Below are positions 1 to 64,000 of a stretch of DNA of 64,000 nt, in pieces. How positions within the stretch are numbered: the first letter of the stretch is position 1; each line of letters opens with the position of its first letter. Source of the stretch: Herbiconiux moechotypicola. Lineage in GTDB: Bacteria > Actinomycetota > Actinomycetes > Actinomycetales > Microbacteriaceae. Position numbers and translations under genes: made by a program. The notes beneath the pieces were generated by a model, which was given only the letters and a program-made list of their open reading frames with translations, ran no database searches and was not told the DNA's origin. Location: assembly GCF_024979255.1 (NCBI RefSeq), contig NZ_JANLCN010000012.1, positions 1 through 64,000 of the forward strand. Reading direction: 5' to 3'.

Positions 1-1
1 C

Positions 2-385
2 TCACCCCACACCGCCACCCTCTTCGGCGACCGGGGCGAAGTGCTCTACCACGGCAAGACGAAGCGACTCTTCACCCCCGCCCAGAACCGTGCCCTCGCC
101 GCCCGAGACGGCGGATGCGTCTGGCCCGACTGCGATCGACCACCGTCCTTCTGTGAAACTCATCATGCAGACGAATGGGTCTCCGCCGATCATCCACCAG
201 GCCGCACCGACATCGACAACGGCGTACTTCTCTGCCACTTCCACCACAGCCACCTGCACCGCTCATCCTGGAAACTGATCATGCGCGCAGGGGTCCCCCA
301 CCTCATCCCACCCCGCTGGATCGACACCACTCAGACGCCCATCCCGACCACCCGCCGACGCACCACCCAACGCCCAGCCGCCTGA
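2..385 (+). CDS. HNH endonuclease (DUF222-type), C-terminal part, cut by window start
   Basis: This is the last 127 codons of a gene that begins before the window; the frame is open from base 2 and ends at TGA 383-385. It holds a complete HNH nuclease module: a CVWPDC zinc-knuckle pair, then CETHH, an Asn in DNGVLLC and the closing HFHHSHLH. This Cys/His arrangement is typical of the actinobacterial DUF222-HNH family, which often occurs in many copies per genome and whose role is unknown. The N-terminal DUF222 part lies outside the window. The 220 bases that follow hold no gene I can support. Confidence 0.85.
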   Translation, partial: SPHTATLFGDRGEVLYHGKTKRLFTPAQNRALAARDGGCVWPDCDRPPSFCETHHADEWVSADHPPGRTDIDNGVLLCHFHHSHLHRSSWKLIMRAGVPHLIPPRWIDTTQTPIPTTRRRTTQRPAA

Positions 386-570
386 TCCGCGGTGCCCGCC
401 CGCGAAACCCGGCCCGCACCCAACGTCGGCAAGCGCGCAGCACGCGCCAGTCCTCCGTCGACCCGACCATCTCCCCAACCCGCCGGATGGGACTGCCGCG
501 CGCTCCGCGCTTGCCTTCGATGGTGACGGCTGGATCATCGACAGAAGACCAGGCCGGTCGATGGGCTCGC

Positions 571-586
571 CGCATCGATCGATGCG
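571..586. terminator. Perfect 16-bp palindrome between convergent genes
   Basis: CGCATCGATCGATGCG is a perfect palindrome 20 bases past the stop of the ABC-F gene, in the gap where that gene and the HNH gene converge. There is no T-run on either side. It may help end transcription or may be a protein-binding site; position is the only support. Confidence 0.3.
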
Positions 587-605
587 CGATTGCGGCAGCG
601 ACTTC

Positions 606-2222
606 TCACCCCGAGTGCACCGGAGTGAGGGCGCCGTCACGGCCGAGGTGGAGCTCGGTGGTGAGGGCGAGGCGGTCGAGGAAGGAGCGGTCGTGGCTGA
701 CCACGAGAAGGGCGCCGCGGTAGTTCGCGAGTGAGTCGACGAGCTGGGTGACGCTGGGGAGGTCGAGGTCGTTCGTGGGCTCGTCGAGCAGGAGCAGCTG
801 CGCGGGCGGATCGGCCAGCAGGAGCTGGGCCAGGGCCGCGCGAAAGCGCTCGCCACCGGAGATGCTGCGCACCGGGCGGTCGACCATCGACCCCCGCACG
901 AGCAGGCGGGCGAGCTGGTTGCGGAGCTCGCCCGCGGGCACTCGTGGAGCGACCCGTTGAACGTTCGCGAGCACGCTCGCGTCGTCGTCGAGCGAATCGA
1001 GCCGCTGCGAGAGGTACCCGATGCGGTCCACGGCGACATCGGCCCGCGCGATGCCGAGGCCGGATGCGCGCGGGCCGTCACCCAGCAGCTGCCGCAGGAG
1101 GGTGGTCTTGCCGGCTCCGTTCGGCCCGGTCAGGGCCACGCGCTCAGGCCCCTGCATCACGAACTCGCGACCGTCGGTGCCGACGATCCGCGCGATGCGG
1201 CGGCCGGCCGGCACTCCGGGGTCGGGGAGACGGATCGTGATGTGGTCGTCGTCGCGCACCCGGGTCTCGGCGGCCTCGACGGCGCGCCGGGCGGCGGCGA
1301 CCTTGTCGTCCATCAGGGCGCGCCGCGAGCCCTGCGCCTTCTCGGCGGAGTTGCGGCGGTCGTCGACGACAGCGCCGATGTACTTGCGGTTGGCCGCATC
1401 CTTCCGTCCCTGCCGCTCGCTGTGGGCGATCCGCTCCTCCGCCTGCACCCGCTGCCGCTTCTCGGTCTTGAGGGACTGCTCGGCGGCGCGCAGCGCACCG
1501 AGCGCGGCCGCCTGCTCCGCCTCGACCCGGGCCCGGTAGGCGCTGTAGGGGCCGCCCACGATGCTCAGCCCGCCCTCGCGCAGCTCGGCGGTGTCGTCCA
1601 TGAGCTCGAGCAGGGTCGTGTCGTGACTCACCACGATCAGCGCTCCCCGCCACGTGCGCACCATCTCGTGCACGCGCTCGCGCCCGTCGGCGTCGAGGTT
1701 GTTGGTGGGCTCGTCGAGGAGGGCGACATCGGCCCGGCGCACCCTCACGCCGACCAGCGCCGCGAGCATCGCCTCACCGCCCGAGAGCGCAGAGGCGCGA
1801 TGATCGAGACCGCGACCCTCGAGATCGAGACCGGCGGCCCCGAGAGCTGCGAGCGAGCGCTCCTCGACGTCCCAGTCGTCGCCGATGCGGTCGAACAGCT
1901 CCTGGTCGACCTCGCCGCGCTCCACGGCGCGGATCGCGTCGACGACCCCGCCGACACCGAGCAGATCGGCGACCGTGGAGGCCCGCCGTCGCGTGAGGTC
2001 TTGCGGCAGGTGGTCGACGACGCCCGTGGTCGTGATGGTGCCGCCCGTGGGGGTCAGTTCGCCGGCGATCAGCCGCAGCAGGGTGCTCTTGCCGACCCCG
2101 TTGAGGCCCACGAGCCCGGTGCGGCCGCGCCCGAAGGCGGCCGAGACGTGAGTGAGGGCCGGGATGCCGTCCGGCCAGGTGTACGAGACGTCGTGCAGCA
2201 CGACGGAGGGGACGAAGGACAT
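606..2222 (-). CDS. ABC-F family ATPase (ribosome-associated, possible antibiotic resistance)
   Basis: A 538-residue soluble protein with two ABC domains and no membrane segment, the ABC-F layout. Domain 1 has Walker A GLNGVGKS (39-46), signature LSGGE (146-150) and LLDEPTNNLD (168-177). Domain 2 has GPNGAGKT, ISGGE and LLLLDEPTNDLD (about 476-487). A charged Lys/Arg/Glu-rich linker of about 80 residues joins them. ABC-F proteins bind the ribosomal E site; some dislodge antibiotics and others tune translation. Family membership is secure, the specific role is not. The ATG is followed by FVPSVVLHDVSYTWPDG, a normal ABC start, and has GGAG upstream. A possible leader peptide precedes it (see 2289-2321). 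Confidence 0.93.
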   Translation of the reverse strand: MSFVPSVVLHDVSYTWPDGIPALTHVSAAFGRGRTGLVGLNGVGKSTLLRLIAGELTPTGGTITTTGVVDHLPQDLTRRRASTVADLLGVGGVVDAIRAVERGEVDQELFDRIGDDWDVEERSLAALGAAGLDLEGRGLDHRASALSGGEAMLAALVGVRVRRADVALLDEPTNNLDADGRERVHEMVRTWRGALIVVSHDTTLLELMDDTAELREGGLSIVGGPYSAYRARVEAEQAAALGALRAAEQSLKTEKRQRVQAEERIAHSERQGRKDAANRKYIGAVVDDRRNSAEKAQGSRRALMDDKVAAARRAVEAAETRVRDDDHITIRLPDPGVPAGRRIARIVGTDGREFVMQGPERVALTGPNGAGKTTLLRQLLGDGPRASGLGIARADVAVDRIGYLSQRLDSLDDDASVLANVQRVAPRVPAGELRNQLARLLVRGSMVDRPVRSISGGERFRAALAQLLLADPPAQLLLLDEPTNDLDLPSVTQLVDSLANYRGALLVVSHDRSFLDRLALTTELHLGRDGALTPVHSG

Positions 2223-2288
2223 GGGTGTCTCCAGAAGGTGTCAGGGATGGCCGCTGACACGGGAGACGCGAGGATGTGCGTGAGCCGG

Positions 2289-2321
2289 TCAGCGAGGGAC
2301 GCTGGAGCCTTGACCCGTCAC
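2289..2321 (-). CDS. Possible 10-residue leader peptide upstream of the ABC-F gene
   Basis: A GTG start with a well-placed AAGGA (6 bases of spacing) opens a 10-codon frame, MTGQGSSVPR, ending at TGA 67 bases before the ABC-F start. The gap that follows can fold, for example GTGTCAG pairing with CTGACAC at about 2239-2261. Several antibiotic-resistance ABC-F genes in Firmicutes are controlled by drug-stalled ribosomes on such leaders. That is known for the family; here it is only an inference from position, ribosome site and potential hairpins. A chance ORF is quite possible. Confidence 0.35.
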   Translation of the reverse strand: MTGQGSSVPR

Positions 2322-2430
2322 GAGATGTCCTTGTCGATTCGCTCCCTGTCACGCGCGGGCTCGGATGCCGCAGGAGCGCGGCCACCAGTATGCCATGCCC
2401 GCCGCCGGGCGTCACCCGGCGGGTCGCTGA

Positions 2431-2436
2431 TAGGGT
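2431..2436 (+). promoter_or_regulatory. Probable -10 box of the S8 protein gene
   Basis: TAGGGT fits the actinobacterial TANNNT -10 form. It would start transcription near 2443, giving a leader of about 30 bases that carries the GGGGGAG ribosome site of the GTG start at 2473. Confidence 0.4.
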
Positions 2437-2472
2437 CGGAGCACCGATGCTGGTGACGTGATGGGGGAGTTC

Positions 2473-4707
2473 GTGAGTCGTTCGACACGCCGGGGTGTTC
2501 GTGCTGGTGCGATCGGGGCGGTGGTGACGCTCGGCGTCGGGCTGCTCACCGCAGGCCTCGGGGGCGCCGCTAGCGCGGCTCCTCTGGGTGGTGCCGGTGT
2601 GCCGGCGGTCACCTCGGGCACGGCCGACGACTCGCTCTCGCCGCGGCTGCGGGAGCTCAGCGCCGGCGGTGGCGACCTCTCGGTCGAGGCGCTCGCCGCG
2701 GTCGCCCCTGAGCTCGGCGTCCCGCTCACCGGAGCGGGCAGCCTGCAGGTCGACGACGGCCGTGTCGCGGTGTCGGTGTACCTCGCGTCGGGCCCGAGCG
2801 ACGCCGACCTCGCCGCCCTCGGCGCACTCGGCGAGGTGACGGCGTCGTCGACGCTCTTCCACCGGGTCTCGGCGCTCGTCGCCCCGGCCGACCTCGCCGC
2901 GGTCTCGGCCCTGCCGAACGTCACGACCGTGGCCGAGGCGCTCGCCCCGGCCACGGGCGCGGATGCGTCGGTGACGACGGACGCGGTGAAGGGCGCGATC
3001 GCGACGGCGACGTCGGCGACCTCCACGGCGGCGACGGCAGCGGCCGACGCCGACGCCGACGACTCCTGCCGCACGGTCGACGCCAACCTCGTGCCGCCGC
3101 TCGGCGTCGACACCGCCTGGTCCGACTACGGCGTCACCGGCGCGGGCATCACGATCGGTGTCATCTCCGACTCCTTCGCGAGCGCCCCCGGTTCCGTCAC
3201 CACCCCCGCCGAAGACGTCGCCGCCGGGCTCCTCCCCGGCCCCGGCAACCCCTGCGGCGACGAGACCCCCGTCGAGGTCGTCACCGAGGGTGCCGACTCC
3301 GGCACCGACGAGGGCCGCGCCATGGCACAGCTCGTGTACAGCATCGCGCCGGGTGCGCGCATCCTGTTCGCCGCCGCAGGCACCGACGAGCTCACCTTCC
3401 ACGACGCCATCCTCGACCTGGCGGATGCGGGTGCCGACGTGATCGTCGACGACATCACCATGTTGAGCGACCCGTTCTACCAGGACGGCCCGATCGGCTG
3501 GGCCGTGGAGCAGGTGACCGCCCGCAACGTCGCCTACCTCGCGGCGGCGGGCAACTTCACCACCCTCGGCGAGGAAGGGTACCCGAGCGCCGGGTACCCG
3601 CTCACCTCCTACGAGGCGCTCGAGTACCAGCCCACCACCTGCCCCGACGGCGTGCTCGAGCAGGTGATCGACCCGACCACGGTCGACTGCCTCGACTTCG
3701 ACCCGGGCGCGGGCGAAGATGCGACGAACACCCTCACTCTCAAGGGCGGCAGCCTCACCGTCGACCTGCAGTGGGCCGAGGCGGTCGGTGCCGCCGAGGG
3801 CGCATTCCGGTTCGCCATCGAGACCCCGGCGGGCATGTGGCTGATCAGCCCCGCCAACGCGGCGACGCTGCCGAACGTCATCGGGAGCATCACCACCACG
3901 CCGGGCGAGTACGACTTCGCGATCATCCGCGACACCTCGTCGGGGCCCGCGAGCGAGGTCACGCCCCGCATCAAGGTGCTCCTCGCCGACCGCGGCCAGA
4001 CCGCCGCCGCCGAGTACTTCGAGAGCGGTGACGGCGTGGTGATCGGCCCGACCATCACCGGTCACGCCGGCAACCAGGACACCATGGCGGTCGCGGCGGC
4101 ACCGTTCGACGACCCCCTCGAACCCGAGAGCTACACCTCGGGCGGTCCGGTCACGCACCTGTTCGACTACCAGCCCGAGATCTCGCCGATCGCCACGCCC
4201 TACCCCGAGCCCGTCGTGATCGACAACCCGGCGTTCATGAGCGTCGACGGCGGCTACACCAACTTCTTCGGCGACCCGGTGAGCGACGGCGTGTACGCCT
4301 TCTACGGCACCTCGGCCGCCTCGCCCGCGGCGGCCGCGGTGATGGCCCTCGGCATGCAGCTGCGCCCGGATGCGTCGGTCGCCCAGCTGCGCGAGGCGCT
4401 CACGAGCACTGCGCAGGCCGTCGACGTGTCGCGGCCGGGCATCGAGCCGTCGAACCTCACCGGCTCGGGACTCATCGACTCGGTGGCCTACCTCGCCGCG
4501 GTCGACGCGCTGCCGAAGCCCGCGCCGACTCCCACGCCGACCCCGACTCCCACTCCGACCACGGCTCCGGCCGGCGGCGATCAGCTCGCGGCCACGGGCA
4601 CGACGCCCGAGTCGGTCGGGATGCTCGCCGGCCTCGGTGCGCTCGCGATCGCCCTCCTCGCCGCGGGTTCGGTGCTGCTGCGCGCGCGTCGAGCCCCGCG
4701 CCGGTGA
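2473..4707 (+). CDS. Cell-wall-anchored S8-like (subtilisin-fold) protein, His position replaced by Glu
   Basis: 744 residues. I chose GTG 2473 because GGGGGAG sits just upstream and translation then begins directly with a signal peptide (MSRSTRRGV, hydrophobic stretch, GAASA cleavage site). The S8 fold is marked by ITIGVISDSF (Asp about 233) and YGTSAASPAAAAVM (nucleophile Ser about 614). Where subtilisins have HGTHVA this protein reads DEGRAMA, so the catalytic His is replaced by Glu about 280. The C-terminus has a Pro-Thr spacer, LAATG (705-709), a hydrophobic helix and RARRAPRR, a sorting signal of the LAxTG kind used by actinobacterial class E sortases. It is therefore exported and wall-bound. 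Whether it is an active peptidase is unclear. Confidence 0.85.
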   Translation: MSRSTRRGVRAGAIGAVVTLGVGLLTAGLGGAASAAPLGGAGVPAVTSGTADDSLSPRLRELSAGGGDLSVEALAAVAPELGVPLTGAGSLQVDDGRVAVSVYLASGPSDADLAALGALGEVTASSTLFHRVSALVAPADLAAVSALPNVTTVAEALAPATGADASVTTDAVKGAIATATSATSTAATAAADADADDSCRTVDANLVPPLGVDTAWSDYGVTGAGITIGVISDSFASAPGSVTTPAEDVAAGLLPGPGNPCGDETPVEVVTEGADSGTDEGRAMAQLVYSIAPGARILFAAAGTDELTFHDAILDLADAGADVIVDDITMLSDPFYQDGPIGWAVEQVTARNVAYLAAAGNFTTLGEEGYPSAGYPLTSYEALEYQPTTCPDGVLEQVIDPTTVDCLDFDPGAGEDATNTLTLKGGSLTVDLQWAEAVGAAEGAFRFAIETPAGMWLISPANAATLPNVIGSITTTPGEYDFAIIRDTSSGPASEVTPRIKVLLADRGQTAAAEYFESGDGVVIGPTITGHAGNQDTMAVAAAPFDDPLEPESYTSGGPVTHLFDYQPEISPIATPYPEPVVIDNPAFMSVDGGYTNFFGDPVSDGVYAFYGTSAASPAAAAVMALGMQLRPDASVAQLREALTSTAQAVDVSRPGIEPSNLTGSGLIDSVAYLAAVDALPKPAPTPTPTPTPTPTTAPAGGDQLAATGTTPESVGMLAGLGALAIALLAAGSVLLRARRAPRR

Positions 4708-4749
4708 ACGGGCGCGGCGCATCCGTCGCCATCGTGATGTGATCGTCGC

Positions 4750-5916
4750 ATGAGCGCACGCGTGGTGTTCGCCCCGGATTCGTTCAAGGGCACGATCTCG
4801 GCCGCCGAGGCCGCGGAGTGCCTGGCGGAGGGCTGGCGGAGCGTGCGCCCGCACGACGAGGTCGTGCTCGCGCCGATGGCCGACGGCGGCGAGGGCGTGC
4901 TCGATGCCGTCGAACGGTCGGTGCCCGGGAGCGAGCGCCGGCCTGTGACGGTGACGGCCCCCGACGATCGAGTGGTGGAGAGCTCGTGGCTGCTGCTTCC
5001 CGCTGCGGCGGGTGAAGAGGGCCCCACCGGCGTGATCGAGCTGGCCTCGACCAGTGGCATCACGATGCTGCCGCGCCTGCGGCCGCTCGAGGCGCACACG
5101 CTCGGTTTCGGGCAGGCCGTGCGGGCCGCCCTCGATGCGGGAGTGCATCGGCTCGTGCTGGCGATCGGCGGCAGCGCGTCGACCGACGGTGGGGCGGGCC
5201 TGCTCGCCGAGCTCGGCGCGCGTCTGCTGCGGGCGGACGGCACGCCCGCCGTGCCTGGGAACGCGGGGCTCGGCGAGATCGCGCGCGTCGACCTGTCCAG
5301 GATGCGGAGCCTCCCGGCCGGGGGCGCCGTCGTGCTCGGCGACGTCACGAATCCGCTGCTCGGCCGGGACGGCGCCGTCGCCGTGTTCGGTCCGCAGAAG
5401 GGTATCGGGGTGTCGATGGCCGCTCCGGCCGAGGCGCGGCTGGCGCACTTCGCCGGGGTGCTCCAGACAGCGTGCGGCACCGACCCGGAGGTGCCGGGGA
5501 CGGGCGCGGCCGGTGGCACCGGCTTCGCGCTGCTGGCGTGGGGCGCCGGACTGCAGAGCGGTGCGGAGGCCGTGGCCGAAGTGATCGGTCTCGCGCGAGC
5601 GGTCCAGGGCGCGGATGCCGTGGTGACCGGCGAGGGCCGCTACGACGGGCAGTCGGAGTCGGGCAAGGTGCCGTCGCAGGTACGGAGCACGGCGAGGAGC
5701 GCGGGGGCGAGCGCCTTGCTGGTGGCCGGTGCCTTCGGTGCGGAACCGCAGGGGTTCGACGACGCGGTGTCGCTGGTGGAGCTCGCGACGAGCTCGGAGG
5801 GCGAGGACGCGGGCGGGGAGCTCCCCGAGGCGGGTGCCGCCGCGGCCATGGCGGACCCGCATCGGTGGCTGCGCACGGCGGGTGCGGTGCTCGCGGAGCG
5901 TTTCGCCGACCGGTGA
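4750..5916 (+). CDS. glxK: Glycerate 2-kinase-type (GlxK/GarK family) glycerate kinase
   Basis: 388 residues, the usual family size. It phosphorylates D-glycerate with ATP, feeding glyoxylate- or tartronate-derived carbon into lower glycolysis. Family marks are FAPDSFKGTISA at the N-terminus, PMADGGEG (about 37-44) and GGSASTDGGAGLL (about 139-151), the glycine-rich nucleotide and substrate loops. A late VVTGEGRYDGQS motif is also typical. It starts 42 bases after the S8 gene and converges on xylulokinase with only 45 bases between the stops. No glyoxylate genes sit beside it, so it is probably a stand-alone metabolic gene. Confidence 0.92.
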   Translation: MSARVVFAPDSFKGTISAAEAAECLAEGWRSVRPHDEVVLAPMADGGEGVLDAVERSVPGSERRPVTVTAPDDRVVESSWLLLPAAAGEEGPTGVIELASTSGITMLPRLRPLEAHTLGFGQAVRAALDAGVHRLVLAIGGSASTDGGAGLLAELGARLLRADGTPAVPGNAGLGEIARVDLSRMRSLPAGGAVVLGDVTNPLLGRDGAVAVFGPQKGIGVSMAAPAEARLAHFAGVLQTACGTDPEVPGTGAAGGTGFALLAWGAGLQSGAEAVAEVIGLARAVQGADAVVTGEGRYDGQSESGKVPSQVRSTARSAGASALLVAGAFGAEPQGFDDAVSLVELATSSEGEDAGGELPEAGAAAAMADPHRWLRTAGAVLAERFADR

Positions 5917-5919
5917 ACC

Positions 5920-5955
5920 CGCGGCGCGGCGACGCCGTGGGGGCTGTGCGCCGCG
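5920..5955. terminator. Inverted repeat between convergent glycerate kinase and xylulokinase
   Basis: CGCGGCGC (5920-5927) pairs with GCGCCGCG (5948-5955) around a 20-base loop that itself contains GGCGACGCC. It lies exactly between two convergent stops, so it likely ends transcription in both directions. It has no T-run. Confidence 0.4.
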
Positions 5956-5961
5956 TGACGT

Positions 5962-7416
5962 TCAGTCGGCGGTGCGGCCCGCGTGCGCGGCGTACTGGCG
6001 GCGGATGACGGGCTGCGGATCGGGCCGGGAAGCCGCCACGACGGTGACCGGCCACGACGGCCGCTCCCCGCTCAGCACCCACGCGGCTTGGGTGGCGGCC
6101 CCGTCGGCCACGTACTCTCCCGGCGCCGGAACCGTCACGGGCACGTCGAACACCTGTGCCGCCACCGCCTGAACGGCCGGGTTGAGCGCCGCTCCGCCGA
6201 TGAGCAGGATGCGCGCCGGCACCACCCCGACGGCCCGCACGGCGTCGAGGCCGTCGGCGAGCCCGCAGAGCAGTCCCTCGACGGCGGCGCGCGCCAGTCC
6301 CGCGCGGGTCGTGGTGGCCAGCGTGAGGCCGAACAGCGTGGCGGTGGCGTCGGGCAGGTTCGGTGTGCGCTCGCCCTCGAAGTAGGGCAGCAGCACGAGA
6401 CCCCCGGCGCCCGGCTCGGCCTCGAGCGCGAGTCGGCCGAGCTCGTCGTGATCGACCCCGAGCAGCCCGGCGGCGGCATCCAGCACCCGCGCCGCGTTGA
6501 GGGTGGCCACGAGCGGGAGGTAGGCGCCGGAAGCATCGGCGAAGCCCGCGACCGCCCCTGTGGCGTCGGCGGAGGGCTGCGGCGTCACCGCGAACACCGT
6601 TCCGCTCGTGCCGATCGACACGACGACGTCTCCCTCGCGGGCTCCGAGTCCGAGGGCGGCGCCGGCGTTGTCGCCCGCCCCCGGCCCTACGGCGAGGCCG
6701 GCGGGCACGTTCACGACCGTGCCGGTCGACGAGCGCGCATCGAAGCCGGCCATCGTGCCCGCCGCCTCGGCGGGACCGAGCACGCGGGGGAGCACGACGT
6801 CGTGACCGAGGGAGGCGACGAGCAGCTCGCGGTCGTAGTCCTCGAGCCGGGGGTTCCAGTACGAGGTGCCGCTCGCGTCGGACCGGTCGGTGACGAGCTC
6901 GTCGAGCACCGGACCGAGCGGTGCGGCCCCGGCGGGCCCGAATCCGCGGAGGCGCCACGTGAGCCAGTCGTGCGGGAGGGCCACGGCGGCCACCCTGGCG
7001 GCGGCCTCCGGCTCGGCGTCGCGCAGCCAGCGGAGCTTGGTGGCCGTGAACGACGCCACGGGCACCGAGCCCGTGCGGTGGGCGAGGGAGGCCGCGCCGA
7101 ACTCCTCGATGAGCTCACGGGCGGCACCTGCCGAGCGGGTGTCGTTCCAGAGCAGGGCCGGGCGGATCACCTCGCCCCCCGCATCCAGCACCACCATGCC
7201 GTGCTGCTGCCCCGCGATCGAGATCGCGGCCACGTCGTCGAGTCCGCCGGCGTCGAGCAGGGCCTCGACGAGGGCGTCCCACCAGGTGGCGGGGTCGACC
7301 TCGGTGCCGGCCGGATGCGCGGCGCGGCCCGAGCGCACGAGGGCCCCGCTGTCGAGGTCGCGCACGACGACCTTGCAGCTCTGCGTGGACGAGTCGATGC
7401 CGGCGACGAGCGTCAT
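5962..7416 (-). CDS. xylB: Xylulokinase
   Basis: 484 residues. It phosphorylates D-xylulose to D-xylulose 5-phosphate. The FGGY kinase fold is shown by [15 protein letters not shown] at the N-terminus (phosphate-1 loop), [14 protein letters not shown] and [11 protein letters not shown] (xylulokinase-specific stretch), [11 protein letters not shown] (phosphate-2), and LIGGAALNP near the end (adenosine motif). The ATG at 7416 is preceded by GGGAGA and begins right at the conserved domain; the 20 extra upstream codons lack a ribosome site. No xylose isomerase or xylose importer is adjacent. Its product joins that of AraD and is the substrate of the phosphoketolase at 53.3 kb. Confidence 0.95.
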
Positions 7417-7496
7417 TGGTGTCTCCCGAAGAAAAAGTTCTGACTCACAACATATGGCAGCGGGGTGCGTGCGCACAATCCCGCGCCGATCGGCTC

Positions 7497-7526
7497 TTGT
7501 GCTGGGGCGACCACGACCGCTAATGT
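7497..7526 (+). promoter_or_regulatory. Promoter of the 29-residue peptide gene
   Basis: TTGTGC (7497-7502) and TAATGT (7521-7526) are separated by 18 bases, a usable sigma-70-type pair. Transcription would start near 7533 and give a leader of about 43 bases carrying AGGGAGG just before ATG 7576. Confidence 0.5.
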
Positions 7527-7575
7527 CGTAAACCGCGACACACGGTCGCCCAGAATCACGAGGGAGGTGAACACC

Positions 7576-7665
7576 ATGATCAACACGAAAAACCTTACGG
7601 CCCCGAAGACACCGGGCCTGAGCTTCGGCACCATGGCGCTTCCCCCGTTCCTCCTCGCAGACTGA
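7576..7665 (+). CDS. Small orphan peptide, 29 residues, unrecognised
   Basis: A 29-codon frame with a near-ideal ribosome site (AGGGAGGTG, 6-7 bases before ATG) and its own promoter. The N-terminal part is polar ([14 protein letters not shown]) and the C-terminal part is hydrophobic and proline-containing ([13 protein letters not shown]). The codons are more AT-rich than in the neighbours (AAC ACG AAA AAC CTT). The leader/core-like split recalls a RiPP or signalling precursor, but I see no modification enzyme nearby and no known class motif; there is no Cys. It could also be a leader peptide controlling the GNAT-like gene 118 bases downstream, with the hairpin at 7680 as attenuator. No function is assigned. 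Confidence 0.55.
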
Positions 7666-7679
7666 CTCGGTTCGAGACG

Positions 7680-7704
7680 GTCGGGCTCTTCACCGAGCCT
7701 CGAC
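7680..7704 (+). terminator. Hairpin after the small peptide gene (terminator or attenuator)
   Basis: GTCGGGCTC pairs with GAGCC-CGAC around the loop TTCACC, with one bulged T. It begins 15 bases after the peptide stop and 79 bases before the next start. There is no T-run, so termination strength is uncertain. Confidence 0.4.
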
Positions 7705-7782
7705 TCGCATCTCGCTGACGTCGTCTGCCAGGTTCGCCGGACGCGTCCTCCCATCAGTCATCGTCGTCCAGAGGATTCCCCC

Positions 7783-8355
7783 GTGTTCACGTCATCTCAT
7801 CGCGCGCTCGACAGCGCGCTCCTTCACCTCCACGGTCACGAACCCGTGTCGTGGATCGATCCCCAGGAGTTCGGTCGCGGTCTCGCGGCCGGCACCCTCC
7901 GTCGCGAGTGGACCTGGCTCGCCTTCGTCGACACCACCCCCGTCGCCCGCGGCGTGTGGTGGGGCCCCGTCGGCTCCGTGCATCCCGTGGCGCTGCGGTG
8001 CCTCGTCGTCGACGAGACCCTGCCGCACCCCGAGGTGTGGGCCGCGGCCCTCATCCGCTCGGCCCACCGGGCCTTCGCCGAGGCCGGTGCACTGCTCGTG
8101 CCCGATCTCGTGGTGGAGGCGAGCGCCGACCCGGCCGACGCCTCTGCTGTGGCGGCGGCGCTGGCCTGGCGGCGCCTAGCGGCCGCCGACGCCGGACTCC
8201 CGGCCGAACAGGTGCTCGAGTCGGTTGCGCCCTCGGCAGTGGCCGAGCGCGCAACCGACGCCGGTCCCGCGAGCGAGCGTGTGACGCGTCACACCTTCTC
8301 GTCGCGTTCCCTCACCGTTCCGCATCCGCGCGTTCTCGCGGGCGCGGGGCGGTGA
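7783..8355 (+). CDS. Uncharacterised protein with weak GNAT-like N-terminal region
   Basis: 190 residues, GTG start with AGAGGA seven bases upstream. The segment LAFVDTTPVARGVWWGPVG, followed by a beta-strand-like VALRCLVVD and an Ala-rich helix, resembles the first half of actinobacterial GNAT proteins. I do not see a clear acetyl-CoA-binding R/Q-x-x-G-x-G/A loop, so acetyltransferase activity is not supported. The tail (about 165-190) is Arg/Ser/Thr-rich and probably disordered. It follows the orphan 29-residue peptide on the same strand, which could mean joint function, but nothing in the sequence proves this. Confidence 0.55.
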   Translation: MFTSSHRALDSALLHLHGHEPVSWIDPQEFGRGLAAGTLRREWTWLAFVDTTPVARGVWWGPVGSVHPVALRCLVVDETLPHPEVWAAALIRSAHRAFAEAGALLVPDLVVEASADPADASAVAAALAWRRLAAADAGLPAEQVLESVAPSAVAERATDAGPASERVTRHTFSSRSLTVPHPRVLAGAGR

Positions 8356-8364
8356 CCCCTCGCC

Positions 8365-8407
8365 TCTCGCCGTCTGCGGTGTGACAGTCACATCGCAGAC
8401 GGCGAGA
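8365..8407. promoter_or_regulatory. 43-bp near-perfect palindrome with embedded LacI-type operator
   Basis: Two 14-base arms (8365-8378 and 8394-8407) pair perfectly. The centre TGTGACAGTCACA (8380-8392) is itself a palindrome, and only pair 8379/8393 is mismatched. The central half-site TGTGAC matches the operators at 9945 and 9969. It starts 10 bases after the GNAT-like gene, so it may be both that gene's terminator hairpin and an upstream binding site for the LacI regulator encoded at 8470. Confidence 0.6.
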
Positions 8408-8434
8408 TGGCATGATGGAGGGGCGTTCTCGTCG

Positions 8435-8448
8435 TGTGAACGTGCACA
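8435..8448. promoter_or_regulatory. Operator upstream of the LacI regulator gene
   Basis: TGTGAACGTGCACA is a 14-base imperfect palindrome of the same type as the two operators in front of araD. Located 21 bases before the regulator's ATG, it suggests autoregulation. Confidence 0.55.
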
Positions 8449-8469
8449 TGGTTCCAGCGAAGGTGAGCG

Positions 8470-9795
8470 ATGAGCGAGGCCCCGGGCGACGGCAGGCGCT
8501 CGCGTGCGCCCAGCATCCGCGACGTCGCGCGCCTCGCGGGAGTGTCTCACCAGACCGTCTCCCGCGTGCTCAACAACCACCCGAGCATCCGCGACGAGAC
8601 CAAGGCGCGCGTGCTCGAGGTGATGGAGCAGCTGCAGTACCGGCCCAACCGCGCGGCACGGGCGCTCGTCACCAGCCGTTCGCGCACCATCGGGGTGCTC
8701 ACCTCGTCGCGGTCGGAGTACGGTCCGTCGTCGAGCATCCAGGCCATCGAGGAGGCGGCGCTCGACGCGGGCTACCTCGTGATCACGGCCAACGCCGACG
8801 GCAACTCGAGCGCCTCGATCGCCCGGGCCATCACGCATCTGCTCAACCAGGCGGTCGAGGGGATGGTGGTGATCGCGCCCCAGGTGCGCGTGTTCGACAC
8901 CATCGCCGAGATGCGGCTCGACCTGCCGTTCGTCACGCTGCAGTCGTCGGGGCGGCTCAACGACCACACGCTGTCGGTCGACCAGATCTCGGGGGCGCGA
9001 CAGGCCACCAGGCACCTCATCGAACTCGGGCACCGGGGCATCTACCACCTGGCCGGGCCGCAGGACTGGATCGAGGCCGAGGCGCGCATGGAGGGGTTCC
9101 TGCGCGAGATGAGCGACAACGACGTTCCGACGACGGCGCCGATCCTGGGGGACTGGACGGCGGAGTTCGGCTACCACGCCGGGCGCGAACTGCTGCGGGT
9201 GCGCGACTTCACGGCGATCTTCTCGTCGAACGACCAGATGGCACTGGGGCTCGTGCATGCCATCCGCGACGCCGGGCTCGACGTGCCGCGCGACATCAGC
9301 GTGGTGGGGTTCGACGACATCCCCGAGGCGGCGCACTTCTGGCCGCCGCTCACGACCGTGCGGCAGGACTTCGCCGAGCTCGGCCGGCGTGCGATCGCGG
9401 TGCTGGTCGAGAGCGCAGAGCGCGCCGAGCGGGCGGAGGGCGCTGCCGAGGCCGATGAGCCCGACCGCGGTGAGATCGCCGAGGGGGTGCCGGATGCGCG
9501 GGGTGACGAGCTCGGCGAGGGCGACCGCGCGGCGGGGGATCCCGGTGCGGCGGGCCGGGATGCGGATGCCACCGGCGAGGCGGGCCAGCGGGCTCGAGGT
9601 CGCGCCGGCCGCGGAGTGTGGCGCCGTGTCGCCGGCGGCGCCGAGCCCGCCCTCGACGACGGGCGCGCGCACGCCGCGGACGGTGCTGCACCGCGCTCTG
9701 GTGGGCCGGGTGAACCGGACGAGTCGGCCGACGAGGTCTTCATCCCGACCACGCTCGTGGTGCGTTCGTCCACGGCGGCCCCGGCCTGGCGCTGA
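8470..9795 (+). CDS. LacI-family regulator with long C-terminal insertion, probable arabinose-operon repressor
   Basis: 441 residues against about 340 for the family. The N-terminal HTH is canonical (SIRDVARLAGVSHQTVSRVL, about 15-34, then the hinge YRPNRAARAL). The periplasmic-binding-like domain follows through GFDDIPEA and FWPPLTTVRQDF. After AIAVLVE (about 314) there is an Ala/Gly/Glu/Asp/Arg-rich stretch of about 100 residues without family resemblance. The expected ending then resumes (FIPTTLVVRSSTAAP). The insertion looks disordered and could be expansion of low-complexity GC-rich DNA. ATG with AAGG upstream. Operators at 8380, 8435, 9945 and 9969 point to autoregulation and control of the araD-ChvE-GguAB operon. 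Confidence 0.9.
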   Translation: MSEAPGDGRRSRAPSIRDVARLAGVSHQTVSRVLNNHPSIRDETKARVLEVMEQLQYRPNRAARALVTSRSRTIGVLTSSRSEYGPSSSIQAIEEAALDAGYLVITANADGNSSASIARAITHLLNQAVEGMVVIAPQVRVFDTIAEMRLDLPFVTLQSSGRLNDHTLSVDQISGARQATRHLIELGHRGIYHLAGPQDWIEAEARMEGFLREMSDNDVPTTAPILGDWTAEFGYHAGRELLRVRDFTAIFSSNDQMALGLVHAIRDAGLDVPRDISVVGFDDIPEAAHFWPPLTTVRQDFAELGRRAIAVLVESAERAERAEGAAEADEPDRGEIAEGVPDARGDELGEGDRAAGDPGAAGRDADATGEAGQRARGRAGRGVWRRVAGGAEPALDDGRAHAADGAAPRSGGPGEPDESADEVFIPTTLVVRSSTAAPAWR

Positions 9796-9905
9796 CCTCG
9801 CGCATCCCGCGCGTCTCTGGGCCTCGACGGGTGGCCGCAGGCGGCGGCGAGGAACGCGCACGAGGGGTCCGACGAGGTCAGTTATCGAAACGAGACAATC
9901 GCGGG

Positions 9906-9936
9906 TTGACACATCGGGCGCACACGGGGCTAACAT
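9906..9936 (+). promoter_or_regulatory. Promoter of the araD-sugar importer operon
   Basis: TTGACA (9906-9911) and TAACAT (9931-9936) are separated by 19 bases. Transcription would begin near 9943, directly before the operator pair, so a bound repressor would block initiation or early elongation. Confidence 0.6.
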
Positions 9937-9944
9937 GATCGAGA

Positions 9945-9958
9945 TGTGACCGTTCACA
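9945..9958. promoter_or_regulatory. LacI-type operator 1 of the araD operon
   Basis: TGTGACCGTTCACA. It is the exact reverse complement of operator 2 (9969-9982), and the two centres are 24 bases apart. It lies at the predicted transcription start. Confidence 0.7.
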
Positions 9959-9968
9959 TCACGCGACA

Positions 9969-9982
9969 TGTGAACGGTCACA
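9969..9982. promoter_or_regulatory. LacI-type operator 2 of the araD operon
   Basis: TGTGAACGGTCACA, the reverse complement of operator 1, in the 5' untranslated region. The spacing suggests cooperative binding of two dimers. Confidence 0.7.
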
Positions 9983-10004
9983 CGAGACGAAGGAGTCCCA
10001 CGAC

Positions 10005-10067
10005 ATGCTGTCAGCCGCACCGCACCCGCTCACCGAGCGGGCCCACCACCAGCAGGTGGCGGCATGA
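10005..10067 (+). CDS. 20-residue ORF translationally coupled to araD
   Basis: ATG 10005 follows the strong site GAAGGAG with good spacing. It reads [20 protein letters not shown], and its TGA overlaps the araD ATG (ATGA at 10064-10067). The araD start itself has only a weak ribosome site (GGTGGC), so ribosomes may reach it mainly by termination-reinitiation from this ORF. I do not recognise the peptide. It may be a leader or simply a device for coupling. Confidence 0.55.
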
Positions 10068-10843
10068 GCGGCTTCGGACCCGAGATCGAGGTCGGCATCG
10101 CGCGCCTCCGCGCCGAGATCGCCGCGCTGCACTCCGAACTCACCCGCTACGGGCTCGTCGTGTGGACCGGCGGCAACATCTCCGGCCGTGTCTCCGGCGC
10201 CGACCTCTTCGTCATCAAGCCCTCCGGCGTCTCGTACGACCAGCTCGCCCCCGAGAACATGATCCTCTGCGACCTCGACGGCGACGTCATCCCCGACACC
10301 CCGGGCGCCGCCCGCGCCCCCAGCGTCGACACCGCCGCGCACGCCCACATCTACCGCGAGCTGCCCGAGGTCGGCGGCATCGTGCACACCCACTCGCCCT
10401 ACGCGGCCGCCTGGGCGGCGCTCGGCGAGCCCATCCCGTGCATCGCCTCCACCACGCTGCAGGAGTTCGGCGGCGACATCCCGGTCGGCCCCGACGCGCC
10501 CACGCGCGCCACCGCCGAGATCGGCCGCGGCGTCGTCGAGACGCTCCGTGGTCACGCCTCGCCCTCGGTGCTCATGCCCGGCCACGGGCCGTTCAGCCTG
10601 GGCCCGGATGCGCGCAGCGCCGTGAAGGCGGCCGTGCTTCTCGAAGACGCGGCCCGCGTCGCGCACCTCGCGCGCCAGCTCGGCGAGCCCCGCCGCTACG
10701 GCGCGCCCGCCGGCACCACCCGGGCCGGCGCCCCCAGAACCTCCCCTCGCACCACGTCCCGTTCCGAGAAACACCCTCCCGAACCACCGAAACCGAAACA
10801 GACGACGAAGTCCCTCACCACCACACGAAAGGAAACACAGTGA
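10064..10843 (+). CDS. araD: L-ribulose-5-phosphate 4-epimerase (class II aldolase family)
   Basis: 259 residues. It interconverts L-ribulose 5-phosphate and D-xylulose 5-phosphate, the last step of bacterial L-arabinose breakdown. Class II aldolase marks are [10 protein letters not shown] (about 31-40), [10 protein letters not shown] (phosphate site), AHAHIY and VHTHSPYA (zinc ligands), and a late MPGHGPF. The domain ends near residue 215; the remaining 45 residues are a Thr/Pro/Arg/Lys-rich tail read through the next gene's ribosome site, longer than usual. It overlaps the substrate-binding-protein GTG by four bases. The context of sugar importer and LacI control fits arabinose. A related 4-epimerase such as L-fuculose-phosphate aldolase is less likely. 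Confidence 0.85.
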
Positions 10844-11967
10844 AGATCAAGACACTGCTCGCCGGAGTCGCCACGGGCGCACTCATGGTCAGCCTGGCCG
10901 CCTGCTCCTCCGGCGGCAGCGGCGGAAGCACCGACGGAGGCGGCGGAGGCGGCGGCCTCATCGGCGTCGCGATGCCGACGAAGTCGTCGGAGCGCTGGAT
11001 CCAGGACGGCGACGCCGTCAAGGAGCAGCTGGAGGCCGCCGGCTACACCGTCGACCTGCAGTACGCCGAGGACGACATCCCCACCCAGGTCTCGCAGATC
11101 GAGAACATGATCACCAAGGGCGCCGAAGCCCTCATCATCGCCTCGATCGACGGCACCACGCTCACCAGCGTGCTGCAGGAGGCGGCCGACAGCGATATCC
11201 CGGTGATCGCCTACGACCGTCTCATCCGCGACACCGAGAACGTCGACTACTACGCCTCCTTCGACAACTACAAGGTGGGTGTGCAGCAGGCCAACTCGGT
11301 GCTGAACGGCCTGGGCCTCGTCGACCTCGAGGGCGCCCCGATCGACGGCGCCCCCGCGGGCCCGTTCAACATCGAACTGTTCGCCGGTTCGCCCGACGAC
11401 AACAACGCCACGTTCTTCTGGAACGGCGCGATCGACACCCTCCAGCCCTACATCGACGAGGGCACCCTCGTCGTGAAGAGCGGCCAGGAGGACTTCGAGC
11501 AGGCCGCCACGCTCCGCTGGGACGGTGAGACCGCCCAGAAGCGCATGGAGAACATCCTCACCTCCACCTACTCCGACGGTTCCAAGGTGAACGGCGTGCT
11601 CTCGCCCTACGACGGCATCTCGCGCGGCATCATCTCGGCCCTCACCGACGCCGGCTACACGGTCGGTGCGGAGTGGCCCGTCATCTCGGGTCAGGATGCG
11701 GAGCTCGACTCGGTCAAGGCGATCGTGGCCGGCGAGCAGTACGCGACCATCTTCAAGGACACCCGCAACCTCGCGAAGGTGGCCGTGGACATGGCGACGG
11801 CGCTGCTCGAGGGCAACGAGCCCGAGACCAACAACACCACCGACTACGACAACGGCGTGAAGGTCGTGCCGAGCTACCTGCTCGAGTCGCAGATCGTGGT
11901 GAAGGACAACATCACCGAGGTCCTGGTCGACTCCGGCTACTGGACCGAAGAGGAGATCAACGGCTGA
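10840..11967 (+). CDS. chvE: Sugar ABC transporter substrate-binding lipoprotein (ChvE-like)
   Basis: 375 residues. GTG overlaps the araD stop (GTGA) and has AAAGGAA upstream. The lipoprotein signal is [20 protein letters not shown], with the lipidated Cys about 22, followed by a Gly/Ser-rich tether. The mature part has the periplasmic-binding type I pattern: [47 protein letters not shown] and [15 protein letters not shown]. These stretches are typical of the multiple-monosaccharide binding protein ChvE/GguC group, which binds arabinose, galactose, glucose or xylose. It is followed by its ATPase and permease. Confidence 0.9.
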
Positions 11968-12009
11968 TCCGAGGATCCGGCCGTCGATCCCTTCGACACC
12001 ACGACCGAG

Positions 12010-12040
12010 GCCCCGGCCGCGTGACCAGCGCGGCCGGGGC
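12010..12040 (+). terminator. Intercistronic hairpin between binding protein and ATPase genes
   Basis: GCCCCGGCCGCG pairs perfectly with CGCGGCCGGGGC around a 7-base loop, 43 bases after the binding-protein stop. With no T-run and the operon continuing, it is more likely an mRNA-stabilising or partial-termination element that keeps the binding protein in excess. Confidence 0.55.
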
Positions 12041-12102
12041 ACCGGTCGGTTCCCTCCCACCGCACCACCCCGTCGACCCGAGGCCAGGAAAGGCACACTT
12101 CC

Positions 12103-13641
<1,539 letters not shown>

Positions 13642-13672
13642 CGCGCGCTTGCGGAGAGGAGAATCTACGACC

Positions 13673-14914
13673 ATGTCCGACCTCGAGACGAAGCCGTCCG
13701 ACACCACGGCCGCGGGCGCGCAAGTCAACCCCGTCGACAACAAGTTCACCGAGCGCATCAGCCACATCCTGGGCGACCTCGGCAAGAACGGCATCTTCAT
13801 CGCCCTCATCCTGGTGGTGGTGCTGTTCAGCATCCTCACCAACGGCATCCTGCTGAGGCCCCAGAACATCTCCAACCTGATCGTGCAGAACGGGTACATC
13901 CTCGTGCTGGCGATCGGCATGGTGATGGTCATCATCGCCGGTCACATCGACCTCTCCGTGGGGTCGGTGGCCGCGTTCGTCGGCGCCGTGTCGGGCGTGT
14001 TCGCCGTGCAGTGGGGGCTGCCCTGGTGGCTGTCGATCATCCTGTCGCTGCTCGTCGGCGCCCTGGTGGGCGTGTGGCAGGGCTTCTGGATCGCCTTCGT
14101 GGGCATACCCGCGTTCATCGTGACGTTGGCGGGCATGCTCATCTTCCGCGGGCTCGCGCTCGTGGTGCTCGGCAACGCGAACATCGGCTCGTTCCCGGCG
14201 GAGTACCGCGCGCTCGGCAACGGCTTCCTCACCGACGTGTTCGGCGAGTTCGAGCTCGACCCGCTCACGCTCGGCATCGCGGCGCTCGCGATCGTGGCGC
14301 TCGTCGTGCAGCAGTTCCGCACCCGCCGTGGCCGTCAGAGCTACGGGCAGGAGGTGGAGCCCTTCGCCTGGTTCATCGCCAAGCTCGTGCTCGTGGCCGT
14401 GGCCATCGGGCTGTTCGCCTTCGCGCTCGCCTCGTACAAGGGCATCCCGGTCACGCTCATCGTGCTGGCCGTGCTGGTGCTCATCTACGGCGTCGTCATG
14501 AACCGGTCGACCTTCGGCCGCCACGTCTACGCCATCGGCGGCAACCTGCACGCGGCCGAGCTCTCGGGCATCAAGACCCGCAACGTCACCTTCTGGCTGT
14601 TCGTGAACATGGGCTTCCTCGCCGCCCTGGCGGGCCTCATCTTCACCGCGCGACTCAACCTCGCGGGCCCGAAGGCCGGTGACGGCTTCGAGCTCGAGGC
14701 CATCTCGGCGGCGTTCATCGGCGGCGCGGCGGTGCAGGGTGGTGTGGGCACCATCGGCGGCGCGATCATCGGTGGTCTCATCATCGGTGTGCTCAACAAC
14801 GGCATGTCGATCATGGGCATCGGCATCGAGTGGCAGCAGGCCGTGAAGGGTCTCGTGCTGCTGCTGGCCGTGGCGTTCGACGTGTACAACAAGCGCCGCT
14901 CCGGAGGGCGCTGA
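13673..14914 (+). CDS. gguB: Sugar ABC transporter permease (GguB/MmsB-like)
   Basis: 413 residues; ATG 13673 is chosen for GGAGAGGAG upstream and the normal soluble N-terminus. There are about ten hydrophobic segments. The CUT2 permease signature GMVMVIIAGHIDLSVGSVAAFVG is present in the second to third segments. GRHVYAIGGNLHAAELSGI and the final AAFIGGAAVQGGVGTIGGAIIG are also characteristic. A central hydrophilic loop (about 210-240) is typical of the GguB subgroup. It forms the channel for the neighbouring ChvE and GguA proteins. Confidence 0.93.
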   Translation: MSDLETKPSDTTAAGAQVNPVDNKFTERISHILGDLGKNGIFIALILVVVLFSILTNGILLRPQNISNLIVQNGYILVLAIGMVMVIIAGHIDLSVGSVAAFVGAVSGVFAVQWGLPWWLSIILSLLVGALVGVWQGFWIAFVGIPAFIVTLAGMLIFRGLALVVLGNANIGSFPAEYRALGNGFLTDVFGEFELDPLTLGIAALAIVALVVQQFRTRRGRQSYGQEVEPFAWFIAKLVLVAVAIGLFAFALASYKGIPVTLIVLAVLVLIYGVVMNRSTFGRHVYAIGGNLHAAELSGIKTRNVTFWLFVNMGFLAALAGLIFTARLNLAGPKAGDGFELEAISAAFIGGAAVQGGVGTIGGAIIGGLIIGVLNNGMSIMGIGIEWQQAVKGLVLLLAVAFDVYNKRRSGGR

Positions 14915-15022
14915 CGCGCATCCCGAGTACCGTTCCCGAGCCGCCGGGCTCCGCTCCGCCGCGTTGTGGCGAGGCGGAGGCCGGCGGCTCGACCGTGTGG
15001 GGGCGTGCGGCAGGATGGGAGT

Positions 15023-16528
15023 GTGAGCAGCATGGCCGAAGGTGACGTGTTCCGGTTCGGGCTGGCGGGCCGCGGCGAGCTCCTGGCGCGAGGCGGCGAG
15101 ATCGCGGTGGCGCTCGGCGGGCCGTCCTCGGGGCTCGGGGGCGTGGCGGCCGAGGTGGTGCGGCGCATCGCGCGGGGTTCGCGGCGGCAGCCCGTGTACG
15201 GGTTCGTCGGGCGGCGCCGAGGGCTGGCGCCCGCGCTCGGGGTGGCCGAGAACGTGTTCATGGGCAACGAGCGGATGCGCGGCTCGGGTCTGCTGCAGTG
15301 GGGCGTCGACTGGGAGGCCACGCGGCGCGAGGCGGGGGAGCTGCTGCGGGAACTGGGGAGTTCGGCGGCTCCGACGTCGCCGGCCGCCGGGCTGGGGGAG
15401 TTCGACCGGCTGATCGTGGAGATCGCGCGGGCGCTGGTGCGCGAGGCCGTGCTGCTCGTGCTCGACGAGCCCTTCGCCGAGCTCGACCAGGGCGAGGCGG
15501 CGCGGCTGGTGGCGGCGCTGCGCGTGGTGGTGGAGCGCGGGGTCGCGGTTCTCGTGCTGAGCGAGCGGCCGCATGCGGCGCTCGGCTACGCCGACGCGGT
15601 GAGCGTGGTGCGCGACGGCGAGGTGGTGTCGATGCGGGTTCGCGGCGAGTGGGCGGCGGATGCGCGGGGTGCGGCGGATGCGGTGCTGCGGGACGTGCTC
15701 ACCGAGATGGTCGCCGGGCGCGCGCTCGTGTCGGCGCTGGAGGGGCGCGCATCCGGAGCCGTCGGCGATGCGGAGGCCGCCGAGCTGCCCCTCCTCGAGG
15801 TATCGCACTGGACGGTGCGCGACACCGTTCAGCCCGAGAGGGTGCTCGTCGAGGACGTGGGCTTCGCGGTGGCGCCGGGCGAGATCGTGGGGCTCGCGGG
15901 CTTCAGCGGATCGGGCGCCGACGCGCTGCTGCTCAGCGTGTACGGTCAGTCGGAAGGCACGAAGGCTGGGGGTGTCGTCGCTGTGCTGGGCGCCGAGGTC
16001 GACACGGCGACCGTGGAGAAGGCGATCGCCGCCGGGCTGTACCTCGTGGCGGGCGATCCGCCGCGGTATCGGCTGCGTTTCATCGGTGGTCTCGCGGTGC
16101 CGGTGTCGGCGTCGTCGGTGCCGCGGCTCGCCGCGCTCGGGCTGATCGACCGCGACAGCGACACCGACCCGGGCGACGGTGTCGGGGGGCGCCTGCTCGG
16201 GGCCGTGCGCTCGTTCGGGCGCTCGGGCAGCGGCCCTGACCAGGTCGCGGGCCTCATCCGCGAGTTCCCCGCGTCGGAGCGCGCGGTGCTGCTGCTGAGC
16301 GACCCCACGAAGGGCCTCCCGGAGGCGCGCCGCCACGAGGTACGCGCCGGCATCCGCGCGGTCGCCGCCGCGGGCAAGGGCGTCGTGCTCGCCTCCCCCG
16401 ACCTCGCCGAGCTTGCGCAGCTCTGCGACCGTGTCGTGGTGCTCGCCGACGGTCGCGTCACCGGCGAGTGGCGCCCCGCATCCCCGCCCCCGCTTCCCGG
16501 CCTCGCGGCCCTCCTCGCCCCGCGCTGA
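15023..16528 (+). CDS. Degenerate double-ABC protein, paralogue of the sugar ATPase, no Walker A
   Basis: About 501 residues from GTG 15023 (AGGA 7 bases upstream); ATG 15032 is an equally possible start. The order of elements follows a CUT2 ATPase, yet the first nucleotide loop reads ALGGPSSGLGG and the second GLAGFSGSGADALLL, neither with the GKS/T lysine. Walker B is kept (LLVLDEPFAELD), and the family-typical VGLAENVFMGNE-like stretch survives as LGVAENVFMGNERM. The second half has no LSGG signature. It is intact over 500 codons, so it is unlikely to be a recent pseudogene. It may be a regulatory or structural partner of the importer upstream. Spacing from the permease is 108 bases. Confidence 0.75.
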   Translation: MSSMAEGDVFRFGLAGRGELLARGGEIAVALGGPSSGLGGVAAEVVRRIARGSRRQPVYGFVGRRRGLAPALGVAENVFMGNERMRGSGLLQWGVDWEATRREAGELLRELGSSAAPTSPAAGLGEFDRLIVEIARALVREAVLLVLDEPFAELDQGEAARLVAALRVVVERGVAVLVLSERPHAALGYADAVSVVRDGEVVSMRVRGEWAADARGAADAVLRDVLTEMVAGRALVSALEGRASGAVGDAEAAELPLLEVSHWTVRDTVQPERVLVEDVGFAVAPGEIVGLAGFSGSGADALLLSVYGQSEGTKAGGVVAVLGAEVDTATVEKAIAAGLYLVAGDPPRYRLRFIGGLAVPVSASSVPRLAALGLIDRDSDTDPGDGVGGRLLGAVRSFGRSGSGPDQVAGLIREFPASERAVLLLSDPTKGLPEARRHEVRAGIRAVAAAGKGVVLASPDLAELAQLCDRVVVLADGRVTGEWRPASPPPLPGLAALLAPR

Positions 16529-16577
16529 GGTACGTCAGCTCGAGCCGTCCCGTCCCGTCGAGTCCACCCTGTCCCAT

Positions 16578-16636
16578 TCGAGTGGGCGAAATCGGTCGCT
16601 ACACCCGCGGGACAGCGACTGATTGCGCCCACTCGA
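16578..16636. terminator. 23-bp inverted repeat between convergent operons
   Basis: Arms 16578-16600 and 16614-16636 match in 21 of 23 positions around a 13-base loop; the outer 11 bases, TCGAGTGGGCG, are perfect. It lies between the sugar-import operon and galK, which converge, so a two-way terminator is likely. It lacks a T-run. The unusual arm length could also mark a mobile repeat. Confidence 0.6.
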
Positions 16637-16671
16637 GGGGGACGCGAGGACGCGGGTCGCGCGGGCGCGGG

Positions 16672-17877
<1,206 letters not shown>

Positions 17878-17980
17878 GGTCTGCTCGCTAGTCGGTGGGG
17901 CGCCGGATGCGCGGGGTCGGGTTGGGGGAAGGGGGCGGATGCGGTGCCGCTCGGAAGGAGAGTCGGGCGCGCCGACCGGG

Positions 17981-19111
<1,131 letters not shown>

Positions 19112-19126
19112 CACCACAGTTAGCCA

Positions 19127-19193
19127 CTTTCGTTTGCACAAGTCAAGTCGAAAACTGCTTGAGCATTGACAAGCAAATGAAGTGAAACGAAAC
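19127..19193. promoter_or_regulatory. Divergent galT/deoR promoter region with inverted operator halves
   Basis: CTTTCGTTTG (19127-19136) and GAAACGAAAC (19184-19193) are inverted copies of one motif, as expected for a DeoR-type regulator. The region is far more AT-rich than its surroundings. On the minus strand it contains TTGACT and TAACTG for galT. The regulator starts at 19201. Confidence 0.5.
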
Positions 19194-19200
19194 TAATGGG

Positions 19201-20004
19201 ATGCCCCATGACGCCGAGCAGCTCCCCGCGGCCCTGCGGCGCGAACGCATCATCGCGCTCATCGCCGCGAGCGGCTTCGTGCGGGTCGCCGAGCTCAGCC
19301 GCGAGTTCGGGGTGTCGGAGGTCACGGTGCGCTCCGATCTCGACGCGATCGAGCGCGAGCATCCCATCGACCGCGTGCACGGCGGGGCGGTCATGCGGGG
19401 GTCGACGGTGCGCCGTGAGGAGCCGTTCGAGGCCGCGCTCGCGAGCGCTGCCGAGGAGAAGCGGCGCATCGGGGTGGCGGCCGCCGCCCTGGTGACGAGC
19501 GGGTCGAGCATCCTCCTCGACGTGGGCACCACCCCCGCCGCGGTGGCGGCCGCGCTGCTCGAGCGCGACGAGCTCGACGACGTGGTCGTCGTGACGAACA
19601 GCCTCACCACGGCGCTCGCGCTCGAGCCCGCCATCCCGCGCTTCACCGTGGTGGTCACGGGCGGTACCCTCCGGCCGCTCCAGCACTCCCTCGTGGCGCC
19701 CTACGCCTCGCAGCTGCTCGACGAGCTGCACGTCGACCTGGCGTTCCTCGGCGGCACCGGCGTGCATCCCGAGCGGGGCGTCACCAACGTCAACCTGGCC
19801 GAGACCGAGCTGAAGAGACGGATGCTGCTGGCCGCCGACCGCGCGGTGATCGTGGCCGACGCCTCGAAGCTGGGCGTGGTCGACCTGGGACGCATCGGGC
19901 GCATCGAGGAGTTCGACGTGCTCGTCACCTCGCCCGGCGGGCCGGACGGCCGGGACGGCCTCGACGGATTGGCCGAACGGGGCCTCGAGGTCGTCGTGGC
20001 CTGA
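19201..20004 (+). CDS. DeoR/GlpR-family regulator, probable gal operon repressor
   Basis: 267 residues. The N-terminal DeoR helix-turn-helix has FVRVAELSREFGVSEVTVRSDLDAI (about 27-51) and the usual RVHGGAV that follows. The C-terminal sensor domain has the sugar-phosphate loop LLDVGTTPAAVA, VTNSLTTALAL and DLAFLGGTGVHPERGVTNVN. Such sensors bind phosphorylated sugars. It is divergent from galT with 89 bases between, so control of galTK is the natural reading. No clear ribosome site precedes the ATG. Confidence 0.9.
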   Translation: MPHDAEQLPAALRRERIIALIAASGFVRVAELSREFGVSEVTVRSDLDAIEREHPIDRVHGGAVMRGSTVRREEPFEAALASAAEEKRRIGVAAAALVTSGSSILLDVGTTPAAVAAALLERDELDDVVVVTNSLTTALALEPAIPRFTVVVTGGTLRPLQHSLVAPYASQLLDELHVDLAFLGGTGVHPERGVTNVNLAETELKRRMLLAADRAVIVADASKLGVVDLGRIGRIEEFDVLVTSPGGPDGRDGLDGLAERGLEVVVA

Positions 20005-20069
20005 CTAGACTCGTTCGGACGCCGACGGAACGTGCCGCGAGCGCCCTCTTTCCATCGTCGGAATCGATC

Positions 20070-20085
20070 GCGGGCCGCGGCCCGC
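20070..20085 (+). promoter_or_regulatory. Perfect palindrome directly before the efflux gene's ribosome site
   Basis: GCGGGCCGCGGCCCGC, a perfect 16-base palindrome, abuts AGGA (20086-20089). As RNA it could fold into a hairpin that hinders ribosome access to the efflux gene, whose leader from a TAGACT -10 at about 20006 would be roughly 88 bases long. Confidence 0.4.
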
Positions 20086-20101
20086 AGGATTGCACTGCCC
20101 T

Positions 20102-21331
20102 GTGACTACCGTCGTCCACCCCGGTGACTCGCTCGCCGGCCGCCAGCGTCTGCTCTACGTCCTCATCCTGGGTGCCCTCACGGCGCTCGGGCCGTTCACC
20201 ATCGACCTCTACCTCCCCGCCTTCCCGGTGCTGGAGGCCGATTTCGACGTCTCGGCGGCGATGATCCAGCTCACCCTCACGGGTACGACCGTGGGGTTCG
20301 CGCTGGGGCAGCTGATCGTCGGCCCGTGGAGCGACCGGGTGGGGCGGCGGCTGCCGCTCATCCTGGCGACCGCCGTGCACGTGCTGGCCTGCATCGGTGC
20401 CGCGGTGGCGCCCGACATCTGGACGCTCGGGGTGTTCCGGGTGCTGCAGGGCGTGGGTGCGGCCGCCGGCGGTGTGGTGGCGATGGCCATGGTGCGCGAC
20501 CTCTTCGGAGGGCGGCGCCTCGTGGTGATGCTCTCGCGGCTGGCGCTGGTCTCGGGGCTCGCGCCGATCGTGGCGCCCGTGCTGGGGTCGCAGCTGCTGC
20601 TCGTGATGGACTGGCGCGGCATCTTCTGGGTGCTCGCCGCGTACGGAGCGCTCGTGATCGTGGCGGTGACGCTCGGCATCCGCGAGACGCTGCCCGTGGA
20701 GCGGCGGCACGACGCCGGGCACACCACCGTCGGCCAGCGCTATCGGGCCGTGCTCACCGACCCGGTGTTTGTGGGGGTGGCGCTCATCGGAGGCATGACC
20801 TTCACCGGGCTGTTCTCCTATCTCTCGGCGAGCTCGTTCCTGTTCCAGCAGGTGTACGGCTTCGACGCGCAGCAGTACGGGGTGCTGTTCGCGGTGAACT
20901 CGCTCGGCGTGGTGGGCGGGGTGCAGCTGTCGTCGCGGCTCGCGCGCTGGATCGGGCCGCAGTGGCTGCTCGCCGGCTCGACCGTGCTGCTGCTGGTGTT
21001 CGCGGCGGCCATCATCGTCGCCGACCGGGCGGGGCTCGGGCTCTGGGGCACGCTCATCCCGCTCTGGCTCTTCATCTTCGCCTGCGGCCTCACCTTCCCG
21101 TGCGTGCAGGTGCTCGCGCTCAACGACCACGGGCACGAGGCCGGCACCGCGGCGTCGTTGCTGGGTGCGGTGAACTTCGGGATGGCCGGGGCGATCTCGC
21201 CGCTCGTGGGGGTGCTGGGCATCGGGAGCTCGACCCCGATGGCCTCGGTGATGGCGGGAACGGCGGCGGTGAGCATCCTGGCGCTGTGGCTCGTGGTGCG
21301 GCCGTGGCGGGTGCCGGCCCTCGCGAGGTGA
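20102..21331 (+). CDS. Bcr/CflA-type multidrug efflux MFS transporter
   Basis: 409 residues with twelve hydrophobic segments. The Bcr/CflA opening is clear: ALTALGPFTIDLYLPAFP (about 20-37). The A-motif loop is GQLIVGPWSDRVGRRLP, and the antiporter motif C region is LALVSGLAPIVAPVLGSQL. These proton-driven exporters remove drugs such as bicyclomycin, chloramphenicol or sulfonamides. GTG 20102 is used; TTG 20090 is an alternative but sits directly on the AGGA ribosome site. Confidence 0.92.
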   Translation: MTTVVHPGDSLAGRQRLLYVLILGALTALGPFTIDLYLPAFPVLEADFDVSAAMIQLTLTGTTVGFALGQLIVGPWSDRVGRRLPLILATAVHVLACIGAAVAPDIWTLGVFRVLQGVGAAAGGVVAMAMVRDLFGGRRLVVMLSRLALVSGLAPIVAPVLGSQLLLVMDWRGIFWVLAAYGALVIVAVTLGIRETLPVERRHDAGHTTVGQRYRAVLTDPVFVGVALIGGMTFTGLFSYLSASSFLFQQVYGFDAQQYGVLFAVNSLGVVGGVQLSSRLARWIGPQWLLAGSTVLLLVFAAAIIVADRAGLGLWGTLIPLWLFIFACGLTFPCVQVLALNDHGHEAGTAASLLGAVNFGMAGAISPLVGVLGIGSSTPMASVMAGTAAVSILALWLVVRPWRVPALAR

Positions 21332-21355
21332 GGGATGCGGCGGTAGTCTCACGGG

Positions 21356-22081
21356 ATGCCGACCGAGCCGCCCGCTGAACCCACAGGACCTGCCGGCGTC
21401 GCCGAGCCCGGCGCGGCCGCCGTGCCGGCGCGGGTCGCGAGGCGGTGGCCCGTGGTGTCGGCCGCCGTGGCGCTGCTGCTCGTGGGGCTGCTCGCACTCG
21501 TGCTCGGGCTGCGGCACAACCCGCTGCCGTTCGCGATCGACACGGAGTGGATGGAAGAGATCGTCGAGCACCGCTCGCCGGTGTGGGACGTGCCGTCGCT
21601 CGTCATGAACTCGCTCGGCGGAGGGGTGATCGCCACGTTCGTGGTGCCGCTGGGGGTGATCGCGGCGCTGCTGGTGTTCCGCAGGCCCTGGGCGGCGCTC
21701 TATTTCGTGCTCGCCGTGGCGCTCTCGGCCGGGGTGGTGCAGGTGCTCAAGACGCTCGTGGGGCGGGCGCGGCCCGAGGACATGCTCGTGGTCTCCGACT
21801 TCGGGTCGTTCCCCTCGGGGCACTCGGCGAACGCGGCCACGCTCGCGGTGGCGTTGGGGATCGTGTTCGCGCGCGCCTGGGTGTGGGTGGCCGGTGCCGC
21901 CTACACGGTGCTCATGATGCTCAGCCGCACCTACCTGGGTGCGCACTGGCTGAGCGACACGGTGGGCGGGATGCTGCTGGGCGCGGGCGTCGCCGTGCTG
22001 CTCTGGGCGCCGTTCGCGCTGAAGTTGTACACAGAGCGGTCTGCTCTCCACAGGCCGATCTGGATTCGTACCGCTTCGTAG
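21356..22081 (+). CDS. PAP2-family membrane phosphatase, leaderless
   Basis: 241 residues. After a Pro/Ala-rich N-terminus there are about five to six hydrophobic segments. The three phosphatase motifs are present: KTLVGRARPED (about 130-140), PSGHSANA (about 152-159) and SRTYLGAHWLSD (about 191-202). Such enzymes act on undecaprenyl diphosphate or phosphatidic-acid-type lipids at the outer membrane face. TAGTCT ends six bases before the ATG, so transcription should start on the A of ATG (leaderless); there is no ribosome site. Confidence 0.92.
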   Translation: MPTEPPAEPTGPAGVAEPGAAAVPARVARRWPVVSAAVALLLVGLLALVLGLRHNPLPFAIDTEWMEEIVEHRSPVWDVPSLVMNSLGGGVIATFVVPLGVIAALLVFRRPWAALYFVLAVALSAGVVQVLKTLVGRARPEDMLVVSDFGSFPSGHSANAATLAVALGIVFARAWVWVAGAAYTVLMMLSRTYLGAHWLSDTVGGMLLGAGVAVLLWAPFALKLYTERSALHRPIWIRTAS

Positions 22082-22103
22082 CCGCAGACGGTAGCGTCGT
22101 GCC

Positions 22104-22154
22104 ATGAGAACAGAGTGGTCGTGCGCCGCCGCTGTCGCGGTCGGGCGGGTGTGA
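22104..22154 (+). CDS. Leaderless 16-residue ORF coupled to the menC-type gene
   Basis: TAGCGT (22092-22097) ends six bases before ATG 22104, the same leaderless spacing seen in front of several genes here. The frame reads MRTEWSCAAAVAVGRV, and its TGA overlaps a GTG (GTGA at 22151-22154) that opens the next gene, which has no good ribosome site of its own. Leaderless short ORFs that hand ribosomes to the next gene are known in actinobacteria. The peptide itself is unrecognised. Confidence 0.5.
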   Translation: MRTEWSCAAAVAVGRV

Positions 22155-23281
22155 GCATGCTGCCGGTCGAGATCGGGGCGGTGGAGCTGCACCGCATCGG
22201 CATGCCGCTGGTGCGCCCGTTCGAGACGAGCTTCGGGCGGCAGACCGAGCGCGACGTGCTGCTGGTGCGGGTGCTCACGGCCGACGGCGGCGAGGGCTGG
22301 GGCGAGTGCGTCGCCATGGCCGACCCCGTCTATTCGAGCGAGTACGTGCAGGGTGCGGCCGAGGTGATCGAGCGCTATCTCGCGCCGGCGCTGCTGCGGG
22401 CGCGCACGGTGCGGGCTTCCGACGTGGCGTCGGTGCTCGACTTCGTCATCGGGCACCGCATGGCCAAGGCGGCCCTCGAGACGGCGGTGCTCGATGCCGA
22501 GACGAGGGCGGCGGGAATCAGCTTCGGCGAATACTTCGGGGCCGTGCGGCCCGAGGTCGACTGCGGGGTGTCGGTGGGTATCGCGCCGTCGATCGACGCG
22601 CTGCTCGACGAGGTGTCGGGTTACGTGGAGGCGGGGTACCGCCGCATCAAGCTCAAGATCAAGCCCGGGTGGGACATCGAGCCCGTCGCCGAGGTGCGCG
22701 CACTGCTCGGGCCCGGGGCGCTGCTGCAGGTCGACGCCAACACGGCCTACACCGCCGAGCACATCGACCACCTGCGGCAGCTCGACGACTACCGGCTGCT
22801 GCTCATCGAGCAGCCCTTCATCGAAGAAGACATCGCCACGCACGTGGCGCTCGCGCGGGCCATCGACACCCGGGTGTGCCTCGACGAGTCCATCACCTCG
22901 GTGGGTGTGGCCGTCGACGCGATCGCGCGCGACGCCACCTCGGTCATCAACATCAAGGCGGGCCGGGTGGGGGGCTACCTCGAGGCGGTGCGCATCCACG
23001 ACGCCTGCCTCGACCGCGACGTGCCCGTCTGGTGCGGCGGCATGCTCGAGACCGGGGTGGGGCGAGCGGCCAACGTGGCGCTCGCCGGGCTGCCGGGGTT
23101 CACGCTGCCGGGCGACACCTCGGCTTCCGACCGCTACTTCGCCGAAGACCTCACCGAGTCGTTCGTGCTCGTCGAAGGGCGTCTCGCCGTGCCGACGGGG
23201 CCGGGCTCGGGGGTGACGGTGCGCACCGAGCTGCTCGCGGAGTGGCGCACGCGGCCGGTCGAGCTGCTCACACGGGCGTGA
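22151..23281 (+). CDS. menC: o-Succinylbenzoate synthase / N-succinylamino-acid racemase family (enolase superfamily)
   Basis: 376 residues from GTG 22151; ATG 22157 is possible. The enolase-superfamily barrel residues are clear: KLKIK (catalytic Lys pair), LQVDANTAY, LLIEQPF and CLDESIT (metal ligands Asp, Glu, Asp), and VINIKAGRVGGYLEA (second-face Lys). The capping domain starts MPLVRPFETSFG. This pattern fits the OSBS/NSAR subgroup, which makes o-succinylbenzoate for menaquinone or racemises N-succinyl amino acids. No other men gene is adjacent, while a GNAT gene overlaps its stop, so racemase activity deserves consideration. Confidence 0.87.
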   Translation: MSMLPVEIGAVELHRIGMPLVRPFETSFGRQTERDVLLVRVLTADGGEGWGECVAMADPVYSSEYVQGAAEVIERYLAPALLRARTVRASDVASVLDFVIGHRMAKAALETAVLDAETRAAGISFGEYFGAVRPEVDCGVSVGIAPSIDALLDEVSGYVEAGYRRIKLKIKPGWDIEPVAEVRALLGPGALLQVDANTAYTAEHIDHLRQLDDYRLLLIEQPFIEEDIATHVALARAIDTRVCLDESITSVGVAVDAIARDATSVINIKAGRVGGYLEAVRIHDACLDRDVPVWCGGMLETGVGRAANVALAGLPGFTLPGDTSASDRYFAEDLTESFVLVEGRLAVPTGPGSGVTVRTELLAEWRTRPVELLTRA

Positions 23282-23964
23282 CGGCGGGCCGCGTGGGCGG
23301 GGAGCCGGGCCGCGTGGGCGGGGAGCCGGGGCCGGTCGTGCTGGAGGCGGGCGGGCCGGGGGCGGTTCGCATCCGCACGGCCACCGGGGCGGATCGACGG
23401 GTGATCGATGAGATCTGCCGGCGCACCGGAGACGCGGGAGGGGATGCGCGCGGCTCGGGGATCGATCTCGACGAGTTGGTCGCCCGCTACGTCGACCCCT
23501 ACCTCGAGCTCGAGCCGGCGCTCGCCGTGGTGGGCGAGACGGCGGCGGGTGAGGTGGTGGGTTACGCGCTCGGGACGGTCGACACCGCCACGTTCGCGCG
23601 ACGGTGGCGGGGCGGCGCCCCGGCCGACAGTCACGCCGCCCACGTAGGGGGCGGCGCCGCGGCCGAACGGGAGCGTTGGGCGGAAGAGCTGATGGTGCCG
23701 GAGATCGCGGAGTATCCGTCGCACCTGCACATCGACTTGCTGCCCGAGGCGCAGGGGCGTGGACTCGGGCGGCGGCTGATCGAGGAGGTCGTGCGGCGGC
23801 TGACCGCGGCTGGATCGTCGGGGGTGCACCTCGGGGTCGACCCCCGCAACGCAGGAGCGCTGACGTTCTATCCGCGGGTCGGGTTCACCGAGGTGCGGCG
23901 AGACCCCGAGGTGGTGGTCTTCGTGCGCGGGCTCACGCCACCACGAGCACCGACGGTGACATGA
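23278..23964 (+). CDS. GNAT-family N-acyltransferase overlapping menC
   Basis: 228 residues from GTG 23278, which overlaps the menC stop (GTGA). The N-terminus contains a 21-base tandem duplication giving RVGGEPG twice. The GNAT fold is seen in VRIRTATGADRRVIDEI, then HLHIDLLPEAQGRGLGRRLIEE (acetyl-CoA loop Q-G-R-G-L-G, about 160-165) and HLGVDPRNAGALTFYPRVGF near the end, a stretch common in acetyl- and succinyltransferases. A His/Gly/Ala-rich insertion lies at about 100-125. Its last 32 bases overlap the convergent membrane-protein gene. Confidence 0.87.
   Translation: MTAGRVGGEPGRVGGEPGPVVLEAGGPGAVRIRTATGADRRVIDEICRRTGDAGGDARGSGIDLDELVARYVDPYLELEPALAVVGETAAGEVVGYALGTVDTATFARRWRGGAPADSHAAHVGGGAAAERERWAEELMVPEIAEYPSHLHIDLLPEAQGRGLGRRLIEEVVRRLTAAGSSGVHLGVDPRNAGALTFYPRVGFTEVRRDPEVVVFVRGLTPPRAPTVT
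23287..23328. repeat. Perfect 21-bp tandem duplication
   Basis: Two identical 21-base units (23287-23307 and 23308-23328) beginning GGCCGCGTGGGC lie in the first codons of the GNAT gene and add seven residues in frame. This is typical of replication slippage. Confidence 0.9.
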
Positions 23965-24646
23965 GGGCGATGAGGATCAGGGCGAACGCCGCGATCGTGC
24001 CGGCGACGGCCGCGCGCCCGGCCCAGGGCCAGCGCTCGAACCAGTAGAGCAGCTCGGGCAATTCGGCGCGCAGCCGGTCGGCCGTGATCGGGGTGTCGAG
24101 CCGCTGCACGGGAACGGGGTAGGCGGTGGCCACCGCGTCGAGCGAGTCGTCCGACCAGAACTCGCCGCGCATCCGGAGCAGGAGCGCCCCGGAGCCGTCG
24201 AGCAGGAAGAGCTGCCGGGTGGTGTCGCTGCTCGCGCCGGCGTAGACGTCGACCAGCACGACCGAGGCGATCCGCTTGGCCGAGATGCGGTTGTCGTGCA
24301 CGAAGAACCCGCGCTCGACGAGTCCGTCGCGGGCGAGCCGGATGCTCACGCCCCGCAGCAGAGCCGCCCCCACGAGATAGAGCACCGCGATGAACACGAA
24401 CGCGATCACGACGCGCGGCCAGGTGCCGCGCGGGATCGCGAACCACAGCATCGCCGCGATCACCGGGAGCGTCAGCGCGGCCGCGACCAGGCGCGTCTGC
24501 GACACGATCTGCCGCCGCAGCCGCAACACACGCACCGAGTCGCGCCCCGAGCCCGGATCGCGGCTCGAGCGCCGCCCCCGCGCGGTCTCGGCATCGGCGC
24601 CTCGCTCCTCGTCGCGCACGACACCCTCCCGCACCCCTGCCCCCAT
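23933..24646 (-). CDS. Membrane protein of unknown function (possible PH-like domain), leaderless
   Basis: 237 residues. A charged N-terminal 40 residues precede two adjacent hydrophobic segments (LVAAALTLPVIAAMLWFAI and VVIAFVFIAVLYLVGAALL). A soluble beta-rich region with RLARDGLVERGFFVHDNRI and SVVLVDVYAG follows, and a last membrane segment ends at the C-terminus (AAVAGTIAAFALILIALM). This layout resembles bacterial PH-domain membrane proteins, but the match is by eye only. On its strand TAGGGT ends seven bases before the ATG, so it is probably leaderless. Confidence 0.7.
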   Translation of the reverse strand: MGAGVREGVVRDEERGADAETARGRRSSRDPGSGRDSVRVLRLRRQIVSQTRLVAAALTLPVIAAMLWFAIPRGTWPRVVIAFVFIAVLYLVGAALLRGVSIRLARDGLVERGFFVHDNRISAKRIASVVLVDVYAGASSDTTRQLFLLDGSGALLLRMRGEFWSDDSLDAVATAYPVPVQRLDTPITADRLRAELPELLYWFERWPWAGRAAVAGTIAAFALILIALMSPSVLVVA

Positions 24647-24776
24647 GCCCTCGACCCTACGGAGCCAGAGCGCCCCTCGACAGCGGCCGTTCGGGGGACA
24701 CCCCACAGCCGACGTCCAGACTCGGCCCCGCGAGCGGTCTCAGTGGGCGTGCCACCGGTGTCACGGAAATCTGCGG

Positions 24777-26378
24777 TCATTCGCCGCAGGTCGCCGCGCC
24801 GCGGGCGGTCGACGCCACGAGTGCATGGGTGAGCGCCGCCGTCGAGGTGAAGAGCTCGCGATAGAGCGCGTAGCGCGCGTCGTAGAACTCCGCCAGCGCC
24901 GGGTCGGGCCGCACGACTCCCGCCGGCGGGTTCCACTCGCCGATCGACACCGCCGACGCGGCCGACACCGCCGACGCCGCGAGGAACGCGGCGCCGAGGC
25001 TCGCGCCGATCGCGGCCGTCGGCAGCACCTGCTCCAGCCCGGTGATGTCGGACACGATCTGCGTCCACAGCCCGCCCTGCGTGCCGCCGCCCACCGCGAC
25101 GATGCGCGACACCTCGCCGCCCTGCGCCCGAAACTCCTCCACGTTGTGCCGCACGCCGAACGCGGTGGCCTCGAGCGCAGCGCGGTAGAGGTCGCCGCGC
25201 GTGGTGTCGAGGGTGAGGCCCGCGATCGTGCCTCGCGCATCCGGGTCGGCGATCGGTGTGCGCTCGCCTGCGAAGTACGGCAGCATGAGCACCCCGCGCG
25301 CGCCCGGCCCCGACGCGGCCGCCTCGGCGAGCAGCGACGGGTAGTCCGGCGAGCCGGCGAGCCCGCGCAGCCACGAGGTGATGGCGCCCGAGGTCGCCAT
25401 GCCGCCGGCGAGGTTGTAGGTGCCCGGGAAGGCGCCGACGGTTCCCCACAGCGTGTCCGAGGTGGCCCGCGACGAGAGCGTGTTCACGAGGAACATGGTG
25501 GTGCCGTACATGAGCATGAGGTCGCCCACCTCGTGCGCGCCCACGCTGACGGCCTCGCTCCAGGCGTCGATGGTGCCGGCGATCACCGGGATGCCCGCGG
25601 GCAGGCCTGTGGCGGCGGCCGCCGTGGGCGTCACGACCCCGGCCACGTCGCCCGGCCAGAGCAGGCGGGGCAGCGCGAACCCGGGCCCGAACCCCTCGAG
25701 CACGACCTCGGCCCAGGGGGCGAACCACTCCCGCGCCCCGGTGTCGTAGAGCGGGGTGGACTGGCTGGCCGAGTGGTGGTCGAGCACGTATTCGCCGGTG
25801 AGGCGGAACGCGAGGAACGAGCTCGGCATGAACAGGCGGGATGTGGTGGCGGCGACGGCGGGCTCGTGGCGCGCGATCCACGCGAGCTTGGGGCCGGCGG
25901 CCTGCGTGGAGAGCGCCGAGCCGCACCGTTCGACCACGGGCGTCTCGCCCCCGAGCCGCGTGGTCAGCTCGGCGATCTCGGCGACGGCGCGCGTGTCGAC
26001 CCCGTACAGGATCGCGGGGCGCAACGGCACTCCGTCGGCATCCGCCACCAGCACGCACGGACCCATGCCGCTCACGCCGACCGACACCACGTCGATCGCG
26101 TCGACGTCGGGGCCGCTGCCGCTGTCGAGGGGTCCACCGATCAGCTCGCGCGCGATGCCGGCGAACTCCTCCCACCAGATCTCGGCGTCCATCTCGACGT
26201 GCCCGGCCGCGGGGCGCGACACCGAGTGCTCCCGCACCGCACTGGCAAGAATGCGGCCGTCGAGGGTGACCAGCACGCCCTTGGTGCTCGAGGTGCCCAC
26301 GTCGACGCCGAGCACGACCGGGGTTCCGCCACCACACGGAACCCCGGAAGCCTGAGCCGAACCCGTTGCAGCCGTCAC
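24777..26378 (-). CDS. FGGY-family sugar kinase
   Basis: 533 residues. GTG overlaps the isomerase stop (GTGA). Kinase motifs: VVLGVDVGTSSTKGVLVTLDG near the N-terminus, VSVGVSGMGPCVLVAD, LYGVDTRAVAEI, MYGTTMFLVNT (phosphate-2) and IVAVGGGTQGGLWTQIVSDI with a final SLGAAFLA (adenosine site). It phosphorylates a ketose, probably the product of the partner isomerase (L-ribulose, L-fuculose or D-xylulose); the sequence alone does not settle which. The pair lies divergent from a LacI regulator and is followed by 130 bases without a gene. Confidence 0.88.
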   Translation of the reverse strand: MTAATGSAQASGVPCGGGTPVVLGVDVGTSSTKGVLVTLDGRILASAVREHSVSRPAAGHVEMDAEIWWEEFAGIARELIGGPLDSGSGPDVDAIDVVSVGVSGMGPCVLVADADGVPLRPAILYGVDTRAVAEIAELTTRLGGETPVVERCGSALSTQAAGPKLAWIARHEPAVAATTSRLFMPSSFLAFRLTGEYVLDHHSASQSTPLYDTGAREWFAPWAEVVLEGFGPGFALPRLLWPGDVAGVVTPTAAAATGLPAGIPVIAGTIDAWSEAVSVGAHEVGDLMLMYGTTMFLVNTLSSRATSDTLWGTVGAFPGTYNLAGGMATSGAITSWLRGLAGSPDYPSLLAEAAASGPGARGVLMLPYFAGERTPIADPDARGTIAGLTLDTTRGDLYRAALEATAFGVRHNVEEFRAQGGEVSRIVAVGGGTQGGLWTQIVSDITGLEQVLPTAAIGASLGAAFLAASAVSAASAVSIGEWNPPAGVVRPDPALAEFYDARYALYRELFTSTAALTHALVASTARGAATCGE

Positions 26379-28093
26379 GCGCCCGCGCCGCTGGCGCCGG
26401 CCACGCCCGCGCCGACCCCCGGCACGGCCACGTCGCCGCACAGGTGCACCTGCACCCCGAGCGCGGCGAACACGGTCGCCTTCGCCAGCAGCGCCGCATC
26501 CGCCTCGGCCGCCGTGGGCGCGTACGCCACCTGCGCGTGGTTGGCCTTGTGCCGGGCCATGAACTGGTCGCGGCTGATGCCGTGCAGCACCACGTGCATG
26601 ATGGGCCACTCGGGGTTGGTCGCCTGCCAGCGCCGCTCGGTCTCCTCGGCCGGCAGCGCCACCGCCGACGCGCGGCCGATGTCGAGGTGCAGCGCCCCGC
26701 CCTGCACGTAGAGCCGCGACCACACGATCTCGCCCGGCTTCGACACGCCCTTGATGGTGGAGCCGCCGGCCGGGAAGAACACCGGATCCTGCCGCCAGCC
26801 CACCGCGTCGGCGTAGCCGTTCTCGAAGTGCGACGGCGGCACCGAGCCCGAGATCTCGTACACCCACACGAAGCGGCCGTCGTAGTCCTCGCCCCAGCGC
26901 ACGTCGTGCAGGGTGGTGGCGGGGTCGAGGCCCATCGCGGTCCAGACGCGGTTGGTGACGAGCGCATCGGCCGCCACGCCCTCGTCGGCCTCGTTGAAGT
27001 GGGGGAGCGCCTGGCCCTCCCAGAGCACGCGGGAGCCGTCGCGCGAGGTGACCGGGGGTCGCTCCACGTTGTTGAGCAGGCCCTCGGGCAGGTCGGAGGC
27101 GGGGGTGAGGTCTTTGAGGCCCTGCTGGTACTGGATGCCCACGGCGTCGAGCCCGAAGTCGTCGCTGATGCGAAGGGCGGCGATGTACATCTTGTGCTGC
27201 TCGATCAGCTGGCGCTCGGTGAGCTCGGTGGCCTCGTCGGTGCCGGTCACGAAGGTCATGCCGGCTTCGGCGAGCCAGCGGCCGACGGCCTCGGCCTCGG
27301 CGTCGTCGACCCGCTGCATCTCGGCGAACAGGGCGCTCTGCGAGAGGCGCTCCTTGTAGATGCCGAGGGTGTTGAGCAGCTCGTCGTCGATGATGGCGTT
27401 GTACATGCCCATGCAGCCCTCGTCGAACACGCCGATGATGGCCTTGTCGGTCTGCAGCTGGTGGGCGAGCGCGGTGCCGAGCTCGACGGCGGCGCCGGCC
27501 GCGGTGTCGCTCTCGCCCGAGGCCGCCAGCTCGTCGAGCGAGGGCAGCGGATGCACGTGCGAGTCGTCGTGCACGATGCGGCCGGTCTCCACCCACTCGC
27601 GCACCCGGTCGCGCGCCCAGTCGTCGGTGAAGTCGACGCTCCACACGGTGGAGTAGGGCGTGCCCATCTTGGTGAGGCCCGCGTTGAGGCCGAGGAGGCC
27701 GACGAGCCCGGGCCAGTCGCCGGCGAAGTTCGCCGCGGTGAGGATGGGACCCCGGTGGGTGCGGAGCCCGGCGAGCACGTGGTGGCTGTACTGCCACACG
27801 GCCTCAGCGACGATGAGCGGGGCGTCGGCCGGGATGGACTTGAAGACCTCGAGGCCCATGCGCTGGCTCGAGATGAAGCCGTGGCCGGTGGCCGGGTCGA
27901 CGGGGTTGGCGCGCACGACGCTCCAGCCGAGCTCGGCGAGGGCGCCGGTGATGGCCGCTTCGAGGGCGACCTGGGTGGGCCAGCCGGCCGTGTTGGCCGA
28001 CTCGCGGAGGTCGCCGCTGGCGAGCAGATAGGCGGTCTTCGGGGCGACCGTGCCGCGGTCGGCGACGGTGGGGAGCGTGTACGACGTTGTCAT
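26375..28093 (-). CDS. L-fucose/L-arabinose isomerase family protein
   Basis: 572 residues. Aldose-ketose isomerases of this family use a metal held by Glu, Asp and His. Visible marks are VFDEGCMGMYNAIIDD (catalytic Glu region), DDFGLDAVGIQYQQGL (metal Asp region) and LPHFNEADEGVAADALV. It lacks a signal peptide and is cytoplasmic. The end is an Ala/Gly tail. It is translationally coupled to the FGGY kinase. Since araD is in this window and no classic AraA is, it may supply the arabinose isomerase step; L-fucose or D-arabinose are alternatives. ATG with GAGAGGG upstream. Confidence 0.83.
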   Translation of the reverse strand: MTTSYTLPTVADRGTVAPKTAYLLASGDLRESANTAGWPTQVALEAAITGALAELGWSVVRANPVDPATGHGFISSQRMGLEVFKSIPADAPLIVAEAVWQYSHHVLAGLRTHRGPILTAANFAGDWPGLVGLLGLNAGLTKMGTPYSTVWSVDFTDDWARDRVREWVETGRIVHDDSHVHPLPSLDELAASGESDTAAGAAVELGTALAHQLQTDKAIIGVFDEGCMGMYNAIIDDELLNTLGIYKERLSQSALFAEMQRVDDAEAEAVGRWLAEAGMTFVTGTDEATELTERQLIEQHKMYIAALRISDDFGLDAVGIQYQQGLKDLTPASDLPEGLLNNVERPPVTSRDGSRVLWEGQALPHFNEADEGVAADALVTNRVWTAMGLDPATTLHDVRWGEDYDGRFVWVYEISGSVPPSHFENGYADAVGWRQDPVFFPAGGSTIKGVSKPGEIVWSRLYVQGGALHLDIGRASAVALPAEETERRWQATNPEWPIMHVVLHGISRDQFMARHKANHAQVAYAPTAAEADAALLAKATVFAALGVQVHLCGDVAVPGVGAGVAGASGAGA

Positions 28094-28113
28094 GGGGACA
28101 CCCTCTCAGAAAT

Positions 28114-28135
28114 CGTTTACCCGGTCAAGTAAACG
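28114..28135. promoter_or_regulatory. Operator between isomerase and LacI genes
   Basis: CGTTTAC (28114-28120) and GTAAACG (28129-28135) are inverted half-sites eight bases apart, in the 63-base divergent gap. The site overlaps the -35 area of the regulator and lies 21 bases before the isomerase ATG, so one repressor could control both directions. Confidence 0.6.
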
Positions 28136-28156
28136 TTCTCTCGCTAGGATTCGTGC

Positions 28157-29215
28157 ATGGTGAAGATCGGCGACGTGGCGCGCGAGGCGGGGGTCTCGAT
28201 CGCCACCGTGTCGCGCGCCCTCAACAACCACCCGACGGTGAACCCCGAGCTCGTCGACCGCGTGCGCGAGGCCGCCGACCGGCTCGGCTACCGCCCGAAC
28301 GGCATCGCCCGCAATCTCCGGCGCCAGTCCACCGACGTGCTCGCGCTCGTCATCAGCGACGTGTCGAACCCGTTCTTCACGGCGGTGACCCGCGGCGTCG
28401 AAGACGTCGCCCAGCGCAACGGCTACTCGGTGCTGCTCTGCAACGCCGACGAACAGCCCGAGAAGGAGGCCACCTACCTGCGCGTCGCCGAGCAGGAGCA
28501 GGTGGCCGGCGTCATCATCTCGCCGCACAGCGCGGGAACCGACGTGTCGCGGCTGGTCGCCGCGGGCATCCCGCTCACGGTGATCGACCGCCCGCTCGGG
28601 CCGGTCGCGGGGCCGCGCGAGGGGGAAACGCGACCGGATGCGCGGGGCGCGTTTGACTCCGTGATGGTCGAGTCGGTGGGCGGAGCGCGCCTCGCCACCG
28701 AGCACCTGCTCGCCGCCGGCTGGGTGCGCCCCGGGTGCATCACCGGCCCCCTCGACGCAGCGACGGCCGAGCAGCGGCTCGCCGGGTATCTCGCGGCGCT
28801 CGGCGCGGCACCGCGCGAGGTCCAGCCGCTCGTGGCGCGCGGCCCCTTCCGCCAGGCGGGCGGTCGGGCGGCGGCGGCCGAGCTGCTCGACGCCGCAGAA
28901 CCGGCCGACCGGCCCGATGCGCTGTTCGTCGCGAACGCGCCGATGGCGCTCGGCGTGCTCGAGGCCGTGCGCGAGCGCGGGCTGCGGGTGGGGATCGACC
29001 TCGGCATGGTGGTGTTCGACGACGCCCCGTGGGCGCCCTTCATCGAACCCGCGATGACCGTCATCGCCCAGCCCGCCTACCGCATCGGCGAACGCGCCGC
29101 CGAACTTCTCGTGGCGCGCATCCGTGCCGCCGCGGGGGCGGGGCCCGTGCCCCCGACCGCACAGGAGCTGCTCACCACCGACCTCGTCGTGCGCGCCAGC
29201 TCGCTCCGCGCCTGA
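28157..29215 (+). CDS. LacI-family regulator of the isomerase-kinase operon
   Basis: 352 residues. HTH: KIGDVAREAGVSIATVSRAL (about 3-22), hinge YRPNGIARNL. The effector domain has VLALVISDVSNPFFTAV, VAGVIISPHSAGTDV and VFDDAPWAPFIEPAMTV, and ends in TTDLVVRASS. TAGGAT ends six bases before the ATG, so it is leaderless. It is divergent from the isomerase with an operator in the gap. A region around 155-170 carries a small Arg/Glu/Gly-rich insertion (GPREGETRPDARG). Confidence 0.93.
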   Translation: MVKIGDVAREAGVSIATVSRALNNHPTVNPELVDRVREAADRLGYRPNGIARNLRRQSTDVLALVISDVSNPFFTAVTRGVEDVAQRNGYSVLLCNADEQPEKEATYLRVAEQEQVAGVIISPHSAGTDVSRLVAAGIPLTVIDRPLGPVAGPREGETRPDARGAFDSVMVESVGGARLATEHLLAAGWVRPGCITGPLDAATAEQRLAGYLAALGAAPREVQPLVARGPFRQAGGRAAAAELLDAAEPADRPDALFVANAPMALGVLEAVRERGLRVGIDLGMVVFDDAPWAPFIEPAMTVIAQPAYRIGERAAELLVARIRAAAGAGPVPPTAQELLTTDLVVRASSLRA

Positions 29216-29264
29216 ACGTCTGACGCGGCCCCGTCGGCCGACGGGTGCAGTTCGAGATCGGCTC

Positions 29265-29314
29265 TTGACACGAGAAAACGTTTCCCGCATGATCGTCGTC
29301 AACGGTTAACCGTT
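29265..29314 (+). promoter_or_regulatory. Promoter and operators of the GntR-DapA-importer operon
   Basis: TTGACA (29265-29270) and CATGAT (29288-29293) are 17 bases apart. The spacer holds GAGAAAACGTTTCCC, a LacI-like AACGTT core (29272-29286). At the expected start lies AACGGTTAACCGTT (29301-29314), a perfect 14-base palindrome suited to a GntR dimer. Dual control by the upstream LacI protein and the operon's own GntR protein is possible. Confidence 0.55.
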
Positions 29315-29347
29315 ATCGGTGAACGACGAACAACGATGGAGTTGAGG

Positions 29348-30088
29348 GTGGACGATTTCGACAGCCTGGCGGGCAGCATCATCGCCCCGCGTGCCAAGGT
29401 GCTCGGCGACCAGGTGCTCGAGCAGCTGCGCGTGCTCATCATCACCGGCAAGCTCCCGGTGGGCACGCACCTCGTGGAGTCGCAGCTCTCCACCACCTTC
29501 GACGTGAGCCGCGGCCCCATCCGCGACGCGCTCGCCCAGCTCGAGATCGAGGGCCTGGTCGAGAACCGCCGCCGCGGGGTGTTCGTGCGGGGACTCACAA
29601 CACACGACATCGACGAGCTCTACACGGTGCGCGAGGCGATCGAGGTGGCGGCGCTGCGTCTCACCGCCACCGCGCCCCGTGAGAGCTGGGACCTCGCGCT
29701 CGCCCCGCTGGCCGCCATGCACGCCGCCGCCGCCGAGCGCGACCACCTCACCTTCGCCCACGCCGACATGGCCTTCCACGCCAGCTTCTACGCCATCGCC
29801 GACCACCGGCGGCTGCAGCGGGTGTGGCAGCAGTACGAGCCCACCTTCGCGGTGCTGCTCGAGCTCACCACGGCCGAGGACATCGACCTCGGGCCCTCCT
29901 ACGAGTCGCACGTCGAGATCCACCGGCAGGCGCTCGACGGCGAGATCGACAAGGCCACCGTGAGCCTGCAGGAGCACCTGCTCGGCTCGCGCTCCCGCCT
30001 CGTGAGCGCCTTCGCGCGCAGCACCCTCGGCGACACCTTCCCCGAAGACTCGTCGCGTCCCTCCCCTCAGAAAGGCTCCCCCTCATGA
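29348..30088 (+). CDS. GntR-family regulator (FadR/FCD subgroup)
   Basis: 246 residues from GTG 29348, chosen because GGAG lies six bases upstream; ATG 29336 in the same frame has none. The winged HTH shows VLEQLRVLIITGKLPVGTHL, then STTFDVSRGPIRDALAQLEIEGLVE and RRRGVFVRGLT. The C-terminal FCD domain has YTVREAIEVAALRL and the metal-binding-type His residues in HADMAFHASFYAIADH and HVEIHRQALDG. It overlaps the next gene (ATGA) and is the first gene of the operon, so it likely senses the substrate or an intermediate of this pathway. Confidence 0.92.
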   Translation: MDDFDSLAGSIIAPRAKVLGDQVLEQLRVLIITGKLPVGTHLVESQLSTTFDVSRGPIRDALAQLEIEGLVENRRRGVFVRGLTTHDIDELYTVREAIEVAALRLTATAPRESWDLALAPLAAMHAAAAERDHLTFAHADMAFHASFYAIADHRRLQRVWQQYEPTFAVLLELTTAEDIDLGPSYESHVEIHRQALDGEIDKATVSLQEHLLGSRSRLVSAFARSTLGDTFPEDSSRPSPQKGSPS

Positions 30089-30969
30089 CCGACGCCGCCC
30101 TCATCACCGCGACGCCGACCGCGTTCGACCGCACCGGGGCGATCGACCTCGCCTCCACGGTGCGCATCTTCGAGCACGCCATCGGCGCCGGTGTCGACGC
30201 CATCTTCGTCAACGGCACCACCGCGGAGTTCGCCGCCCTCTCGGTCGACGAGCGCCGCACCACCCTCGCCGAGGCGGTGCGCGTGGCGGGCCCGCAGCGC
30301 GTGATCGCCCACGTCGGCGCTGCCTCCCCCTACGAGACCCGCCTGCTCACCGACGACGCGCTCGAGCTCGGCGTCGAGCGACTCTCGGTGCTCACCCCCT
30401 TCTACATGCCGTCGTCGATCGACGGCGTGCGCGAGCAGATCCAGGCCGCCACGAGCATCGCGGGTGACGCCGAGATCTTCCTCTATCTCTTTCCCGACCG
30501 CACCGGCATCCAGGTGAGCCCCACGGATGCCGCCGGCCTGATCGACGAGTACGACCTCGCCGGGGCAAAGATCTCGATCGCCGGCACCGACTACCTGGCC
30601 GGCCTGGTCGCGGCACTCACGTCGCCCCGCACCGTGCTCTCCGGCAACGACGGCCTGCTGCGCGAGGTGCTCGCGGCGGGCGGCGACGGCATCGTCTCGG
30701 GGGTCTCCTCGTCGTTCCCGGCGCCGTTCGTGGCCCTGGTCGAGGCGGTGCGCGCGGGCGACGCAGCCCGCGTCGACGAGCTCGCCGAGGTCGTGAACCG
30801 CATCGTGCCGGTGATCGGCCCGAGCATCGCCGGACTCAAGCTCTCGCTGCAACGCCAGGGCGTCATCGACGAGGCGCACTGCCGCATGGCGATCGACGCC
30901 CCCGACGCCGCGCTCACCGAGCGCATCGACGCCGTGCTGGCCCGAGAGGCCACCCCCACCTTCCACTGA
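30085..30969 (+). CDS. DapA-family aldolase/lyase (dihydrodipicolinate synthase fold)
   Basis: 294 residues. The family's Schiff-base lysine appears in LAGAKISIAGTDYL (Lys about 155). FVNGTTAEFAAL is the pyruvate-binding GTTGE-like loop, and LYLFPDRTG carries the conserved Tyr. True DapA is unlikely, since the gene sits in a catabolic operon with importer and oxidoreductase. Members of this family cleave keto-deoxy sugar acids, hydroxyproline-derived intermediates or N-acetylneuraminate. Substrate unknown. The start overlaps the GntR stop, and AAAGG precedes it. Confidence 0.87.
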   Translation: MTDAALITATPTAFDRTGAIDLASTVRIFEHAIGAGVDAIFVNGTTAEFAALSVDERRTTLAEAVRVAGPQRVIAHVGAASPYETRLLTDDALELGVERLSVLTPFYMPSSIDGVREQIQAATSIAGDAEIFLYLFPDRTGIQVSPTDAAGLIDEYDLAGAKISIAGTDYLAGLVAALTSPRTVLSGNDGLLREVLAAGGDGIVSGVSSSFPAPFVALVEAVRAGDAARVDELAEVVNRIVPVIGPSIAGLKLSLQRQGVIDEAHCRMAIDAPDAALTERIDAVLAREATPTFH

Positions 30970-30992
30970 TCCCGACCAGTCTGGAGACACCG

Positions 30993-32003
30993 ATGGCCAC
31001 CGCAGTCCATCCCGAGGCGGACACCCGTGCCCGCCGCCCCGAGCCGGGCGGTCCCGGCCCGGGGCAGAACACGCCCGGCCGGCAGTCCCGGTCGACGCCC
31101 CCCGCACCGCCCACCAAGAAGCGCCGAGGCCGCGGCGGCGTCGGGGGCAACTCGCCCGCCGGCCTCTCCTGGGGCCTCATCATCCCGTCGATCGCCGTCG
31201 TCGCGATCGTGTCGATCTTCCCGATCGTCTACGCCATCAACCTCAGCCTGCACGAGACCAGCTACATGCAGGTGGGCGACTTCATCGGGCTCGACAACTT
31301 CCTCCCCATCTTCACCACCCCCGAGGGCCTGGCCCAGATCGGGCGCTCGCTCATCTACGTGGTGGGCTCGCTGCTCATCGCGGTGCCGCTCAGTCTCGGA
31401 CTCGCCAACCTGCTCAACCAGCAGGTGCGCTTCCGGCGCGTGTTCCGCATCCTCATCCTGCTGCCCTGGGTGGTGTCGCAGACCGTCGCGGCGCTGCTGT
31501 GGAAGTGGCTGGTGAACCCCGACTACGGCGCACTCGGGCTCGGCGACGTGTTCGGCAACCGCATCGACTTCCTCGCCAACCCCGTGCTCGCGATGGTGCT
31601 GCTCATCGTGGTGAACGTGTGGATCAGCTACCCGCTGGCCACCATCCTCTGCCTGGCATCACTGCAGACCATTCCCGAAGAGCTGCGCGAAGCCGCCGAG
31701 GTCGACGGCGCGGGGCCCTTCCGCCGCTTCATGCAGGTGACGCTCCCGCTCATGAAGCCCACCCTGTTCGTCGTGGCGATCCAGCTCACGCTGCTCTACT
31801 TCAACATGGTCACCCTGGTCTACACGCTCACCGGCGGTGGCCCGCTCGACGGCACCAACGTGCTCTCGCTCTCGGCCTACAAGGAGAGCTTCGAGTTCTT
31901 CAACCTCGGGCTCGGCGCCGCCTACAGCGTGGTGCTGTTCGCCTTCAACGTGCTGTTCGGCGCCGCCTACATCCGTCTGCTGAGGAGTGAGAAGAATGAC
32001 TAG
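30993..32003 (+). CDS. CUT1 sugar ABC transporter permease (MalF-like)
   Basis: 336 residues. A Pro/Arg/Gly-rich N-terminal 55 residues precede six hydrophobic segments, starting LIIPSIAVVAIVSIFPIVYAI. The EAA loop is EELREAAEVDGAGPFRRFMQVTLPLMKP, which contacts the ATPase. ATG with GGAGA upstream; its last eight bases overlap the second permease. No ATPase gene is in the operon, so a shared MsiK-type ATPase encoded elsewhere is inferred. Confidence 0.92.
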   Translation: MATAVHPEADTRARRPEPGGPGPGQNTPGRQSRSTPPAPPTKKRRGRGGVGGNSPAGLSWGLIIPSIAVVAIVSIFPIVYAINLSLHETSYMQVGDFIGLDNFLPIFTTPEGLAQIGRSLIYVVGSLLIAVPLSLGLANLLNQQVRFRRVFRILILLPWVVSQTVAALLWKWLVNPDYGALGLGDVFGNRIDFLANPVLAMVLLIVVNVWISYPLATILCLASLQTIPEELREAAEVDGAGPFRRFMQVTLPLMKPTLFVVAIQLTLLYFNMVTLVYTLTGGGPLDGTNVLSLSAYKESFEFFNLGLGAAYSVVLFAFNVLFGAAYIRLLRSEKND

Positions 32004-32832
32004 ACGCCGGGGGAAGAAGCGCACCAACCCGCTCATCTACGTGGCACTCGTGGCCGCGTCGCTGTTCGCGATCCTGCCGCTCCTGTGGGGCCTCAGCACC
32101 TCGTTCAAGTCCGAGAGCGCCACGCTCAGCGACCAGGGCTGGATCCCCGCGCAGTTCACCTTCGAGAACTACCGGCTGGTGCTGTTCGAGTCGAAGATCC
32201 CGCTCTACCTCGGCAACACGCTGCTGGTGGCGGGGCTCACCGTGATCGCGACCATCGTCATCGCCATCTTCGGCGCCTACGCCGCGGCCAGGTTCCGCTT
32301 CCGGGGCAAGACCACGAGCATGTTCCTCATCCTGATGACGAGCATGATCCCCGGCATCGCCATCCTGGTGCCGCTGTACTTCCTCGCGGTGAGCCTCGGG
32401 CTGTACGACACCTACGCCGTCATGGTCATCATCTACACGGCCTGGCAGATCCCGACGGTGATCTGGATGCTCAAGGGCTTCTTCGAATCCATCCCCGACT
32501 CCATCGAGGAGGCGGGCCGGGTCGACGGCGCGTCGCACTGGCGCGTGATGGTGCAGCTCATCTTCCCGCTCGCGGTGCCGGGCATCGCGGCGGCGGCGGT
32601 GATCTCGTTCATCTACGTGTGGAACGACTTCCTCATCGCCTCGACCATGATCTCCACCGACGACAAGCGTCTCGTGGCCGTCGGTCTCTACAACTACCTC
32701 TCGCAGTACGGCGTGGTCTGGGGTCAGCTGACCGCGGCCGTCGTCGTCACGATCATCCCGATCATTCTCGTCTTCGTTCTGATGGAACGCAGAATCGTCG
32801 CCGGACTGTCCGCCGGCGCGACCAAGGGCTGA
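31996..32832 (+). CDS. CUT1 sugar ABC transporter permease (MalG-like)
   Basis: 278 residues; ATG 31996 overlaps the previous stop and has GAGGAG upstream. Six hydrophobic segments, with the EAA loop SIEEAGRVDGASHWRVMVQLIFPLAVPG and the typical ending VVVTIIPIILVFVLMERRIVAGLSAGATKG. It pairs with the MalF-like protein. Confidence 0.93.
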   Translation: MTRRRGKKRTNPLIYVALVAASLFAILPLLWGLSTSFKSESATLSDQGWIPAQFTFENYRLVLFESKIPLYLGNTLLVAGLTVIATIVIAIFGAYAAARFRFRGKTTSMFLILMTSMIPGIAILVPLYFLAVSLGLYDTYAVMVIIYTAWQIPTVIWMLKGFFESIPDSIEEAGRVDGASHWRVMVQLIFPLAVPGIAAAAVISFIYVWNDFLIASTMISTDDKRLVAVGLYNYLSQYGVVWGQLTAAVVVTIIPIILVFVLMERRIVAGLSAGATKG

Positions 32833-32872
32833 CACCCGTCCTCCCGCAACCACACACCGAAAGGCTCTCCCC

Positions 32873-34165
32873 ATGAGAAGAGGCATCATCCGCAACGCCG
32901 CGGCTGGCATCCTCGCCGCGACCCTCGCCGTCACCGCCGCAGGCTGCGCCGGCGGCTCCTCCGACACCGGAGACGGCTCGACCGAACTGGAGTTCTGGAC
33001 CTTCATCGACCCGGCCAGCGCCGACGACCCCCGCGGCGCCGCGCTCAAGCAGATCGTCGACGACTACAACGCCCAGAGCGACGGCGTGACCGTGACCGTG
33101 AGGTCGATCAACTACGCCAAGCTCGACGCCGAGGTCATCAAGGCCACCGCGTCCGGCTCGGGTCCCGACATCCTGAACGTCTACTCCAACCAGCTGCCCA
33201 CCCACGTCGCGGCCAAGACCGTGCTGCCCATGACGGAGTACGCGCAGCCGGTGCTCGACGAGCTCGGCGACGACTTCCTCTTCCCGGTCGACGGCGTCAC
33301 CTTCGACGGCGAGATCATGGCGATGCCGTGGGAGATCAGGGCCTGGCTGCTCTGGTACCGCGCCGATCTGCTCGAGCAGGCGGGCCTCAGCGTGCCCACC
33401 ACGCTCGACGAGCTCGGCACCACCGCGGCGGCGCTGCAGAAGACCGGCGTGACCGGTCTCGGCATCGGATTCTCGAACGCGGGCCTCGGCGCCGACTTCA
33501 TGGAGAAGTTCATCCCCTTCACCTGGGGCAACGGCGGCGAGATCCTCGACGACGGCGAGGCCGTGTTCGACAACGCCGCGGGCGTGGCCACCATGGACTA
33601 CTTCACCCAGCTCAAAGACGAGGGCGCCTTCGGCGACGAGGTGCTCAGCATGGGCGCCGACGAGGTGGTGAACGGCGTGAAGGCCGGCACGATCGCGATG
33701 GCGATCGAGGGCTCCTACCGCGTGGCGGCCGCCCGATCGGGCGACGGCATCGGCGAGAACCTGCAGACCGTGCCGATGGTCTCCGACGACGCCTCGACCC
33801 CGCTCGACACCCCGGTGGCCGGGCAGACCCTCGCCATCGGCGCGAACGCGAGCGACCAGGCGGCGGCGTGGGACTTCATCCAGTACTACACCTCGGCCCA
33901 GTCGCAGGAGGCGTTCGCCGCGGCGGGCGTGCTGCCGGTGCTCTCGAGCGTGTACGAGTCGGCCGCGGTGCAGGAGCTGCCCAACGCGGCGGAGCTCGCC
34001 GGCTGGCGCGACTACATCCTCGAGCACGGCCGGCCCAACCCGGTGGCCGAGAACTTCAGCGAGCTCTCCGACTCGCTGGTGACGGGCGCTCAGCGCGTGG
34101 TGTTCGAGGGCGCCGACGCGTCGGAGACCCTCACGCAGGTCGCCACCGACTTCAACTCCAAGTAG
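32873..34165 (+). CDS. Extracellular solute-binding lipoprotein (family 1)
   Basis: 430 residues. Lipoprotein signal AGILAATLAVTAAGCAGG (Cys about 24). The mature part has the family-1 features TELEFWTFIDPASADD, an N-terminal lobe with PDILNVYSNQLPTHVA, FPVDGVTFDGEIMAMPWEIRAWLLWYRADL and a hinge stretch TIAMAIEGSYRVAA. It delivers the substrate to the two permeases just upstream. The ligand is unknown; an acidic sugar or glycoside would fit the DapA-type enzyme in the operon. Confidence 0.92.
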   Translation: MRRGIIRNAAAGILAATLAVTAAGCAGGSSDTGDGSTELEFWTFIDPASADDPRGAALKQIVDDYNAQSDGVTVTVRSINYAKLDAEVIKATASGSGPDILNVYSNQLPTHVAAKTVLPMTEYAQPVLDELGDDFLFPVDGVTFDGEIMAMPWEIRAWLLWYRADLLEQAGLSVPTTLDELGTTAAALQKTGVTGLGIGFSNAGLGADFMEKFIPFTWGNGGEILDDGEAVFDNAAGVATMDYFTQLKDEGAFGDEVLSMGADEVVNGVKAGTIAMAIEGSYRVAAARSGDGIGENLQTVPMVSDDASTPLDTPVAGQTLAIGANASDQAAAWDFIQYYTSAQSQEAFAAAGVLPVLSSVYESAAVQELPNAAELAGWRDYILEHGRPNPVAENFSELSDSLVTGAQRVVFEGADASETLTQVATDFNSK

Positions 34166-34181
34166 AAAGGCACACCACCCC

Positions 34182-35684
34182 ATGACCACGAACTACGACG
34201 TCATCGTCTGCGGAGGCGGACCGTCGGGCTTCATCGCGGCGATCTCCGCCGGCCGCGCGGGCGCCCGCACGCTGCTCATCGAGAAGTACGGCTTCGTCGG
34301 CGGCATGGCCACCTCGGCCTGGCTCGGGCCCATCTCGCCGATGCACTTCGGCGACGAGCGGGTGATCGCGGGCATCCCCGAGGAGTTCGTCGAGCGGATG
34401 CGCCAGGCCGGCGGCTCGACGGGTCACCTGCGCTGCACCAACCCGCACGGCAGCGGCGCCTACCTCGGCTTCTACGACCGCGAGCACTACAAGTGGACCG
34501 CCATCCAGATGCTGCAGGAGGCGGGGGTCGACATCCTGTTCCACTCCTTCATCTCCGACGTGGTCGTCGACGGCGACACCGTCACGGGCGTGGAGGTGGC
34601 CAACAAGTCGGGTAAGACCGTCTACAGCGCCTCGGTCGTGGTCGACGCCACGGGCGACGGCGACGTGGCCGCGATCGCCGGCGCCGAGCACACGGTCGGC
34701 AACGACCACGGCGTCTCGCAGCCGTCGACGCTCATGTTCGACATGGCCAACGTCGACACCGAGAAGCTCAAGGCCTACATGGACGACAACCTCGACAACT
34801 TCGAGTGGGCGTCGGAGATGGTGGCGCTGCAGCCGTTCTCGGAGAAGCTGCAGCAGCAGCACTTCGTGGGGCAGGGCTTCCTCGACCTGGTGGCGCAGGG
34901 TCTCGCGAGCGAGGAGCTCTACCTCGGGCGCGACTCGATCCTGTTCCTCACCACCACGCATCCGGGGCTGGTGCACTTCAACTCCACCCGTATCGCGGGC
35001 GTCGACGGCCGCTCGGCCGAGTCGCTCACGGCGGGCGAGATCGACGGGCGCCGGCAGGTGATGTCGCTGTCGGAGTTCATCGTGAAGCACATCCCGGGCT
35101 TCGAGAACGCCTACCTCGCGGGCACGGGCACGCAGATCGGCATCCGCGAGTCGCGCCACATCACCGGCGAGTACGTCATCACGGGCGAGGACGTGCTGCA
35201 CGGCCGCAAGTTCGACGACGTGATCGCACGCGGGTACTTCCCGGTCGACATCCACAACCTCAAGGGCAAGGAGGGGTACCAGGGCGGTGGCGTCTGGGCC
35301 GATCCCGAGGACTCGTACGACATCCCGCTGCGCACGCTCATCCCCGTGCGGCTGAACGGGCTCGTCATGGCGGGCCGCGCCATCTCGGCGACGCACGAGG
35401 CGCACGGCTCGCTCCGCACGCAGGGCGGCGCGATGGGCATCGGGCACGCGGCCGGTGCGCTCGCGAGCCAGGCGGCGCTGCGGCACGAGCAGCCGCGCGA
35501 GGTGCCCTACGAGGCCGTGGAGGCGGTGCTGCTCGAGCAGAAGGCGTCGCTCCGCCGCGACCCCGAGAAGGTGCAGCGCGAGAAGGACGCGGCCGACGCG
35601 GCGAACGCGGCGGCGCTGGATGCGGGCCTCATCACGGGCCGGTACTTCCCGGGGGCCCTCGCCGGCACCGCACCGCGGCTGTAG
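34182..35684 (+). CDS. FAD-dependent oxidoreductase (FAD_oxidored family)
   Basis: 500 residues. The N-terminal dinucleotide site is VIVCGGGPSGFIAAISAGRAGARTLLIEK (Gly-x-Gly-x-x-Gly, then acidic Glu about 32), followed by GFVGGMATSAWLGP and VVDATGDGDVAAIAGAEH. The C-terminal FAD contact reads GLVMAGRAISATHEAHGSLRTQ. The family acts on small molecules and is often found in sugar- or polysaccharide-degradation operons; reactions are mostly uncharacterised. It is the last gene of the GntR operon, 16 bases after the binding protein. Confidence 0.9.
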   Translation: MTTNYDVIVCGGGPSGFIAAISAGRAGARTLLIEKYGFVGGMATSAWLGPISPMHFGDERVIAGIPEEFVERMRQAGGSTGHLRCTNPHGSGAYLGFYDREHYKWTAIQMLQEAGVDILFHSFISDVVVDGDTVTGVEVANKSGKTVYSASVVVDATGDGDVAAIAGAEHTVGNDHGVSQPSTLMFDMANVDTEKLKAYMDDNLDNFEWASEMVALQPFSEKLQQQHFVGQGFLDLVAQGLASEELYLGRDSILFLTTTHPGLVHFNSTRIAGVDGRSAESLTAGEIDGRRQVMSLSEFIVKHIPGFENAYLAGTGTQIGIRESRHITGEYVITGEDVLHGRKFDDVIARGYFPVDIHNLKGKEGYQGGGVWADPEDSYDIPLRTLIPVRLNGLVMAGRAISATHEAHGSLRTQGGAMGIGHAAGALASQAALRHEQPREVPYEAVEAVLLEQKASLRRDPEKVQREKDAADAANAAALDAGLITGRYFPGALAGTAPRL

Positions 35685-35729
35685 CCAGGCCCCGGGCCGC
35701 ATCGGCCGCCCGCACCGGCCGCCCGCACG

Positions 35730-35762
35730 CCCCCGGTGGCGCAATCGCCGCGCCACCGGGGG
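35730..35762. terminator. Strong hairpin between convergent operons
   Basis: CCCCCGGTGGCGC (35730-35742) pairs perfectly with GCGCCACCGGGGG (35750-35762) around a 7-base loop, 46 bases past the FAD oxidoreductase and 76 before the reductase stop on the other strand. It is a likely two-way terminator. Confidence 0.7.
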
Positions 35763-35837
35763 TTCGTGCTGTCGGCACCCTGTCCGGTGCCACCTCGATC
35801 GTAGGGCCTGCGACCGCTCGCGGGAGCGCTCCGAGGG

Positions 35838-36863
35838 TCAGACCGCGCTGGAGGGCGCCCAGAGGTTGATGTCGCGGTCGCCGGCGAGCTCGTCGATGCG
35901 CGCGAGCTCCTCGGCCGTGAACTCGAGGTTCTGCACCGCCGCGAGGTTGTCGTCGAGCTGCCCCACCGACGAGGCGCCGATGAGCACCGACGTCACCCGC
36001 TCGTCGCGCAGCGCCCACGACAGCGCGAGCTGCGCGAGCGACTGACCGCGCTCCTTCGCGATGGCGTCGAGCCCGCGCACGCGGTCGAGCGTCTCGGGCG
36101 TGAGCATCCGCTGCCCGAGCGAGCCGTTGCGGGCCGCCCGCGAGCCCTCGGGCACGCCGCCGAGGTAGCGGTCGGTGAGCAGCCCCTGCGCGAGCGGCGA
36201 GAAGGCGATGCAGCCGACGCCCAGCTCGCCGAGGGTGTCGAGGAGGCCGTCCTCGATCCAGCGGTTGAACATCGAGTACGAGGGCTGGTGGATGAGCAGC
36301 GGCGTGCCGAGGTCGGCCAGGATCGCCGCCGCCTCCCGTGTGCGCTCGGGGGAGTAGCTCGAGATGCCCGCGTAGAGCGCCCGGCCCGACTGCACCGCCG
36401 TGTGCAGCGCGCCCATGGTCTCCTCGAGCGGCGTGTCGGGGTCGGCTCGGTGCGAGTAGAACACGTCGACGTAGTCGACGCCGAGGCGCGCGAGCGACTG
36501 GTCGAGCGAGGCGAGCAGGTACTTGCGCGAACCCCACTCGCCGTAGGGGCCCGGCCACATGTCGTAGCCCGCCTTGGTGGAGAGCACGATCTCGTCGCGG
36601 TAGGGCGCGAAGTCCTCGGCGAAGATGCGGCCGAAGTTGGCCTCGGCGCTGCCGTAGGGCGGGCCGTAGTTGTTGGCCAGGTCGAAGTGCGTCACGCCCG
36701 AGTCGAACGCCCGGCGCAGGATGGCGCGCTGGGTGTCGATGGGGGAGTCGTCACCGAAGTTCTGCCACAGCCCGAGCGAGACGGCGGGCAGCTTGAGGCC
36801 GCTGCGCCCCGAGCGGCGATAGGGGAACGAGTCGTACCGGGTGGGGTCGGCGAGGTAGGTCAT
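35838..36863 (-). CDS. Aldo/keto reductase, L-glyceraldehyde 3-phosphate reductase (YghZ/MgrA) type
   Basis: 341 residues, ATG 36863. The AKR barrel has the catalytic Tyr in FDLANNYGPPYGSAEANFG, Lys in LSTKAGYDMWPGPYGEWGSRKYL and His in VFYSHRADPDTPLEE. The WPGPYGEWGSRKYL stretch is characteristic of the YghZ group (AKR14), which reduces L-glyceraldehyde 3-phosphate and methylglyoxal with NADPH. It lies 53 bases behind the flavin monooxygenase on the same strand and may be the last gene of that operon. Confidence 0.92.
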   Translation of the reverse strand: MTYLADPTRYDSFPYRRSGRSGLKLPAVSLGLWQNFGDDSPIDTQRAILRRAFDSGVTHFDLANNYGPPYGSAEANFGRIFAEDFAPYRDEIVLSTKAGYDMWPGPYGEWGSRKYLLASLDQSLARLGVDYVDVFYSHRADPDTPLEETMGALHTAVQSGRALYAGISSYSPERTREAAAILADLGTPLLIHQPSYSMFNRWIEDGLLDTLGELGVGCIAFSPLAQGLLTDRYLGGVPEGSRAARNGSLGQRMLTPETLDRVRGLDAIAKERGQSLAQLALSWALRDERVTSVLIGASSVGQLDDNLAAVQNLEFTAEELARIDELAGDRDINLWAPSSAV

Positions 36864-36916
36864 GGGGTGATTCTTCCAGGTCGGGGTGGCGAGGGTCCGG
36901 GATGCGCGGGTCGGGT

Positions 36917-38290
36917 TCAGGATGCGCGCGTCGGCACGCGCCGGGCCGCAGCGGCCGGGTGGTCGGCCGGCAGGCGGCGCTCGCCGAAGAGCCGCTCGCG
37001 GAAGGTGACGCCGCGCCGCGCATCCGTGCCGCCCGCATCCCCCAGCACCCCGCGCGCCCGCAGCTCGGGCACCACGTGCTCCACGAACTCCCGGTACGAC
37101 CCCGGCGACACGAACGGCGTGTAGTTGAACCCGTCGACCCCGGTCTCCTCGGCCAGCCGCACCATCTGCTCCGCGATCTCGGCGCCCGTGCCCAACAGGA
37201 TGAACTCGCGCATCCCGTGCCGTACGAAGTCGCTGAACGCCTCGGCCGCCGTCTTGCCGTTGTAGCGGGAGACCTGGGTGCGGCTCTGCTCGGTCGACAG
37301 CGACGACACCTCGGTCTCGGGGTCGAGCGCGGCGAGGTCGATGCCGGTCATCTGCGCGAAGTACACCCGCACGGCGTCTTCGTTCACGTAGGAGAGGTAG
37401 TCGTCGAGCTTGCGCTGCGCGTCGGCGCGGTCGGTGCCGACCACCGCCGAGAGTCCCACGACGGTCTTGATCGACCCGGCGGTGCGCCCCGCCTCCACGG
37501 CGCGCGCCCTGATGTCGGCCACCTGCCGCGTGAGCGACGCGGCGTCGGCGCCCTGCAGGAACACGACCTCGGCGTTGCGCGAGGCGAACGCCATGCCCGC
37601 GGGCGAGGCCCCGGCCTGGAAGATCACCGGGGTGCGCTGCGGCGACGGCTCGGAGTTGAAGTACCCCTCCACCGAGAAGTAGGTGCCGTGGTGCGAGACA
37701 GGCCTCACCTTCGCCGGGTCGGCGTAGAGCCTCGCCTGCTTGTCGGCGACCACGGCGTCGTCGTCCCACGAGCCCTCGAACAGCTGGTAGCTCAGCTGCA
37801 GGTACTCCTCGGCGATGGCGTAGCGCTCGTCGTGCGGCACGAACCGCTCGTGCCCGAACAGGTCGCGCACCACGGTGCTCGTGGTGGTGACCACGTTCCA
37901 CGCGATGCGCCCGCGGGTGAGGTGGTCGAGCGTGGCGAAGCGGCGCGCGTTGGCGTAGGGCGCCTCGAAGGTGGTGGAGGTGGTGACCGCGAAGGAGAGC
38001 CGCTCGGTGGCCGCGGCGAGCGCCGGGATGAGCAGCATCGGGTCGTTCTTGGGGATCTCGGCGGCCTGCTCGAACGCCACGTCGGGCGTCGCCCCGTCGA
38101 TGCTCGGGTAGCCGTAGGAGTCGGCGAAGAACAGCCAGTCGAAGCCGCCGCTCTCGAGCAGGCGGGCGAGGTCGATCCAGTAGTCGATGTCGGTGTAGCG
38201 GTGGGTCTGGGTCTCGGGATGGGCCCACAGGCCCTGGCTGGTGAGGTTGACGCCGTTGATCTCGAAGGCGCCGAGGTGGATGCGTGTCAT
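36917..38290 (-). CDS. LLM-class flavin monooxygenase (NtaA/SnaA/DszA subgroup)
   Basis: 457 residues, the normal size of this subgroup. Marks: GLWAHPETQTHRYTDIDYWIDLARLLE, FDWLFFADSYG, ATERLSFAVTTSTTFEAPYANARRFATLDHLTRGRIAWNVVT (FMN phosphate area) and VIFQAGASPAGMAFA. Relatives oxidise nitrilotriacetate, dibenzothiophene sulfone, pristinamycin precursors or N-acyl-S-alkyl cysteines using reduced FMN and oxygen. No flavin reductase is encoded nearby. Its neighbours are an N-heterocycle-like deaminase homologue and an NMT1-type importer, so a nitrogen- or sulfur-containing substrate is plausible. Confidence 0.9.
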   Translation of the reverse strand: MTRIHLGAFEINGVNLTSQGLWAHPETQTHRYTDIDYWIDLARLLESGGFDWLFFADSYGYPSIDGATPDVAFEQAAEIPKNDPMLLIPALAAATERLSFAVTTSTTFEAPYANARRFATLDHLTRGRIAWNVVTTTSTVVRDLFGHERFVPHDERYAIAEEYLQLSYQLFEGSWDDDAVVADKQARLYADPAKVRPVSHHGTYFSVEGYFNSEPSPQRTPVIFQAGASPAGMAFASRNAEVVFLQGADAASLTRQVADIRARAVEAGRTAGSIKTVVGLSAVVGTDRADAQRKLDDYLSYVNEDAVRVYFAQMTGIDLAALDPETEVSSLSTEQSRTQVSRYNGKTAAEAFSDFVRHGMREFILLGTGAEIAEQMVRLAEETGVDGFNYTPFVSPGSYREFVEHVVPELRARGVLGDAGGTDARRGVTFRERLFGERRLPADHPAAAARRVPTRAS

Positions 38291-38359
38291 GGTGGTCCTC
38301 TGGTCGTGACGGATGAAGGGGGTGACGGATGCGCGGGCGCGCGGCCCGCCTCCGTCACG

Positions 38360-39388
38360 TCATCCGGGCGCGGCGGTGAACCAGGCGGCGAGCGAGTCGC
38401 GGTACACGGAGCGGGTGCGCGGCGACATGCCGGGCAGCAGCATGCCGCCGGAGCTGACACCCGCGAGCCGGCGGTCGTCGAGCCCCCACACCTCGCGGGC
38501 GATCCGCCACTGGTCGAGCACCGAGTGCCCGAACCAGAGCGGGTCGTCGGCGTTGAGGGTGACGGGCACCCCCGCCGCGATGAGGAGGGGGCCGGGATGC
38601 GCGGCGAGGCTCTCGCTCACACCCAGCCGCACGTTCGAGACGGGGCAGATGTCGCACACGATGTGCTGCTCGGCGAGCCGGGCGACGAGCTCGTCGCTCT
38701 CGACGGCGCGCACGCCGTGCGAGAGCCGGGTGGCGCCCAGCACGTCGAGGGCCTCGAGGATGCTGTCGGGCCCGCCGGTCTGGCCGGCGTGGGAGACGAT
38801 CTGCAACCCGGCGTCCTGGGCGATGCGGGCCACGGGCACGAAGCGGGCGAGACCCGCGGGCTCGACGAAGCCGGCCGTGCCGAGGGCGGTGACGCCGCGC
38901 CAGAAGCCGGTGCCCGTGCCACCCGACACGCCCGGCCCGGCCAGCGCCGCTGCCGTGCGGGCGAGCTCGAGGGCGATCGGCTCGTCCTGGTCGGTGTTGA
39001 CGGTGAGGTTCGCGCCCACCTCGATGCCCGCCTCCTCGGCGCCCTGCGCGAGGGCGTCGACCATGGTGCGGGCGACGGTGTCGATGCCGCCCAGGCGGCG
39101 TGCGTAGAGCTGCGGCTCGATCGCGGGCTCGAGGTAGAGCACCCCGAGCGCCGCCTCGGCGTGCACCAGCGCGCGGCAGAGCCCGGCGAGGTCGTCGAGT
39201 GAGCGCACGAGCTCGGGCACGGTGCCGTAGGCCTCGAAGAAGTCCCACACATCGGGGAAGGAATCGGGCACCTCGAAGTCGGCGCCCTGACGCGCGGCGA
39301 GCGCCTGCACGGCCGCCAGCGGGTAGGAGCCGTCGAGGTGCACGTGCGCGTGCACCTTCGGCAGCGCCCGCAGCTCGCGCCCGCTCAC
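38360..39388 (-). CDS. Adenosine deaminase family protein with catalytic Glu replaced by Gln
   Basis: 342 residues. GTG overlaps the permease stop (GTGA). The amidohydrolase fold and metal ligands are kept: KVHAHVHLDGSYP (His-x-His), VSHAGQTGGPDSI (third His), LSHGVRAV and TLNADDPLWFG (Asp-Asp). The family motif is HAGE; here codon CAG gives HAGQ, replacing the Glu that shuttles protons in adenosine deaminase. The rest is well conserved, so this is not decay but probably altered chemistry or substrate. It is embedded in an importer operon rather than in purine salvage. Confidence 0.85.
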   Translation of the reverse strand: MSGRELRALPKVHAHVHLDGSYPLAAVQALAARQGADFEVPDSFPDVWDFFEAYGTVPELVRSLDDLAGLCRALVHAEAALGVLYLEPAIEPQLYARRLGGIDTVARTMVDALAQGAEEAGIEVGANLTVNTDQDEPIALELARTAAALAGPGVSGGTGTGFWRGVTALGTAGFVEPAGLARFVPVARIAQDAGLQIVSHAGQTGGPDSILEALDVLGATRLSHGVRAVESDELVARLAEQHIVCDICPVSNVRLGVSESLAAHPGPLLIAAGVPVTLNADDPLWFGHSVLDQWRIAREVWGLDDRRLAGVSSGGMLLPGMSPRTRSVYRDSLAAWFTAAPG

Positions 39389-40917
39389 GCGCCCCACCTC
39401 GCCAGCAGCTTCTTCTCCAGCAGCGCGGCGCCCGCGTAGGCGAGCACCGACAGCACGATCGCCACCGCCACGGCGGCCCACGAGCCGGCGGTGTCGAGCA
39501 TCACCCGGCGTTCGCTGAACACCCGCCCGAGGCCGCCCTCGCCCATCAGCCACTCGGCCGAGAGCGCGATGAGAAAGCAGTTCGCGGCGGCGAGCCGGAT
39601 CGCCACGAGCAGCGACGGCACCGAGGCCGGCAGCGCCAGCCGCACCAGCCGCTTCACCCGCCCGGCGCCGTACACGCTGAACAGGTCGTCGCTGCCGAGG
39701 GGCCGCGCCCGCAGCCCCGAGAGCGCGAGCACGTAGAGCGGGAAGAACGCCATCAGTACGCACGACGCGAACACGGTCTGCATGCCGTAGCCGAGCATCC
39801 CGCCGATCACCGGGATGAACACCACGATCGGCACCGTCGGGATGACGAGCGCGAGCGGCGACAGCATCGACGCCAGCCAGGGCACGAGGGTCACGACGAC
39901 CGCGAGCGCGAGCCCCACGAGCGCGCCGCAGAGCAGACCGCCGAGGGCGGAGAGCGTGGTGAGCCCGGCCGCGGCGAGCAGGTCGAGCGCGCCGTCGCCG
40001 AGGGCGGCCACCACCTGCAGCGGCTGCGGTGCGACGATGAGCGGCACGCGCCCGAGCAGCACCCACAGCTGCCACGCCACGACGAGCGCGAGCGGGATGG
40101 CGATGCCGATGACCGTCGCGAGCCCCCGCGAGAGCGCGGGCACCGCCGAGGGCGTCTCGCCGGTGCGCCCGAACCGGCGGGTGGCGCTCTTCTCGAGCAA
40201 CGTGGCCAGGGCGTAGAACACCACCGACACGAGCACGGTGATGAGCGCGGCGGCCCAGAGCTGCCCGTACTGCACGTTGCGCATCGAGGAGACCATCACC
40301 ACGCCGAGCCCGCGTTCGGCCCCGAACCACTCGCCGAGGATGGCGCCCAGGATGGCGGCGGGCACGGCCAGCCGCAGCGCGTCGGCGGCCATCGGCAGCG
40401 CGGAGGGCGCTTCGAGCCGCACGAACCGCTGCAGCCGGGTCGCCCCGAACACCCGGAACACGTCACGCCCGGCCCGGCTCACGGTGCGGAACCCGTCGCT
40501 CGTGGCGAGCGTGGTGCTGAACAGCACCGAGAGCGCCGCGAAGATCTCGGGGATGAAGGGCCTGGCCGCCCCGGTCATGAGCACGGGACCGATCGCCACG
40601 ATGGGGATGGCGTTGATGAGCACCGTCGTGCGCACGAGCGGAGTGGTCGAGCGTGGGAACCACGCGGTGATCGAGGCCAGCACGAGCCCGATCGCGTACC
40701 CGATGAGACCACCGACGAGGGCGCGCTGGCTGGTGGCGAGTGTCGCCCGCCAGAGCACGTCACCGCGTTCGGCCAGGGCCGCGAGCACCTCGGTGGGCGG
40801 CGGCACCGAGCGGCCGAGTAGCTGCGTGGTGCCGGCGAGCTGCCAGAAGGCGATCAGCACCACGACCCCGGCGATCGGCAGCACGATGCGCGAGAGTGCG
40901 CCCGACGGCGACCTCAC
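39385..40917 (-). CDS. Fused double permease of a nitrate/sulfonate/thiamine-precursor-type ABC importer
   Basis: 510 residues, about twice a normal SsuC/ThiX permease, made of two consecutive permease domains. Domain 1 ends in LRLAVPAAILGAILGEWFGAERGLGVVM and domain 2 in RLAAANCFLIALSAEWLMGEGGLGRVF, the same ending motif twice. Each half has its own cytoplasmic coupling loop (RFVRLEAPSALPM and RLVRLALPASVPSL). The single chain would replace the usual homodimer. GTG overlaps the ATPase stop and its own stop overlaps the deaminase GTG, so the three genes are tightly coupled. Confidence 0.9.
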   Translation of the reverse strand: MRSPSGALSRIVLPIAGVVVLIAFWQLAGTTQLLGRSVPPPTEVLAALAERGDVLWRATLATSQRALVGGLIGYAIGLVLASITAWFPRSTTPLVRTTVLINAIPIVAIGPVLMTGAARPFIPEIFAALSVLFSTTLATSDGFRTVSRAGRDVFRVFGATRLQRFVRLEAPSALPMAADALRLAVPAAILGAILGEWFGAERGLGVVMVSSMRNVQYGQLWAAALITVLVSVVFYALATLLEKSATRRFGRTGETPSAVPALSRGLATVIGIAIPLALVVAWQLWVLLGRVPLIVAPQPLQVVAALGDGALDLLAAAGLTTLSALGGLLCGALVGLALAVVVTLVPWLASMLSPLALVIPTVPIVVFIPVIGGMLGYGMQTVFASCVLMAFFPLYVLALSGLRARPLGSDDLFSVYGAGRVKRLVRLALPASVPSLLVAIRLAAANCFLIALSAEWLMGEGGLGRVFSERRVMLDTAGSWAAVAVAIVLSVLAYAGAALLEKKLLARWGA

Positions 40918-41726
40918 GCGGCGGTCCCGGCCGACGAGGTGCCCGGGCCGGCGCCGGAGCCGGTCTCGCTGTCGTCGGCGTCGAGCGCCGCCGTGAGTTC
41001 GCCCACGAGCGAGAGGAACGCCGGGTCTTGCAGCACGCTCTTGGAGCGGCCCCGCCCGAACGGCACGGCCACGTCGAGCTTCACCCGGCCCGGCCGGCCG
41101 GTCATCACCACGACGCGGTCGGCGAGGAAGACGGCCTCCTCCACCGAGTGGGTCACGAGCAGGCTCGTCGACCGCTCCTCGTCGAGGATGCGCCCGAGCT
41201 CCACGTTGAGGCGGTGCCGGGTGACGGCGTCGAGGGCCCCGAACGGCTCGTCGAGCAGCAGCACCCGCGGCGAGAGCACGAGCGAGCGGGCGATGGAGAC
41301 GCGCTGGCGCATGCCGCCCGAGAGCTGCGCGGGCTTGGCGCCGCCGAAGTCGGCCAGGCCGACGAGCGCGATGAGGGAGTCCACCCGGGCGCGGTCGACG
41401 GGACGCCCGGCGAGCTTGTAGGGCAGCTCCACGTTGGCGCGCACGCTCAGCCAGGGCAGCAGCGCGTTGTCCTGGAAGGCCACGCCGAGCCCGCCCGAGG
41501 CCACGAGGCGCTCGGGGCTGTCGCCCGCCACCGTCACGGTGCCCGAGTCGGCCGTGTCGAGCCCGGCCGCGATCCGCAGCGCGGTCGACTTGCCGCATCC
41601 CGACGGCCCGAGCACGGCCACGAACTCCCCGTCCTCCACCGCGAGGGTGAAGTCGTCGAGGGCGTGCACCACACCGGAGCGGGTGGTGAAGCGCTTGCTG
41701 ACGCCGGAGAGTTCGAGGCCGTGCAT
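40914..41726 (-). CDS. ABC importer ATP-binding protein (SsuB/TauB/ThiZ type)
   Basis: 270 residues. Walker A GPSGCGKST (about 40-48), Q-loop FQDNALLPWL, signature LSGGMRQRV, Walker B LLLDEPFGALD, switch His in LVTHSVEEAVFLADRVVVM. The ALLPWLSVRANVELPYKL and VTHSVEEA stretches place it in the nitrate/sulfonate/taurine/HMP importer group. The C-terminal 20 residues are a Ser/Gly/Asp-rich tail. ATG 41726. Confidence 0.94.
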   Translation of the reverse strand: MHGLELSGVSKRFTTRSGVVHALDDFTLAVEDGEFVAVLGPSGCGKSTALRIAAGLDTADSGTVTVAGDSPERLVASGGLGVAFQDNALLPWLSVRANVELPYKLAGRPVDRARVDSLIALVGLADFGGAKPAQLSGGMRQRVSIARSLVLSPRVLLLDEPFGALDAVTRHRLNVELGRILDEERSTSLLVTHSVEEAVFLADRVVVMTGRPGRVKLDVAVPFGRGRSKSVLQDPAFLSLVGELTAALDADDSETGSGAGPGTSSAGTAA

Positions 41727-41768
41727 GGTGGATCCTGTCGGGTGGGTGACTCGGGTTCGGCTACTCGG

Positions 41769-42824
41769 CTACTCGGCGGCCGGCGCGGGCACGAGCGTCG
41801 TGTCGAACGCGGTGGCCGGGTCGGGCAGCTCGGTGACCCCGGATGCGGTGAGCGCGTCGTACATCGGGCCCGAGATGGCCTCGGGGTCGAGGGCCAGCAG
41901 CCCGTGCTCCGCGGTGTAGTCGCTCTGCACGAGTCCAGCGATGGCGGTGAGGGAGGCCACCTCCGACTCCTCGTCGAGGCCGAGGTCGGTGCCGTAGCTG
42001 CCGAGGGTGAGGGCCACGGCGGCCTCGGGGTCGGCGACCGCGTCGTCCCAGCCCTTCTGGCTGGCGCTCACGAAGCCCGCCACCGCATCCGGGTTCGCGT
42101 CGAGGAACTCGCGAGTGGTCACGATGAGGCCCGCGTACGACTCGAAGCCGAGGTCGGCGAAGGTGATGGTGTTCACGTCGATGCCCTGCAGGAGGTAGGG
42201 GATCGGCTGGTTGGTGACGTAGGCGTAGTAGGCGTCGATCTGGCCGTCGAAGAGGGGAGCGGCGTCGTAGCCGACGCGCACGTCTTCGTAGTCGGGCTCG
42301 AGTCCGTTCACGCGGAAGAGGGTGTTGAGGTCGGCGGTGCCCGACTCGTCGGTGCCGATGCGGAGGCCGACCAGGTCGTCGATGGAGCTGATCGGGCGGT
42401 CGGGGAGGGTCATGATGCCGGCCGGCGACTCCTGGTAGACCGCGCCGACGGCCACGAGGTCGGCGCCGGTGTTGATGGCGTCGACGAGCCGCGACATGTT
42501 CGACACGACGCCGATCTGGGCGCCACCGCCCGCGATGACCGCGGCGGTCGAGGCGACGTCGCCGCCGTCGAGGAAGGTCACGTCGACGCCGGCGTCGGCG
42601 TAATAGCCCTTGTCGTCGGCGGTGAAGTAGCCCGAGAACTGGCTGTCCTTCACCCAGTCGAGCTGGAAGCTGATGGGCGTGGAGCCGTCGCCGTCTCCCG
42701 TGCCGGCGTCGCTCGACGCGGAACAGGCGGAGAGGGCCAGGGCGGCGGCGGCCAGCGTGGCGAGCGCCACGGCCGGGCGCACGGTGCGGCGGGCGGCGCC
42801 GCGGGCGGAGGAGGGACGGATCAC
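41769..42824 (-). CDS. NMT1/THI5-like substrate-binding lipoprotein
   Basis: 351 residues. GTG 42824 is chosen because GGAG lies six bases upstream and translation leads straight into a lipoprotein signal (AVALATLAAAALALSACSAS, Cys about 33). The NMT1 opening ISFQLDWVKDSQFSGYFTADDKGYYADAGVDVTFLDGG is typical of proteins binding pyrimidine thiamine precursors, riboflavin or other N-heterocycles. GAQIGVVSNMSRLVDAI and YYAYVTNQPIPYLL line the cleft in relatives. First gene of the operon, divergent from LysR. The ligand is unknown. Confidence 0.9.
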   Translation of the reverse strand: MIRPSSARGAARRTVRPAVALATLAAAALALSACSASSDAGTGDGDGSTPISFQLDWVKDSQFSGYFTADDKGYYADAGVDVTFLDGGDVASTAAVIAGGGAQIGVVSNMSRLVDAINTGADLVAVGAVYQESPAGIMTLPDRPISSIDDLVGLRIGTDESGTADLNTLFRVNGLEPDYEDVRVGYDAAPLFDGQIDAYYAYVTNQPIPYLLQGIDVNTITFADLGFESYAGLIVTTREFLDANPDAVAGFVSASQKGWDDAVADPEAAVALTLGSYGTDLGLDEESEVASLTAIAGLVQSDYTAEHGLLALDPEAISGPMYDALTASGVTELPDPATAFDTTLVPAPAAE

Positions 42825-43078
42825 GGAGGGCTCCAGCGGTTCGGGATGCGGGACGGATGGGAGTGATGCGTGGTGCTGCGTGGTGCTGTGTCGATGCGAC
42901 TGTAGGCGGGCGCCTCGGGAGGTCTCCAATTCGATTGCCCACTGACGTCATAAGATGGATCAATGACCGCGGTCTGACGGGCATCCGGGGCCCTCTGGAG
43001 CGTGCCGGACCGCGTGAGATTTAACACCGGGGAAACACCGGAGACAGGGCGCCGACGCGGGCGTGGAAGGGGGAGGTC

Positions 43079-44068
43079 GTGGACCTCAGGCAGCTGCGGC
43101 AGTTCACCGCCGTCGCCGACGCCCGCAGCTTCACCGCGGCGGCCGCCGAGCTCGGCATGTCGCAGCCCGCGCTCAGTCAGGCCATCGCCCGGCTCGAGCG
43201 CGAGCTCGACTGCGTGCTGGTGCTGCGCAACAAGCAGAACCCCGGCGCCGGCCTGCTGCTCACGCCGGCGGGGGAGTCGCTCTACGCCGACGCGGCGGCG
43301 CTGCTCGTGGCCGCGCACCGCGCCGAGGAGCGGGCCAGGCGCGCGGGTCGCGGGCTCACGGTGCCGCCGGTCGCCGTGGGCTTCAGCTCGAGCACGCCGC
43401 AGGCGCTGGTGGCCGCCGCGGTAGGCCTGTCGGGCGGCGGAGGCGGAGGCGGCGGCGCGGCCGGCGGTGCGGGAGGCGACGTCATCCCCGTGCAGCTCGA
43501 CTGGGCGCACGAGCACGAGTCCGTGGTGAGCGGGCTGGTCGACCTCGCGTTCCTGCAGTACCCGGCCGGCACGGGGTTCGCGGGGCACGAGGTGGTGACC
43601 CTCGACCGGGTGCCGCGGGTGGCGATCGTGGCGGCCGCGCATCCGCTGGCCTCGCGCGCCGAGGTGACACTGGCGGAGCTCGGCGGCGAACCGGTGCTCG
43701 ACCCCGGTCTCGGGGAGGGCCCGTCGAGTTTCCGCGAGTTCTGGCTCGCCGGCCCGCGCCCCGCCGAGGCGCCGCTCGGCCCGATCGTGGGCCCGCCGGC
43801 GCGCACGGTGGAGGAGATGTGCACCTTCGTCTCGGCCGGCCGCGGCATGGCCATCGCCTCGGGGGTGCTCGCCGGGCAGTACCACCGGCCCGACCTCGCG
43901 TTCGTGCCGATCGCGGGGATCGAGCCGATCGAGGTGGGGGTGGCGAAGCTCAGCGAAGACCACCGGCCCCAGGTGCTCGCCGTGTGGGAGGCGCTCACCG
44001 GGGGCGCCGGCGGGCTCGGCGACGCGCGCCTCGCCCCGGGCGGGGCGGGGCCTCAGAACTCGGTGTGA
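43079..44068 (+). CDS. LysR-family regulator divergent from the deaminase importer operon
   Basis: 329 residues, GTG with GGGGGAGG upstream. N-terminal HTH: LRQFTAVADARSFTAAAAELGMSQPALSQAIARLE. A stretch of eight Gly plus Ala/Gly (about 120-137) interrupts the start of the effector domain. The rest is typical: HEVVTLDRVPRVAIVAAAHPLA and EMCTFVSAGRGMAIASGV. LysR proteins usually control the divergent operon, here the one starting at 42824. The 254-base gap between them is less GC-rich near 42925-42965 and should hold both promoters. The end overlaps the convergent GH35 gene by 16 bases. Confidence 0.92.
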   Translation: MDLRQLRQFTAVADARSFTAAAAELGMSQPALSQAIARLERELDCVLVLRNKQNPGAGLLLTPAGESLYADAAALLVAAHRAEERARRAGRGLTVPPVAVGFSSSTPQALVAAAVGLSGGGGGGGGAAGGAGGDVIPVQLDWAHEHESVVSGLVDLAFLQYPAGTGFAGHEVVTLDRVPRVAIVAAAHPLASRAEVTLAELGGEPVLDPGLGEGPSSFREFWLAGPRPAEAPLGPIVGPPARTVEEMCTFVSAGRGMAIASGVLAGQYHRPDLAFVPIAGIEPIEVGVAKLSEDHRPQVLAVWEALTGGAGGLGDARLAPGGAGPQNSV

Positions 44069-45816
44069 CCCAGGTCGGGCGTCGCCACGAAACGCACCCC
44101 GGTCGACGCCGCGTGCAGCTCGAGCAGCAGCACCTCGTTCACCCCGGCGTGCACCACGGGTGCCGGCACGTAGAGCGTGTGCTGTGGCCCGCGCGACCAG
44201 TAGCGGCCGAGGTTCACGCCGTTCACCCAGAGCACGCCCTTGCCCCAGTCGCGCGTGTGCACGAACAGATCGGTGGGCGCCTCGAGCGTGAACTCGCCGC
44301 GCACGAACGCGGGGCCGGCGACCACGGTCGACTCCAGCGGGGCCAGGAGCGCCCGCACCCCGTCGAGCGCCGCCGCGTCGTCGAGGCCGAGCGGCAGCGC
44401 CTCCCAGCGCAGCAGCGGCTCGCCGTTCAGGCGCGCGGTGCCGATGAGGCCCTTCGGTTCGCCGATGCGCTCGCCGTAGTCCACCCGCCCCTGGTCCTCG
44501 ACCAGCAGGTCGAGCGTGCCCCGCGCATCCGCCGGCAGCGTGAGCCTGCGGTCGTGGTGGTCGCGCGCCAGCACGCCCACGGGGGCGCCGTTCAGCAGCA
44601 CCACCGCGCGGTCGCGCACCTCGTCGATCTCGAACACGGCCTCGCCCTGCACGTCGATCTCGGCGCGGTAGAGCACGAAGCCGTCGTACTGCTGCAGCGA
44701 GTCCATGGTGGGCACGCCGTCGTGCGGCGCGAACGCGCCGAGCGGGCCGAGCGCGCCGAGCAGGGGCACGGATGCGGTGAGCCGCGCCTCGAAGGCGGGC
44801 GCGGGCTCCGACACGACGGGCGCGTCGGTGGGCACCGAACCGTACTTCGCGAGCACCTCGCGGAACGCCCAGTACTTCTCGGTGGGGTCGCCGCGCTCGT
44901 CGAGCGGGGCGTCGTAGTCGTAGCTCGTGACGATGGGCTTGTAGACGCCCTTGTCGTTGGCGCCGTTGGTGAACCCGGCGTTGGTGCCGCCGTGGAACAT
45001 GTAGATGTTCACCGAGGCGCCGGCGGCGAGCAGCTCGTCGAGGTCGTGCGCCGACTGCTCGGTGGAGGTGGTGTGGTGGTGCTCGCCCCAGTCGTCGAAC
45101 CAGCCGTCCCAGAACTCCGAGCACATGAGCGGCCCAGTGGGCTGGAACCGGCGGAGGGTCGCGAGCCGTTCGGTGGAGCGCGAGCCGAACGACGCGGTCT
45201 TGTGGAGCGTGGGCAGGCTGCCGTCGACGAGCATCTCGGGGGTGGGCTGGTCGACCGTGGTGAACGGCACGGTGAGGCCGATGGCCCGGTTCATCGCCAC
45301 GAGCTTCTCGAGGTAGACCGGGTCGGAGCCGTAGGCGCCGTACTCGTTCTCGATCTGGATGAGGATGATCGGCCCGCCCTGATCGATCTGGCGCGGCACG
45401 AGCACCGGCGCGAGGTTCGCGAACAGCTCCTCCACGGCGGCGAGGTACTGCGGCTCGTCGCGGCGCACGCCCACGGTGCCCGACTCGAACAGCCAGGCCG
45501 GCAGGCCGCCGTTGTGCCACTCGGCGCAGATGTAGGGGCCGGGGCGCACGATCGCGTGCATCCCCTCGGCCGCCACGTCGTCGAGAAAACGGCCGAGGTC
45601 GAGGGCGCCGGTGAGGTCGAACTCGCCGCGGCGTTTGGCGTGGGCGTTCCAGGCCACGTAGGTCTCGATGGTGTTGAGGCCCATCTGCTTGGCCTTGCGG
45701 ATGCGGTCGCGCCACAGGTCGGGGTGCACGCGGAAGTAGTGCAGCGCCCCGGAGAGGATGCGGAACGGCTCCCCGTCGAGCTCGAAGTGCTCGTCGCCGA
45801 TACGGAACTCAGACAT
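44053..45816 (-). CDS. Beta-galactosidase, glycoside hydrolase family 35
   Basis: 587 residues, no signal peptide, so cytoplasmic. The GH35 barrel has YFRVHPDLWRDRIRKAKQMGLNTIETYVAWNAH, RPGPYICAEWHNGGLPAWL, the acid/base in IILIQIENEYGAYG (Glu about 152) and the nucleophile in PLMCSEFWDGWFDDWG. The C-terminal half (about 380-587) is beta-rich with jelly-roll-like parts (VWVNGVNLGRYW). It removes terminal beta-galactose from imported oligosaccharides. It overlaps the GH51 stop by eight bases and shares its operon, which suggests arabinogalactan-derived substrates. Confidence 0.95.
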   Translation of the reverse strand: MSEFRIGDEHFELDGEPFRILSGALHYFRVHPDLWRDRIRKAKQMGLNTIETYVAWNAHAKRRGEFDLTGALDLGRFLDDVAAEGMHAIVRPGPYICAEWHNGGLPAWLFESGTVGVRRDEPQYLAAVEELFANLAPVLVPRQIDQGGPIILIQIENEYGAYGSDPVYLEKLVAMNRAIGLTVPFTTVDQPTPEMLVDGSLPTLHKTASFGSRSTERLATLRRFQPTGPLMCSEFWDGWFDDWGEHHHTTSTEQSAHDLDELLAAGASVNIYMFHGGTNAGFTNGANDKGVYKPIVTSYDYDAPLDERGDPTEKYWAFREVLAKYGSVPTDAPVVSEPAPAFEARLTASVPLLGALGPLGAFAPHDGVPTMDSLQQYDGFVLYRAEIDVQGEAVFEIDEVRDRAVVLLNGAPVGVLARDHHDRRLTLPADARGTLDLLVEDQGRVDYGERIGEPKGLIGTARLNGEPLLRWEALPLGLDDAAALDGVRALLAPLESTVVAGPAFVRGEFTLEAPTDLFVHTRDWGKGVLWVNGVNLGRYWSRGPQHTLYVPAPVVHAGVNEVLLLELHAASTGVRFVATPDLGHTEF

Positions 45817-47353
45817 GGGGCGCCTCCTCGGCGGTGGTGGATAGCACGACGACGCTCCACGAGAGCGCCGGCAGCGTGGCCTCGAGCACGCCGGCGGTGA
45901 GCTGCACGCCGTCGAGGGCGCGCATCCCGACCGGCTGGGCGGTCTCGTCGTTGACGGTGTGACGGTCGCCGCCCTCGGGCACGGTGAGCACCTCGGCGCT
46001 CACCACGGCGAGGCCGGGCTGGTCGAAGCGGATGCGCACCGCGGCCGCGTCGTCGAGCGACCGGTTGGTGACGAAGAGGGCCACGCGCCCCGCGCCGGCG
46101 TCGACCGTGGCGACGGCGTCGACCAGCGGTGCGGTGCCGTGGACGGCGGTGTCGATCGAGTCGACCTCGACGGCGGGAACCACGACGGAGCCGGTGGCGA
46201 GGGCGGCGGTGCGCTGGAAGGGGAAGAAGGTGGTCTGCCGCCAAGCGGGACCGCCCGGCTCGCAGCGGATGGGGGCGATCACGTTCACGAGCTGCGCCAG
46301 GTTGGCCATGGTGACGCGGTCGGCGTGGCGCAGCAGCGAGCCCAGCAGCGAGCCGACGACCACCGCATCCGTCACCGAGTAGCTGTCCTCGATGAGGCGC
46401 GGGGCCACGGGCCACTCGCCGGTGAGCACGCGGGGCTTGTCGATCTCGTTCCAGCGGCGCTGGTACCACACGTTCCACTCGTCGACGCTGATGCCGACGG
46501 GGCGCTCGGAACCGGGGCCCGCACCGGCGTCGTCGATGACGGCGGCCACGGCCTCGATGTAGCGGTCGAGCGCGGTGCCCGAGGCGAGGAAGCTCACGGC
46601 GTCGCCGTCGGACTCCTCGTAGTAGGCGTGCAGCGAGATGTGGTCGACGAGGCCGGCGGTGTGCTTCAGCACGGTGCGCTCCCAGTCGCCGAAGGTGGGC
46701 ATCTCGGCGTTCGACGAGCCGGCGGCCACCAGCTCGACCCGGGAGTCGATGAAGGTCATGAGGCGGGCGGTCTCGGCGGCGAGACGCCCGTATTCGTCTG
46801 CCGTCTTGTGGCCGATCTGCCAGGGGCCGTCGACCTCGTTGCCGAGGCACCAGAGGCGGATGCCGAACGGCTCCTCCGCACCGTTCTCACGGCGGAGGTC
46901 GGAGAGGGCGGTGCCCGAGGGGATGTTGGCGTACTCGAGCACATCGGCCGCCTCCTGCATGCCGCGGGTGCCGAGGTTGACGGCGTACATGAGTTCGAGG
47001 CCGGCCTCGGCGGCCCAGCCGGCGAACTCGTGCAGGCCCACCTCGTTGGTCTCGATGCTGTGCCAGGCAGCGTCGAGGCGCACCGGGCGCGCATCCTTCG
47101 GGCCCACCCCGTCCTCCCAGCGGTAGCCTGAGACGAAGTTGCCGCCCGGGTAGCGCACCGTGGTGGCGCCGAGCTCCTGCACGAGGGCGAGCACGTCGGC
47201 GCGGAATCCGTCGGGACGGGCCGTGGGGTGGCCCGGCTCGTAGACGCCCTCGTACACGCTCCGGCCCATGTGCTCGACGAAGGTGCCGAAGATGCGCCGG
47301 GGAACGTCGCAGAGCGGTGCCGCGGTGGCGACGTCGATCTGTGCGCTGAACAT
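45809..47353 (-). CDS. abfA: Alpha-L-arabinofuranosidase, glycoside hydrolase family 51
   Basis: 514 residues. ATG 47353 is chosen because AAAGGG lies nine bases upstream; ATG 47371 has no ribosome site. GH51 marks: IFGTFVEHMGRSVYEGVYEPGHP, TVRYPGGNFVSGYRWEDGVGP, the acid/base Glu in WCLGNEVDGPWQIG and the nucleophile in ISVDEWNVWYQRRW, plus a beta-domain end. No signal peptide, so it acts on imported arabino-oligosaccharides. It releases L-arabinose, which can feed the isomerase, kinase and AraD encoded in this window. Confidence 0.95.
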   Translation of the reverse strand: MFSAQIDVATAAPLCDVPRRIFGTFVEHMGRSVYEGVYEPGHPTARPDGFRADVLALVQELGATTVRYPGGNFVSGYRWEDGVGPKDARPVRLDAAWHSIETNEVGLHEFAGWAAEAGLELMYAVNLGTRGMQEAADVLEYANIPSGTALSDLRRENGAEEPFGIRLWCLGNEVDGPWQIGHKTADEYGRLAAETARLMTFIDSRVELVAAGSSNAEMPTFGDWERTVLKHTAGLVDHISLHAYYEESDGDAVSFLASGTALDRYIEAVAAVIDDAGAGPGSERPVGISVDEWNVWYQRRWNEIDKPRVLTGEWPVAPRLIEDSYSVTDAVVVGSLLGSLLRHADRVTMANLAQLVNVIAPIRCEPGGPAWRQTTFFPFQRTAALATGSVVVPAVEVDSIDTAVHGTAPLVDAVATVDAGAGRVALFVTNRSLDDAAAVRIRFDQPGLAVVSAEVLTVPEGGDRHTVNDETAQPVGMRALDGVQLTAGVLEATLPALSWSVVVLSTTAEEAPHV

Positions 47354-47376
47354 GCTGCTGTGCCCTTTCATGGAAC

Positions 47377-47439
47377 GAGTTGCGTCACCCGGTCGCCGCC
47401 GCGCGCGAGGGCACGGGCGGCGCCGGATGACGCAACTCG
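47377..47439 (-). terminator. Large intercistronic stem-loop between binding protein and GH51
   Basis: CGAGTTGCGTCA (47377-47388) pairs perfectly with TGACGCAACTCG (47428-47439). The enclosed bases can pair further through GCC-rich arms. It fills the 106-base gap between two co-directional genes, so it probably protects or partly terminates the mRNA after the binding-protein gene, letting that protein outnumber the hydrolases. Confidence 0.6.
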
Positions 47440-47459
47440 GGGATGAGTCGCGGTGGCGA

Positions 47460-48809
47460 CTACTTGTTGACGGTGAAGCCCTGCTGGTTGCCGTACTCCA
47501 CCAGCTGGTCCTGCCAGTCCTGCAGGCCGGCGTTCAGGTCGCTGTTCGACTCGTACGACTGGCCGACGGTGTCGGGCACGATGCTGTTGGCGTAGACCTG
47601 GTAGGGGAGGTAGTGCCAGCCGGTGGGCACGTTCTTCGACGCGTCGACGAGCACCTCGTTGATGGCCTGGCCGCCGAAGTACTCGGGGGTCTGGGCGAGG
47701 AAGTCGGGCGACTCGAGGTCGGCCGTGGTGGCGGGGAAGCCACCCGACTCGAGGAACACCGAGATCGAGGCCGGGTCGGAGTTGAGCCACTTCACGAAGC
47801 CGGCCGCCAGGGCCTGGTTCTCGCTCTGCTTGAGCACGACCTGGCCGCCGCCGCCGTTCTCGGCGGTCACCGGGGTGCCGTCGTAGGTGGGCATGGGGGC
47901 CACGCGCCAGTCGCCGGAGCCGTCGGGCACGCTCGACTCGAGCACGCCGGGCATCCAGGCGCCGGTGAGCAGCGTCGCGATGCTGCCGTCGCCGAGGCCG
48001 CGGTACCACTCGTCGCTCCAGCTGGGGGTGGAGGAGAGCAGGTCGCCCTCGACCAGGCGGTTCCAGCTGTCGGCCCAGGTCTTCGAGCCCTCGTCCTGCA
48101 GGTCGATGGTGATGTTCGTGCCGTCGGTGGTGAACGGCTGGCCGCCCGCCTGCCAGATCATGCTCGTGGTGAAGCCGGCGTCGCCGTTCTCGGCGGTGAT
48201 GTAGGCGTTCGGGTTGGCGGCGTGCAGCTGCTCGGCCGCGGCCACGTACTCGTCGTAGGTGGTGGGCACGGCGATGCCGTACTGGTCGAACACGGTCTTG
48301 TTGTAGAACATGGCCATGGGGCCCGAGTCCTGCGGCAGGCCGTAGATCTTGCCGTCGAAGGCCACGGAGCTCCAGGGGCCGGCGCTGTACTGGTCTTCGA
48401 GGTCGCCGAAGCCGTAGGAGCTCAAGTCGACCAGCGAGTCGGAGAGCGCGAACTGCGGGATGGCGTAGTACTCCACCTGGGCCACGTCGGGGGCGCCGGA
48501 GCCTGCGGTGATGGCGTTCTGCAGCTTGGTGTACTCCTCGGTGTTCGTGCCCGCGTTCACGAGCTCGACGTCGACGTTGGGGTAGGCCTCTTCGAAGGCG
48601 GCGACCTGGGCCTCGCCCGAGGGGGTCCAGCTCCAGTAGGTGAGGGTGCCGCCGGCCTCGAGGGCCGCCTCGATGTCGGCCTCGGAGCCGCTGTCGCTCG
48701 AGCCCGAGCTGCCGGAGGAGCACGCGGCGAGCGCGAAGCCCAGCGTGAGGGTGGTGGCGGTGGCGAGCGCCACCCGGCGCACGGAGCGCCTCGGTGCTGT
48801 GGAAAACAT
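47460..48809 (-). CDS. Extracellular oligosaccharide-binding lipoprotein (CUT1, family 1)
   Basis: 449 residues, ATG with AAAGGAA upstream. Lipoprotein signal RRVALATATTLTLGFALAACSSG (Cys about 30) and a Ser/Gly tether. Mature features: TLTYWSWTPSGEAQVAAFEEAYPNV, PDVAQVEYYAIPQFA, AFDGKIYGLPQDSGPMAMFYNKTVFDQYGI and GSIATLLTGAWMPG. It is the receptor of the importer encoded by the two permease genes upstream in the operon. The neighbouring GH35 and GH51 point to galactose- and arabinose-containing oligosaccharides. Confidence 0.94.
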   Translation of the reverse strand: MFSTAPRRSVRRVALATATTLTLGFALAACSSGSSGSSDSGSEADIEAALEAGGTLTYWSWTPSGEAQVAAFEEAYPNVDVELVNAGTNTEEYTKLQNAITAGSGAPDVAQVEYYAIPQFALSDSLVDLSSYGFGDLEDQYSAGPWSSVAFDGKIYGLPQDSGPMAMFYNKTVFDQYGIAVPTTYDEYVAAAEQLHAANPNAYITAENGDAGFTTSMIWQAGGQPFTTDGTNITIDLQDEGSKTWADSWNRLVEGDLLSSTPSWSDEWYRGLGDGSIATLLTGAWMPGVLESSVPDGSGDWRVAPMPTYDGTPVTAENGGGGQVVLKQSENQALAAGFVKWLNSDPASISVFLESGGFPATTADLESPDFLAQTPEYFGGQAINEVLVDASKNVPTGWHYLPYQVYANSIVPDTVGQSYESNSDLNAGLQDWQDQLVEYGNQQGFTVNK

Positions 48810-48850
48810 CGTTGTTCCTTTCGGTGGGTTGATGGTGCTGTGCGCCGGGA

Positions 48851-49759
48851 CTACTGCTTGACGCTTCCGGCGCTCAGGCCCGACTGCCAGTAGCGCTGGA
48901 GGATGAGGAAGGCGATGACGATCGGCACGATCGTGAGGAGCGCGCCCGTGATCACCAGGTTGAAGATCGGCTGGGCGCCGACACCGGTGGCCTGCGCGCT
49001 CCACTGGCTGAGACCCACGGTGAGCGGGTACCAGGTGGGCTCGGAGAGCATGATGAGGGGGAGGAAGTAGTTGTTCCAGGTGGCGACCACCGCGAACAGC
49101 AGCACGGTCACGATGCCCGGCGCCAGCAGGCGGAGCGAGATGGTGAAGAAGGTGCGGAACTCGCTCGCCCCGTCCATCCGGGCCGCTTCGAGGATCTCGG
49201 TGGGCACCGCATCCGTCGCGTAGGTCCAGATGAGGTAGAGGCCGAAGGGGCTGATGAGCGAGGGCAGGATGACCGCCCACGGGGTGTTGGTGAGGCCGAG
49301 CTGGCTGAACATGAGGAACGTCGGCACCGCGAGGGCCGTGCCCGGGATGGCGACGGCGCCGAGCACCACCGCGAACACCGCGCGGCGGCCGGGGAAGTTG
49401 TACTTCGCCAGTCCGTACCCCGCGATGGTGGCCAGCAGGGTGGCGCCGCCGGCGCCCACCACCACGTAGAGGAGGGTGTTGCCGAACCACTGCACGAAGA
49501 TGCCGTCACGGTAGGTGAGGGTCTCGTAGATGTTCTGGAAGAGGTTGAAGTCCTTGCCGAACCAGAGGCCGAAGCTCGAGAACAGGTCGGCCTGGTCTTT
49601 GGAGGCGTTGACGATGAGCCAGACGAGCGGCACGACCGAGTAGATGACGAAGATCGCCATCACGATCGTGAGCACGATCGACTTGCGCTGACGGGCCTTG
49701 TGAGTGGGCTTCGTGCCCCGGGCGAAGGCGGGGCGCTTGGGGCTGGTGACGGCGCTCAA
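48851..49759 (-). CDS. CUT1 sugar ABC transporter permease (MalG/GanQ-like)
   Basis: 302 residues from TTG 49759, supported by GGAGG nine bases upstream; the preceding permease stops two bases before. Six hydrophobic segments, starting IVLTIVMAIFVIYSVVPLVWLIVNA. The EAA loop is EILEAARMDGASEFRTFFTISLRLLAPG; the end, IAFLILQRYWQSGLSAGSVKQ, is typical of MalG-type proteins. No ATPase is encoded here. Confidence 0.92.
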   Translation of the reverse strand: MSAVTSPKRPAFARGTKPTHKARQRKSIVLTIVMAIFVIYSVVPLVWLIVNASKDQADLFSSFGLWFGKDFNLFQNIYETLTYRDGIFVQWFGNTLLYVVVGAGGATLLATIAGYGLAKYNFPGRRAVFAVVLGAVAIPGTALAVPTFLMFSQLGLTNTPWAVILPSLISPFGLYLIWTYATDAVPTEILEAARMDGASEFRTFFTISLRLLAPGIVTVLLFAVVATWNNYFLPLIMLSEPTWYPLTVGLSQWSAQATGVGAQPIFNLVITGALLTIVPIVIAFLILQRYWQSGLSAGSVKQ

Positions 49760-49760
49760 C

Positions 49761-50687
49761 TCAGCGCACCTCCTGACGGGAACCGCGCAGCTGCACGATG
49801 TAGGCGATCACGGCGGTGATGATGCCCATCACGATCGCGACGGTGGCGGAGTAGTTGAACTGCTGGCCGGCGAACGAGAGGTTGTAGGCGTACATGTTCG
49901 GGGTGAAGTAGGTGGAGATGACGTTGGGGGCGAGGTTCTTCAGCAGGTTCGGCTCGTTGAAGAGCTGGAAGCTGCCGATGATGGAGAAGATCGTGGCGAT
50001 CACGATCGCGCCGCGGAGGGCGGGGATCTTGATGCTCGTCACGATGCGGAACTGGCCCGCACCGTCGAGCTCGGCCGCCTCGTAGAGCTCGCCCGGGATG
50101 ATCTTGAGCGCCGCGTAGAAGATGAGCATGTTGTAGCCCATGAACTCCCAGGTGACGATGTTGCCGATCGAGGCGAGTACCCACTCCGACGAGAACGGGG
50201 CGAGCAGCTGGAAGCCGACCAGGTCGTTGATGGACCCGGTGAGACCGAACTGGTTGCCGTAGATGAAGCCCCAGATGAGCGCGGCCACCACGCCGGGCAC
50301 GGCGTAGGGGAGGAAGATCGCGATGCGGAAGAAGCTCGTGCCGTGCAGCCGGGCGCTGTCGATGGCGAGTGCCGCGACGAGCGAGAGCCCGAGCATGATG
50401 GGCACCTGGATGAGCAGGAACAGCGTGACGCGGAACAGTGACTCCCAGAACCGCGGGTCTTGGAACAGCTGGAGGTAGTTGTCGAGCCCCACGAAGGCCG
50501 AGCCGCCCACGAGCTGGGTGCGGAAGAGCGTGAGCACGATCGCGTAGATGACCGGGGCCACCAGCACGGCGAGGAACACGATCATGAACGGGGCCACGAA
50601 GCCCCAGCCGCGCCAGTCGCGCTTGTGCTTGCGGGCCCGCGGGGCGGGTGCTGCCGCGCGCGCTCCGACTGCTGTCGCCGACGTCAT
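49761..50687 (-). CDS. CUT1 sugar ABC transporter permease (MalF-like)
   Basis: 308 residues from ATG 50687. An upstream in-frame ATG at 50732 lies inside an operator and is unlikely to be used. Six hydrophobic segments, beginning GFVAPFMIVFLAVLVAPVIYAIV. EAA loop: GELYEAAELDGAGQFRIVTSIKIPALRG. First gene of the permease-permease-receptor-GH51-GH35 operon, with promoter and operators between 50731 and 50784. Confidence 0.91.
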   Translation of the reverse strand: MTSATAVGARAAAPAPRARKHKRDWRGWGFVAPFMIVFLAVLVAPVIYAIVLTLFRTQLVGGSAFVGLDNYLQLFQDPRFWESLFRVTLFLLIQVPIMLGLSLVAALAIDSARLHGTSFFRIAIFLPYAVPGVVAALIWGFIYGNQFGLTGSINDLVGFQLLAPFSSEWVLASIGNIVTWEFMGYNMLIFYAALKIIPGELYEAAELDGAGQFRIVTSIKIPALRGAIVIATIFSIIGSFQLFNEPNLLKNLAPNVISTYFTPNMYAYNLSFAGQQFNYSATVAIVMGIITAVIAYIVQLRGSRQEVR

Positions 50688-50730
50688 TGTCCTTGTCCCG
50701 TCTCTGTGGTGATCTGCGGTTCGGTTCGCC

Positions 50731-50746
50731 ATGTTTACGTCAACAT
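50731..50746. promoter_or_regulatory. LacI-type operator 1 of the GH35/GH51 operon
   Basis: ATGTTTACGTCAACAT, a 16-base palindrome with one mismatched pair, in the expected 5' untranslated region of the importer-hydrolase operon. Confidence 0.7.
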
Positions 50747-50756
50747 GACCGAGGTG

Positions 50757-50784
50757 AGCATAACATGTTCACGTAACCATGCAA
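50757..50784 (-). promoter_or_regulatory. Promoter of the GH35/GH51 operon with operator 2 inside
   Basis: On the minus strand TTGCAT (50779-50784) and TATGCT (50757-50762) are 16 bases apart. The spacer is mostly covered by operator 2, ATGTTCACGTAACCAT (50765-50780), a weaker copy of operator 1 with centres 34 bases apart. Repressor binding would block RNA polymerase directly. The regulator gene starts 42 bases away on the other strand. Confidence 0.6.
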
Positions 50785-50821
50785 GCGGCCGAAGGAGATC
50801 CGGCGTGATTCAGGGGGAAGT

Positions 50822-51871
50822 GTGACCGAGACCGTCAACACCGGGGCCGGTGCCGTGCCGGGCGGCGGGCGCCGTCGGGCGCCGTCGATGGGCGACGTGG
50901 CCCGGCACGCCGGGGTGTCGTCGCAGACGGTCTCGCGCGTCTCCAACGGACTCACCAACGTCGACGACTCCACCCGGCAGCGGGTGCTGGAGTCGATGCA
51001 GGCACTCGGCTACCGCCCCAACGGCGCCGCGCGGGCGCTCAAGAGCGGGCGTTTCAATAACATCGGCGTCATCATGTTCACCCTCGCCACCCTGGGCAAC
51101 ATGAAGACCCTCGACGCCATCGCCGTCGAGGCCGCCGCCGCCGACTACTCCGTCACCCTGATCGCCGTGCCCGACCAGACCCTGGGCGCCGTGTCCGGCG
51201 CGTACCGCCGCCTGAGCGACCAGGCCGTCGACGGGGTGCTCATCCTGTTCGAGGCCCGCCTGCTCGACCAGGGCGAGATCCACCTCCCGCCGGGACTGCC
51301 GGTGGTCGTCATCGACTCCGACTCGGGGTCGGGCTATCCCGTGGTCGACGCCGACCAGGCCGAGGGAGCCCGGCTCGCCACCCAGCACCTCCTCGACCTC
51401 GGGCACCGGCAGGTGGAGCACGTGGCGGGCCCCGCATCCTCGTTCTCGGGTGCGCACCGTGCCGCCTCGTGGCGCGCCACCCTCGAGGCGGCGGGCATCG
51501 CGCCGCGGGCGGTGCACCACGGCGACTGGTCGACCGAGTCGGGCTATCGCATCGGCCTCGAGCTCGGCCGGCGCGATGACGTCACCGCGATCTTCGCCGC
51601 CAACGACCAGATGGCGCTCGGCGTGATGCGGGCGCTGCACGAGCTCGGCCGCGACATCCCGGGCGAGATCAGCGTGGTGGGCTTCGACGACATCGAGGAG
51701 GCGCACTCGTTCTGGCCGCCGCTCACCACGGTGCGGCAGAACTTCCACGAGGTCGGGCGCCTCGCCATGGAGCGGCTGCTCGCCGAGATCGCCGGCACGG
51801 GGGCCCACTCGGGCACCACCTTGGTGCCCACCGAGCTCGTCGTGAGGGCCAGCACCGCCCCGCCGGCCTAG
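50822..51871 (+). CDS. LacI-family regulator of the arabinogalacto-oligosaccharide operon
   Basis: 349 residues, GTG with AGGGGGAAG upstream. HTH: SMGDVARHAGVSSQTVSRVS, hinge YRPNGAARALKSG. Effector domain: VDGVLILFEARLLDQG, VVVIDSDSGSGYPVV, QHLLDLGHRQVEHVAGP and GFDDIEEAHSFWPPLTTVRQNF. It is divergent from the importer-GH51-GH35 operon, whose operators are adjacent. The inducer is presumably a galactose- or arabinose-containing sugar. The stop overlaps the convergent ClC gene by four bases. Confidence 0.93.
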   Translation: MTETVNTGAGAVPGGGRRRAPSMGDVARHAGVSSQTVSRVSNGLTNVDDSTRQRVLESMQALGYRPNGAARALKSGRFNNIGVIMFTLATLGNMKTLDAIAVEAAAADYSVTLIAVPDQTLGAVSGAYRRLSDQAVDGVLILFEARLLDQGEIHLPPGLPVVVIDSDSGSGYPVVDADQAEGARLATQHLLDLGHRQVEHVAGPASSFSGAHRAASWRATLEAAGIAPRAVHHGDWSTESGYRIGLELGRRDDVTAIFAANDQMALGVMRALHELGRDIPGEISVVGFDDIEEAHSFWPPLTTVRQNFHEVGRLAMERLLAEIAGTGAHSGTTLVPTELVVRASTAPPA

Positions 51872-53229
51872 GCCGGAGGCCGCCGCCACGGCCAGCTCGG
51901 CCGCGCCCGGTCGGGCACCACCGCCACCACCATCTCCGGCGCGCGCGACACGATGAGCCACGCCGGCAGGATCGCCAGGCACAGCAGCGGCAGCACCACC
52001 ACGCTCCCGGTCACCAGCGTGGCCACGAACAGCGCGATCCACCCGTCGCGCGAGATGGCCAGCACCAGCCCCAGCACCCCGGCCCCCACGGCCAGCGTCA
52101 GCGGCACGGACGGCACCAGCACGTTCGCGTACATGCCGAACGCCACCCCGAGGAACACGGCGGGGAAGATGTGCCCGCCCCTGAAGCCCGACGCCCCCGC
52201 CACCGCGAGCGCCAGCAGCTTGATGCCGAAGATCGACAGCAGCTGCCACCCCGAGTAGGAGCCCGCGTTCGTGATGAGCTCGCCCATCTGCGCCAGCCCC
52301 TTGAACAGCGTGATCTCGCCGCCCAGCGCCCCCAGCAACCCGAGCGTCACCCCGCCCAGCCCGATGTAGAGCAGCGGGTTGCCGAACCCGTGGTAGAACC
52401 GGTGCAGCACCCGGAACAGCGCCACGCAGAGCACGCCGAACACCGCTCCCGCGGACGCGATCACGGCTCCGCTCAGCAGGTCGATGGGTGCCACAGTGTC
52501 GTAGGCGGGCAGCGGCAGCTCGAAGGTCGGATGCGCGAGCAACGCCATCGTGACCGACCCGGCGCCCGCCGAGGCCAGCGGCAAAAAGAGGCGGTCCCAC
52601 AGCGCGCCCCCGCGCGGGAACGCCGCCACGATCCCGGTGAGCACGAGCGCCGCCGCCACAGGGGTGCCGAAGAGCGCACCCACCGTGCCCGCGGCCGCCA
52701 TCATGACCGTCAGCTGCGTCGGCACCCGCTTGAACAGCCTTCCGATCACCGCCGCGAGCAGCCCCGCGTTGATCGCGATGATCGGGTTCTCGGGCCCGAG
52801 GCTCACGCCGCCGGCGAGCGCCAGCACGGCCACGAGCGCGAGCGTCGGCAGCGACTTCAGCGGCAGCGGCGGAGCGATGAGCTCCGTCGTCGCGGAATCC
52901 CGCCCGCCGTGCCCCGGCAGCAGCCACACCACGAGCCCGACCGCGACCCCCGTGAGGGTGAGCACGGTGAAGATGAAGAACCCGTTCGACGGGTCGAGCC
53001 CGGTCGCCGCCGGCAGCTGGTGCCAGATGACGCCCTCGAGCAGCTCGGCGACCTCGTCGAGCGCGAACAGCACCAGCGCCGACACGACCCCCACGACCAC
53101 GGCGGGGATCGCGAGCATCAGCTGCTGCCGCACCGCGGGCGCGCTGTCGGCCCCGGGTGCGCTGTCGGCCCCGGCTGCGCCGGCGCTCGCGCCGGCCGTG
53201 CGGGCGGGTTCTCCGGATGCGGCGGTCAC
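51868..53229 (-). CDS. ClC-family ion channel/transporter (YfeO-like)
   Basis: 453 residues from GTG 53229, with an Ala/Gly/Ser-rich N-terminal 30 residues and about ten to twelve hydrophobic segments. The ClC gating stretch reads GGVSLGPENP, with the Glu kept and the usual following Gly replaced by Asn, as in YfeO-type members. SGFRGGHIFPAVFLGVAFG is the second anion-site signature. These proteins move chloride or fluoride, by channel or proton exchange; the ion cannot be told from sequence. The promoter probably lies in the 100-base gap to the phosphoketolase gene. Confidence 0.88.
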   Translation of the reverse strand: MTAASGEPARTAGASAGAAGADSAPGADSAPAVRQQLMLAIPAVVVGVVSALVLFALDEVAELLEGVIWHQLPAATGLDPSNGFFIFTVLTLTGVAVGLVVWLLPGHGGRDSATTELIAPPLPLKSLPTLALVAVLALAGGVSLGPENPIIAINAGLLAAVIGRLFKRVPTQLTVMMAAAGTVGALFGTPVAAALVLTGIVAAFPRGGALWDRLFLPLASAGAGSVTMALLAHPTFELPLPAYDTVAPIDLLSGAVIASAGAVFGVLCVALFRVLHRFYHGFGNPLLYIGLGGVTLGLLGALGGEITLFKGLAQMGELITNAGSYSGWQLLSIFGIKLLALAVAGASGFRGGHIFPAVFLGVAFGMYANVLVPSVPLTLAVGAGVLGLVLAISRDGWIALFVATLVTGSVVVLPLLCLAILPAWLIVSRAPEMVVAVVPDRARPSWPWRRPPA

Positions 53230-53329
53230 GGCCCGACACTAATGCACCACCGCGAGCGCCCCCAAGCTTCACCGGCTGTCCCCGGCGCAACCCCTGTGCA
53301 TCCGGGGCGGGCACTCCTACGCTGTGCCC

Positions 53330-55771
53330 ATGACCCCGCAGAGCGAGACCGAGACCGGCACCGTCCCCCTCGACACCGTCGACGCCTGGTGGCGCGCCGC
53401 CAACTACCTCTCCGTCGGCCAGATCTACCTGCTCGGCGACGATCCGCTGCTCGAGCATCCGCTCACCCCGGCGTCGATCAAGCCCCGCCTCCTCGGCCAC
53501 TGGGGCACCACGCCCGCGCTCAACCTGGTGTGGGCCCACCTCAACAAGGCCATCGTGGAGCGCGACTGCGACGTCATCTACCTCGCCGGCCCCGGACACG
53601 GCGGCCCGGGCGTGGTGGCCAACGCCTGGCTCGACGGCACGTACTCCGAGCTCTTCCCGCGCATCCCACTCGACCGGGAGGGCATGGGGCGCCTGTTCCG
53701 CCAGTTCTCGTTCCCCGGCGGCATCCCGTCGCACGCAGCGCCCGAGACGCCCGGCTCCATCAACGAGGGCGGCGAGCTCGGCTACTCGCTCGTGCACGCC
53801 TACGGCGCTGCGCTCGACAACCCCGCGCTCGTCGCCGCCTGCGTGATCGGCGACGGCGAGGCCGAGACCGCCACGCTCGCCACGAGCTGGCACCTGAACA
53901 AGTTCCTCGACCCGGTCTCCGACGGGGCGGTGCTGCCGATCCTCAACCTCAACGGCTACAAGATCGCCAACCCCACCCTGCTCGCCCGTATCCCCGACGC
54001 CGAGCTGCTCGCGCTGTTCACGGGCTACGGCTACTCTCCCCGCATCGTGGCAGGCGGCTTCGACGGCGAAGACCCCCTGCTCGTGCACGAGCGCTTCGCG
54101 GCGGCGCTGGGCGAGGCGCTCGACGACATCGCGGCGATCCAGGATGCGGCCAGGTCGCGTGGCGAGACCGCCCGTCCCGCGTGGCCGATGCTCATCCTCA
54201 AGACGCCGAAGGGATGGACGGGGCCGCGCGTCGTGGACGGCCTCCCGGTGGAGAACACCTGGCGCGCCCACCAGGTGCCGCTCTCGGGTGTGCGCGACAA
54301 CCCCGAGCATCTCGCCCAGCTCGAGGAGTGGCTGCGCAGCTACCGCCCCTCCGAGCTCTTCGACGGCGGAGGCCGCCCGGTCGCCGCCCTCGACGCGGCA
54401 CGGCCCGAGGGTGATCGCCGCATGAGCGCCAATCCGCACGCGAACGGCGGGCTGCTGCGGCGCGACCCGGTGCTGCCGCCGCTCGAGCCGCACGCGGTCG
54501 ACCTCGCGGCGGGTCGCGGCGCGGTTGTCGAACCCACCCGGATGCTCGGCCGCTGGCTCCGCGACGTGATGGCCGCGAACCCCGACAGCTTCCGCCTGTT
54601 CGGCCCCGACGAGGTGGCCTCCAATCGTCTCGACGACGTGTACGAGGTCACCGCGAAGCAGTGGCAGGGCGAGGTGCTCCCCACCGACGAGCACCTCGCC
54701 ACCGACGGGCGCGTGATCGAGGTGCTGAGCGAGAACCTCGCCCAGGGCCTGCTCGAGGGCTACCTCCTCACCGGCCGGCACGGACTGTTCACCTCGTACG
54801 AGGCGTTCATCCACATCGTCGACTCCATGTTCAACCAGTACGCGAAGTGGCTCGAGTCGAGCGCCGAGGTGGAGTGGCGCCGCCCGGTCTCCTCGTTCAC
54901 CTACCTCCTCTCCTCCCACGTGTGGCGGCAGGACCACAACGGGTTCTCACACCAAGACCCGGGCTTTCTCGACCACGTCGTCAACAAGAAGGCGAGCGTG
55001 GTGCGGGTGTACCTGCCGCCGGATGCGAACACCCTCCTTGTCACCGCCGAGCACTGCTTCGCCACCCGCGACTACGTGAACGTGATCGTGGCCGGCAAGC
55101 AGCCCACCGCTTCACTGCTCACCCTCGAAGAGGCCCGCACCCACGGCGCCCGCGGCGTGAGCGTGTGGGACTGGGCCGGCACCGAGCGGGTGGGAGAAGA
55201 ACCGGATGTGGTGGTCGCGGCGGCGGGCGACATCCCCACGGTCGAGGCGATGGCGGCCGTGCAGATCCTCCGCGAGCGCATCCCCGATCTCGCGGTGCGC
55301 TTCGTGAACGTCGTCGACCTCATGCGCCTGCAAGACTCCACCGAGCATCCGCACGGCCTCGACCACGAGTCGTTCGACGCGGTCTTCACGGTCGGCAAGC
55401 CGGTGGTCTTCGCGTTCCACGGTTATCCCTCGCTCATCCACCGGCTCACCTACCGGCGGGCGAACCACGCCAACATCCACGTGCGCGGCTTCAAGGAGAT
55501 GGGCACGACGACCACGCCGTTCGACATGCTCATGCTCAACGACCTCGACCGCTTCCGGCTCGTGATGGACGTCATCCGGCGGGTACCGCGACTCACGACC
55601 GCCTACGCGGCACTGTCGCAGGAGATGGACGACGCTCGCGCCGCCCACCGCGCCTACACGCGCGAGCACGGGGAGGACATGCCCGATGTGGTGGGCTCGG
55701 CGGGGCTGCCGTTCGCGCACGCGGACGGTCGCGCCGGCGATGCGGCCGACACCGGGGGAGACAACGGCTGA
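53330..55771 (+). CDS. xfp: Phosphoketolase (xylulose 5-phosphate/fructose 6-phosphate), leaderless
   Basis: 813 residues. It uses thiamine diphosphate to cleave xylulose 5-phosphate (and often fructose 6-phosphate) with phosphate into acetyl phosphate and glyceraldehyde 3-phosphate or erythrose 4-phosphate. Marks: [81 protein letters not shown] and [19 protein letters not shown] (cofactor site). A C-terminal domain includes [30 protein letters not shown] (53318-53323) ends six bases before ATG 53330, so the mRNA is probably leaderless. Xylulose 5-phosphate comes from AraD and XylB; acetyl phosphate is the substrate of Pta at the window end. Confidence 0.96.
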
Positions 55772-55799
55772 CCGTTCGCCGCAGGCGCACGAGTGGGTC

Positions 55800-55828
55800 T
55801 TTACATCGGATGCGCGGAGGCGTTGAAT
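55800..55828 (+). promoter_or_regulatory. Promoter of the 19-residue mini-gene
   Basis: TTTACA (55800-55805) and TTGAAT (55823-55828) are exactly 17 bases apart. The start would be near 55835, 22 bases before the mini-gene ATG, with AAAGGAG in between. Confidence 0.55.
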
Positions 55829-55856
55829 GGGCATCCCACGTCGAAAGGAGTCGAAT

Positions 55857-55916
55857 ATGACAGAGCGCAGAGCATCGGGCTCGATTCAGAAGGTGCAGGA
55901 GGCGCTGGTCTTCTAG
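55857..55916 (+). CDS. 19-residue mini-gene of unknown function
   Basis: The frame MTERRASGSIQKVQEALVF has an ideal ribosome site (AAAGGAG, six bases before ATG). It has its own promoter and a textbook terminator 27 bases after the stop, so it forms a complete transcription unit of roughly 140 bases. It has a basic start and an amphipathic, helix-prone end (SIQKVQEALVF). It is not a leader for DUF3151, which has its own leaderless promoter beyond the terminator. I do not recognise the peptide; the transcript could also act as a small RNA. Confidence 0.6.
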   Translation: MTERRASGSIQKVQEALVF

Positions 55917-55943
55917 GCCGCCCGCATTTCCAGTTCGATTCCC

Positions 55944-55973
55944 GAAAGGCCCCCGCTCCGGCGGGGGCCTTTC
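55944..55973 (+). terminator. Strong intrinsic terminator of the mini-gene
   Basis: GAAAGGCCCCCGC pairs perfectly with GCGGGGGCCTTTC around TCCG, and the descending arm ends in TTTC. It is the clearest intrinsic terminator in the window. Confidence 0.85.
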
Positions 55974-56008
55974 CCGTGCGTGCGGGCGTGCGCGCGGGTG
56001 TTTCCACG

Positions 56009-56014
56009 TAGCAT
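56009..56014 (+). promoter_or_regulatory. -10 box of the leaderless DUF3151 gene
   Basis: TAGCAT, followed by six bases and then ATG 56021: the same leaderless geometry as at 21344, 22092, 28145 and 53318. Confidence 0.55.
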
Positions 56015-56020
56015 CGAGGC

Positions 56021-56467
56021 ATGAGCGAGAACCTGCTGTCCGTGCCCCTGGGCGCACCCGAGACCCTGCTGGACGACGAGCCCGAGGTGCGCGAGGCGCT
56101 CGCCGGAGCGATCGGCTTCGAGGTCGACGAGGTGCTCGAGCAGACCGTCGGCCGCTTCCCCGCCTCGTCGCTGGCGTGGGCCACCCTCGCCGACCGGGCG
56201 CTCGCCCGGCGCGAGCCCATCCAGGCCTACGCCTACGCGCGGGTCGGCTACCACCGAGGCCTCGACGCCCTGCGCAAGGCGGGCTGGCGCGGCCAGGGCC
56301 CGGTGCCGTGGTCGCACGAGGGCAACCGCGGCGTGCTGCTCGCGCTCTACACGCTGCGCCGGGCGGCCGAGGGCATCGGCGAGTCGGCCGAGGTGGTGCG
56401 CCTCACCGAGTTCCTCGACGGCGCCGACCCCTCGGCGGCCGCCGCCATCGAGGCCGGCGAGCGCTAG
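56021..56467 (+). CDS. DUF3151 domain protein
   Basis: 148 residues, matching the size of this actinobacteria-specific family of unknown function. Conserved stretches visible are FPASSLAWATLADRAL, PIQAYAYARVGYHRGLDALRKAGW and GQGPVPWSHEGNRGVLLALYTLRRAAE. The protein is soluble and all-helical in appearance, with a TPR-like feel. In other actinobacteria members often lie near central-metabolism genes, here phosphoketolase. Leaderless start. Confidence 0.9.
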   Translation: MSENLLSVPLGAPETLLDDEPEVREALAGAIGFEVDEVLEQTVGRFPASSLAWATLADRALARREPIQAYAYARVGYHRGLDALRKAGWRGQGPVPWSHEGNRGVLLALYTLRRAAEGIGESAEVVRLTEFLDGADPSAAAAIEAGER

Positions 56468-56600
56468 CCGCCCGCTCCCCGAGCGTCTTCCGACACACAC
56501 CGCTCGCCGCCCGTTCACCTGAGCGGCGACGGGAGTTCGCCCGCCCTCCCGAGACTCGTCCGCGGTGCGCACCACGGGGTGCGCCCGGAGGAGAGTCATC

Positions 56601-59600
56601 GTGCGCGCATCCCGAGTGCCCATCGCCGCCCTGGCAGCCCTGGCTGTCGTCGTGGCCCCGTTCACGGCCCTCGTGCCGGCGGTCACCGCGAGCGCGGTGC
56701 CCGACTACGGCGTCACGATCAACGAGGTCGAGTCCAACGGCGGCAGCCCGGGCGACTGGGTGGAGCTCGCCAACACGAGCGCGACGGCGCAGGACGTCTC
56801 GGGCTGGAAGATCAAGGACAACGACGACACCCACGTCTTCACCGTCCCGGCGAACACCAGCATCGCCGCCGGCGGCTTCCTCGCCCTCGACGTGGAGACG
56901 GCGTACGGCCTCGGCGCGGCCGACTCCGCCCGCGTCTACCTCGCCGACGGCACCACGCTGGTCGACAGCTACAGCTGGACCAGCCACGCGAGCACCACCT
57001 ACGGCCGCTGCCCCGACGGCACCGGCGCCTTCACCACGACCCTCTCGAGCACCAAGGGCGGGGCGAACGCCTGCGTGGTCGACCCGGCCACCGTGGTGCG
57101 CATCAACGAGGTCGAGTCCAACGGCGGCACCCCCGGTGACTGGGTCGAGCTGAAGAACAACGGCACCGCGAGCGTGAACGTCGGCGGCCTGATCGTGAAG
57201 GACAACGACGACACCCATGTGTTCATGATCCCCGCGAACACCACCATCGCGGCCGGCGGCTTCCTCGCCCTCGACGTCGAGACCGCCTACGGCCTCGGCT
57301 CGGCCGACTCGGCCCGCCTGTTCGCCGCCAACGGCACCACCCTCATCGACTCGTACAGCTGGACCAGCCACGCGAGCACCACCTACGGCCGCTGCCCCGA
57401 CGGCACCGGCGCCTTCACGACGACGACATCGAGCACGAAGGGCGCCGCGAACGCCTGCGGCTCCACGACGCCGACCACCCCGGTCACCGCCGTGAAGCTC
57501 AACGAGGTCGAGTCCACCGGCGGCACCCCCGGCGACTGGGTCGAACTCGTGAACACCGGCACCGGGCCGGTCGACGTCTCGGGTCTCGTCGTGAAGGACA
57601 ACGACGACACCCACGTCTTCACCATCCCCGCGAACACCACCATCGCGGCCCGCGGCTTCCTTGCGCTCGACGTCGAGACCGCGTACGGCCTCGGCTCGGC
57701 CGACTCGGCCCGCCTCTTCGGCGCCGACGGCACCACGCTCCTCGACTCCTACTCCTGGACGGCCCACGCCACCGGCACCACCTACGGCCGCTGCCCCGAC
57801 GGCACCGGCGCGTGGACCACGACCACCACCGTCACCAAGGGCGCCGCCAACGACTGCAGCACCCCGCCGGCCGCGCCCGCCACCACCTGGCCGGGCAGCG
57901 CGAGCATCGCCTACGGCGACCAGGCCGGCGTGCTCGGCGGCAACATGAGCGGTCTGGCCTACGAGCCCAGCGGCACCGCCGCATCCGGTGTTCTCTGGGC
58001 CGTGAAGAACGGCCCGGGCACGCTGTACCGGATGCTGTGGAACGGCACCGCCTGGGTGGCCGACACCGCGAACGGCTGGGCCTCGGGCAAGACCCTCCGC
58101 TACGGCAACGGCTCGGGCGACCCCGACGCCGAGGGCGTGGCGCTGACGGATGCGGGGGTCGCGGGCGGCGTGTACGTCTCGACCGAGCGCAACAACTCGG
58201 CCAGCGGCGTGTCGAAGCCGGCCGTGCTGCGCTTCGACGCGGCGGGCAGCGGCTCGGCCACCACGCTGAGCGCCACCACGGAGTGGGACCTCACCGCCGA
58301 CCTTCCCGGCCTCGGTGCGAACCTGGGCCTCGAGGCGATCGAGTGGATCCCCGACAGCTACCTCGTGGCCCAGGGCTTCGTCGACCAGCGCACCGGCCGG
58401 CTCTACGACCCGGCGTCGTACGCGAACCACGGCGAGGGCCTGTTCTTCGTCGGCGTGGAGCAGAACGGCGCGATCTACGCCTACGCGCTCGACCAGTCCG
58501 GCACCTCGTACACTCGGGTCGCCACCTTCGCGAGTGGCTTCGCCGGGGTGATGGACCTCGAGTTCGACCCCGAGCGCAGCGCTCTCTGGGCCGTGTGCGA
58601 CGACACCTGCCAGGGCCGCTCGGCGACCCTCCAGATCGCGCAGTCGGGCGCATCCGACGGCTCGTTCGTGGCTACGGAGGTGTTCGAGCGCCCGGCCGGC
58701 ATGCCGAACTACAACAACGAGGGCTTCGCCATCGCACCCCAGGCCACCTGCGTCGCCGGCTCGAAGATGGTCGTCTGGGCGAACGACAGCAACGACGAGA
58801 GCCACGCGCTGCGCGTCGGCAGCATCGAGTGCACGGTTCCCGTGCCGGCCGACACCACCGCGCCCTCCGTCTCGTACTCGCTGAGCGGCCGCACGCTCAC
58901 GGTGTCGGCGGGCGACGCGGGCTCGGGCGTGGCCTCGATCGAGGTCGCCCTCGACGGCGGCGCCTGGGCGGTCTACTCGGCGCCGATCGTGTTCGACGAC
59001 GCGGCGCACACCGTGCGCATCCGGGCGACGGATGTGCAGGGCAACGTGAGCGGCGAGCGCTCGGTGAGCGTCGTTCCGGTCGCACCCGTCGGCCCGCCGT
59101 CGCTCGAGGCGCAGGGTGCGGCCCGCACCATCGCTCCCGGCGGCACCGCGAGCGGTCTGGGCGCACGCGTGGTCGACTCGGCCTCGTCGCCGATCGCCGG
59201 AACCACGGTGACCTTCACCCTGAGCGGTCCCGGGTCCTTCCCCGGCGGCGGCACCGGTTCCTCGGCCACCTCCGCCACCGCGGTGACCAACGCGGCCGGT
59301 GTCGCCCTCGCGCCCGTGGTGACCGGCGCATCCGCCGGCGCCGTCGTCGTCACCGCGTCTGCGGCCGGCGCCACGTCGATCGCGCTGCCCGCCGTCACCG
59401 TGGCGGAACCGGCCCCCACTGTCACCGCCGACGTCTCGGTGGTGCGTGAGGTCGTGTCGGGCAAGGTCGTGCTCACGGTCTTCGCCACCAACACCTCGTC
59501 GGAGGCCGCCACCGTGCTGCTCAAGACGAAGTACGGCACGAAGACCGTCACCGGGATCGCCGCCGGAGCCACGGTGAGCCAGGCGTTCAAAACCTACCTC

Positions 59601-59687
59601 GCCTCGGTGCCCGCGGGCGACGCCACCGTCACCCTCACCATCGGGTCGGACGTGCGCAGCTACACCGTTCCCTACACCGCGGGTTGA
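56601..59687 (+). CDS. Secreted lamin-tail-domain protein with three LTD repeats, esterase/phytase-like propeller and Ig-like domains
   Basis: 1028 residues; GTG 56601 is set by GGAGGAGAG upstream and leads into a signal peptide (PIAALAALAVVVAPFTALV, cleavage after VTASA). Three near-identical lamin-tail domains of about 120 residues follow (about 38-160, 164-285, 297-420). Each begins NEVES(N/T)GG and ends YGRCPDGTGA. Residues about 430-750 resemble a beta-propeller, esterase-like region (MSGLAYEPSG, NLGLEAIEWIPDSYL, VMDLEFDPERSALWAVCDD, YNNEGFAIAP). Then come Ig-like segments (about 770-930). There is no sorting signal, so it is released or loosely bound. LTD proteins often accompany extracellular nucleases or phosphatases; a role in phosphate or DNA scavenging is only a guess. 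Confidence 0.88.
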   Translation: MRASRVPIAALAALAVVVAPFTALVPAVTASAVPDYGVTINEVESNGGSPGDWVELANTSATAQDVSGWKIKDNDDTHVFTVPANTSIAAGGFLALDVETAYGLGAADSARVYLADGTTLVDSYSWTSHASTTYGRCPDGTGAFTTTLSSTKGGANACVVDPATVVRINEVESNGGTPGDWVELKNNGTASVNVGGLIVKDNDDTHVFMIPANTTIAAGGFLALDVETAYGLGSADSARLFAANGTTLIDSYSWTSHASTTYGRCPDGTGAFTTTTSSTKGAANACGSTTPTTPVTAVKLNEVESTGGTPGDWVELVNTGTGPVDVSGLVVKDNDDTHVFTIPANTTIAARGFLALDVETAYGLGSADSARLFGADGTTLLDSYSWTAHATGTTYGRCPDGTGAWTTTTTVTKGAANDCSTPPAAPATTWPGSASIAYGDQAGVLGGNMSGLAYEPSGTAASGVLWAVKNGPGTLYRMLWNGTAWVADTANGWASGKTLRYGNGSGDPDAEGVALTDAGVAGGVYVSTERNNSASGVSKPAVLRFDAAGSGSATTLSATTEWDLTADLPGLGANLGLEAIEWIPDSYLVAQGFVDQRTGRLYDPASYANHGEGLFFVGVEQNGAIYAYALDQSGTSYTRVATFASGFAGVMDLEFDPERSALWAVCDDTCQGRSATLQIAQSGASDGSFVATEVFERPAGMPNYNNEGFAIAPQATCVAGSKMVVWANDSNDESHALRVGSIECTVPVPADTTAPSVSYSLSGRTLTVSAGDAGSGVASIEVALDGGAWAVYSAPIVFDDAAHTVRIRATDVQGNVSGERSVSVVPVAPVGPPSLEAQGAARTIAPGGTASGLGARVVDSASSPIAGTTVTFTLSGPGSFPGGGTGSSATSATAVTNAAGVALAPVVTGASAGAVVVTASAAGATSIALPAVTVAEPAPTVTADVSVVREVVSGKVVLTVFATNTSSEAATVLLKTKYGTKTVTGIAAGATVSQAFKTYLASVPAGDATVTLTIGSDVRSYTVPYTAG
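56718..57862 (+). repeat. Three tandem lamin-tail repeats, highly similar in DNA
   Basis: Units start near 56718, 57093 and 57493 and share long identical runs (around AAGGACAACGACGACACCCA and the YGRCPDGTGA codons). The close DNA match suggests recent duplication or continuing gene conversion. Confidence 0.8.
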
Positions 59688-59719
59688 ACCCGGGCCCGCC
59701 ACCCCACCAGGAGATCGAC

Positions 59720-60163
59720 ATGAACCAGAACGAGAACGTCCCGTCCGAGGCCCGCGGCATCAGCCGTCGTGCCGTCACCACGGGGATGGTGTGGAGCGTC
59801 CCGGTGGTCGCGCTCGCCGTCGCCACCCCGATGGCGGCCGCGTCGCAGGCCGTGGTGTTCGAGGCCCCCGACGACTACACCGACGTGTCGGTCGGCGATT
59901 CGCTGCCGCTCTACTTCGGCATCGAGGACGGCGGGTTCCCGGCCGTAGGCGGCGTGCTCTCCGTGGTCCTCGCCGACACCTCCACCGTGCAGTTCGACCC
60001 GGAGGCCGACGGCTACGCCGGGCCCACCGCCTTCAACGCGGCCGTCGAGGACGGCTTCGCGGTGGCGGTCGCGATCGTGAACGCGGGCGGCGTGATCTCG
60101 GGCACCATCACCTACGGCACCACCACGGCGTCGTTCTCGGTGAACGTCTCGCTCGCGGCCTGA
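59720..60163 (+). CDS. Small secreted protein with Tat-type signal, unknown function
   Basis: 147 residues; ATG 59720 has AGGAG upstream. The N-terminus has a twin-arginine-like signal: GISRRAVTTGMVWSVPVVALAVATPMAAA, the SRRxxxxGxxWSVPV pattern common in actinobacterial surface proteins. The mature 110 residues look like a single Ig-like beta domain (VVFEAPDDYTDVSVGDSLPLYF, ISGTITYGTTTASFSVNVSLAA). It starts 32 bases after the lamin-tail gene and is probably co-transcribed, so it may act with that exoprotein. Confidence 0.8.
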   Translation: MNQNENVPSEARGISRRAVTTGMVWSVPVVALAVATPMAAASQAVVFEAPDDYTDVSVGDSLPLYFGIEDGGFPAVGGVLSVVLADTSTVQFDPEADGYAGPTAFNAAVEDGFAVAVAIVNAGGVISGTITYGTTTASFSVNVSLAA

Positions 60164-60276
60164 GCCGGCGCCGGCCCGTCGGCCGGGGTCCGTGGCGCTG
60201 AGTGTGTGCTGAGATCTGTCTGGGTGTGCCGCCCGAACGGGTGGCGTCGACAGGTGTCGGGAGCAGGCTCTCGCGC

Positions 60277-60957
60277 ATGACCGACATCAGCGAGAACTCA
60301 GAGAACTCGACGACCACAGTCACGCGCCACGTCCGCCCATCGGCTGGGCGACGGACACGTGTCCGCGCCGCGGCGATCGCCGTCGCCCTGGTGGTCGGTG
60401 CGACCGGAGCGGCCGTGGGCGGCTCGTTCGCCGCACCACCCGCATCCGCCGCCACCGTGGCAGCCGCGGGCGCGTGCGCCGCGCCGCAGCCCGAGACCCA
60501 GGTGCACTACGAACTCCCCTTCAGCTGGGAGTCGACGGGCACGAAAGACCAGCAGAACCTCTTCGTGTGCGGCGGGCACAAGGGGGTCGACTTCGGTTAC
60601 GTGCAGGCGCTCGAGGGGGAGCCGGTGTCCGCGGTCGCCAGCGGACGCGTCGTGGAGCGCGGATATGAGGGATGCCACGGCAACTACGTGGTGATCAAGC
60701 ATCCTGACGGGGTGTACTCGGCCTACGCCCATCTCGGGCGGATCGTCAACGATCTCGCCGTGGACAGCCGCGTGGAGCTCGGCCAGCACGTCGGAACCGT
60801 CGGCCGCAGCGGCGGTGAGGGTGCCGGGTGTGAGATCACGGGCGCGCACCTGCACCTCTCGATGGCGTCGAACTGGTCAGGCTGGAACACCAGCGACTTC
60901 TTCGACCCCAAGGAGTACATCGGCGCCCGCAACGGCGACGGCTACGGCACGGTCTGA
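60277..60957 (+). CDS. M23-family peptidase (LytM fold), secreted
   Basis: 226 residues from ATG 60277; GGGAG lies rather far (14 bases) upstream, so the start is uncertain. A basic N-terminus and hydrophobic segment (AAAIAVALVVGATGAAVGG) act as signal or anchor. The LytM zinc site is complete: CGGHKGVDFG (His-x-x-x-Asp) and GAHLHLSM (His-x-His). GNYVVIKHPDGVYSAYAHLG and GQHVGTVGRSGG are standard for the fold. Such enzymes cut peptidoglycan cross-links or regulate others that do. Followed by a long terminator hairpin. Confidence 0.92.
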   Translation: MTDISENSENSTTTVTRHVRPSAGRRTRVRAAAIAVALVVGATGAAVGGSFAAPPASAATVAAAGACAAPQPETQVHYELPFSWESTGTKDQQNLFVCGGHKGVDFGYVQALEGEPVSAVASGRVVERGYEGCHGNYVVIKHPDGVYSAYAHLGRIVNDLAVDSRVELGQHVGTVGRSGGEGAGCEITGAHLHLSMASNWSGWNTSDFFDPKEYIGARNGDGYGTV

Positions 60958-60971
60958 GGTGGGGAAAAAAT

Positions 60972-61010
60972 ATCGCGCCCTGACCAAAGAAACCCTGGTC
61001 AGGGCGCGAT
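60972..61010. terminator. Bidirectional terminator between M23 peptidase and tRNA-Ser
   Basis: A perfect 15-bp stem: ATCGCGCCCTGACCA pairs with TGGTCAGGGCGCGAT around a 9-base loop. An A-run (GGGGAAAAAATA) on the left serves as T-run for the minus strand, and TTTCG follows on the right. It ends both the peptidase gene and the tRNA transcript. Confidence 0.85.
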
Positions 61011-61016
61011 TTCGGT

Positions 61017-61104
61017 TGGCGGAGAATGGGGGATTCGAACCCCCGAGGGCTTGCACCCAACACGCTTTCCAAGCGTGCGCCATAGGCCACTAGGCGAATT
61101 CTCC
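61017..61104 (-). tRNA. tRNA-Ser, anticodon GGA
   Basis: On the minus strand the 5' end GGAGAAT pairs with ATTCTCC at the 3' end, followed by discriminator G and encoded CCA. The anticodon loop is CTTGGAAAG with anticodon GGA (reads UCC/UCU). A long variable arm and the T-arm GGGGGTTCGAATCCCCC complete a class II tRNA. Length is 88 bases with CCA. Confidence 0.97.
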
Positions 61105-61181
61105 TCGGGCACCGGCTCGCGCCGATGACCACGTAGCATCCTACCCGACGCAGGCGCCTCCGGATTTCACCCTGTACTCCG

Positions 61182-61841
61182 TCACCCGGTGAGCCCGCCG
61201 AGCGCCTCCGCGATCGGCGTCGTGCCCGAGATCACCTCGAACTGCCGATGCACCGCGGTGCCCGACGCGAGCAGCTCGGCCACGATCGCCGCCACGTCGG
61301 CGCGGGGGATGCTGCCGCGACCCGTCGATTCGGCGACAGTCACGTGGCCCGTGCCCTCCGCATCCGTGAGACCGCCCGGGCGCACAATGGTCCAGTCGAG
61401 GTCGCGGGCGCGCACGGCCGCGTCGGCCTCGCTCTTGGCGCGCAGGTAGATCTGGAACACATCGTCGCTCGACGGGTCGAACGCGTCGGCGGCCATCGCC
61501 GACACCAAGACGTACCGCCGCACCCCGGCCAGCGGCGCGGCGTCGGCGAGCAGCACGGCGCCGTCGCGGTCGACGGTGAGCTTGCGCTCGGCGCTCGACC
61601 CTGGTCCGGCGCCCGCGGCGAACACGACCGCATCGACGGCGCGCGACTGCAGCTCGCCCGCGAGCACCTCGGGGGTGGTGGCCTCCAGGTCGAGCACGAG
61701 GGCGTGGCCGCCGGCGGCCTCGAGGTCGGGGGAGTGGGCGGTGTTGCGCACGATGCCCCACACCTCGTGTCCCTGATCGGCGAGCAGACGGGTGGCGAGC
61801 AGGGCGATCTGGCCGTGCCCGCCGGCGATGGCGATTCTCAT
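61182..61841 (-). CDS. NAD(P)-binding short-chain-like protein (NmrA/SDR_a5 type)
   Basis: 219 residues from ATG 61841, which starts directly with the Rossmann motif MRIAIAGGHGQIALLATRLL (Gly-x-x-Gly-x-x-Ala). Further marks are AVVFAAGAGPGSS, RYVLVSAMAAD, YLRAKSEADAAVRARDLDWTIVRPGGLTD (Tyr-x-x-x-Lys equivalent LRAKSEAD) and SIPRADVAAIVAELL. Family members act as epimerase/reductase-like or NAD(P)H-sensing proteins; the substrate is unknown. Confidence 0.9.
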   Translation of the reverse strand: MRIAIAGGHGQIALLATRLLADQGHEVWGIVRNTAHSPDLEAAGGHALVLDLEATTPEVLAGELQSRAVDAVVFAAGAGPGSSAERKLTVDRDGAVLLADAAPLAGVRRYVLVSAMAADAFDPSSDDVFQIYLRAKSEADAAVRARDLDWTIVRPGGLTDAEGTGHVTVAESTGRGSIPRADVAAIVAELLASGTAVHRQFEVISGTTPIAEALGGLTG

Positions 61842-61901
61842 GCCACCAGCCAACCCCCTCCCGCGGCGCGCACCAAGCACCGCACACCCGGCCGGGCTTG
61901 C

Positions 61902-61907
61902 TACACT
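61902..61907 (+). promoter_or_regulatory. -10 box of the SRP RNA gene
   Basis: TACACT, matching TANNNT, seven bases before the expected 5' end of the SRP RNA. Confidence 0.55.
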
Positions 61908-61913
61908 GATGGT

Positions 61914-62005
61914 CGGCTCCCCGTGTGGCGCCATCCAGGCCAACTCCCCCAGGGCGGAGACGCAGCAAGGGTAACCGGGCTCTGGCGGGTGCGCGGGGAG
62001 TCCTT
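61914..62005 (+). ncRNA. ffs: Signal recognition particle RNA (small bacterial type, 4.5S-like)
   Basis: The closing stem CTCCCCG (61917-61923) pairs with CGGGGAG (61994-62000). Inside lies the conserved Ffh-binding hairpin, with arms CTCCCCCAGGGC and CAGCAAGGGTAACCGGGC around a GGAGAC tetraloop-containing tip. These symmetric and asymmetric internal loops are the most conserved part of bacterial SRP RNA. A T-rich tail (CCTTTCTTTTTC) follows as terminator. It scaffolds Ffh for co-translational membrane targeting. Ends are approximate. Confidence 0.9.
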
Positions 62006-62110
62006 TCTTTTTCTCCACGGCCCCGAACGGGGGCGAGCGGGTCCCGGCGGCGCGGCCCTAATGTCGTCTCGGTGCGGCGCATGGGGCGCTGCGGCGAAAA
62101 GGGGCACGGG

Positions 62111-62830
62111 ATGCGCGCACGCGGTCGAATCGCAGGGTCAGGGCGGAACGCGCGGTCGGGCCAGTTCGCAGGGCCGGCGCGCGCCGGGCTGCCCACGCGC
62201 GTCGCGCTGGCGGGCGCGGCTCTGGCGGCGCTGCTCGCGGTCTCCGGATGCACGGGGAGCGACCCCGCACCCGAGCCCACGGTCACGGTGACGGTCACCG
62301 CCTCGCCCACCGCGGAGCCCACCCCTACCGAGGCTCCCGCTCCCGACCCCGACGCTTTCGATCCCTCCGACCAGGGCACCTGGCTCATCGACTGGACCGG
62401 CGTCGGTCCGCTCAAGCTCGGCGAGACCCTCGCCGACGTGGAGGCCGACCTGCCCCACCCGCCCGAGACCTGCCGTGCCGGCGTCGACACCTACGTGCTC
62501 GGCGGCATCGCCTACACGGCGGTGAGCGGCATCGACGAGTCCGACCCGTCTGCGCCCGTCGTGGTGGTGCGCATGCTCACGGTGGACGGCTTCGACGCCT
62601 CGGCGGCGCAGCCCCGCACCGAGACGGGCATCGGGCTCGGCTCGACGCTCGACGAGCTGACGGCCGCCTACCCCGAGCTCGAGAGCTACGAAGGGCCGCG
62701 AGGCGAGACCGTCTACCGGCTCGCCGCCGACGGCCGCACCATCAACTTCGAACTCCTCGGCACGAACACGGTGCAGATCATCTCGGTGGTCGAGGGCACG
62801 GGCGTCGCGAGCGAGTACTGCGGAGCCTGA
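62111..62830 (+). CDS. Lipoprotein of unknown function
   Basis: 239 residues; ATG 62111 is set by AAAGGGG upstream. A basic N-terminus and a hydrophobic stretch (VALAGAALAALLAVSGC) end in a lipobox with Cys about 41. A Thr/Pro/Glu-rich spacer (about 45-75) and a compact domain follow. Within the domain are GVGPLKLGETLADVEADL and GIGLGSTLDELTAAYPELESYEG, two copies of a GxxLGxTxxExxAxxP-like motif, and a lone Cys pair (ETCRAG and EYCGA) that could form a disulfide. Found on the cell surface; no function assigned. Confidence 0.82.
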   Translation: MRARGRIAGSGRNARSGQFAGPARAGLPTRVALAGAALAALLAVSGCTGSDPAPEPTVTVTVTASPTAEPTPTEAPAPDPDAFDPSDQGTWLIDWTGVGPLKLGETLADVEADLPHPPETCRAGVDTYVLGGIAYTAVSGIDESDPSAPVVVVRMLTVDGFDASAAQPRTETGIGLGSTLDELTAAYPELESYEGPRGETVYRLAADGRTINFELLGTNTVQIISVVEGTGVASEYCGA

Positions 62831-62916
62831 GCGGCCCCTGCGCATCCGCCGCCCCACCCGGGCGGGTCGCGGAGGGGTCGCCCTAGACTGGAGTGCGGAC
62901 GACCGAAGAGGATTCC

Positions 62917-64000
62917 GTGGCGCACTACGACAACCCATCCGCATCCGGCCCGGCCGGGGTGAAGAGCATCTACATCACCTCGGTGGAGGGCCACTCCGGC
63001 AAATCCACCATCGCACTCGGGGTGCTCGACCTGCTGAGGCGCCAGGTGCAGCGGGTGGGGGTGTTCCGGCCGGTCGCCCGCTCCGTGAGCGCGCGCGACT
63101 ACGTGCTCGAGATGCTGCTCGAGCACGACAACGCCGACATCTCCTACGAGGAGGCCCTCGGCGTCACCTACGACGACGTGCACGACGACCCCGACGCCGC
63201 GCTGTCGCGCATCGTCGAGCGCTACAAGGCGGTCGAGCGCCGCTGCGACGCCGTCGTCATCCTCGGCAGCGACTACACCGACGTGGGCAGCCCCACCGAG
63301 CTGAGCTTCAACGCCCGGATCGCCGCGAACCTCGGCGCCCCGGTGCTGCTCGTGCTCGGTGGCCGCCGCGGTCAGGGCTCCGACGAGCTGCTGGGCCAGG
63401 CCGAACCGCGTTCCGCGGACGACATGCGGCAGATCACCGAGATCGCGCTCGTCGAGCTGCGCACCGCTCACGCTACGCTCGTCGGGATCGTGTCGAACCG
63501 CTCCGACCCCGAGAACCTCGAGAAGATCCGCGACGCCATCGGGGTCGCCGCCCGAGACGCCGTCGAGGGTCTCGTCGCCGCGGCGAAGGAGGCTCCCGTC
63601 GTGACGGGTTCGCTCTCGCTCGTCGACGACGGCGATCTCGACGGTGACGCACCCGCCCCGGGTCTCACCCCCGCCCCGGTGCAGCCCCGCCGCATCCCCA
63701 TCTGGGCCATCCCCGAAGATCGCGTGCTCGTGGCCCCGAGCATGGCCGGCATCGTCGAGTCGATCGGCGGCACCCTCGTCATGGGCGACCGCCGACTGCT
63801 CGCCCGCGAGGCCCTCGGCGTCGTGGTGGCGGGTATGTCGATGCGCAACGTCCTGCCGCGCCTCACCGAGGGCGCCGTCGTCGTGGTGCCGGGCGACCGC
63901 GAAGAGCTGCTGCTCGCCGCACTCATGGCCAACGCCTCCGGCACCTTCCCGTCGCTCGCGGGCATCATCCTGAACGGCGGGTTCGAGATCCCCGAGCCGG
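62917..64000 (+). CDS. pta: Phosphate acetyltransferase, N-terminal part, cut by window end
   Basis: The first 361 codons; GTG 62917 with AAGAGGA upstream. The N-terminal P-loop domain of long Pta proteins is clear: SIYITSVEGHSGKSTIALGVLDLL, VGVFRPVARS, DAVVILGSDYTD and ARIAANLGAPVLLVLGG. The DRTGG domain follows (about 255-361: WAIPEDRVLVAPSMAGIVESIGGTLVMGD and ALGVVVAGMSMRNVLPRL). The catalytic PTA_PTB domain lies beyond the window. The enzyme interconverts acetyl phosphate and acetyl-CoA, so it can take up the acetyl phosphate made by the phosphoketolase. Confidence 0.95.
   Translation, partial: MAHYDNPSASGPAGVKSIYITSVEGHSGKSTIALGVLDLLRRQVQRVGVFRPVARSVSARDYVLEMLLEHDNADISYEEALGVTYDDVHDDPDAALSRIVERYKAVERRCDAVVILGSDYTDVGSPTELSFNARIAANLGAPVLLVLGGRRGQGSDELLGQAEPRSADDMRQITEIALVELRTAHATLVGIVSNRSDPENLEKIRDAIGVAARDAVEGLVAAAKEAPVVTGSLSLVDDGDLDGDAPAPGLTPAPVQPRRIPIWAIPEDRVLVAPSMAGIVESIGGTLVMGDRRLLAREALGVVVAGMSMRNVLPRLTEGAVVVVPGDREELLLAALMANASGTFPSLAGIILNGGFEIPEP

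Follow-up and report, generated by a model that had tools for sequence, protein, structure and literature searches.

What does an operon take up and break down when it combines an NMT1-type importer with a flavin monooxygenase and with a member of the deaminase family that has lost its general acid? The question is raised by the region 35838-44068 of a 64,000-nucleotide stretch of Herbiconiux moechotypicola DNA, referred to below as the window. This LysR-linked operon probably takes up and degrades an N-heterocycle resembling a nucleobase, with a modified purine as the most likely compound. Literature searches turned up no paper recognisable as an account of this operon or of a deaminase of the Gln type. 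The region contains the following features.

35838..36863, minus strand: aldo-keto reductase (AKR) of the AKR14A/YghZ type (NF007388, 512 bits against a cut-off of 448; relatives 71-78% identical at 7 other operon loci)
36917..38290, minus strand: FMN-dependent luciferase-like monooxygenase of the NtaA/DmoA family (TIGR03860, 451 bits against a cut-off of 279.7; nearest folds RcaE, LadA and DmoA)
38360..39388, minus strand: adenosine-deaminase-fold metal hydrolase of the Gln clade, with Q203 and T132 (PF00962, 184 bits; motif columns, AF2 model and tree)
39385..40917, minus strand: ABC permease with two permease domains in a single chain (PF00528, two stretches; 4-base overlap on each side)
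40914..41726, minus strand: importer ABC ATPase (PF00005; relatives 70-78% identical at 5 other operon loci)
41769..42824, minus strand: binding protein of an NMT1/THI5-type ABC importer (PF09084, 159 bits; relatives 64-76% identical at 5 other operon loci)
42947..42968, minus strand: operator-like palindrome GGTCAT-N11-ATGAC in the gap between the LysR gene and the operon (GGTYAT-N11-ATRAC exact in the same gap at 6 of 21 loci read)
43079..44068, plus strand: divergent LysR-type regulator (PF00126, PF03466; LysR genes 37-56% identical are divergent at 20 of 21 other loci)

An earlier sequence-only reading had described six minus-strand genes running from 42824 down to 35838, divergent from a LysR gene. 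The open reading frames are present with these ends, and the LysR gene lies opposite them on the plus strand. The Pfam family scores of the operon genes and of the LysR gene are far over the cut-offs, and the PF09084 receptor is accompanied by the ATPase and the permease of an NMT1/THI5 ABC importer. Three genes are joined by two 4-base overlaps (ATPase/permease and permease/deaminase homologue), which are the stop-start overlaps of that reading; its gaps of 69 and 53 bases before the monooxygenase and the AKR are both correct, and 42 bases separate the binding protein from the ATPase. The binding protein has a GTG start at 42824, longer starts being possible. Its N terminus looks lipoprotein-like by eye.

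Co-occurrence in relatives had been set beforehand as one test of the operon, its absence being one half of the refuting outcome (the other half was separate transcription of the last two genes), and for this half the opposite was found. The hydrolase is present in 22 loci, window counted, from Actinomycetota, Pseudomonadota and Acidobacteriota, and is accompanied by the monooxygenase in 21 of them and by the LysR gene in 21. The pair formed by the hydrolase and the NtaA/DmoA-type flavin monooxygenase is the core of the operon; the two genes overlap by 4 bases in 9/14 relatives, one subset of the operon loci. Of 396 sampled genomes of the order, the own genome among them, 8 contain the hydrolase subfamily and 7, all within those 8, a monooxygenase with an identity of 61% or more (hypergeometric P 3e-14, a value that overstates independence because 6 of the 7 genomes belong to one genus). 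This linkage is not due to chance. Accessory genes code for a flavin reductase (PF01613; 8 of the 22 loci, not the window), an AKR (8) and an amine oxidase (3). The 14 remaining loci lack such an AKR; two of them, L037 and L038, lie on short contigs, and L040 has AKR genes of 32-38% identity upstream. At L035, L042, L044 and L049 the AKR gene overlaps the preceding gene by 4 bases (start codons picked by script), which supports its membership in the operon. The inclusion of the monooxygenase and the AKR, put forward earlier as a possibility, is supported by co-occurrence, by the overlaps in relatives and by the common palindrome. All six genes are confirmed and form one unit with the LysR gene divergent from them. 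The AKR orthologues are conserved at least as strongly as the hydrolase and therefore say little about the substrate. In a plasmid collection the hydrolase matches 92 records, none of them reaching 60% identity (about 34% for the best among the matches listed), so that the subfamily was not found in that collection.

The LysR protein may control the operon through the predicted palindrome, whose exact form is present in none of the 7 g36 gaps. The whole genome holds two such sites. The second one, at G000:C50:173555, was set aside as a chance occurrence because the adjoining ORFs look unrelated by eye.

The deaminase homologue had been described as altered, and HAGQ indeed stands in place of HAGE. 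The position of the general-acid Glu is occupied by Gln in all 22 operon hydrolases and by Glu in 32/32 other family members compared, while an Arg found in 32/32 of these others is replaced by Thr in all 22. The Gln hydrolases form a single group in the tree (support 100/100). The PF00962 domain, the fold, the zinc ligands (HxH, H, D), the catalytic His and the second Asp of adenosine/adenine deaminases (EC 3.5.4.4 / 3.5.4.2) are all present, and the general-acid Glu of the HxGE motif is missing. H15, H17, H200 and D281 (metal), as well as H224 and D282, are invariant in a 40-row alignment including all 22 Gln members. The AF2 model (pLDDT 94.6) has the adenine deaminase 3rys as its nearest solved structure (Foldseek, TM 0.85-0.86). 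With the adenosine deaminase model TIGR01430 (cut-off 216.55), the window protein scores 187.5 and its operon relative L046 210.6, a near miss; 6/7 Glu-type controls pass, and the failing one, L005 (206.2), passes another adenosine deaminase model. As evidence against an adenosine deaminase, this shortfall is weak on its own. Group-wide loss of a further Glu finds no support in the alignment, in which 8/22 keep Glu at that position. According to an excerpt of PMC9483566, Glu217 is the proton donor to purine N1. It is quite possible, if somewhat short of probable, that the Gln-type proteins are a separate family which gave up N1-protonating deamination for a different zinc-dependent hydrolysis (opening of the ring, removal of an alkoxy group or release of an N-oxidised group) of a modified nucleobase prepared by the monooxygenase. 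The operon would then be the first described pathway for its compound, spread between phyla. The replacement of a general acid throughout a group, across phyla and in a well-studied hydrolase family, asks what else this fold can do.

The importers bear on the substrate class. The 22 loci encode an NMT1-type ABC importer (6), an NCS1-type symporter (15) or neither (1). One NCS1-type permease taken as an example matches PF02133 with 115 bits and scores 74.8 with the NCBIfam model ncs1, below its cut-off of 353.1, so that its fold family is better established than its substrate class; a sequence search at E <= 0.001 found no solved structure for it. The genes past the NCS1 gene at two g36 loci look ordinary on reading. 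Sister NMT1 receptors lie within 10 kb of deaminase-family matches in 7/21 cases, against 0.35 expected, four of these seven coming from one genus; the other 14 have no listed deaminase-family match within that distance. The L091 sister importer adjoins a xanthine-dehydrogenase-type molybdoenzyme and a CDA-type deaminase, and that of L088 a Glu-type deaminase and an LLM monooxygenase. The replacement of the ABC importer by NCS1 symporters, the deaminase fold and the sister importers near deaminase and xanthine-dehydrogenase-type genes thus favour a substrate resembling a nucleobase, probably of the purine type, over riboflavin, thiamin pyrimidines or sulfonates. The sequence-only reading of an uptake and breakdown operon is supported in part, as regards an N-heterocycle operon divergent from LysR, with nucleobase- or purine-like compounds favoured among its candidates, and riboflavin recedes.

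Sulfonates and vitamins are also handled by proteins of the NMT1 and LLM families, and NMT1 receptors for riboflavin are known. The monooxygenase scores over the curated cut-off of TIGR03860, as a member of the NtaA/DmoA family; its model, with a mean pLDDT of 78.0, is only moderately good, so that the overall fold alone was used. Its nearest fold is the riboflavin lyase RcaE (42% identity, TM 0.90), as would suit a riboflavin-lyase-like enzyme in riboflavin or lumichrome breakdown. Such a role is very unlikely: LadA is as near (44%) and has the higher bit score in the sequence search, leaving RcaE not clearly the closest relative, and the exchange of NCS1 and ABC importers points to nucleobases. 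Moreover, an Rfam search of 35000-45000 gave no match, and hence no FMN or TPP riboswitch, and the published lumichrome pathway, as given in section 6 part 1 of PMC12746152, uses other enzymes (a P450, LumH/I/M hydrolases and a TPP decarboxylase). Organosulfur use by an SsuABC-like importer and an SsuD/DmoA-like monooxygenase, with the deaminase homologue as a bystander, could draw on the SsuA and SsuC model matches, which are below cut-off, and on DmoA and SfnG among the fold matches of the monooxygenase. It is improbable given that, of all partners, the hydrolase accompanies the monooxygenase most consistently (21/22 loci) and that NCS1-type symporters replace the importer.

Salvage or breakdown of a thiamin pyrimidine (HMP/FAMP-like) would have NMT1 and CytX-like NCS1 proteins carrying 4-amino-2-methylpyrimidines and the hydrolase removing the 4-amino group. 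Among proteins of solved structure, the receptor is related by sequence to 4nmy, to 3ix1, which binds a formyl-aminopyrimidine, and to yeast THI5/THI13; the NCS1 example scores 49 bits with TIGR02358 CytX (cut-off 310), and the amine oxidase could act on an aminomethylpyrimidine. We consider it unlikely all the same, the alignment showing that the window receptor does not keep the PN-x-x-H stretch of 4nmy and 3ix1, putatively one part of their thiamin-pyrimidine contacts. The missing TPP riboswitch also speaks against it, and Gln in place of Glu would be unfavourable to 4-aminopyrimidine deamination. The lack of a general acid might also suggest that the Gln protein is a non-catalytic sensor or scaffold, the monooxygenase alone doing the chemistry. 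This is hardly probable with zinc ligands, catalytic His and second Asp all invariant. In addition, G142 keeps the hydrolase, the NCS1 gene and the LysR gene with no monooxygenase at E <= 1e-150, the opposite of what a non-catalytic role predicts; oxidation would therefore not always be needed. Cytokinin breakdown was considered as well; the word deaminase is absent from the main text of the review PMC8234997, which speaks neither for nor against this lead.

Gene content, co-occurrence, the exchange of importers, the Gln and Thr replacements and the palindrome can be read from the sequences themselves; the substrate class, the order of steps, the chemistry, that of the Gln enzyme included, and control by LysR are inferred. 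The favoured modified purine would be taken up by the NMT1-type ABC importer, or by the NCS1-type symporter in relatives. The two-component flavin monooxygenase would then oxidise it, probably so as to remove or modify a substituent linked through N, O or S, with FMNH2 supplied by a flavin reductase that is encoded in the operon of 8 relatives and presumably elsewhere in this genome, where the reductase homologues are just 26-30% identical and one has an internal stop. The zinc hydrolase would displace a group from the atom that corresponds to C6 of a purine. Since the general-acid Glu is Gln, its substrate would not need protonation at the N1 equivalent, owing to a leaving group that departs more readily, to a lactam N-H or to a nitrogen already oxidised. 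The AKR (an amine oxidase in other genomes) might clear the released aldehyde or amine, its action on an aldehyde product being a guess. The operon offers a system of two enzymes, a regulator and either of two interchangeable importers, whose substrate could be found by ordinary assays; if this is a modified purine, the operon would fill in a route so far missing for compounds of this kind.

Several known systems resemble parts of this one. The adenine deaminases 3rys (AAur1117) and 3ou8 (Pseudomonas aeruginosa) have the fold (TM 0.80-0.86), the zinc site, the catalytic His, the second Asp and an ExxxxPQ stretch in common with the hydrolase, which differs from them in having Gln where the general-acid Glu stands and Thr in place of an Arg, and is 27-28% identical. 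RcaE, LadA and DmoA share the TIGR03860 family and the fold (TM 0.85-0.90) with the monooxygenase and are about equally distant from it (40-44% identity); in contrast to all three, its partner gene is a deaminase homologue. In the Rut pyrimidine pathway, the LLM monooxygenase RutA and the flavin reductase RutF likewise act on a nucleobase. RutA is a distant fold match, however, only 19% identical to the monooxygenase, and the importer and hydrolase are unlike those of the operon. Related in uptake are the importers of L088, L089, L090, L091 and L092 from the same order, with receptors 33-37% and ATPases 51-56% identical to those of the window and a deaminase-family match within 4 kb; L088 and L089 differ from the window in that their aligned deaminases (L008 and L011, respectively) carry Glu.

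What is novel in this operon is the group of hydrolases tied to it, which have lost the general acid of the adenosine deaminase family. Six minus-strand genes and a divergent LysR gene, as proposed by the sequence-only reading, were confirmed in place, and Pfam and NCBIfam assigned their families:

41769-42824, minus strand, NMT1 receptor
40914-41726, minus strand, ABC ATPase
39385-40917, minus strand, permease, with two permease stretches (both permease domains) in a single chain
38360-39388, minus strand, deaminase homologue (PF00962), here called the hydrolase
36917-38290, minus strand, FMN monooxygenase (TIGR03860)
35838-36863, minus strand, YghZ-type aldo-keto reductase (AKR)
43079-44068, plus strand, LysR
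42947-42968, palindromic candidate operator between LysR and the operon

The stop-start overlaps claimed by that reading are 4-base overlaps joining ATPase, permease and deaminase homologue, and its gaps of 69 and 53 bases were found again among the intergenic gaps of the operon (42, 69 and 53 bases). The permeases of operon relatives are of similar length and form one ORF, and those of two further loci, L090 and L092, can be aligned to most of the fused length.

Hydrolase relatives were searched for in 60 genomes (own genome included), in 16 genomes of the same genus (two positive, counting the own one), in a single genome_contigs scan that yielded 13 loci (L047 among them, an outsider at 24%), in 396 genomes of the order (eight at E <= 1e-60, own included), in 396 genomes of the phylum (only the own genome) and in the genus g36 (7 of 11 genomes). 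The subfamily totals 22 loci: the window, L035-L046, L048, L049 and L057-L063. They were compared with 32 other family members with stated loci, from the 60-genome search and the genome_contigs scan. The general-acid column holds Gln in 22/22 operon proteins and Glu in 32/32 others; a second column holds Thr in 22/22 and Arg in 32/32, respectively. The zinc ligands, the catalytic His and the second Asp are invariant in a 40-row alignment. From the HAGE motif and the residue numbering, the Gln column is presumably that of Glu217 in mouse adenosine deaminase. PMC9483566 describes Glu217 as the source of the proton to purine N1. The window protein scores 187.5, under the curated adenosine deaminase cut-off of 216.55, and one operon relative scores 210.6; six of seven Glu-type proteins pass, the failing one being L005 (206.2). 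The AF2 model of the hydrolase (pLDDT 94.6) has the adenine deaminase 3rys as its closest structure.

The 22 Gln members form one side of a 100/100 branch with a long stem. In the midpoint-rooted tree, the adjacent group of 18 contains L008 and L011, whose genes sit near NMT1 importers. Alphaproteobacterial hydrolases nest within actinobacterial ones, which suggests that the gene may have been transferred between lineages, though one alphaproteobacterial member and the acidobacterial member are metagenome assemblies.

Gene content of the 22 loci, counted anew at set identity thresholds (the L037 and L038 contigs stop short, making gene absences there uncertain)
Monooxygenase: 21/22 (missing in L063)
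LysR: 21/22 (missing in L037, on a short contig, absence uncertain)
NMT1-ABC importer: 6/22 (window, L036, L042, L046, L048, L049)
NCS1-type symporter: 15/22 (L035, L037-L040, L043-L045, L057-L063)
Both importer types: 0/22
Neither importer type: 1/22 (L041)
Flavin reductase: 8/22 (L035, L036, L040-L042, L044-L046), absent from the window
AKR of at least 71% identity: 8/22 (window, L035, L036, L041, L042, L044, L048, L049)
Amine oxidase: 3/22 (L039, L043, L046)
AKR and amine oxidase together: 0/22

The importer count leaves out ATPases of 37-41% identity (L035, L041 and g36 loci). The loci cannot be counted as separate events, since five of the six ABC loci group together in the tree (support 94/95, below the level starred there). 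A family search of one example each confirmed NCS1, flavin reductase and amine oxidase; the NCS1 example passes PF02133 and falls under the NCBIfam ncs1 cut-off. L040 carries upstream AKR genes of 32-38% identity, and in L049 the receptor gene and the ATPase lie on opposite sides of LysR. Polyamine-type ABC importer-like genes were seen by eye just past LysR in L041 (Kaistia, 2928-6828), possibly a third importer type.

Hydrolase and monooxygenase genes overlap by 4 bases in 9 of 14 relatives (L037-L045). Among the 396 genomes of the order, seven carry a monooxygenase of at least 61% identity, and all seven are among the eight hydrolase-bearing ones; such an overlap has a probability of 3e-14 if the two are independent, but six of the seven belong to one genus. 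The next ones (E <= 1e-120) come from five g29 genomes (50-51%), an additional G212 copy (48%) and the own genome (46%). L063, in genome G142 (contig C3), retains LysR, the Gln-type hydrolase and NCS1, with a hydrolase-NCS1 gap too short for a monooxygenase, and the whole genome has no monooxygenase at E <= 1e-150. This genome argues that the hydrolase may serve without its partner.

Visual inspection covered the gap next to LysR in every locus but L037, which lacks that gene (21 gaps). Exact GGTYAT-N11-ATRAC is present in the gaps of the window, L035, L036, L046, L048 and L049, a weaker palindrome in L038, L041 and L045, and none in all seven g36 gaps. As the pattern was built from these same sequences, its rarity elsewhere is the sole test. 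Across 106 loci there is one more exact site (L046:16618), L076-L078 merely repeating known sites, and the 4.28 million bases of the own genome hold two, one in this gap. With one mismatch allowed, the window gives two matches, both strands of a single site; this was equalled in 21 of 100 shuffles and is not beyond chance. Rfam returned no family at E <= 0.1 for 35000-45000.

A nucleobase-like substrate is pointed to because the importer is exchanged for an NCS1-type symporter, the hydrolase has an adenine deaminase fold and some sister NMT1 receptors lie near deaminase-family matches. Of 21 such receptors (E <= 1e-40 in 60 genomes, three operon receptors set aside), seven have a listed match no more than 10 kb away, versus 0.35 expected; four of the seven come from one genus, leaving about four lineages, and the list omitted about a dozen of the weakest matches of the 60-genome search. 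The other 14, with no listed match within 10 kb, count against nucleobases. So does L095 (G000:C7:22000-38000, own genome), where no deaminase match stands beside the importer; its sister NMT1-ABC importer, with a receptor 36-39% identical, sits amid several luciferase-like (LLM) monooxygenase genes, possibly as another uptake-and-oxidation locus. Among the seven, L088 (G019:C3:409500-426500) combines NMT1-ABC genes with a PF00962 deaminase of the Glu type and an amidohydrolase piece; a gene that looks TetR-like by eye and an LLM monooxygenase in divergent orientation are also present, and the locus is likely a canonical counterpart of the window operon. L091 (G037:C1:1517500-1534000), another of the seven, has NMT1-ABC genes, a deaminase-family match seemingly split across two ORFs, a 2OG-Fe(II) oxygenase, a CDA-type deaminase and a xanthine-dehydrogenase/aldehyde-oxidase-type molybdoenzyme.

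We commit to a predicted scheme in which a nucleobase-like compound would be imported, oxidized in a flavin-dependent step and hydrolyzed in a zinc-dependent one, the last two in either order; AKR or amine oxidase would ensure clean-up. The monooxygenase itself is a member of a broad family with no special closeness to RcaE, LadA, DmoA or RutA: its nearest solved folds include LadA (44% identity), RcaE (42%) and DmoA (40%), and its identity to RutA is 19%.
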